Source of the DNA: an uncultured Bifidobacterium sp.
GTDB lineage: Bacteria; Actinomycetota; Actinomycetes; Actinomycetales; Bifidobacteriaceae
NCBI RefSeq assembly: GCF_945269915.1
Contig: NZ_CALYOY010000025.1
Location: forward strand, 1-33,594
Direction: 5' to 3'
DNA length: 33,594 nt
Each line of letters begins with the position of its first letter. The stretch's first letter is position 1. Positions 1-33,594 of the stretch are shown piece after piece. Under the pieces are notes generated by a model. It did no database searches and was not told the origin of the DNA. It saw only the letters and a program-made list of their open reading frames with translations. A program made the translations under genes and the position numbers.

Positions 1-11
1 TACACCCTCCT

Positions 12-39
12 GTCACGGAAAGTCCGTGACCGTTAGGTC
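12..39 (+). promoter_or_regulatory. Hairpin-forming 5' leader of rpsF
   Basis: A perfect 8-bp stem GTCACGGA/TCCGTGAC (12-19 with 23-30, loop AAG) is followed by an overlapping alternative stem GACC/GGTC (28-31 with 36-39). Both lie just before the Shine-Dalgarno sequence of rpsF. Autoregulatory leaders bound by the S6:S18 complex are known upstream of rpsF in many bacteria. I see hairpins and a CCG in the right place but cannot confirm the conserved bulge. The window begins too close to show the promoter. Confidence 0.35.
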
Positions 40-54
40 CAAAGGAGGTGGGTG

Positions 55-351
55 ATGTCTGCGCACAAGTACGAAATGATGTTCATCGCTGATCCGAGTC
101 TGGATGAGCGATCCCTGAAGAAGCTGACTGATCAGTATCTCGAGGTGGTCACCAAGGAAGGCGGGTCCGTCGACAATATCGACGTTTGGGGCCGTCGCAA
201 ACTGGCCTACGAGATCGACAAGAACAACGAGGGCAACTACGTGGTCGTCGAGTACAGCTGCGAGCCGGCCGTCAGCTCCGAGCTCGACCGTGTCCTCAAC
301 CTGAACGAATCCATCATTCGCACAAAGATCCTTCGTAAGGATGCCAAGTAA
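55..351 (+). CDS. rpsF: 30S ribosomal protein S6
   Basis: S6 is a primary-binding partner of S18 on the platform of the 30S subunit. The 98-aa product has the typical S6 N-terminus (KYEMMFIADPSLDE) and the conserved core in which a WGRRKLAYEI stretch precedes a YVVVEY strand. Length is normal for the family. I prefer ATG 55 over GTG 52 because the strong Shine-Dalgarno AAAGGAGG (41-48) is then about 6 nt away. It is the first gene of rpsF-ssb-rpsR-rplI, the standard actinobacterial order, and the operon ends at the terminator near 1937. Identification is secure. Confidence 0.97.
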   Translation: MSAHKYEMMFIADPSLDERSLKKLTDQYLEVVTKEGGSVDNIDVWGRRKLAYEIDKNNEGNYVVVEYSCEPAVSSELDRVLNLNESIIRTKILRKDAK

Positions 352-369
352 AGACAGCCATCGGGCGTT

Positions 370-393
370 GACGGTTCCTGCGGGGCAACCGTC
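370..393 (+). other. Intercistronic stem-loop between rpsF and ssb
   Basis: GACGGTT (370-376) pairs with AACCGTC (387-393) around a 10-nt loop, in the 110-nt spacer between rpsF and ssb. No T tract follows, so it is not a classical terminator. It could be an mRNA processing or stability element. This rests on the inverted repeat alone. Confidence 0.25.
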
Positions 394-461
394 CGTCACG
401 GGCACGGGAACTGCGCGATGGGAGACCATCCAGGATTCCCGGCAAGAGGAAAGGTCGTGAT

Positions 462-1082
462 ATGGCAGGAGATACAATCGTCACCGTGGTGGGCAACCTC
501 ACTGCGGACCCGGAGGTGCGCACCACCTCCAACGGCGGTACGGTGGCCAACATCACCATCGCCTCGACGCCCAGGCAGTTCAACAGGAACTCGGGACAGT
601 GGGAGGATGGCGAGGCGCTCTTCATGCGTTGCTCGGCATGGGACTCCAACTTCAACCCCATGGCCTCCAACATCCAGGCCAGTCTGACCAAGGGCATGCG
701 GGTCATCGCCCAGGGGAGGCTGGTCCAGCGTTCCTACCAGGACCGTGAGGGCAACAACCGCACGGTTGTGGAGATGCGTCTGGATGAGATTGGCCCGGCC
801 CTGTCGAGGAACACCGCACAGGTGACCAGGAATGCCAACACCGGAGCCCCCAACGGGGGCGGCCGCGGTGGGTTCGCGGGTGCCGGCAATGGCGGTTACC
901 AGGGCGGTTCCTCATATCAGGGTGGAGCCGGTGCGGCAGGTGCCGCTCCCATGGCCCAGCCCCAGCAGGCGCCCCAGGCCCCTGCCCGGGATCCTTGGTC
1001 ATCCACCGGTTCCGGCGATTCCTTCGGATCCTTCGGGTCCTCGGGGGAGTTCGGCGGCGCTGGGGACGAGCCCGAGTTCTGA
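462..1082 (+). CDS. ssb: Single-stranded DNA-binding protein
   Basis: Tetrameric SSB coats single-stranded DNA in replication, repair and recombination and recruits partners through its acidic C-terminal tip. The 206-aa protein starts with the OB-fold ([14 protein letters not shown], then [14 protein letters not shown]) over roughly residues 1-110. A long Gly/Gln/Ala/Pro-rich disordered linker follows, and the tip reads DEPEF. The tip keeps acid-acid-Pro-x-Phe but is shorter than the DDDIPF tip of E. coli. ATG 462 follows a purine-rich AGAGGAAAGG. It lies between rpsF and rpsR as in most bacteria. Identification is secure. Confidence 0.96.
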
Positions 1083-1129
1083 TACCGATAGCCCAAGGCA
1101 AGATTTCATCAGTGTAATAAGGAGAAGAT

Positions 1130-1378
1130 ATGTCACGCAAGAGGCCGCAACCACCGGTCAAGCCCTTCAAGAAGAAGCCGAATCCGCTCAGGGCCGCCAA
1201 GATTCACACCATCGATTACAAGGACGTCGCCCTGCTGCGCAAGTTCATTTCGGACCGCGGCAAGATTCGTTCCCGTCGCATCACCGGCGTCACCGTCCAG
1301 GAACAGCGCGAGATCTCCACGGCCATCAAGAACGCCCGTGAAATGGCCCTGCTGCCCTACGCCACCACCGGTCGCTGA
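1130..1378 (+). CDS. rpsR: 30S ribosomal protein S18
   Basis: S18 joins S6 on the 30S platform. The 82-aa product has a basic, proline-rich N-terminus and the diagnostic core [19 protein letters not shown] followed by RRITG and [19 protein letters not shown]. This matches the S18 family over its full length. ATG 1130 follows the Shine-Dalgarno AAGGAGA at about 1119-1125. No CxxC zinc ribbon is visible near the N-terminus, so this is a zinc-independent form. It is the third gene of the rpsF operon and is followed after 14 nt by rplI. Confidence 0.97.
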
Positions 1379-1392
1379 GGGAGGATACTGAC

Positions 1393-1845
1393 ATGGCAAA
1401 GGAAACCAAGGTTATTCTCACCGACACCGTGACCGACCTGGGCCACAAGGGCGACGTTGTCGCCGTCAAGCCCGGATACGCCCGCAACTTCCTGATTCCC
1501 CAGGGCCTGGCCTTCGCCTGGTCCAAGGGTGCAGCGGCCCAGATCGAGGCCATGCAGCGGGCCCGCCGCGCCAAGTCGCTGGCCACCCGTGAGGATGCGG
1601 TCGCAGCCAAGAACGCCATCGAGGGCCAGAGCGTTGAGATCAGCGCCCGCGTCTCCGAGTCCGGCAAGCTCTTCGGCGGTATCTCCAACGAGGCCATCGC
1701 CCAGGCCCTCCGGCCCATGGCCGATGTGGACCCCCGGACCATCTCCGTTGAGTCCATCAAGGCCACCGGCGAGTTCCCGGCAACCGTGGCCCTCCATCCG
1801 GAAATCACCGCCAGCTTCACCGTCAAGGTGGTTGCCGGCGAGTGA
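1393..1845 (+). CDS. rplI: 50S ribosomal protein L9
   Basis: L9 binds 23S rRNA near the L1 stalk and helps keep the reading frame. The 150-aa protein shows the family signature at residues 6-35: [20 protein letters not shown], then [15 protein letters not shown] long connecting helix rich in Ala/Arg follows, then a C-terminal domain (GKLFGGIS...). Length is normal. Start ATG 1393 has Shine-Dalgarno GGGAGG at about 1379-1384. It is the last gene of the operon, with a strong intrinsic terminator about 90 nt downstream. Confidence 0.97.
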
Positions 1846-1936
1846 GCCCATCCCGTGATGAGTCCCGGATGAGCATGAAGATGCCCGGACCCAAGGCCGG
1901 TACCACCGGCTCCGGCATCAGGGCTTGAGCAGTATG

Positions 1937-1982
1937 AAAGGGGTCCCAGACACCTGGTAGGTGCCTGGGACCCCTTTGTTTT
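1937..1982 (+). terminator. Rho-independent terminator of the rpsF-rplI operon
   Basis: A near-perfect stem pairs 1937-1955 with 1959-1977 (arms begin AAAGGGGTCCCAG and end CTGGGACCCCTTT). There is one A/C mismatch and a 3-nt loop GGT, followed by TTTGTTTTC. It is the strongest terminator in the window and sits at the natural end of the ribosomal operon. Confidence 0.9.
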
Positions 1983-2071
1983 CCCGCTCCTTACCCTTGT
2001 CTGGGTTTTCTGGACCCTGTCTGGGCTATCTGAACCATTAACCCGGCTTTCTGGAACGGATTGGAATTGCC

Positions 2072-2180
2072 GGACAGCCCACGCTCAGGACAACCCTTGT
2101 GCGGGACAAACCCTCGTGCGGGACAAACTCGCGTACGGACCCCACGTTCAGGACAGTCCATGTTTCAGGACAGTCCCGCC
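2072..2180. repeat. Degenerate ~16-bp tandem repeat with GGACA core (gene-free stretch)
   Basis: The 250-nt region between the terminator and the tautomerase gene has no supported gene. GGACA, or in one copy GGACC, recurs at 2072, 2088, 2104, 2121, 2137, 2151 and 2168, a spacing of 16, 16, 17, 16, 14 and 17 nt. Variable sequence between copies often ends in ..TGCG, ..TACG or ..TTCA. Just upstream, CTGTCTGGG occurs twice about 20 nt apart, near 1999 and 2019. It could be a decayed minisatellite, a protein-binding array or slippage debris. I see no ORF, tRNA or transposon end. Confidence 0.55.
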
Positions 2181-2234
2181 CAGGTCAGGCTGGATCAGCT
2201 TGGTCCGCCTTTGTGCAGGTTCCGGTGGGGCTGA

Positions 2235-2582
2235 TCAGAAGTTGCTGCCGTTCCAGCCCCAGTCCGTGGTGGCCGTGTAACGGATGTAGATCCGATCCTC
2301 GGGGATGGACAGCTCGGTGTCCAGCGCCTCCATGATGGACCTGGTCAGGCTCTCCCAGGCCGACCTGGGAACGTCCGTGCCGAAGACGTTGACCTCCACG
2401 TAGGCGGCGGGCTTGGAGTCGTCGCCGGCGAAGTAGATGGGCATGTCGGACTCGAAGGGGCACATGAGCCACCCCTCGGACTTGCCGGGGACGGCGGTGA
2501 TGGCCTTGCCGTAGGCGGCCTTGATCCGCTCACGCTGCTCTGCGTTGATCGGGGTGCTGACATGGGTGTGAATGACGGGCAT
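2235..2582 (-). CDS. MIF-like (phenylpyruvate/dopachrome) tautomerase family protein
   Basis: The 115-aa protein matches the macrophage migration inhibitory factor fold. It has MPVIHTHVSTPI at the N-terminus (Pro2 becomes the catalytic N-terminal proline after Met removal), a GDDSKPAAYVEV central strand, the helix-strand DRIYIRY, and the ending WGWNGSNF, which mirrors the GWNNSTF ending of MIF. Compared with mammalian MIF, the active-site Tyr is kept (YIRY) but the following Asn is Arg, so tautomerase activity or specificity may differ. ATG 2582 has Shine-Dalgarno GGAAGGA. A longer upstream extension lacks support. Physiological role is unknown. The family call is firm, the substrate is not. 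Confidence 0.8.
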   Translation of the reverse strand: MPVIHTHVSTPINAEQRERIKAAYGKAITAVPGKSEGWLMCPFESDMPIYFAGDDSKPAAYVEVNVFGTDVPRSAWESLTRSIMEALDTELSIPEDRIYIRYTATTDWGWNGSNF

Positions 2583-2741
2583 GGTGGTTCCTTCCTGACT
2601 GGATTCACGGCGACCACTGAAGGTGGCTGCCGATACCCCCAATACTAGACGGTGCCGGTCAGCCCCGGGCCTCATCCGAGCAGGTCCGCCAGTCATGGGA
2701 ACAAGGACCATGGCAAGGAACGGGCTTGCCCTCGGAGCGGT

Positions 2742-3248
2742 TCAGTCCCATCCGAAAGGACGATGTGTCAGGGACCAGGCGCCCAGCCGGTGGGCCATCG
2801 AGGTCTCCTTGACCGGCTTCCCGGGGGCCGGGGCGTCCAGGAGCCACTTGCGGATGATGAAGTTCCAGATGGCCACGACCACGGTGGCCACGATCTTGGC
2901 CGCGTTGGAATAGAGGACGTACCTGCCGTGCATGGTGTGGATGGCGTCTGCCGGCAGCATGGCCGTTCCCATCCAGAGGATGATCTCGTTGATGCCCAGG
3001 CCGATGACCGAGGAGATGAGGAAGACGACCACCTCCATCCACCGCGCCATGTCATCGCGGTGTTTGAAGACGAACTTCATGCTGGCCAGGTAATTGAAGG
3101 CCAGGGAGATCAGGAAGGATATGGCCCCGGCCAGCACATTGTTGAAATGGGCCAGGATGATCAGCAGGTTCATGATGCCGATGTCGATGATGAAGGCGAT
3201 GGCACCCACGATGCCGAATTTGAAAAGCTGCTCGATCAGTCTGCGCAT
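2742..3248 (-). CDS. GtrA-family polytopic membrane protein
   Basis: The 168-aa protein begins MRRLIEQLFKFGIVGAIAF, the typical GtrA opening, and has four hydrophobic segments (roughly residues 10-30, 38-60, 78-98 and 115-140). An internal SLAFNYLASMKFVFK motif, also typical of the family, lies between segments 2 and 3. GtrA proteins are thought to flip or channel polyprenyl-phosphate sugars for cell-surface glycosylation. No glycosyltransferase is adjacent to show the pathway. ATG 3266 (six codons earlier) is an alternative start. Neither has a clear Shine-Dalgarno sequence. It lies 111 nt downstream of the MFS gene on the same strand and could be co-transcribed. Confidence 0.8.
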   Translation of the reverse strand: MRRLIEQLFKFGIVGAIAFIIDIGIMNLLIILAHFNNVLAGAISFLISLAFNYLASMKFVFKHRDDMARWMEVVVFLISSVIGLGINEIILWMGTAMLPADAIHTMHGRYVLYSNAAKIVATVVVAIWNFIIRKWLLDAPAPGKPVKETSMAHRLGAWSLTHRPFGWD

Positions 3249-3359
3249 AAGACACCATTGAACCATCCCCCGGCAACCAGGTGGAACCTGCCGGTGAATT
3301 GCACGCAGAAACCTTACGACGTCCGTGCCCGGCCAGGTCGCAGCCAGGTCAGGCGGGAC

Positions 3360-4685
3360 TCAGGCCCTGAGCTCCGTCAGGATGGGCTTCTCGGTGCTGT
3401 CCCTGATCTGCCTGAACCCGACGAAGGCGATGGCCAGGGAGGTCAGGGCCAGGGCCGTGACCACCCCGAATCCACCCTGGGAGCCGTACCGGTCGATGAA
3501 CTGGCCGGCGATGGCGGATCCGGCCGAGGACCCGATGGAGTTCATGGCGCTCAGCCAGGCCATTCCCTCGGTGAACCTGACCGGGGGGACCAGATGGAGC
3601 ATGAGCTGGTTCCCGTTGATCCAGGTCGGTGCCTGGCAGATTCCGATGACCAGGTAGATGAGCATGATGGTCCAGAGGTCCCGGGCGAACAGGAAGGTGC
3701 CGATGCCCAGGTTGACCACCAGGAGGCAGAAGTAGAAGCGCTTCCAGAGGGGGATGGTCCAGCTCTTGGCCCCGTAGAGGAGGGCGCCGATCAGGGAGCT
3801 GAAGGAGAAGCAGGCGAAGACGAACCCGGTCATCTGCTTCATGCCCTGCTCGGTGGCGAAGGAGATGATTGAAATCGAGGCGGCACTCTGGAAGGCGCCC
3901 AGACCGAACCAGGTGACGCAGACGGCGATCATACCGGAACTCCAGAAGGCGCTCTGTCCATCCTGTCCCTGCAACTCGGCCGCCCTGGCGGCCTGCCTGG
4001 CCCGGTACTCCTTGCGGGTGATGCCATGGGCCTTGGCCAGACCGGTCTGGGAGGGAGGCTCCGTGGTGGTGACCGAGAGGAACATCCAGGCACCGACCAG
4101 GACGCAGACCCCGGTGAAGGAGAAGGCCAGGACCCCGGAAATGACGGCCAGGATGGAGGCCAGGGGGTTCCCGATGACCCACATGGCCTCGTCAAAGACC
4201 CCGGAGAGGGAGAGGGCCTGGTCGGTGGCCTTCCTGTTTCCTTTGAGGAGGTTGGTCCACCGGCTACGGCTCATGGCCCCCCAGGGCGGTATGGCCGCCA
4301 TGAATGGGGTGATGCAGAAGAGCAGCCAGGCCGGTGCGTGCGAGGTGATCGAGGTGATCAGTGCGGCGGCGGCGATCATCCAGACCACCACGGTCGGGAT
4401 GGAGACCTGGCGCTGGCCGAACTTGTCGACCATCTTGCCCAGAATCGGACTGACCAGGGCCAGGGATATGGCCTGGACTGCGGTCAGGGCCCCCGCCAGG
4501 GAGTAACTGCCGTAGTAGTGCTGGACCGAGATGGTGATGGTCATTCCGACCATGGGGAAAGGCATGGAGGCGATGACCGAGCCGACGGCGAAGCGGGCCG
4601 TGTGGGGCATACGCAGGAGTTCCGCGTAGCCTCCGAAAATACGATGGCCGACCTGGCTCAGCGCGGCCTTTACCTGTTGTGGCAT
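3360..4685 (-). CDS. MFS transporter, probable efflux type
   Basis: The 441-aa protein has about 12 hydrophobic segments in two halves separated by a charged cytoplasmic loop (around ITRKEYRARQAARAAELQGQDGQ). In the first half the loop between TM2 and TM3 reads GKMVDKFGQRQVSIP, the MFS G-x-x-x-D-x-x-G-x-R-x motif. The second half has the related DRYGSQGGFG. ATG 4685 follows GGGTAGGAACAGCA, a fair Shine-Dalgarno context. Upstream Met codons would add an unlikely charged tail. The substrate cannot be told; efflux of a small molecule is the usual role. A palindrome-rich region lies just upstream, shared with the divergent phosphatase gene. Confidence 0.85.
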   Translation of the reverse strand: MPQQVKAALSQVGHRIFGGYAELLRMPHTARFAVGSVIASMPFPMVGMTITISVQHYYGSYSLAGALTAVQAISLALVSPILGKMVDKFGQRQVSIPTVVVWMIAAAALITSITSHAPAWLLFCITPFMAAIPPWGAMSRSRWTNLLKGNRKATDQALSLSGVFDEAMWVIGNPLASILAVISGVLAFSFTGVCVLVGAWMFLSVTTTEPPSQTGLAKAHGITRKEYRARQAARAAELQGQDGQSAFWSSGMIAVCVTWFGLGAFQSAASISIISFATEQGMKQMTGFVFACFSFSSLIGALLYGAKSWTIPLWKRFYFCLLVVNLGIGTFLFARDLWTIMLIYLVIGICQAPTWINGNQLMLHLVPPVRFTEGMAWLSAMNSIGSSAGSAIAGQFIDRYGSQGGFGVVTALALTSLAIAFVGFRQIRDSTEKPILTELRA

Positions 4686-4837
4686 TGCTGTTCCTACCCT
4701 CTTCCCCTGCTTGTATGCCTCATCTATCCAGCCTCGGTCAAGCATGTCATCGGGCGGCATCGATCCAACCCGGACCTGCACGGATGGCGCTGGTCACCTA
4801 GGCGAATCCCCGCATGAATCGGCAGGGAGGGGTTGGA

Positions 4838-4913
4838 TTGACGACTGTAGAAGACTGTTAGACTGGTACCGTCCCGGACCGCTGCAACAGGTCTCGGAAC
4901 TGGTACCAGTCTA
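4838..4913. promoter_or_regulatory. Operator-like palindrome pair between MFS and phosphatase genes
   Basis: TAGACTGGTACC (4859-4870) and its exact reverse complement GGTACCAGTCTA (4902-4913) form a perfect 12-bp inverted repeat separated by 31 nt. The second copy is embedded in a self-palindrome, ACTGGTACCAGT (4899-4910). The first copy reads ACTGGTACCGTC at the same phase 37 nt earlier. TTGACG (4838-4843) and TAGACT (4859-4864), 15 nt apart, could be a weak rightward promoter whose -10 overlaps copy 1. This looks like a two-site operator; a cruciform or RNA hairpin is also possible. No regulator gene is adjacent. Confidence 0.5.
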
Positions 4914-4966
4914 TCCCGAGCTCTTGTCCTGGAGGACGTCCCGGGGAGTCACCGGGAGGAGGTCAC

Positions 4967-5623
4967 TTGCCTGCAACGACCATTCATTTCGTCCGCCATG
5001 GTCAGGTATTCAACCCCGACCACATTCTCTACGAGCGTCTTCCGGGCTTCCATCTGTCCGAGCGTGGGCGGGGAATGGTCCGGGCCACAGGCAGGTTCAT
5101 GGCTGAGGCACCCGGGTTCAGGGATATCGCAGCCGTCTATTCCTCCCCCCTGGACCGGACCAGGGAGACCACTGCCATCCTCCTGGAGGAGATCAACCCC
5201 TCCAGGAAAGCGTGCGGGCTGGAACCCCTGGAACCGAACTACGACAAACGTCTGATCGAGGCCGGCAACGACTTCCGTGGCAAGCGGATCGGCAGGGGGT
5301 CGGGGGCGTTCTGGTATCCGTCGAACCTGAAGCTGGTCCTCGACCTGTCCAAACCGAGCTGGGGTGAGAGCTACCGGCAGATAGCACGCCGTGTTTCGGA
5401 CTTCGTCTACGAAAAAGTGGGGGAGTACCCCGACGCGCAGATCGTGGCCGTCTCCCACGAGTCGCCCATCTGGACCTTCCGCCACCTCCTGGAGACGGGT
5501 CGGCCCGAGCACAACATGCTACGTCGCGGCACGGCCCTGGCTTCGGTCACCTCCATCACCCTGGACTGCAGGTCCGGGAAGGTGCTGGGTATCACATATG
5601 CGGATCCGGCTGCTGGTGTGTAG
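4967..5623 (+). CDS. Histidine phosphatase superfamily protein (phosphoglycerate-mutase-like)
   Basis: The 218-aa protein carries the superfamily catalytic core. Arg10-His11-Gly12 (FVRHGQ) holds the phospho-accepting histidine, YSSPLDRTRETT holds the second arginine, and His164 sits in VAVSHESPIW. Members are phosphatases or mutases acting on phosphometabolites; the substrate is not evident. The start is TTG 4967, chosen because GGGAGGAGG ends 4 nt upstream and no ATG fits. It lies divergent to the MFS gene across the palindrome-containing region and 74 nt before the next gene on the same strand. Confidence 0.85.
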   Translation: MPATTIHFVRHGQVFNPDHILYERLPGFHLSERGRGMVRATGRFMAEAPGFRDIAAVYSSPLDRTRETTAILLEEINPSRKACGLEPLEPNYDKRLIEAGNDFRGKRIGRGSGAFWYPSNLKLVLDLSKPSWGESYRQIARRVSDFVYEKVGEYPDAQIVAVSHESPIWTFRHLLETGRPEHNMLRRGTALASVTSITLDCRSGKVLGITYADPAAGV

Positions 5624-5697
5624 CGCCTTTCCCGGTGGCATAGGATGGCAGAAGAACCACAGCGCGGATTGGACCGCGACTCAGGTAAAGGAGCGTG

Positions 5698-6573
5698 ATG
5701 ATTGTGGTCTACGAGCAGGATCTGGTCGAGGAGCTGGCATCCAGACCGTCAATGGGGGAGGCCGTCCAGGCCGGTGTCGATCTGATTGACCTGTGGCCCC
5801 TGACCGATGCTTCCCGGCTCAGGAACGACGCCAGGTATGCCGAGACCCTCCAGGTGCGGATCACCAGGATTCTGGCCCGGATCATGACCGGGCAGGATGT
5901 GACCATCCCCGATGCCGAATACGTCTATGAGGGGGCGGAGGATATTCCCGGCCGCCCCCAGGATCTGGTTGATGCCCTCTTGGCCGCGAATGATGCATAC
6001 GAAGGCATGGTCGGCGGGGCCGCCCAGGGGCAGTCGGGCAAACTGGTCCAGGCCGCCCGGACCCTTCAGGCGGGCTGGAGCCAGGAGGAGACCAAGGCCA
6101 CCTGTGACCTGGTCGATCGGTTTGGCCGGGAGGTCACTCCGGAGGGGGAGACCCTGGAATCCTCGTCCGAGCAGGCTGAGGTGGGCCGCCGCCTGGCCAC
6201 CTCCATGGTGGCCCTGGCCCGGTTGGCCAAGGCCCTGCATGCCGATGCCGATCAGGCGGTCAAAATCCTCCCGGTCCTGCTCTACCTGAATGAGCTCAAC
6301 GAGCGGATGGGCATCCCCAGGGTCTTCCTGACCGATGACCAGATTCGTCAACTCCTGGGTGAGGCTGTGTCCAAGTCGGTTCAAGACCTGGCGGATACCC
6401 TGGCCCCCCTGGTGACCGCCGAGTGGAAGAAGCACCTGGATGAGGTGGTCTGGGACCCGGAGGAGGCCAAGCGCAAGGCCAAGGAGGATGACGAGCGTAA
6501 GAGCCGCGAGGCCCTCCAGGCCAAGTTCGCCCATGTTCCCGAGGATCCCGACAAGCCTCCGGTGGAGCTCTGA
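5698..6573 (+). CDS. Conserved-looking hypothetical protein, 291 aa
   Basis: I do not recognise a family. The protein is acidic and almost entirely alpha-helical in appearance, with no signal peptide or membrane segment. Residues ~225-285 form a charged helix (WKKHLDEVVWDPEEAKRKAKEDDERKSREALQAKF in pieces), and the C-terminus is proline-rich (PEDPDKPPVEL). ATG 5698 is preferred to GTG 5695 because AAAGGAG (5687-5693) is then 4 nt away. It follows the histidine phosphatase gene closely and may share its transcript. GC content and codon use look like the neighbours, so it reads as a resident cytoplasmic gene of unknown function. Confidence 0.75.
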   Translation: MIVVYEQDLVEELASRPSMGEAVQAGVDLIDLWPLTDASRLRNDARYAETLQVRITRILARIMTGQDVTIPDAEYVYEGAEDIPGRPQDLVDALLAANDAYEGMVGGAAQGQSGKLVQAARTLQAGWSQEETKATCDLVDRFGREVTPEGETLESSSEQAEVGRRLATSMVALARLAKALHADADQAVKILPVLLYLNELNERMGIPRVFLTDDQIRQLLGEAVSKSVQDLADTLAPLVTAEWKKHLDEVVWDPEEAKRKAKEDDERKSREALQAKFAHVPEDPDKPPVEL

Positions 6574-6717
6574 ATTCCAGCCCTGCAAGCGCTGCTTACA
6601 GGTAAACCCGCCGAGCCCACAGATTCCCCTGGCCTGTCGATGACCTGTTTGGTATCGGGGGGTCGTATGGCTGGCAGCTGTTGGCCGGGTAGCCATGCTC
6701 CTTTCGGTTCCGGGGCA

Positions 6718-7680
6718 TCAGCATGACCGGTCGAACCTGGCGCCTTTCGGGTTGCTGGGCCGGAGCATGAGGATGATCACGGCAACGAGTCCGCCCAGGC
6801 CGATGATGCCTCCCGAGAGGAGGAAGGGGGTATAGGGCATGGATGAGCCGAACAGGGTTGAGGCGAAAGCCACGGCTCCCAGAGTCAGAAGTGTGGTGCC
6901 TACAAAGGTGGTGCCCAGAAGCAGGAGGCACCAGAAGCCGGACATGTTGCTGTCATGCAGTCTACGTACGGTGACTGCAATATTGGGAACGATGAGGGCC
7001 AGCAGGGCCAGGGTCATCAGTGACGAACCGAAGCCACCGAGAAGTGGGGCCAAGGCGCCGATGGCGACAATGACCAGGAACTCCATCAGACAGGCCCACC
7101 AGTATTCCCCTCGGGATGCGCGCCCGGAGAAGGTCGCATACTTGAGGAAGAACCGCTTGCAGGCATTGACGAAGTCGACACCATACCAGGGTGCGTTGAT
7201 CGGTGGTTCGCCCGTGTAGGCGTACCCGGCCCCGACGGGGTAGGCAGGGGTCTGCGGAATCTGTGGCCTCGCACCGGGCTGGGGGTAAAGGGGTTCCTGA
7301 TACGCGTTCTGGGGGTATCCCGCCGGCCGACCATAGGGTTGGCCTTGGTAGGCGGGCTGTACAGGAGTCGGTTGGTATGTCGGCCATGCCGCACCGGGTT
7401 GAGGCGCTCCCGGGATCTGTTGTCCCCGGTAGGCGGGCTGTACAGGGTCCGGCAGCACGGGCGAGGGCTGCTCCTGGCATCCCGATTCGTTCGGATATGA
7501 CGGGTAGGTGCCGGGCTCTTCCTGGTATCCCTGGTTGTCCGTCGGGGTCTGTCCTGCCCCGTACGGTTCCTGGGATGCGGGGTCGGGGGTGCTGCCCGCG
7601 GACTGGATGGGTTGGCCCTGATCGGACTGCCACCCGGAAATGGGTTGACCACCCTCGTAGGAGTTGCCTGGTTGGTTCAT
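6718..7680 (-). CDS. DUF805 family membrane protein with repetitive Pro/Gln/Tyr-rich N-terminus
   Basis: The 320-aa protein has two parts. Residues 1-165 are low-complexity Pro/Gln/Gly/Tyr with no hydrophobic segment. Residues 170-320 match DUF805: WYGVDFVNACKRFF, then FSGRASRGEYWW, TVRRLHDSNMSGFW and several membrane segments, ending in the LRPSNPKGARF signature. DUF805 proteins are inner-membrane proteins of unknown function, and many actinobacterial members have such a disordered cytoplasmic head. The element PVQPAY-x-GQ occurs twice exactly 27 codons apart, from a 19-bp exact DNA repeat (7347-7365 and 7428-7446). ATG 7680 has AAGGGAAG upstream. The AT-rich stretch at about 7715-7750 probably holds the promoter. 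Confidence 0.85.
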   Translation of the reverse strand: MNQPGNSYEGGQPISGWQSDQGQPIQSAGSTPDPASQEPYGAGQTPTDNQGYQEEPGTYPSYPNESGCQEQPSPVLPDPVQPAYRGQQIPGAPQPGAAWPTYQPTPVQPAYQGQPYGRPAGYPQNAYQEPLYPQPGARPQIPQTPAYPVGAGYAYTGEPPINAPWYGVDFVNACKRFFLKYATFSGRASRGEYWWACLMEFLVIVAIGALAPLLGGFGSSLMTLALLALIVPNIAVTVRRLHDSNMSGFWCLLLLGTTFVGTTLLTLGAVAFASTLFGSSMPYTPFLLSGGIIGLGGLVAVIILMLRPSNPKGARFDRSC

Positions 7681-7820
7681 CGATGCTTCCCTTGCATGTT
7701 GAGTACGGTATCCCCTCGAATTGTTTTATATAAAAGGTATACAGACACTATCACATGAGCCTTTTGGCTCCTGCATGCCCTTGTACCCTTCGCCGACGAT
7801 TGACGGTTTTTCCGCTCCGC

Positions 7821-8591
7821 TCAATCCTCGCCGGGGCCACCCAGGAGGAGGCGCTCCACCAGGGTGATGAGGGCCAGGAGGATGGCCGTCAGGATGATGA
7901 TGACCAGGGTGGCCGAGAAGATCAGGGATGTCCTGAAGGAGTTGAAGGCCGACTGGAGCCAGATTCCCAGACCGTTCCGGGCACCCAGGTACTCCGATGT
8001 GGCTGCGGTGGCGAAGGCGTAGGCGGCGCTGATCCTCAATCCGCCGAAGACCTGGCGGGCCGCCACCCTCAGTTTCACGTGCCAGAGGGCCCAAGCCTTG
8101 GTCGCCCCGCAGTTCAGGGCCACGTCCTGGTAGAAAGGCGGCACCGCATCCAGACCTCGGCAGGTCTGTACGACGATGGGAAAGAGGGCGAATACGGCCA
8201 CGATGATCACCTTGCCCAGGGGTTCGAATCCGAACCAGATCACGAAAAGGGGGGCGATGGTGATCAGGGGGATCATCTGGGCCCCGGCGATCAGGGGGTA
8301 GATGGCATCGTGGAGGGTTCGCCAGGCGTGGATGGCCAGGCCGGTCACCAACCCCAGGACGGAGGCCAGGAGGAAACCCAGGAACCCCTCCATCCCGGTG
8401 ATGGCCGTGGCCGGAGTCAGGTCGTCAAGGTTATCGAAGGTGGCCTGGACGATCTGGCTGGGAGAGGGAAGGACCTGGTCGGGCACCCTGCCCAGACGCA
8501 CGGCCGCCTCCCACATCGCCAGGAGGGCCACCAGGGTCAGGGTCGGTGCCAGAAATCGGGTCCACCCCCGCCTTGGTCCGGTCTCCCTCAC
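7821..8591 (-). CDS. ABC transporter permease (SsuC/ThiX/TauC type)
   Basis: The 256-aa inner-membrane protein has about six hydrophobic segments and the BPD-type coupling loop (LNCGATKAWALWHVKLRVAA, about two thirds along). This is the nitrate/sulfonate/taurine/pyrimidine-precursor permease class. The start is GTG 8591, because GTGA then overlaps the stop of the upstream lipoprotein gene by 4 nt and GGAGG lies about 9 nt upstream. Longer starts would overlap the lipoprotein gene more. It works with the binding protein encoded directly upstream. No ATPase gene follows: the next gene is DUF805. The energising subunit must therefore be encoded elsewhere. Confidence 0.87.
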   Translation of the reverse strand: MRETGPRRGWTRFLAPTLTLVALLAMWEAAVRLGRVPDQVLPSPSQIVQATFDNLDDLTPATAITGMEGFLGFLLASVLGLVTGLAIHAWRTLHDAIYPLIAGAQMIPLITIAPLFVIWFGFEPLGKVIIVAVFALFPIVVQTCRGLDAVPPFYQDVALNCGATKAWALWHVKLRVAARQVFGGLRISAAYAFATAATSEYLGARNGLGIWLQSAFNSFRTSLIFSATLVIIILTAILLALITLVERLLLGGPGED

Positions 8592-9688
8592 TGCTTCGCC
8601 GCCTCCTTGACGAACCGGTCGGTCCACAGGTCGGCGGCCTGGGGCGCCTTCCTGGGATTCCCCCGCCTGGCGTCCTTGTAGGTGCCCGCCTTGAACTGGA
8701 AGTCCAGATAGCTTTGGGCGTCATTCATGTCGATCATGCCGCTGATGGCCTTCTGACCCGGCTGTTCCAGCCAGTACCCCTCCTTGACGATGCTCTCCAT
8801 GGACTTCCTGGCCAGCTCCGGGTCGATGTTCGATCCCTTGGTCTCCTGGACCAGGATTCTTGCTGCCTCGTCCGGGTGGGCCAGGGCGTAGTTGTAGCCC
8901 TTCATGCTGGCGGTGACGAATTTCTGCAGGGCCTTCCGGTGCCCGGGCTGGTCCAGCCAGGAGCTCCTGACCACGAATCCCAGCTGGTCGGGGTTGCCCG
9001 GCACCCCCCATTCCGACTGGGTGAAGCAGTGCAGGGCCGGACCCTTCAGCTGGCTCTCCACCCCCTCCCAGTTGGCGTAGAAGCCGGCGAAGTCGCCCTT
9101 GCCGCTGGTCAGGGTGGCGAAGGTGTTGGTCCCGCTGGTCACCCGCTTGAAGTCGCCCCTGCCACCCGCGTACCGGATCATCTGTTTGACCACCGCCGTC
9201 TGCTCGGCGGACCCGAAGCTGACGAAGGTCTTGCCGTCGAAATCCCTGGGGGTCTGGATGTCGGTCCGGGAGGCCAGGGAGCACCAGCGTGCCACCGAGT
9301 GCTGGCCCAGGTTGAAGACCTGTTTCAGGCTGGACCCCTGGGAGTTGAAGGTGGCCAGGTTGCTCAGCTTGGAGAAACCCACATCGGCCACCTTGTTCTG
9401 AACCGAGGTCTCGGCCCCGGCCTGGGCGGTGGGCAGGATCCTGACCTCGACCCCGGCCTCCTTGAAGTAGCCCAGGTGCCGGGCCGTGTAGATGCCCACG
9501 TGGTTGGTGTTGGGGGTCCAGTCCAGCATGAAGGAGATGTGGGAGTCGTCATCCGCCTCGGCGTTCCTTCCCGCCCCGCAGCCTGCCAGTGACAGCCCCA
9601 TGACCGTTGCGCTCGCCAGGGCCGTCAGCCTGAAGACCGGTCCCCGGGGCCCTTTTGCCCGGTCCATGCCTGCCTTGGATTCCCTCAT
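8588..9688 (-). CDS. ABC transporter substrate-binding lipoprotein, NMT1/THI5-like
   Basis: The 366-aa extracytoplasmic lipoprotein has a basic N-terminus, a hydrophobic core and the lipobox LSLAGC (Cys lipidated). The mature protein opens with SFMLDWTPNTNHVGIYTARHLG in pieces, followed by YFKEAGVEVRI. This is the hallmark of the NMT1/THI5 family that includes ThiY (pyrimidine precursors of thiamin) and SsuA relatives. ATG 9688 is preferred because GGAAGGCAAGGTG precedes it; ATG 9727 has no ribosome site and ATG 9667 is possible. A thiamin-precursor substrate is suggested by the family, but no TPP riboswitch is present upstream. Confidence 0.85.
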   Translation of the reverse strand: MRESKAGMDRAKGPRGPVFRLTALASATVMGLSLAGCGAGRNAEADDDSHISFMLDWTPNTNHVGIYTARHLGYFKEAGVEVRILPTAQAGAETSVQNKVADVGFSKLSNLATFNSQGSSLKQVFNLGQHSVARWCSLASRTDIQTPRDFDGKTFVSFGSAEQTAVVKQMIRYAGGRGDFKRVTSGTNTFATLTSGKGDFAGFYANWEGVESQLKGPALHCFTQSEWGVPGNPDQLGFVVRSSWLDQPGHRKALQKFVTASMKGYNYALAHPDEAARILVQETKGSNIDPELARKSMESIVKEGYWLEQPGQKAISGMIDMNDAQSYLDFQFKAGTYKDARRGNPRKAPQAADLWTDRFVKEAAKQ

Positions 9689-10107
9689 TCCTGTCACCTT
9701 GCCTTCCCGGCACTCCCTGGTGCCCATGACCGGTGTGCTGTCTTGACGGGAAGGTGAGGAGCCCGCGCGACGTTCACGACCGGTGCTGCCGATCCATATA
9801 CGAAACGTGTTGTGACACGGTTGCTGCCACCAACCGCGCGAACAAGACCATTGTAGAACCTACCATAAATGCGCAGCGGGGAAAGCCCGCCGTTGCGGAT
9901 TGCGGGGGAAGGTCCGTGTGCGATCTCAGGTGAAAGGTTTTATCAACTCACCGTATACTGGTGATGCAAGAGGGAGCCTCTGACCCGGAGACATAGGGGG
10001 ATGGAGGTGGCGAATGATGAGGTCGCTACGGGACCGACCATATCCGGCCGGGCCGAACCTGTGATTCGCGTGGAAGCATCGAGGGCGGTACAAAGGGGTT
10101 GGCGGTC
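9689..10107. promoter_or_regulatory. Divergent intergenic region between ABC importer and LacI gene
   Basis: This 419-nt stretch has no supported gene. CGTGT-TGTG-ACACG (9806-9819) is an inverted repeat about 120 nt upstream of the lipoprotein start, beside the AT-rich CATATACG. TCACC-N7-GGTGA (9948-9952 and 9960-9964) encloses TATACT (9954-9959), a good -10 element about 150 nt upstream of the LacI gene. The matching -35 position (TGAAAG) is weak. The second dyad overlying the -10 is where an autoregulating LacI repressor could sit. GCGGG-GAAAG-CCCGC near 9876 is a small extra hairpin. Confidence 0.4.
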
Positions 10108-11130
10108 ATGGCACGTATAACAATCACCGATGTGGCCAGGCGGTCGGGCATGTCCATATCCACGGTCTCCCAGGCCCTGAACGGGACGGGGCGGATCTCC
10201 AAGCCGACCAAGCTCCTGGTCAGGAAGGCGGCTGATGAATTGGGGTACATACCCGACAGCCGCGCACGCTCCATGCGTTCCTCCCGATCCAGGGCGGTCG
10301 GACTCCTGGTCCCCGACATTCGCAACGCCTACTTCTCCGAACTGGTCTACGCCGTTCAGGACCAGCTCTACCGGAAGGGGTACGCCCCCCTGATCGGGGT
10401 CTCCTCCTGCGAGGAGTCACGGGCGGAGGACTTCTACCGGATCCTCCTGTCCAGGCATATGGACGGGGTCATCGTGGTCCCCGACGGGCCGACCTCGCCC
10501 ATGCTGACCACCCTCCTCGCAAGTGACTTCCCCGTGGTCTTCGCCGACAGGCCGGAGACGAGCGCCCCCGATGCCCCCCTGGTCGATTCCGATCCGACCC
10601 TGGGGCTGGTCGGCGCCCTGAATACCTTGGTGGCCAAGGGGTTCGACCGGGTCGTCTTCGTGCCGGGGCCGGAGGAACGCTCCGCCACCTTCAGGGAACG
10701 TGAGCAGGCCTTCCTTGATCAGGCGGCCATCCACCCCTCCCTGCAGGGCCGGGTGGCGACTGACGGGTTCGGCTCCCAGGATCAGGCCAGGACCACCATG
10801 CTCTCCCTGGTTGATCAGGGGGTCCAGGCCTTCATCTTCGGATACTCGGGCGACGCCATCAGGGCCATCGCCGTCGGCAATGAGATTCGCGCCGACCACG
10901 AAGATATCTGTCTGATCTCCTTCGATGACCTGAAGCTCTTCCGTCTGGTTACCCCCCAGGTCTCCGTCATCTCCCAGCAGGTCGATGCCATGGGGAGGTT
11001 GAGTGTGGACATCCTTCTCTCCATCATCGACGGGGGTTCGGGTTCGGACCGGTCTCAGGACGGGCCGGCCATACGGAACCTTCGTACCCGCACCGAGACC
11101 AGGTTCATTCCCAGGGGGGTCCTGGCCTGA
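10108..11130 (+). CDS. LacI-family transcriptional regulator
   Basis: The 340-aa repressor has the N-terminal LacI helix-turn-helix and hinge at residues 1-60 (ITITDVARRSGMSISTVSQALNG, then GYIPDSRARSMRS). A periplasmic-binding-protein-like effector domain follows (VGLLVPDIRNAYFSELVYAVQ, DGVIVVP, ISFDDLKLFRLVTPQVSVISQ). ATG 10108 is chosen because AAAGGGG (10092-10098) lies about 9 nt upstream. LacI members usually respond to sugars or nucleosides. It is co-oriented with the MFS and hydrolase genes 240 nt downstream and is the natural candidate to control them, possibly also itself. The effector is unknown. Confidence 0.92.
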   Translation: MARITITDVARRSGMSISTVSQALNGTGRISKPTKLLVRKAADELGYIPDSRARSMRSSRSRAVGLLVPDIRNAYFSELVYAVQDQLYRKGYAPLIGVSSCEESRAEDFYRILLSRHMDGVIVVPDGPTSPMLTTLLASDFPVVFADRPETSAPDAPLVDSDPTLGLVGALNTLVAKGFDRVVFVPGPEERSATFREREQAFLDQAAIHPSLQGRVATDGFGSQDQARTTMLSLVDQGVQAFIFGYSGDAIRAIAVGNEIRADHEDICLISFDDLKLFRLVTPQVSVISQQVDAMGRLSVDILLSIIDGGSGSDRSQDGPAIRNLRTRTETRFIPRGVLA

Positions 11131-11268
11131 CGGGGAGGGGTGCGCTGGCCTTTGCCCGAGCCCGGAAAACGGCGGAATCCGTCCCCGATCCATCTTCTCC
11201 GTGTCGGGGGAGGGGGGTAGCTTTTAGCCATGTGGTGCCAGGCGTTCATCATTGGCGAAAAGGAGTGA

Positions 11269-11343
11269 GTGAAACAAGCACCTGAAGGCGTTTGCTTGGA
11301 ATGCAACCGGGTATCACACTTCATCAGTGCAATGCAGCATTGA
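11269..11343 (+). CDS. Possible 24-codon leader peptide upstream of MFS gene
   Basis: GTG 11269 follows AAAAGGAG (11258-11265) and opens a 24-codon frame containing a CLEC motif. It ends at TGA 11341-11343, only 30 nt before the MFS start and inside the small stem TGAGG-TTTTA-CCTCA (11341-11355). The same leader holds AATGC-A-GCATT (11331-11341) and CAAGCA-N12-TGCTTG (11275-11298). The spacing from the Shine-Dalgarno is short (3 nt), so translation is doubtful. The reading frame could equally be chance within a 242-nt untranslated region. Confidence 0.2.
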   Translation: MKQAPEGVCLECNRVSHFISAMQH

Positions 11344-11372
11344 GGTTTTACCTCATTCAAGGAGGTCGTCCA

Positions 11373-12680
11373 ATGAAGTGGCTGTTGAATTATCTAGGTA
11401 TGTCGCGAAAGAGTTTCGGCATCTTCCTCGTCATCACGCTTTCGACATGTATTTATTGGTTTTCCAGCATTAAGAGTGTTATTTACGAGCCTTTCCGTCA
11501 GGCTCTCGGTGTCAGTAACGCCCAGCTGGGCTTCCTGCTTGGTCTCATCGGTTTTGTGCAGATTTTCGGATATGCCCTTCTGGGGTGGCTCCAGGATCTG
11601 CTTCCCATCCGTAAGTTGATTGCGGTTGATCTGTGGGGATACGGTACTTTCGCCCTTATCCTGGGTCTGGTTCCCCATTTGCCCTATTGGTTCCTGGTTC
11701 TCGCCTTCGTCGCCTTCGGTTTCTTCGGTGATGCCATCTACTGGCCCACCATCCAGAAGTCGACCAAGGGTTTGGCCACAGAGAGGACCCAGGCGGCCGC
11801 GTTCAGCACCCAGGAGTGCATACGGTCGGCCATCGGGCTTGTGCTCAACGCCTGCACCCTTGGACTGTTCACCCTGGGTGGTTCGAAGATCTTCGGCGCC
11901 CGCATCGCCATGTGCGCCTACCCCATCTTCATGATGCTCTTCTCCTTCGTGGTTCTCCGGTTCATACCGAAGGATTTCCTCCATGAGCAGGGCAGGAGCG
12001 AGGGCAGGGCCAAAAACGAGAACGGCTTCAAGATGGTGCTTCAGGCCATGAAGCTCCCGATCGTCTGGACCACAGGGTTCGGCGCTGCAGCCACCTACCT
12101 GATCTATGTGGCAGCCAACACGTATTTCCTGCCGTTCGTCCAGGCATCCTTCAAACTGTCGGATGCCGCCGCGGGTCTGTTCGGCATCGTGAATTCCGGT
12201 CTGATGGGTCTGATCGCCGCCGCCCTGTCCGGCGTGCTTGCCACCAAGCGTTTCAGCACCACCCCGCAGTGGATGGCCCTGCTGTATGTCATCGTCGGCC
12301 TGGTCTGTGTCCTGGTCCTGGTCACTCCGCGCAGTTCCGGATGGATGATACCTGTCGTGGTCCTGTGCTGCCTGGTCACCTTCGTCTGCGTCGCCTTGAG
12401 GGCCGTTTATTATGCCCCCATCGGTGAGTACGGTGTGGATTCGGAGATTTCCGCGACAGCCATGTCGATCGCATCCTTCATCGGTTACTGTCCCTCCTTC
12501 TTCGCCTACATGCTCTTCGGCGCCATCATCGATGGTTTCGACACCCAAAAGGCCTATAACATCATCTTCGGTATGCTGGCGGCCTTCAGCGTTTTGGGCA
12601 TTGTTGTCTGCCTCTTGGGCAACAGGGTCATTCTGAACAAGCGCAGGCTTGAGCAGGCCGCCTCTCCGGTCGTATCATGA
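11373..12680 (+). CDS. MFS transporter of the LacI-linked module
   Basis: The 435-aa protein has about 12 hydrophobic segments. It begins MKWLLNYLGMSRKSFGIF, and the TM2-TM3 region reads GYALLGWLQDLLPIRKLIAVDL, a modified MFS loop. A charged central loop (HEQGRSEGRAKNENGFKM) separates the halves. ATG 11373 has the perfect Shine-Dalgarno AAGGAGG 7 nt away. Its early codons are richer in A/T than neighbouring genes, which may hint at acquisition. The gene is followed after 40 nt by the PhnP-like hydrolase, so import of a substrate cleaved by that enzyme is a reasonable inference. The substrate itself is not visible. Confidence 0.87.
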   Translation: MKWLLNYLGMSRKSFGIFLVITLSTCIYWFSSIKSVIYEPFRQALGVSNAQLGFLLGLIGFVQIFGYALLGWLQDLLPIRKLIAVDLWGYGTFALILGLVPHLPYWFLVLAFVAFGFFGDAIYWPTIQKSTKGLATERTQAAAFSTQECIRSAIGLVLNACTLGLFTLGGSKIFGARIAMCAYPIFMMLFSFVVLRFIPKDFLHEQGRSEGRAKNENGFKMVLQAMKLPIVWTTGFGAAATYLIYVAANTYFLPFVQASFKLSDAAAGLFGIVNSGLMGLIAAALSGVLATKRFSTTPQWMALLYVIVGLVCVLVLVTPRSSGWMIPVVVLCCLVTFVCVALRAVYYAPIGEYGVDSEISATAMSIASFIGYCPSFFAYMLFGAIIDGFDTQKAYNIIFGMLAAFSVLGIVVCLLGNRVILNKRRLEQAASPVVS

Positions 12681-12720
12681 GGGGCTTTCCAGACGGGATT
12701 TTCCAGCAAAGGAGCAAAGA

Positions 12721-13569
12721 ATGAAATTTCAACACTTGGGAACCGCTGCCGCAGAACGTATCCCCGGAATCTTCTGCAAGTGTGACCTCTGCAAGTATGC
12801 CCGGAAGGTGGGTGGCAAAGAGATCAGGACCCAATCCCAGGCCCTGGTCGACGATGCCGTCCTTCTGGACTTCCCGGGCGATACCTATTTCCACTTCATC
12901 AAGGAGGACTTCGATCTTCCCTCCATTACCCAGCTTTTCATAACCCACTGGCATTCCGACCATTTCTATGGCGAGGATCTGGCATACCGAATGGATTCCT
13001 ATGCCGATGACAATCCCACCCATATGGATGTCTACGGTTCCGAAACCGTCAAGGGGTTCTATGAGCGGGCCTTCTTCCTGGAGGAGCACTACGACTACAG
13101 CAAGCTGACCTACCATGCGCTCCATCCCGGTGACGCGGTCACCGTCACCGCCGGGAACGGGAAGGAGTACACCGTCCATGCCTTTGAGGCCCGGCATGGT
13201 CACCACTTCGGCGATTGTCTCTTCTACGGACTGACCGATGGGCGCTCCAGCCTGCTCTATGCGCATGACACGGCCTATTTCTATGACTCGACCTGGAAGG
13301 ACATGGAGGAGGCGGGGCTCAAGTATGATTATGTGTCCCTGGACTGCACCCACGGCCTGACCGCGATGAATTCCGACGTGCATATGAACTTCGCCGACAA
13401 TCTCCGTGTCCGTGACCGGATGGTCGGGAAGGGGCTGGCGGACTCGGACACCATATTCGTGTCCAACCATTTCTCCCATCACGGTGATGCCAGCTATGAG
13501 CAGATGCAGGCGGCCGCCGTCAAGGAGGGGTTCATCAGTTCCTATGACGGTATGGTGACCGAAATCTAG
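12721..13569 (+). CDS. PhnP-like metallo-beta-lactamase-fold hydrolase
   Basis: The 282-aa cytoplasmic enzyme carries His76-Trp-His78-Ser-Asp80-His81, the HxHxDH di-metal motif. Further candidate ligands lie in EARHGHHF, YAHDT and SNHFSHHGD. Near the N-terminus Cys19-x-Cys21-x2-Cys24 follows GTAAAERIPG. This Cys triad and glycine-rich opening resemble PhnP, the cyclic-phosphate phosphodiesterase whose Cys residues hold a structural zinc. No C-P lyase genes are present, so a phosphonate role is unlikely. It probably cleaves a cyclic phosphodiester, lactone or similar compound brought in by the MFS protein. ATG 12721 has AAAGGAG upstream. Fold is firm, substrate unknown. Confidence 0.82.
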   Translation: MKFQHLGTAAAERIPGIFCKCDLCKYARKVGGKEIRTQSQALVDDAVLLDFPGDTYFHFIKEDFDLPSITQLFITHWHSDHFYGEDLAYRMDSYADDNPTHMDVYGSETVKGFYERAFFLEEHYDYSKLTYHALHPGDAVTVTAGNGKEYTVHAFEARHGHHFGDCLFYGLTDGRSSLLYAHDTAYFYDSTWKDMEEAGLKYDYVSLDCTHGLTAMNSDVHMNFADNLRVRDRMVGKGLADSDTIFVSNHFSHHGDASYEQMQAAAVKEGFISSYDGMVTEI

Positions 13570-13587
13570 GTCCGTCGGGGGTATCGG

Positions 13588-13627
13588 AATCGGTCGTGCC
13601 ATGGCTGGTGCGACCGATTTCCTTTGC
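13588..13627 (+). terminator. Probable terminator after the hydrolase gene
   Basis: AATCGGTCG (13588-13596) pairs with CGACCGATT (13611-13619). Inner T-G/G-T and CC/GG pairs extend the stem around the loop ATGGCT, and TTTCCTTT follows. The T tract is interrupted, but the position 19 nt after the stop codon fits termination of the LacI-linked module. Confidence 0.6.
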
Positions 13628-13755
13628 CGCCGACAGAGGGGTGGGATGGACAAAAACCTGGGCGTGTTGTTGGGTGGCATGACATCAAGTGAGGGGTGCC
13701 CCTCGATTTTTCCCGATATGCCGCGGCTTTGTGCCTGGACGGGTTTTCCAAGATA

Positions 13756-13771
13756 TGTGATTCAAGTCACA
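13756..13771. promoter_or_regulatory. CRP/FNR- or Rex-type operator upstream of nrdD
   Basis: TGTGATTCAAGTCACA is an exact TGTGA-N6-TCACA palindrome. This half-site arrangement is shared by CRP-family sites and by Rex operators (TGTGAA-N4-TTCACA). Its right arm overlaps a candidate -35 GTCACA (13766-13771) placed 16 nt before TATATC (13788-13793). It lies 12 nt upstream of the first NrdR box. A related site occurs upstream of ndh. Confidence 0.6.
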
Positions 13772-13783
13772 ATCTTCATTGTT

Positions 13784-13799
13784 GCACTATATCTAGTGC
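13784..13799. promoter_or_regulatory. NrdR box 1
   Basis: GCACTATATCTAGTGC is a near-perfect palindrome matching the NrdR consensus (ACACwATATnTnGTGT-like). NrdR is the ATP/dATP-sensing repressor of ribonucleotide reductase genes, and its sites come in pairs about 31 nt apart, as here. The box overlaps the candidate -10 TATATC of nrdD. Confidence 0.8.
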
Positions 13800-13814
13800 T
13801 CCTTTTTCGGTTCT

Positions 13815-13830
13815 CCACTAGATATTGGGG
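13815..13830. promoter_or_regulatory. NrdR box 2
   Basis: CCACTAGATATTGGGG starts exactly 31 nt after box 1, three helical turns, the spacing expected for cooperative NrdR binding. Its right half is weaker than box 1. The rest of the 13570-13934 interval shows only the terminator, the TGTGA-N6-TCACA site and the leader of nrdD. Confidence 0.7.
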
Positions 13831-13934
13831 CATGAGGTGGTAGAGTGGTCTTGTCATCGCAGATGACAAGGATGTAGTTCGCGCCCTTGAAGGGTTGTGC
13901 GGACGTCGGTTTTTTAGCAATGCGAGGAGTGGCG

Positions 13935-16346
13935 ATGAATACGCAGGTGGTGGCAAGCCGTGCAGAGGAGGAGGGCATCTCCGAGCATGACTCGGTCAAT
14001 GGCATTCTGGTCGAGAAGCGTGACGGCCGAATCGTCGATTTCGACCCCGTCAACATCATGAATGCCATCGAGGCCGCCTTCAAGGACGTCATGGATGAGG
14101 TCGGTCCCGACGACCGCCAGGGGATCCGCAGGATGGCCCTGACCGTCCAGTCGGAGATCCACGACCGGTACACCAACCCGGTCAAGATCGAGGACATCCA
14201 GACCCTGGTCGAGCATGCCCTGGTCAATGCCCATCTCTACGAGATCGCCCGTTCCTACACCTCCTACCGCCTGGACCGCGACATCCAGCGCGCCAAGGCC
14301 ACCGACGTGAACGAGGCCGTCCACCGCCTGACCAGCAAGGACGAGACCCTGGTCCGGGAGAACGCCAACAAGGACGCCAACGTCTACGCCACCCAGCGTG
14401 ACCTCCTGGCAGGGGCCGTCTCCAAGGCTTCGGCCTTCAGCATGCTGCCCAAGGATGTCTCCAACGCCCACATGAAGGGCGACATCCACTTCCATGACGC
14501 CGATTATTCGCCCTTTACGGCCGAGACCAACTGCTCCCTGCCCGATTTCGGCGACATGCTGGAGCACGGGTTCGAGCTGGGCAACGCCATGATGGACTCG
14601 CCCAAGTCCATCGGCACGGCCGCCACCCAGATCACCCAGATCATCAAGGACATCGCGGGATCCCAGTACGGCGGCCAGACCGTCAACCGCTGCGACGAGA
14701 TGCTCGACCGCTACGCCCGCCTGGACTACAAGAAGAACTATGCGATGGCCGAGGCCGTCCTGCCCGACGAGGAGCCCATCGAGGTGGCCAAGGAGGTCGT
14801 CCGCGGGCTCAAGGCCCGCGAGGCCGACTGGCTCCACCTGGATGACCGAACCCCCATCGGTGAGGATTCCCCCTTCGACCTGGATGCCCCCGAGATGATC
14901 CGCCTGCGTCAGGTCTATGCCAAGATCCTGACCCGGAAGAACATCTACGATGCCATGCAGACCATGGAGTACCAGATCAACTCCAACCGCGTCTCCAACG
15001 GGCAGACCCCCTTCGTCACCGTGGGCTTCGGCCTGGGCACCTCCTGGTTCGCCCGCGAGATCCAGCGTTCCATCTTCCTGATCCGCATCCGGGGCCTGGG
15101 CAAGGACCGCCACACGGCCATCTTCCCCAAGCTGGTCTTCACCATCAAGCACGGCCTGAACGCCGACGAGGGTGACCCCAACTACGACATGAAGCAGCTG
15201 GCCCTGGAGTGCTCCACCAAGCGTATGTACCCCGATGTGGTCTTCTATGAGAACCTGGTCAAGATCACCGGTTCCTTCAAGGCCCCCATGGGCTGCCGCT
15301 CCTTCCTCCAGGCCTGGACCAACCCGGAGACCGGCGAGGATGAAGAGGACGGACGCATGAACCTGGGCGTCGTCACCGTCAACATCCCCCGTATCGCCCT
15401 GGAGTCCCGCGGCGACAGGGACCGGTTCTGGAAGATCTTCGACCAGCGCATGGAGGTGGCCCACCACGCCCTGCAGTTCCGCATCATGCGCTGCAAGCAG
15501 GCCACGCCCATCAACGCCCCGACCCTCTATCAGTTCGGCGCCTTCGGCAGGTTGAAGCCCACCGACAGCGTCGACACCCTCTTCCGCAACAGCCGCTCCA
15601 CGGTTTCGCTGGGATACATCGGTCTCTACGAGGCCACCAGCGTCTTCTACGGCAAGGATTGGATGCAGGACCACACCTGGGATCCGGAGGGCAAGGAGTT
15701 CGCCCTGAGCATCGTGCGCCGGATGAACCAGCTCTGCAAGCAGTGGGAGAAGGCCGAGGGCTATCACTATTCGGTCTATTCCACCCCGGCCGAGTCCCTG
15801 ACCGATCGCTTCTGCCGCATGGACAAGGAGAAGTTCGGTTCCGTCGAGGGCGTGACCGATCACGACTTCTATACCAACAGCTTCCACTACCCGGTATGGC
15901 TGCGCCCCACCCCCATGGAGAAGCTCACCTACGAGCGTGACTTCCCCTATCTGGCCTCGGGCGGGTTCATCAACTACTGCGAGTTCCCCTCCATGCAGCA
16001 GAATCCCAAGGCCCTGGAGGCGGTCTGGGATTATGCCTATCAGATCGGCATCGGCTACCTGGGCACCAACACCCCGATCGACCACTGCTTCGTCTGTGGC
16101 TACGAGGGTGACTTCGAACCCACCGAGGAGGGTTTCAAGTGCCCCGAGTGCGGCAACGACGATCCCGAGAAGTGCAACGTGACCAAGCGCACCTGCGGTT
16201 ACCTGGGCAATCCTGTTCAGCGGCCCATGGTTCACGGACGCCATGAGGAGATCGCCCATAGGGTCAAGCACATGGAGGGCGAGACCGGCCATGTGGTCCT
16301 GAAGGACGGCACCACCAAGGAGTGGTTCGACGACAAGGCCGAATAG
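13935..16346 (+). CDS. nrdD: Anaerobic (class III) ribonucleoside-triphosphate reductase
   Basis: NrdD makes deoxynucleotides without oxygen, using a glycyl radical and usually formate. The 803-aa protein has an N-terminal ATP-cone (VEKRDGRIVDFDPVNIMNAI onward, residues ~25-115), the catalytic barrel with MGCRSFL, and a C-terminal zinc site made of two CxxC pairs (CFVC...CPEC). The radical site is RTCGYLGNP near residue 753. ATG 13935 follows GAGGAG. The usual partner nrdG lies 106 nt downstream, after a strong hairpin. Two NrdR boxes and a redox-type palindrome upstream indicate control by nucleotide level and probably redox state. Full length and apparently intact. Confidence 0.97.
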   Translation: MNTQVVASRAEEEGISEHDSVNGILVEKRDGRIVDFDPVNIMNAIEAAFKDVMDEVGPDDRQGIRRMALTVQSEIHDRYTNPVKIEDIQTLVEHALVNAHLYEIARSYTSYRLDRDIQRAKATDVNEAVHRLTSKDETLVRENANKDANVYATQRDLLAGAVSKASAFSMLPKDVSNAHMKGDIHFHDADYSPFTAETNCSLPDFGDMLEHGFELGNAMMDSPKSIGTAATQITQIIKDIAGSQYGGQTVNRCDEMLDRYARLDYKKNYAMAEAVLPDEEPIEVAKEVVRGLKAREADWLHLDDRTPIGEDSPFDLDAPEMIRLRQVYAKILTRKNIYDAMQTMEYQINSNRVSNGQTPFVTVGFGLGTSWFAREIQRSIFLIRIRGLGKDRHTAIFPKLVFTIKHGLNADEGDPNYDMKQLALECSTKRMYPDVVFYENLVKITGSFKAPMGCRSFLQAWTNPETGEDEEDGRMNLGVVTVNIPRIALESRGDRDRFWKIFDQRMEVAHHALQFRIMRCKQATPINAPTLYQFGAFGRLKPTDSVDTLFRNSRSTVSLGYIGLYEATSVFYGKDWMQDHTWDPEGKEFALSIVRRMNQLCKQWEKAEGYHYSVYSTPAESLTDRFCRMDKEKFGSVEGVTDHDFYTNSFHYPVWLRPTPMEKLTYERDFPYLASGGFINYCEFPSMQQNPKALEAVWDYAYQIGIGYLGTNTPIDHCFVCGYEGDFEPTEEGFKCPECGNDDPEKCNVTKRTCGYLGNPVQRPMVHGRHEEIAHRVKHMEGETGHVVLKDGTTKEWFDDKAE

Positions 16347-16378
16347 GCCCTGATCAAGCAGTTCAAGAATCAGTACTG

Positions 16379-16413
16379 ATGGCGGGCCATGCAGTGATGG
16401 CCCGCCATTTCCG
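16379..16413 (+). terminator. Strong hairpin between nrdD and nrdG
   Basis: ATGGCGGGCCAT (16379-16390) pairs perfectly with ATGGCCCGCCAT (16397-16408) around the loop GCAGTG, followed by TTTCC. The T tract is short, so it may be a partial terminator or a 3'-end-protecting processing element that lowers nrdG expression relative to nrdD. Confidence 0.65.
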
Positions 16414-16452
16414 TGTCCGGTGACCAGGCCGGACGGATTACGGAGGACGGCA

Positions 16453-17178
16453 ATGGGCAAGCAGGGTGTCATGAGAAAGACCGGTGCCGCGGGTCATCGT
16501 GATTTCGCAGCCGACGAGCGGGGTCGGGGCCCGGGAATCCCCTCCCTGCTGACCAACAACCCCAAGGCGGGTCAGTGGGATGGGCGTCAGCTGAGCCGGG
16601 GCATCATCGCCGATTACAAGCGGTTGGTCATGACCGACGGGGAGGGCATACGGTGCTCCCTCTACGTCAGTGGCTGCCCCTTCCGCTGTCGGGGGTGTTA
16701 CAACTCCTCCATCTGGGACTTCCGGGCGGGCCACCCCTACACCCAGAAGCTGGAGGACCAGATCATCAAGGACCTCTCCCTCTCCTATGTGCAGGGCATC
16801 ACCTACCTGGGCGGGGAGCCCCTCCTCAACACCCCCATCCTGCTCAGGCTCTCCAAGCGGATTCGCCGGGAGTTCGGCCATGACAAGGACATCTGGTGCT
16901 GGACGGGCTACACCTGGGAGGAACTGAACCGGCCCGGGGAGACCCCGGACAAGGCCGAGCTGATCTCCTACCTGGACATCCTGGTCGACGGCCGTTATCT
17001 GGAGGACCAGAAGAACACCCTCCTCCAGTTCCGCGGGTCGTCCAATCAGCGCATCATCGACGTGCCGAGGTCTCTTGAGGAGGGGCATCTGGTTCCCTGG
17101 GCCAAGATTCACGACCAGACCAGGTTCATCCCGGAGACCTACAGCAGGAACAGGGACCAGGAACAGAAGCGGGGCTGA
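16453..17178 (+). CDS. nrdG: Anaerobic ribonucleotide reductase activating protein (radical SAM)
   Basis: NrdG uses S-adenosylmethionine and a [4Fe-4S] cluster to install the glycyl radical on NrdD. The 241-aa protein has the radical-SAM motif Cys75-x3-Cys79-x2-Cys82 (SGCPFRCRGCYN). The SAM-binding glycine motif is TYLGGEPLL, and DILVDGRY lies in the C-terminal half, as in NrdG. The N-terminal ~45 residues are longer than in E. coli NrdG (154 aa) but typical of actinobacterial forms. ATG 16453 follows GGAGG (16442-16446). It forms the nrdDG unit with the upstream gene, with the hairpin between them. Confidence 0.95.
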   Translation: MGKQGVMRKTGAAGHRDFAADERGRGPGIPSLLTNNPKAGQWDGRQLSRGIIADYKRLVMTDGEGIRCSLYVSGCPFRCRGCYNSSIWDFRAGHPYTQKLEDQIIKDLSLSYVQGITYLGGEPLLNTPILLRLSKRIRREFGHDKDIWCWTGYTWEELNRPGETPDKAELISYLDILVDGRYLEDQKNTLLQFRGSSNQRIIDVPRSLEEGHLVPWAKIHDQTRFIPETYSRNRDQEQKRG

Positions 17179-17252
17179 CCGGGGGCGATGCTGGCCCTGC
17201 CCTGCCGGGATCGTCCGCGGCCTGTCCCTGAACGTCGCCTTGCCGGGGCACA

Positions 17253-18788
17253 ATGGTGGCTATGACTGATGAGCATGATCACGACTCGAAACCCGAACTG
17301 CCCAAGGACCTGAGGGTACGGTTCTGCCCCTCTCCCACGGGCACCCCCCATGTGGGCATGGTCCGCACGGCCCTTTTCAACTGGGCCCAGGCCCGTCATT
17401 CCAAGGGAACCTTCGTCTTCCGCATCGAAGACACCGATGCCCAGCGCGACAGCGAGGAAAGTTACCAGCAGATCCTGGATGCTCTGAGGTGGCTGGGTCT
17501 GGATTGGGACGAGGGTGTTGAAGTGGGTGGCCCCGACGGCCCCTACCGCCAGTCCCAGCGTGGCGACATCTACCGCAGGGTGGCCCAGCGGCTCCTGGAT
17601 GCGGGGTACGCCTACGAGTCCTATTCCACCGCTGACGAGATCAGGGAGAGGAACGTGGCCGCCGGCCGCCCCGAGGCCTTCGGGTATGACGGGTATGACC
17701 GCAATCTGAGCGAGGAGGAGCGCCGGGCCTTCCGCGACCAGGGTCGCAAGCCCGCCCTGCGCATCCGCATGCCCGATGAGGACGTGGCCTTCGACGACCT
17801 GATTCGCGGCCGCATCGAGTTCAAGGCCGGGTCCGTCCCCGACTATGTGATCGTCCGTCCCAACGGGGACCCCCTCTATACCCTTACCAACCCGGTTGAT
17901 GACGCCATGATGCGGATCAACGTGGTTCTGCGTGGGGAGGACCTCCTCAGCTCCACCCCCAGGCAGATCGTCCTCTACCGGTACCTGATCGAGCTGGGTG
18001 TGGCCCAGGCCATGCCCCTCTTCGGCCACATGCCCTACGTCATGGGTCAGGGCAATAAGAAGCTCTCCAAGCGCGACCCCGAGTCCAACCTCTTCCTGCA
18101 TCGGGAGCATGGGTTCATCCGTGAGGGGCTCCTGAACTACCTGGCCCTCCTGGGCTGGTCGATCGGCCCCGACCGGGACGTCTTCTCCATGGAGGAGATG
18201 GTCGAGCACTTCGACATCCGCGACGTCAAGGCCAACCCGGCCCACTTCGACATCGACAAGGCCATCGCCATCAACGCCGAGCACATCCGCATGCTGGAGC
18301 CCCAGGACTTCCTGAACCGTTCCCTGCCCTACCTGAAGAGGGACGGACTGGTCTCCGCCGAGACCTGGGACGACCTGACCGATCATGAGCGCCGGATCCT
18401 GGCTGCCGCTGCCCCACTGGTCCAGCCCAGGGTCCGTCTCCTGGGCGAGGTCTCCGGGATGATGGGGAGCCTGCTCAGCGATGCCGACTACATCGAGCCC
18501 GACCCGGATGCCCGCAAGCAGCTCAAGGACTCTGCCGGAGCCGTTCTCGACCTGGCCCTGCGGACCCTCCAGGAGGTGCCCGAGCAGGATTGGATCACCG
18601 ACCACCTCCATGATCTTCTGACCCAGGCCCTGGTGGACCAGGGTGGCTACAAGCCCCGGCTGGCCTTCGGTCCCGTCAGGGTGGCCGTCTCCGGTCGTCG
18701 GGTTTCGCCGCCCCTCTTCGAATCACTGGAGATCATTGGCAAGAGCACAACACTCCAGCGTTTGACCAACTTGCGTCGGCACCTCTGA
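17253..18788 (+). CDS. gltX: Glutamate-tRNA ligase
   Basis: GltX charges tRNA-Glu with glutamate. The 511-aa class I synthetase has [15 protein letters not shown] (HIGH-type motif near residue 32) and KKLSKRD (KMSKS-type motif near residue 270). Between them lie FRIEDTD and [13 protein letters not shown], which are diagnostic. The helical anticodon-binding domain fills the C-terminal third. ATG 17253 and ATG 17262 are both possible starts; neither has a strong Shine-Dalgarno. A tRNA-Glu gene lies only 70 nt downstream, a pleasing enzyme-substrate neighbour. Bifidobacteria usually also use an amidotransferase for Gln-tRNA, so the enzyme may be non-discriminating; this is inference. Confidence 0.96.
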
Positions 18789-18799
18789 GCGGGTATATT
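18771..18799 (+). promoter_or_regulatory. Candidate promoter of the tRNA-Glu/tRNA-Gln pair
   Basis: TTGCGT (18771-18776) and TATATT (18794-18799) are 17 nt apart. The -35 lies in the last codons of gltX and the -10 just after its stop. Transcription would begin about 50 nt before the tRNA-Glu gene. The -10 is good and the -35 weak. Confidence 0.4.
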
Positions 18800-18858
18800 A
18801 TCTTTTTGTTGTGCTGCTGACCTGTTGAACCGGGTCGGTGCGCTGCGGAAAAGTGAAA

Positions 18859-18931
18859 GCCCCCGTCGTCTAGCGGTCTAGGACTACGCCCTCTCACGGC
18901 GCCAACACCGGTCCAAATCCGGTCGGGGGTA
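18859..18931 (+). tRNA. tRNA-Glu (anticodon CUC)
   Basis: The 73-nt cloverleaf folds as acceptor GCCCCCG/CGGGGGT, D-stem GTCT/GGAC, anticodon arm ACGCC-CTCTCAC-GGCGC with anticodon CTC, and T-arm ACCGG-TCCAAAT-CCGGT. CCA is not encoded. Two oddities: position 27-43 is an A/C mismatch, and the T-loop begins TCC instead of TTC, so the usual U55 is C. It may be a minor isoacceptor, slightly degenerate. It lies directly after gltX. Confidence 0.85.
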
Positions 18932-18972
18932 CGATATGCGGTAACCGTCCAAGCGGGTATTGCATAGCCAAT

Positions 18973-19044
18973 TGGGGTATGGTGTAATTGGCAACACAGG
19001 TGATTCTGGTTCATCCATTCTTGGTTCGAGTCCAGGTACCCCAG
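18973..19044 (+). tRNA. tRNA-Gln (anticodon CUG)
   Basis: The 72-nt cloverleaf folds as acceptor TGGGGTA/TACCCCA, D-stem GTGT/ACAC, anticodon arm GGTGA-TTCTGGT-TCATC with anticodon CTG, and T-arm CTTGG-TTCGAGT-CCAGG. The discriminator is G, and CCA is not encoded. It is 41 nt after tRNA-Glu and probably co-transcribed with it. Confidence 0.93.
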
Positions 19045-19053
19045 CGAGCATTC

Positions 19054-19088
19054 AGCCGCGGTCTTTTCTATGAGGCTGCGGCTTTTCC
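19054..19088 (+). terminator. Terminator after the tRNA pair
   Basis: AGCCGCGG (19054-19061) pairs with CTGCGGCT (19076-19083, one G-T pair) and is followed by TTTT. It lies 10 nt after tRNA-Gln, as expected for the end of a tRNA transcript. Confidence 0.75.
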
Positions 19089-19158
19089 GTCCTTGAGACC
19101 TTCTTCTGCCAGTGCCGGATGATAGACTTGGTTTTCTGACGGGCTTGCGCTGTCCGAT

Positions 19159-19178
19159 TGTCATAAAGGTCACATAAT
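19159..19178. promoter_or_regulatory. CRP/FNR- or Rex-type operator and -10 upstream of ndh
   Basis: TGTCATAAAGGTCACA (19159-19174) matches TGTGA-N6-TCACA at 9 of 10 half-site bases. CATAAT (19173-19178) overlaps its right end and could be a -10 element for ndh, 160 nt upstream of the start codon. No convincing -35 was found at 16-18 nt. The rest of the 19089-19334 leader shows nothing else I can support. Confidence 0.5.
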
Positions 19179-19334
19179 TGGCTTTTTGTTTGGCCTGCAA
19201 GTCCAGCCTTTCGGGGCACCCGCACCGATACCATGGAGGTACCGGGTTGGCGGGGAGTCAGTAGGATGGAGATTTTCCCGGTTGTCCCAGAAACCAGCTG
19301 TATTGGACCGACTGCACAAAGGTTGTGGAAGATT

Positions 19335-20510
19335 ATGAAAACTATCGCCGTGTTGGGCGCAGGATATGCCGGCATGCGCGCCGCAAAGAAGCTGGCGCAT
19401 GCAAATCTCGATGCCCGCATCATCCTGGTCAATCGGAACCCCTATCACTATGAGGCGACCCAGCTCCATCAGGTTGCCGCCGGCACCAAGGAACCGGCCG
19501 ATGTGACCTTCGATATCCGTAAAGCCGTCTCCCCCAGAATCGAGGTGCTCATCGACACGGTGACCGGCATCGATCAGGACAAGCGGCAGGTCGGCCTGGG
19601 GAAGCATGAGCCCCTCCGGTACGACTACCTGATCAACGCCCTGGGCTTCGAATCCGAGACCTTCGGCATCAAGGGGGCCGAGGAGAACGGCTGGCCCCTG
19701 GTCGACATCGACACGGCCCTGGCCGCCAGGCGCCGCCTGGAGAACACGCTGGCCAATTACAGGAACAGCCACGACCCCAACGACCTCCATGTGGTGGTCT
19801 GCGGTGCCGGCTTCACCAGCATCGAGTACCTGGGGGAGCTGGTCTACAGGATGCCCAAGCTGGTCGCCAAGTACGACCTGCCGGCCGACCAGGTCAAGAT
19901 CATCTGCGTCGAGGCCTCGCCCAAGATCCTCCCCATGTTCTCGCAGAACCTGGTCGACTGGGCGGTCAACTACCTGAAGAAGAAGGGCGTCGAGTTCCAT
20001 ACCTCGACGGCCATCACCGAGGTCAGGCCCGGAGCCGTGGTCAGCAACGACCAGGAGTTCAGGGCCAACACGATCATCTGGACCACAGGGGTGCGTGGTA
20101 GCCACATCATTGCCGATTCCGGCTATAATCAGAAGCGTAACCGTGTTGTGGTGGAGGATGACCTCTCGCTCACGGACCATCCCGAGGAATTCCTCATCGG
20201 CGATGTCAGCGCAGTCCCTGATCCTGAATCGGGCAGGCTCTTCCCCACCACGGCACAGATTTCGATTGCACAGGCTGATACGGCTGCCGCCAATGTCATC
20301 GCTAGGGTGCAGGGGCGTCAGACGCAACGGTTCAGGTTCAAGAGCATCGGCACCGTCTGCTCCCTGGGCCCCCAGGCCGGCGTGGCCGAGATCGACATGA
20401 TGGGCAAGTGGAAGTTGAAGGGGGCGGTGGTCGGTATCGTCAAGAAGATCGTCAACGACCGTTCCGTTCTGGAACTCGCCAACGTCAAGACCATGTTGGA
20501 GAGCAACTGA
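19335..20510 (+). CDS. ndh: Type II NADH dehydrogenase (NADH:quinone oxidoreductase)
   Basis: NDH-2 is a membrane-associated, non-proton-pumping flavoprotein that passes electrons from NADH to quinone. The 391-aa protein has the FAD dinucleotide-binding motif VLGAGYAG at residues 5-12. A second, NAD-binding motif (VVVCGAGFTSIE) lies near residue 153. The late FAD motif EEFLIGDVSAV and the FRFKSIGTVCSLG segment are typical of the family. ATG 19335 follows GGAAG; longer frames lack support. It lies 48 nt before cydA in the same orientation, so ndh and cydABCD probably form one respiratory transcript. Other members of this oxidoreductase family are possible but less likely here. Confidence 0.9.
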   Translation: MKTIAVLGAGYAGMRAAKKLAHANLDARIILVNRNPYHYEATQLHQVAAGTKEPADVTFDIRKAVSPRIEVLIDTVTGIDQDKRQVGLGKHEPLRYDYLINALGFESETFGIKGAEENGWPLVDIDTALAARRRLENTLANYRNSHDPNDLHVVVCGAGFTSIEYLGELVYRMPKLVAKYDLPADQVKIICVEASPKILPMFSQNLVDWAVNYLKKKGVEFHTSTAITEVRPGAVVSNDQEFRANTIIWTTGVRGSHIIADSGYNQKRNRVVVEDDLSLTDHPEEFLIGDVSAVPDPESGRLFPTTAQISIAQADTAAANVIARVQGRQTQRFRFKSIGTVCSLGPQAGVAEIDMMGKWKLKGAVVGIVKKIVNDRSVLELANVKTMLESN

Positions 20511-20558
20511 TTCGGCCTGTTCATCTGAACAAGAGAAAGTATTCGGAAGGCGAGGAAG

Positions 20559-22055
20559 ATGCTTAACGTTCTGGGGTTGTCGCGATTCCAATTCGCGATG
20601 ACGACCGTATTCCACTTCTTCTACGTGCCCCTTTCCATTGGCCTGGCCCTGTGTGTGGCCATCATGGAAACCCTGTACGTGGTCAAAAAGAAGGAAATCT
20701 ACAAGAAGATGACCAAGTTCTGGGGGAAGATCTTCCTTCTGAGCTTTGCTGTCGGTGTGGTGACCGGCATCATCCAGGAGTTCCAGTTCGGCATGAACTG
20801 GTCCAACTATTCCAGGTTCATGGGCGACATCTTCGGCGCCCCCCTGGCCATCGAGGCCCTTCTGGCCTTCTTCATGGAGTCGACCTTCATCGGTGTCTGG
20901 GTCTTCACCTGGAACCGCTTCAAGCCGGCCGTCCATGCGGTCTTCATCTGGCTGACCTTCCTGGGTTCCTCGGTGTCGGCCATCTGGATCCTGGCCGCCA
21001 ACAGCTTCATGCAGCACCCCACCGGCTTCGAGATCAACAAGGCCACGGGCCGGGTCCGCATGACCAGCTTCTGGGATGTTCTGGGCAACCCGCAGCTCTG
21101 GCGCGAGTTCCCGCACGTCTTCTTCGGGGCGGTGCTGACCGGTGGCATGGTCCTGGTCGGCATGAGCGCCTGGGGTCTCCTGCGCGCCCACAAGCAGGAG
21201 CAGGCCGGTAAGGCGGAAGCCGCTCCCGCCGTTGAGGGGGGCGGGTCCGAGCAGGTCAGTCAGCGTGTCTTCTACACCCGTTCGATCAGGCTCAGCGCCA
21301 TCATCGCCCTGATCGGTTCGATCCTGGTCATCATTGCAGGCGATCTTCAGACCTCCTTCATCATCGACGACCAGCCCATGAAGTTCGCTGCCACCGAGGG
21401 CATCTACGAGGACACCAAGGATCCCGCCCCCTGGGCGGTGGTCTCCCTGATCAACGAAAAGGACAAGACCTCCAAGGGCATCGAGATTCCCGAGATGCTC
21501 TCCCTCCTGTCCTACCACAGCACCTCCGGCTCGGTGAAGGGCATGAATTCCGTCAACGAGCAGCTCCACCAGCAGTATGACGGCAAGTTTGGCAAGGACA
21601 TGAACTACTACGTGCCGGTCACGACGCTCTTCTGGAGCTTCAGGTTCATGGCCGCGGTGGGCTTCGGCGTCCTGCTCCTGTCCATCCTGGTGCTCTGGTT
21701 CACCAGAAAGTCCAAGGACACCCTATGGTCCAGCAACTGGAAGCTGTGGATCCTGGGCATCTGCACCTATCTGCCCTTCGTGGGCAACACGGGTGGATGG
21801 CTGATCACGGAGCTGGGACGTTACCCCTGGCTGGTCTACGGTTTGCAGACCATCGCCGACGGGGTCTCGCCCACGGCCACGGTCCCCAACCTCCTGTTCA
21901 CCAACATCGTTTACTTCCTGCTCTTCCTCTTCCTGGGAGGGGTCATGATCTTCTACTCGCGCAGGGTGCTCCACCAGGGCCCTGACTACCAGGGTGAAGG
22001 CCTCAGCCTACCTGTGCAGGCCAGCAGGAACGAGAGGAGAGTGGCATTAGCATGA
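20559..22055 (+). CDS. cydA: Cytochrome bd quinol oxidase subunit I
   Basis: CydA carries the three hemes of cytochrome bd and reduces O2 to water with quinol. The 498-aa protein has the N-terminus LSRFQFAMTTVFHFF with His19 (heme ligand), and PHVFFGAVLTGGM with a second heme histidine. FRFMAAVG supplies the heme methionine, and GGWLITELGRYPW (near residue 410) is the conserved GWxxxExGRxPW motif. A short charged linker (residues ~210-235) replaces part of the long loops of E. coli CydA. ATG 20559 follows GAGGAAG. Its stop overlaps the cydB start (ATGA). A decayed paralogue lies at 27176-27722. Confidence 0.97.
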   Translation: MLNVLGLSRFQFAMTTVFHFFYVPLSIGLALCVAIMETLYVVKKKEIYKKMTKFWGKIFLLSFAVGVVTGIIQEFQFGMNWSNYSRFMGDIFGAPLAIEALLAFFMESTFIGVWVFTWNRFKPAVHAVFIWLTFLGSSVSAIWILAANSFMQHPTGFEINKATGRVRMTSFWDVLGNPQLWREFPHVFFGAVLTGGMVLVGMSAWGLLRAHKQEQAGKAEAAPAVEGGGSEQVSQRVFYTRSIRLSAIIALIGSILVIIAGDLQTSFIIDDQPMKFAATEGIYEDTKDPAPWAVVSLINEKDKTSKGIEIPEMLSLLSYHSTSGSVKGMNSVNEQLHQQYDGKFGKDMNYYVPVTTLFWSFRFMAAVGFGVLLLSILVLWFTRKSKDTLWSSNWKLWILGICTYLPFVGNTGGWLITELGRYPWLVYGLQTIADGVSPTATVPNLLFTNIVYFLLFLFLGGVMIFYSRRVLHQGPDYQGEGLSLPVQASRNERRVALA

Positions 22056-23104
22056 GTATCCTACAAGGTTTATGGTTCTTCGTCATTGGCCTGTTGTTCG
22101 CCGGATTCCTCCTGCTTGAGGGATTCGACTTCGGTGTGGGCATGGCAACCCGGCTGGTCGCCCGCGACGGTGACGAGCGCGCCACCTTCATGAGGGCCAT
22201 CGGCCCCCACTGGGACGGCAACGAGGTCTGGCTGATCACCGCCGGAGGCGCCATGTTCGCGGCCTTCCCGCTCTGGTACGCCTCCCTCTTCTCCGGGTAC
22301 TACATTCTCCTCTTCCTGGTCCTGGTCGGCCTGATCCTGCGTGGCGTCTCCTTCGAGTTCGCCAACCACGCCCTGACCTCGCGTGAGCGTGGGGTCTGGC
22401 AGTGGGCCAACTTCATCGGCTCCGTCTTCGCGCCCTTCTTCCTGGGCATGATGCTGACCAGCCTGATCCAGGGCATCCCCTTGGACAAGAACGGTGACGC
22501 CTGGCCCGGGTTCTTCGGTGTGGTCAACTGGCTCTCCGTCGTGGGTGGCGTGGCCGTCGTCTTCTTCAGCTTCGTGCACGGTCTGCACTTCCTCAGCCTG
22601 AAGCTGGGCCCCATGGATTCGCGCCGGATGCTCAACATCAGCGAGAAGGTCTACTGGATCGCCTACCCGGCCCTGGTCGTCTTCGTCCTTCTGGCCATCT
22701 TCAGGACCGACTTCTACACGGCACGGCCCATCTCCACCTGGCTGATCACCGTGATCATTCTGGCGGCGACCATCTGTGGCCACGTGGCTGTGACCAGGAA
22801 GCGTGGCGGGTTCGCCTTCACGGCCTCCGGCATCACCCTGATGGCCATCATCGCCTTCATCTTCAACGGGCTCTTCCCGCGGGTGATGATCGGGACGGAT
22901 CCGGCCACGAGCATCATGATCCAGGACGCCTCGGCATCCCCCTACACCTTGAAGATCATGACCGTGGTCCTCTGCATCTTCCTGCCCATCATGCTGGCCT
23001 ACTTCATCTGGAGCTACTTCATCCAGCGCAAGCGCCTGGCCACCGATGGCGCCCATCTGTCCGTGGCCGGTCCTGCCGCGGTCAGCGCGACCGTGGCCCG
23101 GTAG
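22052..23104 (+). CDS. cydB: Cytochrome bd quinol oxidase subunit II
   Basis: CydB is the hydrophobic partner of CydA and supports heme and oxygen access. The 350-aa protein has about 8-9 membrane segments. It opens with FFVIGLLFAGFLLLEGFDFG and continues with IGPHWDGNEVWLITAGGAMF in pieces, both signatures of the family. The FSFVHGLHFLSLKLG segment is also typical. Length is normal. ATG 22052 overlaps the cydA stop by 4 nt, implying translational coupling. It is followed after 54 nt by cydD. Confidence 0.97.
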   Translation: MSILQGLWFFVIGLLFAGFLLLEGFDFGVGMATRLVARDGDERATFMRAIGPHWDGNEVWLITAGGAMFAAFPLWYASLFSGYYILLFLVLVGLILRGVSFEFANHALTSRERGVWQWANFIGSVFAPFFLGMMLTSLIQGIPLDKNGDAWPGFFGVVNWLSVVGGVAVVFFSFVHGLHFLSLKLGPMDSRRMLNISEKVYWIAYPALVVFVLLAIFRTDFYTARPISTWLITVIILAATICGHVAVTRKRGGFAFTASGITLMAIIAFIFNGLFPRVMIGTDPATSIMIQDASASPYTLKIMTVVLCIFLPIMLAYFIWSYFIQRKRLATDGAHLSVAGPAAVSATVAR

Positions 23105-23158
23105 GGGGCATCGGCACAGTTCACGGAACCGGCTTCGATTCAGGGTTGAGGTGTCTCA

Positions 23159-25084
23159 GTGATTGACAAGAGTCTCTTCCGGTTCGCCGGAATCAGACGG
23201 ATCATGGGCCTCCTGGCCACGCTTTCCCTGGTGCAGGGACTCAGCGTGGTCGGTCAGGCCTATGGCCTCACCCTGGCACTGGTGCAGATCTGGCACCTGC
23301 ATGGCCTCCACACCCTGGTCAGGCCGGTTCTGATCTTCTTCACGGCCTTCGCCATCCGCCAGCTGTGCGACGTGGCCAAGCAGCGGGTGGCCACGGACTA
23401 CGCCGACTATGTCGTCGGCGAGCTCAGGCCGCAGATCCAGCGCAAGGTCTTCCGTCTGGGGCCCGCGGCCCTGGCGCAGCGGGGGACGGGCTCGGCCGTG
23501 ACCATGCTGATCGACGGGCTGGATGAGGTCAGGACCTACGTTTTCACGGTCCTCCCCAAGATGATGGACATGGTCTTCATCCCCCTGATGATTCTGGTGG
23601 TGGTCTGGATCCAGGACACGGTCAGCGGCATCGTCCTCCTTCTCATGCTCCCCCTCCTCTTCTTCTTCATGGCCATCCTGGGCATGGCCGCCCGTGACAG
23701 GTCCAACAAGCAATACGCCCAGTTCCGCAAGCTGAACACCCGGTTCATGGATACGGTCCTGGGCCTGCCCACCCTGAAGATGCTGGGGATCAGCGAGGAG
23801 TACGAGGACGAGATCTACTCGGTCTCCGACAGGTTCCGCAAGCGGACCATGAGCGTGATCCGCGTGGCCATGACCTCCACCTTCGCCCTGGACTTCTTCG
23901 CCACCCTGGCCATCGCCATCATGGCCGTCTTCCTGGGCAACAACCTGATCGACGGAACGGTGGCCCTCTTCCCGGCCCTGCTGGCCCTGATCCTGGCCCC
24001 CGAGTACTTCATGCCCATCCGGCAGTTCGGCGACGACTACCATGCCACCCTGAACGGGAAGAACGCCCTGAACGACATCGTGACCATGCTGGACACCCCC
24101 GAGCCCGACCACCTGGACGACCTGGACTGGCAGGGGTGGGGCAGCGAGAGCCACCTGACCGTCGAGGGCATGGACTTCGCCTACCCGGGGCCCAAGCCCG
24201 AGGAGGGGCAGGCATCCGGCGGCTCGCAGATGGACGCCATCGCCAAGTCCAGCGGCAAGAAGAAGCGCAAGGGCCGCAAGAAGTCCGCAATCGACGCCAC
24301 ACCCGTTCCCGCGCCGGGCCGGGACCTGGATTCGACCCGGACCTGTGGGGACGGGGCCGAGGAGGGCGCCCGTCAGCCCGATGCCCTCCACCATGTCTCC
24401 TTCAGCCTGAGCGGGCTGACCAAGGTGGCCGTGGTCGGGAGGTCCGGGGCCGGAAAGTCCACCCTGATGAACCTCCTGGCAGGCTTCAACATTCCCCAGG
24501 CAGGCAGGATCGACCTGGACGGACGGCTCCTGGAGCACTTCAACGCCCGCGCCTGGCAGGGCCACATCAGCTACATCCCGCAGAACCCCTACATCTTCAG
24601 CGGCACCGTGGCCGACAACATCCGCTTCTATGATCCGGATGCCGACCAGGCCGCCGTGGCCCGGGCGGCCGACCAGGCGGGTCTGACCGACTGGGTGGAG
24701 ACCCTTGCCGAGGGTCTGGAGACCAGGATCGGCGAGGGGAACCGCGGCATCAGCGGCGGCCAGGCCCAGCGCATCGCCCTGGCCCGGGTCCTCCTGGACA
24801 GGACCCGTGAGATCCTCCTCTTCGACGAGCCCACGGCCCACCTGGACATCGAGACCGAGTACGAGCTGAAGAAGACCCTCCTGCCCATCATGGAGGGGCA
24901 CCTGGTCATCTTCGCCACCCACCGCCTGCACTGGCTGGCCGACGTGGACCAGGTCATCATGCTGGACGGTGGCCGGGTCGTGGCCCAGGGCAGGCCGGAG
25001 GAACTGATGGGGGAGGGCGGTCCGCTGGATGCCCTGATCGAGGAGATGGGGGGTAACCAGATTGCCGACTACCAGCAGGACTGA
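23159..25084 (+). CDS. cydD: ABC transporter CydD, cytochrome bd assembly
   Basis: CydDC is a heterodimeric inner-membrane ABC exporter that moves thiols (glutathione/cysteine) and is required to assemble cytochrome bd. The 641-aa half-transporter has an N-terminal six-helix membrane domain (residues ~15-300). Its ATPase has Walker A GRSGAGKST (~426-434), signature ISGGQAQRIALARVLL (~530) and Walker B ILLFDEPTAHLD (~550). Between the domains is an unusual lysine-rich linker (KKKRKGRKKS) followed by Pro/Asp-rich sequence, about 50 residues in all. The start is GTG 23159. Its end overlaps cydC by 23 nt. Assignment as CydD rather than CydC follows order and length. Confidence 0.93.
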   Translation: MIDKSLFRFAGIRRIMGLLATLSLVQGLSVVGQAYGLTLALVQIWHLHGLHTLVRPVLIFFTAFAIRQLCDVAKQRVATDYADYVVGELRPQIQRKVFRLGPAALAQRGTGSAVTMLIDGLDEVRTYVFTVLPKMMDMVFIPLMILVVVWIQDTVSGIVLLLMLPLLFFFMAILGMAARDRSNKQYAQFRKLNTRFMDTVLGLPTLKMLGISEEYEDEIYSVSDRFRKRTMSVIRVAMTSTFALDFFATLAIAIMAVFLGNNLIDGTVALFPALLALILAPEYFMPIRQFGDDYHATLNGKNALNDIVTMLDTPEPDHLDDLDWQGWGSESHLTVEGMDFAYPGPKPEEGQASGGSQMDAIAKSSGKKKRKGRKKSAIDATPVPAPGRDLDSTRTCGDGAEEGARQPDALHHVSFSLSGLTKVAVVGRSGAGKSTLMNLLAGFNIPQAGRIDLDGRLLEHFNARAWQGHISYIPQNPYIFSGTVADNIRFYDPDADQAAVARAADQAGLTDWVETLAEGLETRIGEGNRGISGGQAQRIALARVLLDRTREILLFDEPTAHLDIETEYELKKTLLPIMEGHLVIFATHRLHWLADVDQVIMLDGGRVVAQGRPEELMGEGGPLDALIEEMGGNQIADYQQD

Positions 25085-26909
25085 GGGCGGCCAGGCGGCC
25101 TCCACCAGGGCCGGGCGCCGCACCAACTATCTGAACATCTGGCACAGGGACCACTGGTTCTGGCCCTACCTGCGCCAGAACAGGGGCCGGCTCGCCCTGA
25201 TCTTCCTCCTGGGCACCATCACCTTCGTCTGCGCCGCGGGGCTCATGTTCACCTCCGGCTTCCTGATCAGCCGGTCGGCCCGGCACCCCTACAACATCTT
25301 CGCGGTCTATGTGCCCGTGGTCCTGACCAGGGCCTTCGGCATCGGCCGCCCGACCTTCAAGTACCTGGAGCGGATCAAGAGCCACGACTGGGTGCTCCGG
25401 GTGGTCTCCAAGCTGCGGGTCCAGCTCTACCGGACCCTCTCCAAGGACGCCGCCTTCCTCAACGAGCACGAGCGGACCGGCACCGTTCTGAGCATGCTCT
25501 CCGACGACCTGGACCACCTGGAGAACTTCTACCTGCGCACCATCTTCCCCACCGTCGTGGCCTACCTGATGTGGCTGGTGGTCACCATCGCGGTCGGGGT
25601 CTTCTCCTGGATCACCTCCCTCCTCCTCTTCCTCCTCTTCGCCCTGATCCTGATCCTGGTCCCACTGGTTTCCCTGGCCTACTCGGACAGCCGGTATGCC
25701 GAGGAGAAGTCCATGCAGCAGGACCAGTACACCAGGGTCGCCGAGAACTACATGGGGCTGGGCGACTGGGTCATCACGCACCGCCAGGACCGGTTCGTCG
25801 ACACGGCAGCCGATGACTTCCGGGGAATCGCCCGTGAGCGGCACGATCAGAAGCGCTTCGAGCGGTGGAGGAACCTCTGCATCCAGATGATCTTCGCCCT
25901 CATGGTGGTGGCCCTGATCATCGGTGGCGACATCCTCATGACCGGCTCGACCTCGGTGGCCGACTTCGCCGCAGCCGTGGTCCTCTCGGTCTTTCCCCTG
26001 GTCGACTGCTTCATCGTGGTCTCCCAGGCCGTGGCCGAGGTTCCCCTCTACACGGATTCCCTGAACCACCTGAACGATCTGACCAACCGGGTCGAATCCC
26101 GCCAGCGGCCCCGGATGGACCAGACCAGGCTGGACGGCCCGGTCCGCACCATCGACTTCGACCATGTCAGCTTCTCCTACGGGCCGGATGACCCCCTTCT
26201 CCTGGACGACTTCTCCCTCCACATCGAGGCCGGGCAGAAGGTGGCCCTTCTCGGGCCCAGCGGTGAGGGCAAGACCACGGTCCTCCAGCTCCTCCTGGGC
26301 GACCTCCGGCCCTCCAAGGGCAGGATCCTGGTCAACGGTACCCCGGTGGACGCCCTCCAGGACCAACGCCCCGAACTCTTCGGCTACCTGAACCAGCAGG
26401 CCTTCCTCTTCAACACGACCATCGCCTCCAACGTCCGTCTGGGCGCCCCCGAGGCCACTGACGACCAGGTCCGCCAGGCTCTGAAGGCGGTGCAGCTGGA
26501 CCAGTACGTGGAGTCCCTGCCCGAGGGGATCGACACCCCGGTCGACGAGGCCGGCAACCGGCTCTCCGGTGGGCAGCGGCAGCGCCTGGCCCTGGCCAGG
26601 ATCGTGCTCAAGCGCACCCCGATCGTCCTCCTGGACGAGCCCACCATCGGGCTGGACCCCATCACCGAGCGGCGGCTGATGGAGATGATCTTCCGGGTGA
26701 GCCAGGGCCGCACCCTCTTCTGGGTCACCCACCACCTCCAGGGTCTGGAGGACGCCGACCAGGTCATCTTCATGGAGGACGGGCACATCGCCATGCAGGG
26801 TTCCCCGGTCGAGCTCTACCGGACCAACCCCCGATTCAGTGAGTTATATCGCATGGACGTCGGTGACTTGGACAAGGGTGGCTCGCGAGCGATATACCCG
26901 GAGAAATAG
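25062..26909 (+). CDS. cydC: ABC transporter CydC, cytochrome bd assembly
   Basis: This is the second half of the CydDC exporter. The 615-aa protein has a membrane domain at residues ~35-320, with a GLMFTSGFLISRSARHP stretch typical of CydC. Its ATPase has Walker A GPSGEGKTT (~398-406), signature LSGGQRQRLALARIVL (~500) and Walker B IVLLDEPTIGLD (~522). In Walker A the residue before GK is Glu where many ABC proteins have Ser/Ala/Cys. The start is TTG 25062, 23 nt inside cydD, with GGGGGG about 9 nt upstream; this implies coupling. It is the last intact gene of the respiratory cluster. Confidence 0.93.
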   Translation: MPTTSRTEGGQAASTRAGRRTNYLNIWHRDHWFWPYLRQNRGRLALIFLLGTITFVCAAGLMFTSGFLISRSARHPYNIFAVYVPVVLTRAFGIGRPTFKYLERIKSHDWVLRVVSKLRVQLYRTLSKDAAFLNEHERTGTVLSMLSDDLDHLENFYLRTIFPTVVAYLMWLVVTIAVGVFSWITSLLLFLLFALILILVPLVSLAYSDSRYAEEKSMQQDQYTRVAENYMGLGDWVITHRQDRFVDTAADDFRGIARERHDQKRFERWRNLCIQMIFALMVVALIIGGDILMTGSTSVADFAAAVVLSVFPLVDCFIVVSQAVAEVPLYTDSLNHLNDLTNRVESRQRPRMDQTRLDGPVRTIDFDHVSFSYGPDDPLLLDDFSLHIEAGQKVALLGPSGEGKTTVLQLLLGDLRPSKGRILVNGTPVDALQDQRPELFGYLNQQAFLFNTTIASNVRLGAPEATDDQVRQALKAVQLDQYVESLPEGIDTPVDEAGNRLSGGQRQRLALARIVLKRTPIVLLDEPTIGLDPITERRLMEMIFRVSQGRTLFWVTHHLQGLEDADQVIFMEDGHIAMQGSPVELYRTNPRFSELYRMDVGDLDKGGSRAIYPEK

Positions 26910-27175
26910 TCAGATTCGGATGCAACGGACTCCTGGTGAAAGAACATCAGGGTGTTCTCCGAGTTAAGGCAACGGTCAGGAATACGGATCTCCGCCGGCT
27001 TCGGCCTTGAAACTGGTTGTTCGCCCACCCATCGGTACCGGTCGACCTGCCCGGCGGAAACCCGCCTCGGAATCGGGGGTGGGCCGCCGCCAGGCGGATC
27101 TTGAATCAGGGTTCGGATCTGCCTGGATGCGCACCGCGCATCCCATCCGATGGATTCTCCGGAAAGGGAGGACCA
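26910..27175. other. Intergenic stretch after cydC, no gene seen
   Basis: This 266-nt stretch holds AGAACA-TCAGGG-TGTTCT (26941-26958), a 6-bp hairpin without a T tract, so it is a poor terminator at best. TTGAATCAGGGTTCGG near 27100 has a similar TCAGGG centre. GGAAAGGGAGGACC just before 27176 is a preserved ribosome-binding site for the decayed cydA copy, suggesting this was once its leader. Confidence 0.5.
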
Positions 27176-27722
27176 TGTTCACCGTTCCGGGCTTATCCAG
27201 ATTCCAGTTCGCCATGACGACGATATTTCATTTATCCCATGCCCCTAGTCCATCGGTCTGGCCCTGGCGGTCGCCATCATGGAGACCATCTATGCGGTGA
27301 CCGGGAAAGAGGTCCGCACGACCATGACCGAGTTCGGCAGGGGGCATCTGTGTCATCGCCCATGGCGACCTGCAGGGCGAGTTCATCGTTACCGACCAGC
27401 CAATGAAGCTGGCGGCCACCGAGGCCATCCACGAGGACACCGGCGATCCGGCCCCTCTGGCAGGCCGCGGCCCTGATCAATGAGAAGGACCACAAGGTCG
27501 AGTGGTCGGTCGGGATTCCGGGTGCCATGCCACAGTTGGCCCAAGGGAAGAAGACCGGTGCCGTCGAGGGCGTGAACACGGTCAACGAGGAGCTGCACGA
27601 GAAGTACGATGCCAAGTACGGCAAGGACATGAACCACTACGTGCCCGTCACCACCCTCTTCCGGGTATTCGGGCTCATGGTGGCCCCAGGGTTCGCCTTC
27701 GCCCCTGGAGCCCTTTACGATG
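27176..27722 (+). pseudogene. Decayed second cydA (internal deletion, frameshifts, truncated)
   Basis: Three blocks match CydA in order. 27176-27240 reads SRFQFAMTTIFHLSH, the CydA start. After a frameshift, 27250-27345 reads SIGLALAVAIMETIYAV and so on. Then a gap of some 200 residues relative to CydA leads to 27360-27455, reading GDLQGEFIVTDQPMKLAATE in pieces and then IHEDTGDPAP. After another frameshift, 27460-27715 reads EGVNTVNEELHEKYDAKYGK and then MNHYVPVTTLF. The last ~125 residues of CydA are missing. DNA differs clearly from cydA at 20559, so this is an old paralogue rather than a recent copy. The start codon and Shine-Dalgarno survive. Confidence 0.9.
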
Positions 27723-27733
27723 AACCCGGCGGC

Positions 27734-28693
27734 TCAGACCTGGCTGGTCAGAGCCTGGACCAGCTCGTCCAGCAGGGTGCGGACGTCCCTGTTCACCGGG
27801 GAACCTTCCATGGCCTGGGCGGCCCTGCCCAGGTAGTCTCGGGCCGTCTGCCTGCTCTCCTCCGCCAGTTCCGGGTGGCCCTGCAGGTAATCGAGCACAT
27901 CCTTGGGGCTGTCCGATTCGATGACGGCCCTGAAGTCCTTGTCCCGCTTGAGCCCCAGGAGGACGGGGAGGGTGTAGATGCCGTCACGGATGTCTTCCAG
28001 CTTGGGCTTGCCGGTGTCCTTGTCCAGGTCGAAGTCGTTGATATCGTCAATGATCTGGAAGGCCATGCCCAGGTTCCCGCCGAAGGTCCGGGCGGTCTCC
28101 TCCATAGCCTGGCCTGGCCGGAGGCAGGCCAGGCGGATGCCGGTCAGGCAGGCCAGGCGGAAGAGGGCCGCGGTCTTGCCGGAGATGGTCTTGTCGTAGT
28201 AGTCCACGGTGATGTCGGTGTGGTGGCGTCCGGACTCCTGGTAGAGCTCGCCGCCCACGATTTCGCAGACGGTTCCGGCCTGCTCGCGGATGAAGTCGGT
28301 GTTCGGGGCGATCTCCGCCATGATCTCCATGTACCGGGAGAGGATCAGGTCGCCCAGATAGATGGCCGCCTTGTTGCCCCGAATGGTATGGACCGTAGGC
28401 TGTTTGCGCCGGATGGGGGCATCGTCCAGCACATCGTCATGGACCAGGGTGGCCAGGTGGAGCATTTCGATGGCGGCGGCCCCGGTGATGACCCGTTCGT
28501 CCACGGGTTCCCGGGTGGGCCTGCAGGCCCTGGCGAAGAGGATGACCATGGCGGCCCGGATCATCTTGCCATGGTTGTCCAGCAGCCTTCGGTAGTCGTC
28601 CCGATAGGGCTCGACGTGCGTCTGCTCCTCATGAAGACGGGCCACAACCCGCTTCATGTCCTCACGCAATAGGAGCTCTTGCCCTTCTGCCAT
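27734..28693 (-). CDS. Polyprenyl diphosphate synthase (long chain)
   Basis: The 319-aa enzyme condenses isopentenyl diphosphate onto an allylic primer. It has both aspartate-rich motifs: DDVLD at residues 86-90 and DDIND at 216-220. The residue five places before the first motif is Ala81, small, which in this family permits long products (about C30-C50). The surrounding GNKAAIYLGDLILSR and ISGKTAALFRLAC are typical of heptaprenyl/octaprenyl synthases. ATG 28693 follows GAGGGAGCGG; upstream Met codons lack a ribosome site. Position next to ndh-cyd suggests a quinone side chain, but undecaprenyl-type roles are equally possible. It converges on the cydA remnant. Confidence 0.9.
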   Translation of the reverse strand: MAEGQELLLREDMKRVVARLHEEQTHVEPYRDDYRRLLDNHGKMIRAAMVILFARACRPTREPVDERVITGAAAIEMLHLATLVHDDVLDDAPIRRKQPTVHTIRGNKAAIYLGDLILSRYMEIMAEIAPNTDFIREQAGTVCEIVGGELYQESGRHHTDITVDYYDKTISGKTAALFRLACLTGIRLACLRPGQAMEETARTFGGNLGMAFQIIDDINDFDLDKDTGKPKLEDIRDGIYTLPVLLGLKRDKDFRAVIESDSPKDVLDYLQGHPELAEESRQTARDYLGRAAQAMEGSPVNRDVRTLLDELVQALTSQV

Positions 28694-28891
28694 GGAGAAC
28701 CGCTCCCTCATACTCATCGATGAATGCACCGTGCTCAATATATCAAGCCATTCCGTCATAACCAGCATGATTTGCAGGCCGAATCTACCTGATGGCCCCG
28801 AATGTGGGGAAAATAACATCCTTGTGGCCGAAGCGGGAGGTATGCCTCCTGTGGCTATGGGCTCACGAACAAGTGAAGTAGTCTGGATGGT

Positions 28892-30373
28892 ATGAGTCAG
28901 CACAACCACTCCGCCCGGGTCTCCCGTGTGGAATCCGGGGAGGACGATGGCCGTCCCCTGTCGGTATCCGCCCGGCTGGGGCGTCTGCAGTTCCACCACT
29001 CCGGCAAGTTCAGGCTCCTGCAACTGGCCGATGTTCAGGAGGGGCCCAAGGTCTCCCAGGATACGGTCAGGCTGATCGCCGCCGCCTGCGATGCCGCCCG
29101 GCCCGACCTGGTCATCTTCACCGGCAACCAGGTGGCCGGGTATGACACGGCCTACGAACGGACCTTCCGGAAGCGGCGCTGGAGCACCCCGCTGGATGGG
29201 GTCTACTCGGCCGGTCTGAGCATGGGGGGAGCGCTCGGTCTGGGCGGCGCCTCCCTGGGCAGGCCCAACGGTGCGGGCACGGGTGTCGGGTCAGCCGCCC
29301 CGTACGGCGCGGCATCCCGGGGTGCCGGGGCGAACGGTGACGACAGGGATGCCGAACAGGTCCGCCATCGGGAGCTCAAGCACACTGAAGACCTGGTCCG
29401 CAGGACCGCCGAACTGATCACCGGCCCCCTGGTGGAGCGGGGGATTCCCTTTGCCGTGACCTACGGAAATCATGATTTTCAGTGCGGGCTGGATACCGAC
29501 CAGATGGATGCCATCTACCGTGAGTTCCCCGGCTGTCTGAATCCGGAAGCCACCGCGGCCCGGCCCGACCGCCCCTACGCCCTGCGCGGTTCCGTCCTTC
29601 CTGATCAGGAGGCCTTCGTCTGCCAGCCGGGCACCTTCGCCCTGCCCGTGGCCGACATGGAGGGGAAGGGCAGCGTCATGGGGCTGGTTCTGCTTGATTC
29701 CGGCGACTACGCCCAGTCCGGCGGGTACGGGTCTCCCTCCCGTCAGGCCCTGGAATTCCTGGGATCCGTCCCCCGTCTGGTGGGCAACCGGTCCATGGTC
29801 TTCCAGCATATGCCCCTGCCCCAGTTCTATGATCTGCTCAAGCCGGTCTCATCCACCACGGCCTACGCCGTCCAGGGGTACCGGCGTTTCGACTCCCAGT
29901 GCTACATCCTTGATGAGTCGCGCACCTATGCCGGTTCCTACCTGGGGGAGGGGGTGTCCTGCCCCGATGAGGACAGCGGCGAGTTCGACATCCTGACCAG
30001 GGACCGCGGCTTCTTCGCCCTCTTCGCCGGCCACGACCACCGCAACGGGTTCGTGGGGCAGACCGGGGGGATTGTTCTGGGGGCCACGCCGACCTGCGGA
30101 TTCGGGGCCTACGGCCCGGTGCCGCGCAAGCGGGCGGCCAGGCTCTTCGAGTTCGACATTCGCCACCCCCATCATCCGCGCACCCAGCTCCTGGAGTTCG
30201 GTGACCTGGTGGGCAGGCCCAGCTCCCATAAGGTCTATACCTTTGCCATGAGCCATGTGCCCACATCCACCGGAGACGCGGTCAACCTCCTGCGCAGGCC
30301 CGGCTTCCTGGCCGGTGGGCTGACGGCCCTGGCAGGACTGGTGGCCTCCTGGGGGTCATCAAGGCACAAGTAA
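28892..30373 (+). CDS. Calcineurin-like metallophosphoesterase with altered metal motifs
   Basis: The 493-aa protein resembles the Dcr2/YkuE-like metallophosphoesterases. Conserved motifs are YGNHDF (residues 191-196), FQHMPLPQF and FAGHDHRNGF. The first two motifs are altered: Asp47-x-Gln49 replaces D-x-H, and Gly78-Asn79 replaces G-D. Residues ~103-152 are a Gly/Ala-rich low-complexity insertion. The C-terminus has a hydrophobic segment (GFLAGGLTALAGLVASW) ending in SSRHK, perhaps a membrane anchor. No Shine-Dalgarno precedes ATG 28892. TAGTCT lies 7 nt upstream, so the mRNA may be leaderless. Divergent from the prenyl synthase gene. Activity is likely but not assured. Confidence 0.82.
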   Translation: MSQHNHSARVSRVESGEDDGRPLSVSARLGRLQFHHSGKFRLLQLADVQEGPKVSQDTVRLIAAACDAARPDLVIFTGNQVAGYDTAYERTFRKRRWSTPLDGVYSAGLSMGGALGLGGASLGRPNGAGTGVGSAAPYGAASRGAGANGDDRDAEQVRHRELKHTEDLVRRTAELITGPLVERGIPFAVTYGNHDFQCGLDTDQMDAIYREFPGCLNPEATAARPDRPYALRGSVLPDQEAFVCQPGTFALPVADMEGKGSVMGLVLLDSGDYAQSGGYGSPSRQALEFLGSVPRLVGNRSMVFQHMPLPQFYDLLKPVSSTTAYAVQGYRRFDSQCYILDESRTYAGSYLGEGVSCPDEDSGEFDILTRDRGFFALFAGHDHRNGFVGQTGGIVLGATPTCGFGAYGPVPRKRAARLFEFDIRHPHHPRTQLLEFGDLVGRPSSHKVYTFAMSHVPTSTGDAVNLLRRPGFLAGGLTALAGLVASWGSSRHK

Positions 30374-30462
30374 CGGTGCCCGGGCCGGTGGGTCGGTAGG
30401 CCAATGAGCCGGCGGATGGGCGGTCGGCCGCTGATGGGTCCGGGAGCCTCGCCTTGATGCCG

Positions 30463-31302
30463 TCAGGCCCGGTGGCCGGGACCGGAGGATGCCCGTTGCA
30501 GGGCCTCGGTCAGGTACTTGCCGGCGGCCATGACCAGCGGCGCATAGTGGCGCCCCGGGGTGGTGGACATCCGGTTGACGGGTCCCGAGATGGAGATGGC
30601 GGCCATGACCTGCCCGGACCCGTTGCGGATCGGGGCGGAGATGGAGCAGACGCCCTCCTCGCGCTCGTTGATGGACTCGGCCCAGCCGCGCTTGCGGACG
30701 GCTGCCAGCTTGGCCGCATTGAACTTGGCGTGGCGCAGGCCCTGGTGGAGGCGCTCGGAGTCCTCCCAGGCCAGAAGGATCTGTGCGGCGGATCCCGCCT
30801 CCATGGAGAGGAGGGCGCCGACCGGGATGGAGTCGCGCAGGCCCGAGGCCCGTTCCACGGCGGCGATGCAGACGCGCATGTCGCCCTGGCGACGGAAGAT
30901 CTGGGCCGATTCACCGGAGCGGTCGAGCAGGGTCCGCAGGATGGGCCCGGCGGCCGTCAGGAGACGGTCCTCACCGGCGGCGGCTGCCAGCTCGGCGAAG
31001 CGGGAACCCAGGATGAACCGGCCGTGGGCGTCACGCAGCACGAAACGGTGGCGTTCCAAGGCGATGGCCAGGCGGTGGGCCGTGGGGCGTGCCAGGCCGG
31101 TGGTGTTGACCAGCTGGCCCAGGGTCATGGGCCCTGATTCCAGGGTGTCAAGAATCTTGACTGTCTTGTCCAGAACGCCGACGCCCGAATGGATCTCACC
31201 ATCATGGGACTCCTGCGAACCCATGGTCTGATGATTGAGATCGGGTGTCGTTTCCTGGGGCCAATCCTGTACCCCTCTTACGTTCTTGGCTGGTTCGGTC
31301 AT
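30463..31302 (-). CDS. IclR-family regulator, LtbR/NdgR-like
   Basis: The 279-aa protein has an N-terminal IclR winged helix ([15 protein letters not shown], then [23 protein letters not shown], residues ~43-85). A C-terminal effector domain follows ([24 protein letters not shown] in pieces, [15 protein letters not shown]). IclR proteins divergent from leuCD in Actinobacteria (LtbR in Corynebacterium, NdgR in Streptomyces) control leucine and other amino-acid genes, and the same arrangement occurs here. ATG 31302 has no Shine-Dalgarno, but a good -10 (CATAAT on this strand) lies 6 nt upstream, so a leaderless start is likely. About 40 residues precede the helix-turn-helix and may be disordered. 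Confidence 0.9.
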
Positions 31303-31304
31303 GG

Positions 31305-31337
31305 TTGCATTATGGCATCTCAGTATGTGAAATGCAA
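31305..31337. promoter_or_regulatory. Divergent IclR-leuC promoter/operator
   Basis: TTGCAT (31305-31310) and ATGCAA (31332-31337) form a mirrored pair. On the minus strand, TTGCAT (31337-31332) and CATAAT (31314-31309) are exactly 17 nt apart and would start transcription at about the A of the IclR ATG at 31302. On the plus strand, TTGCAT with TGAAAT (31328-31333), also 17 nt apart, is a weaker candidate for leuC. The symmetry suits a regulator acting on both promoters. Confidence 0.5.
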
Positions 31338-31439
31338 AAGTTCATAAGGGCAGCGGAGTTTCATACTCGGGGTAGACGCCGGATGGGGACCTGTTCAGGG
31401 CTTGGATCCGGCTTATGGGCATTGGTCCGAGGAGGCGTT

Positions 31440-32843
31440 ATGGGACAGACACTGGCGGAAAAGGTCTGGGCCGATCATTTGGTCAGCAAGGGACAGGGGA
31501 GTGAACCCGACCTGATCTACATCGACCTGCAGCTCATGCACGAGGTGACCAGCCCCCAGGCCTTCGAGGGGCTGCGTCTGGCCGGCCGTGGAATCCGTCA
31601 CGTCGACCAGGTCATCGCCACCGAGGACCACAACACCCCCACCGTCGACATCGACCGGCCCATCGCCGACAAGATCTCGGCCCTCCAGATTTCGACCCTG
31701 GAGAAGAACTGCAAGGAGTTCGGGGTCCGCCTCCACCCCTTGGGCGACGCGGACCAGGGCATCGTCCACGCCTTCGCTCCCATGCTGGGCCTGACCCAGC
31801 CTGGCATGACCATCGTCTGCGGGGATTCCCACACCTCCACCCACGGTGCCTTCGGGGCGCTCGCCTTCGGTATCGGCACCTCCGAGGTGGAGCATGTCCT
31901 GGCCACCCAGACCTTGAGCCTCAAGCCCTTCAAGACCATGGCCGTCAATGTGGAGGGGAAGCTCCCCGAGGGGGTCAGCGCCAAGGACATCATCCTGGCC
32001 ATCATCGCCAAGATCGGCACGGGCGGCGGCCAGGGGCACGTACTGGAATACCGGGGCCGGGCCATCCGCGACCTCTCCATGGACGCCCGTATGACCATCT
32101 GCAACATGTCCATCGAGGCCGGGGCCAGGGCCGGCATGATCGCCCCCGATCAGACCACCTTCGACTATCTCAGGGGACGCCCCCACGCACCCGAGGGTGA
32201 GATGTGGGAGAAGGCCATGGAGTATTGGAAGACCCTGAAGACCGATGACGATGCGGTCTTCGACAAGGAGGTCAATCTGAACGCGGCCGATCTCTCGCCC
32301 TACGTGACCTGGGGGACCAACCCAGGTCAGGGTCTGCCCATCAACTCCCAGGTGCCCGTGCCCGAGGACATATCGGACGCGGCCAAGCGCCAGGCCACCC
32401 AGGAGGCCATCGACTACATGGGCCTCAGGCCCGGCATGTCCATCAAGGACATCGCCGTCGACACGGTCTTCATCGGGTCATGCACCAACGGGCGCATCGA
32501 GGACCTGCGGGCTGCGGCCTCCATCATGAAGGGGAACCACAAGGCCAAGAACCTCCACCGGGTGCTGGTGGTGCCGGCCTCATCCAGGGTGCGGCTCCAG
32601 GCCGAGGCCGAGGGGCTCGACAAGATCTTCAAGGACTTCGGGGCCGAGTGGCGCAACGCCGGCTGCTCCATGTGCCTGGGCATGAACCCCGACCAGCTCA
32701 CCCCGGGCGAGCGGTCCATATCGACCTCCAACAGGAACTTCCAGGGGCGCCAGGGCAAGGGAGGGCGCACCCACCTGGCCTCACCCCAGGTGGCAGCGGC
32801 AACGGCCATCAAGGGCACCATCTCAAGTCCGGCCGACCTCTAG
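31440..32843 (+). CDS. leuC: 3-isopropylmalate dehydratase large subunit
   Basis: LeuC with LeuD isomerises 2- to 3-isopropylmalate in leucine synthesis, using a [4Fe-4S] cluster. The 467-aa protein has the aconitase-family cluster cysteines Cys348 (FIGSCTNGR), Cys409 and Cys412 ([10 protein letters not shown]). Conserved segments include [21 protein letters not shown] and the C-terminal [15 protein letters not shown] 31440 follows GGAGG at 31431; the in-frame extension upstream lacks support. The 5' region carries the IclR-type operator. leuD follows after 51 nt, forming an operon. Confidence 0.97.
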
Positions 32844-32894
32844 GCCCAGGGCTCCGGCAGTCAGGTATTTCGAGGCAGGAAATTCGAGGTAATC

Positions 32895-33581
32895 ATGGAA
32901 AAACTCACCGTCATCACGGGGGTCGGGGTGCCCCTTCGTCGCTCCAATGTGGACACGGACCAGATCATCCCGGCCGTCTTCCTGAAGCGCGTCAAGAAGA
33001 CCGGTTTCGAGGATGCCCTCTTCTACGCCTGGCGTAGGGATCCGAACTTCCTCCTCAACCGGCCCGAGTACGCCAAGGGGCAGATCCTGGTGACCGGGCC
33101 CGACTTCGGCATCGGGTCGTCTCGCGAACACGCGGTCTGGGCCCTGCGCGACTACGGGTTCAGGGTGGTCATCGCCCCCCGCTTCGCCGACATCTTCTAC
33201 GGGAACACCGCCAAGAACGGTGTCCTGGCCGCCATCATGCCCCAGGAGTCGGTCGAACTGCTCTGGAAGCTCCTGGAGCAGGAGCCCGGCATGGAGATGA
33301 CCGTCGACCTGGATTCACGGACGGTCACCTGCGCCGACGTGGTCCTGCCCTTCCAGGTGGACGACTACGTGCGCTGGCGCCTGATGAACGGGTACGACGA
33401 CATCGACCTGACCCTCCACCACGAGGATGACATCGTGGCCTATGAGAAGATGCGGGCCGAGCGCTTCCCCTTCAAGCCCACCACCCTGCCTGCCAAGCAC
33501 CTGCCCGAGCAGCCCATCGCATCCGCCAGGGAGCAGGACGTCGACTGGGACGGTCCCCTGGCCAAGAAGGGCATCATCTGA
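32895..33581 (+). CDS. leuD: 3-isopropylmalate dehydratase small subunit
   Basis: LeuD supplies the swivel domain of isopropylmalate isomerase. The 228-aa protein has the family signatures [14 protein letters not shown], the [17 protein letters not shown] substrate-binding loop and [15 protein letters not shown]. Length is slightly above the E. coli protein (201 aa) because of a C-terminal tail typical of Actinobacteria. ATG 32895 follows GAGGTAATC. It ends 13 nt before the window edge, so any terminator lies outside. Confidence 0.97.
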
Positions 33582-33594
33582 TTCCGGACCCTCC

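Follow-up and report, generated by a model that had tools for sequence, protein, structure and literature searches.

In Gram-positive bacteria, regulons of the NADH-sensing repressor Rex take in adhE, pflB, ndh, cyd and nrdDG, and the Rex consensus carries an A after TGTGA. Ribonucleotide reductase (RNR) promoters under NrdR control carry a pair of NrdR boxes, spaced by about three turns of the helix, ahead of the RNR gene. GlxR of Corynebacterium glutamicum is reported to recognise TGTGA-N6-TCACA (PMC7999487, PMC4254451) and is also described as activating a fermentation gene, ldhA (PMC7999487). In bifidobacteria, the regulon study PMC4746261, in its accessible text, covers sugar regulators and the global regulator AraQ, and not adhE or a CRP protein. 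AraQ is a LacI-family protein described there with TGTGA/TCACA half-sites, an N4 spacing and a CG centre, and with targets in central carbon metabolism such as gap, eno, pyk, ldh, tal and tkt. DdrI of Deinococcus radiodurans, from another lineage and comparable at the level of the protein family, is a CRP-family protein described with a DNA-binding form that lacks cAMP (PMC11253593).

The window analysed here is a stretch of 33,594 nucleotides from an uncultured Bifidobacterium sp. (genome G000), and comparisons were made among 27 genomes of the genus. We consider it probable that two sites in the window are bound by the only CRP/FNR-superfamily protein that this genome encodes, as part of a fermentation/redox regulon. 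Its core, adhE and pflB, would be genus-wide, and in the B. asteroides/indicum group the regulon would extend to nrdD(G), nrdH and ndh-cyd.

Results

A sequence-only reading of the window had described an exact TGTGA-N6-TCACA palindrome before nrdD, a second copy matching 9 of 10 half-site bases before ndh-cyd, and no third copy. All of this was borne out: TGTGATTCAAGTCACA at nrdD has 0 mismatches, TGTCATAAAGGTCACA before ndh-cyd has one, and these are the only matches in the window with at most one mismatch. The features of the nrdD-nrdG locus are:

13756-13771, no strand: CRP-type operator TGTGATTCAAGTCACA upstream of nrdD, an exact palindrome, predicted from sequence
13784-13799, no strand: NrdR-like box 1 GCACTATATCTAGTGC, from the pair comparison upstream of nrdD
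13815-13830, no strand: NrdR-like box 2 CCACTAGATATTGGGG, 31 bp from box 1
13841-13846, forward strand: probable nrdD -10 element TAGAGT, picked by eye, spacing constant
13935-16346, forward strand: nrdD, anaerobic ribonucleoside-triphosphate reductase (PF13597, E 2e-177), with glycyl radical and ATP-cone domains
16420-17178, forward strand: nrdG-like activase, provisional start (PF13353, E 2.6e-53 on 16495-17175)

By equal-base arithmetic, one window should hold about 0.03 exact matches and about one match with a single mismatch; with up to two mismatches, the window has nine matches against a shuffle mean of 11.2. Taken alone, the window holds only the exact nrdD site above chance, and the ndh site by itself means nothing because about one such match is expected. 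The case for these putative operators is carried by comparison across genomes. Genome-wide, 33 places match with at most one mismatch; the reversed pattern, a control that keeps base content and not dinucleotides, gives 7. Of the 33 places, 23 were called intergenic (two touch the edge of a called gene), compared with 16% of window 16-mers. The N6 spacing is favoured as well, with 10 of 55 exact TGTGA/TCACA pairs where 2.6 are expected (spacings 0-20, G001-G004). The proposal of one operator shape common to nrdD and ndh-cyd holds in relatives and, genome-wide, above the control.

The nrdD operator is exact in 13 of the 27 genomes, all among the 16 of the asteroides/indicum group; a further 13, including G009, G011 and G025 within that group, have no site with at most one mismatch upstream of nrdD. 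Between this lineage, G014 and G003, pairwise identity is 30/30 in the half-sites, 10/18 in the spacer and 52/150 in the flanks. A simple promoter scan of positions 13570-19400 found no promoter-like site before nrdD or ndh, so -10 elements were picked by eye and the constancy of their spacing was then checked. From the end of the nrdD operator to the -10 element there are 69 nt in all 13 exact-site genomes, and 70 nt to TAGGCT in G026. The best pair of NrdR-like boxes before nrdD is exactly 31 bp apart in all 27 genomes, each box departing from the NrdR consensus at 2-8 positions. Such pairs lie downstream of the CRP-type site at both nrdD and nrdH, resembling the NrdR regulon, and are distinct from the CRP-type palindrome.

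The ndh-cyd locus has the following features:

19159-19174, no strand: degenerate CRP-type site TGTCATAAAGGTCACA ahead of ndh, 1 mismatch, position kept among lineages
19227-19232, forward strand: candidate ndh -10 element GATACC, picked by eye, 52 nt past the site
19335-20510, forward strand: ndh, type II NADH dehydrogenase-like oxidoreductase (PF07992, E 8e-40)
20559-22055, forward strand: cydA, cytochrome bd subunit I (PF01654, E 5e-154)
22052-23104, forward strand: cydB, cytochrome bd subunit II (PF02322, E 3e-89)
23159-26909, forward strand: a pair of ABC transporter genes placed like cydD/cydC (both with PF00005, the first also with PF00664)

The cydDC naming follows position, as described for B. 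asteroides (PMC3447821). A strong ndh match was found in 24 of the 27 genomes (a weak one in G024, E 5.5e-4, was not counted) and none in G016 and G023. At the equivalent ndh position, a site with at most two mismatches is present in 10 of 13 chosen lineages, compared with 9 of 130 control windows; the test left out G005, G006 and G017, whose best ndh sites lie at -257, -255 and -136. The site varies between lineages, and genomes of the asteroides group carry TGTGAGCAAGCAAACA there, with two mismatches. Across the same three lineages as for nrdD, pairwise identity at ndh is 22/30 in the half-sites, 10/18 in the spacer and 36/150 in the flanks. The distance from site to -10 element is 51-52 nt in two relatives, and in seven other lineages TATACT follows the site at 60-62 nt.

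With at most one mismatch, the same operator stands upstream of adhE in 27/27 genomes (27 of 29 copies), of pflB in 26/27, starting 109-113 nt before Met1, and of nrdH in 14/27, whereas none of 210 gene-body comparison windows contains it. Since nrdH is a class Ib RNR gene, both RNR classes share the operator in the asteroides/indicum group. At pflB, a TA...T hexamer lies 33 nt past the site in 26/27 genomes (34 nt in G013). At adhE, TANAT adjoins the operator in all 27 site-bearing copies, and a -35 hexamer (TTGTTC or TTGCCA) is found 17 nt above it in only six of them. Redox and fermentation genes preceded by the operator, similar in kind to those under Rex in other bacteria, comprise adhE, pflB, ahpC, nrdH, pyruvate oxidase and a lactate/glycolate-oxidase-like Fe-S protein; of the intergenic sites in G000, 23 in all, roughly half stand before genes without an evident redox role. 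Its sites at pyruvate oxidase, aconitase, FucO and Zn-ADH have no counterpart with at most one mismatch in G014 or G003, where the genes themselves may be missing. On this comparison, the window's two sites are copies of a predicted operator that is also placed before the main bifidobacterial fermentation genes.

A CRP-family protein (PF00027) is encoded in 27/27 genomes, and G000 has one only (contig C5, locus L017). Its product aligns end to end with GlxR (PDB 4byy, E 3e-57), and the two recognition helices are near-identical. Besides 7ets, the solved structures closest to it are those of GlxR (4byy, 4cyd, 3r6s) and 3d0s, M. tuberculosis CRP. By sequence, the protein is GlxR/CRP-like, an orthologue of the GlxR/CRP proteins of actinobacteria, and belongs to the GlxR/CRP branch of the CRP/FNR superfamily. 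An upstream site with at most one mismatch occurs in only one of 27 crp regions, which gives no signal of autoregulation.

Class III (PF00211) and class IV (CYTH, PF01928) adenylate cyclase domains were each found in 0/27 genomes, while the PF00211 control search was positive in C. glutamicum. The position of the GlxR pocket residue Thr137 is Asn or Asp in all 27 orthologues, and the phosphate cassette has a two-residue insertion relative to GlxR. Cassette residues (GE..., PRTAS) are conserved, as is an Asn at the position of GlxR N138.

Discussion

Our comparisons suggest that a CRP without a recognised cyclase (classes III and IV searched) runs a Rex-like fermentation/redox regulon, defined by the TGTGA-N6-TCACA operator, which nrdD and ndh-cyd have joined, the latter through weaker sites. 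The likeness of the L017 product to GlxR and to M. tuberculosis CRP, in protein and operator alike, leads us to infer that it binds these sites. At nrdD, ndh and pflB, the spacing between the site and the promoter downstream of it would be fixed, in the manner of a CRP activator, with centres at about -88 (nrdD), -71 to -81 (ndh) and about -53 (pflB) from the presumed start; at nrdD, the NrdR-like boxes would sit beneath it. At adhE, the site adjoins a TANAT -10-like element, an arrangement that looks repressor-like. These promoter elements and signs of regulation are predictions.

The earlier reading had noted that Rex and CRP/FNR regulators both use this spacing; the protein that fits is of the CRP type. 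Rex fits the spacing, and the list of adhE, pflB, ndh-cyd and nrdDG resembles the Rex regulons described above. However, the Rex N-terminal DNA-binding domain (PF06971) was found in 0/27 genomes, by a search whose control run was positive for 7 of the 14 known genomes (6 of them over the cut-off), and the 13 exact nrdD sites have C, G or T rather than A directly after TGTGA. Rex is rejected on these grounds, barring a diverged form without a recognised N-terminal domain, and we give it almost no chance; another protein family would do its job here. We hold an Fe-S oxygen sensor of the FNR type to be just as improbable. The operator half-site is TGTGA and not the TTGAT of FNR, the closest relatives of the protein are GlxR and CRP, and the Fnr model, with its cut-off at 228 bits, gives it 46.8. 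The orthologues have no cysteine in 26/27 genomes and one in G013, and the sole CRP-family protein of G000, being cysteine-free, is not an Fe-S FNR, even though it falls in the same superfamily and Bottacini et al. proposed a putative FNR regulator, BAST_0395, for cyd (PMC3447821). AraQ, whose consensus TGTGAGCGCTCACA has identical half-sites (PMC4746261), is judged very unlikely because its N4 sites with a CG centre differ from the N6 operators with variable centres found here. Moreover, both G001 and G002 have exact TGTGAGCGCTCACA alongside N6 sites, and adhE, pflB and nrdD are not named among AraQ targets in the accessible text of that study.

Two further alternatives concern the ndh site and the signal. 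The ndh site could be a chance resemblance, with real operators only at nrdD, adhE, pflB and nrdH; the chance expectation for one mismatch, the two mismatches of TGTGAGCAAGCAAACA and the partial non-independence of the lineages speak for this. We think it unlikely, as position and half-site bias persist across lineages well beyond the control windows and the distance to TATACT is 60-62 nt in seven of them. The regulator could be an ordinary cAMP-dependent CRP, with cAMP supplied by a cyclase that escapes recognition or from the surroundings of the cell, as the retained cassette residues and the N138-equivalent Asn would allow. C. glutamicum has a class III cyclase, whereas the 27 bifidobacteria have no recognised class III or IV enzyme, and this makes cAMP dependence less likely without affecting family membership by sequence; the replacement of the Thr before N138 and the cassette insertion also argue against it, and we rate it as doubtful. 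We infer instead a signal other than cAMP from a known cyclase. A bolder version, which we put forward tentatively, is that the regulator, with its altered adenine pocket and no class III or IV cyclase to serve it, has left cAMP signalling altogether and reads another metabolite or the energy/redox state. It would have taken over from Rex the master control of ethanol/formate fermentation and, among bee-gut members, also that of the two ribonucleotide reductases and the bd-oxidase chain.

The sequence-only reading had also suggested a switch between aerobic and anaerobic functions. The shared operator stands, but the opposition is weakened, because nrdH shares the operator and B. asteroides PRL2011 shows little oxygen response: its transcriptome is reported without major change with oxygen, and cytochrome oxidase expression as high in either condition (PMC3447821). 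These published transcriptomes speak against oxygen acting as a switch at cyd. The predicted operators open the formate/ethanol/lactate balance of bifidobacteria, and the fit of respiration into that balance in bee-gut species, to direct test. The B. animalis proteome under air has reportedly been the subject of a published study (PMC12110750). That a CRP is retained across the genus where no class III or IV cyclase is recognised also raises the question of what signal it responds to.

No published bifidobacterial CRP regulon was found among the matches listed from the open-licence literature, no paper there names 7ETS together with Bifidobacterium, and the main text of the cyclase survey PMC2447327 does not mention Bifidobacterium or longum. 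The 'GlxR' of PMC4746261, which that study places under glycerate and in one genome out of ten, was treated as a different regulator. In PMC10666050, as far as its accessible text goes, glxR is merely named in an expression module.

Operator sites in the window and their gene setting

From sequence alone, a single redox-type operator, TGTGA-N6-TCACA, had been proposed before both nrdD and the ndh-cyd cluster, and the two sites lie where they had been placed. These and two further features are:

13756-13771, exact palindrome before nrdD
19159-19174, relative with one mismatch (over ten half-site bases) before ndh
27175-27694 (+), second-cydA remnant
27737-29023 (-), polyprenyl synthetase gene (PF00348)

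A third copy had not been noticed and was not found; both sites are the window's sole matches with ≤1 mismatch. Matches with ≤2 mismatches (nine) do not exceed shuffles (mean, 11.2), and about one 1-mismatch site per window of such size is expected by chance. Because these counts are at chance level, everything beyond the exact nrdD site rests on comparison, here among 27 Bifidobacterium genomes (G000, the window's own, to G026).

Judged by its sequence, the host is a bee-gut bifidobacterium of the asteroides/indicum group, represented by 16 genomes (G000, G003, G004, G007-G012, G014, G015, G018-G020, G022 and G025); its Ndh shares 90% identity with the B. indicum DSM 20214 protein. The gene order is nrdD, nrdG-like, gltX-like (named by eye), tRNA-Glu, tRNA-Gln, ndh, cydA, cydB and two ABC transporter genes. 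The cydA remnant, 3' of the transporter genes, spans three reading frames with pieces 52-68% identical to intact CydA, and reads as a decayed duplicate. The polyprenyl synthetase gene adjoins the cyd cluster and could serve quinone side-chain synthesis. Two NrdR-like boxes separate the nrdD palindrome from the start codon. Scored against what we take to be the NrdR box consensus, the best box pair is spaced exactly 31 bp in all 27 nrdD upstream regions (2-8 mismatches per box).

Operators across the genus

Every one of the 27 genomes has an operator with ≤1 mismatch before adhE (27 of 29 gene copies, with 11 exact sites), and 26 have one before pflB (three exact; G013 has two mismatches). Composition-shuffled versions of these upstream regions equal the real score in 0-2% of cases, and 210 gene-body control windows of 450 nt contained no site with ≤1 mismatch and ten with two. 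Upstream of crp, the GlxR/CRP-like gene, a ≤1-mismatch site was present in just one of 27 genomes. At pflB the site begins 109-113 nt upstream of Met1 and is followed by a TA...T hexamer at a distance of 33 nt in 26 of 27 genomes and of 34 nt in G013. Each of the 27 adhE copies with a site has TANAT immediately next to TGTGA, so that the operator would cover the start. A hexamer 17 nt above this TANAT (TTGTTC or TTGCCA) occurs in only six of the 27. At two adhE loci (L186 in G025, L187 in G011) the -10/half-site block occurs once more, as TTATATTGTGACCGG, ~15 nt 5' of the block at the adhE operator, which looks like a local duplication.

Genome-wide scanning revealed an excess of sites with ≤1 mismatch (33, 21 and 33 in G000, G014 and G003, versus seven in each for the reversed pattern). 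In G000, 23 of 33 were intergenic, versus 16% of window 16-mers; the shares were 15/21 in G014 and 19/33 in G003, nrdD sites counted. These calls come from a simple codon-usage gene caller that recovered 26 of 26 training genes and misses some genes (crp in L239); two of the 23 sites overlap the edge of a called gene. The ten G000 sites within genes are probably chance. Exact half-site pairs also prefer the N6 spacing, which accounts for 10 of 55 at spacings 0-20 among the matches listed for G001-G004 (p about 2e-4 versus 1/21). In G001 and G002, the eight exact N6 sites were all assigned to intergenic DNA, and one immediately precedes adhE.

Targets in G000 include pflB, adhE, nrdH, ahpC (with a divergent carbonic-anhydrase-like gene), pyruvate oxidase, aconitase, lactaldehyde reductase, Zn-alcohol dehydrogenase, a lactate/glycolate-oxidase-like Fe-S protein and a ClgR-like regulator. 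Names are from NCBIfam, several below family cut-offs because gene pieces were cut or matches partial; the Zn-alcohol dehydrogenase and carbonic anhydrase were named by eye. About half of the intergenic G000 sites, the remainder, precede genes with no evident redox role. Sites recur in G000, G014 and G003 at pflB, adhE, ahpC, the ClgR-like gene and nrdD, and in two of the three at the Fe-S protein; those at pyruvate oxidase, aconitase, lactaldehyde reductase and Zn-alcohol dehydrogenase reach ≤1 mismatch in G000 only. The near-perfect ClgR-like gene site (L110, L127, L167) is kept in all three genomes; in L110 it touches the edge of an adjoining CinA-like gene (by eye), so it may be partly coding. 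The only other exact palindrome in G000 (L001, G000:C9:26871-26886) has a guaB-like gene (named by eye) on one side and, on the other, a 157-aa ORF without an NCBIfam match.

Conservation at nrdD, nrdH and ndh

The nrdD site, for which alignment across bee-gut bifidobacteria had been suggested, is indeed kept in relatives: it is exact in 13 of 27 genomes, all within the asteroides/indicum group, and lies 69 nt from the probable -10 in all 13. Inside the group it has decayed in G009 (two mismatches), G011 and G025 (three each); among the 11 genomes outside, G026 has one mismatch, G001 two and the remainder 3-4. Between the window's genome, G014 and G003, identity is 30/30 in the half-sites, 10/18 in the spacer and 52/150 in the flanks. 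The nrdH operator, followed 3' by NrdR-like boxes, reaches ≤1 mismatch in 14 genomes of the 27, all of them among the group's 16; outside the group it has 2-3 mismatches.

At ndh the letters are less kept (half-sites 22/30 in the same three genomes) and the position is retained. Among 13 representatives picked for differing upstream sequence, several still related, the best site beginning at -195 to -165 had ≤2 mismatches in ten, versus 9 of 130 control windows, and ≤3 in twelve, versus 17 of 130. No good site was found there in B. bombi (L048). G005, G006 and G017, excluded from this test, have their best sites at -257 and -255 (one mismatch) and -136 (two mismatches), respectively. The gap from site to TATACT is 60-62 nt in seven lineages; in G000, G014 and G003 a weaker hexamer, picked by eye, lies 51-52 nt away. 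We read the ndh site as degenerate yet probably real.

The regulator and its signal

Rex or CRP/FNR had been proposed as the regulator. A Rex domain was not found in any of the 27 genomes, whereas a CRP-family protein is encoded in all (one in 24, two in three); the second, lower-scoring proteins are L043, L044 and L045 (G023, G006, G005). Over its full length the main orthologue aligns with GlxR, the CRP-family regulator of Corynebacterium glutamicum. Cysteine is absent from it in 26 of 27 genomes (G013 has one), so an FNR label does not fit. A putative FNR, BAST_0395, has already been proposed for cyd (PMC3447821); by position it is probably the same protein. The closest solved relative, 7ets, is annotated only as a Crp/Fnr-family regulator.

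Phosphate-cassette residues are kept, with a two-residue insertion. The position of GlxR Thr137, which by extension of the S128-N138 equivalence should be the cAMP contact T127 of E. coli CRP, is Asn or Asp, and the adjacent Asn138 is kept. GlxR N138, equivalent to S128, is reported to contact N6 and N7 of cAMP (PMC4254451). Class III and IV cyclase domains were found in none of the 27 genomes; control searches were positive in 5 and 11 of 14, respectively.

Operator and protein family are of known kinds. Among the matches listed from the open-licence literature, we saw neither a CRP regulon of bifidobacteria nor a cyclase-less CRP controlling a Rex-like gene set. The simplest account would be one CRP-type regulon with dual action, in which the regulator would activate from fixed upstream positions at pflB, nrdD and ndh and occlude adhE; the RNR operons would have joined it in the asteroides/indicum group, and the respiratory cluster weakly so. 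The putative regulator-operator pairing rests on the match of both half-site and recognition helix to those of GlxR. Oxygen as the signal is not favoured, because the transcriptome of B. asteroides PRL2011 is reported not to change in any major way with oxygen, and cytochrome oxidase to be expressed with and without it (PMC3447821). In G017, adhE is directly followed by crp among the called genes, and in G005 and G006 the two lie within about 6 kb.
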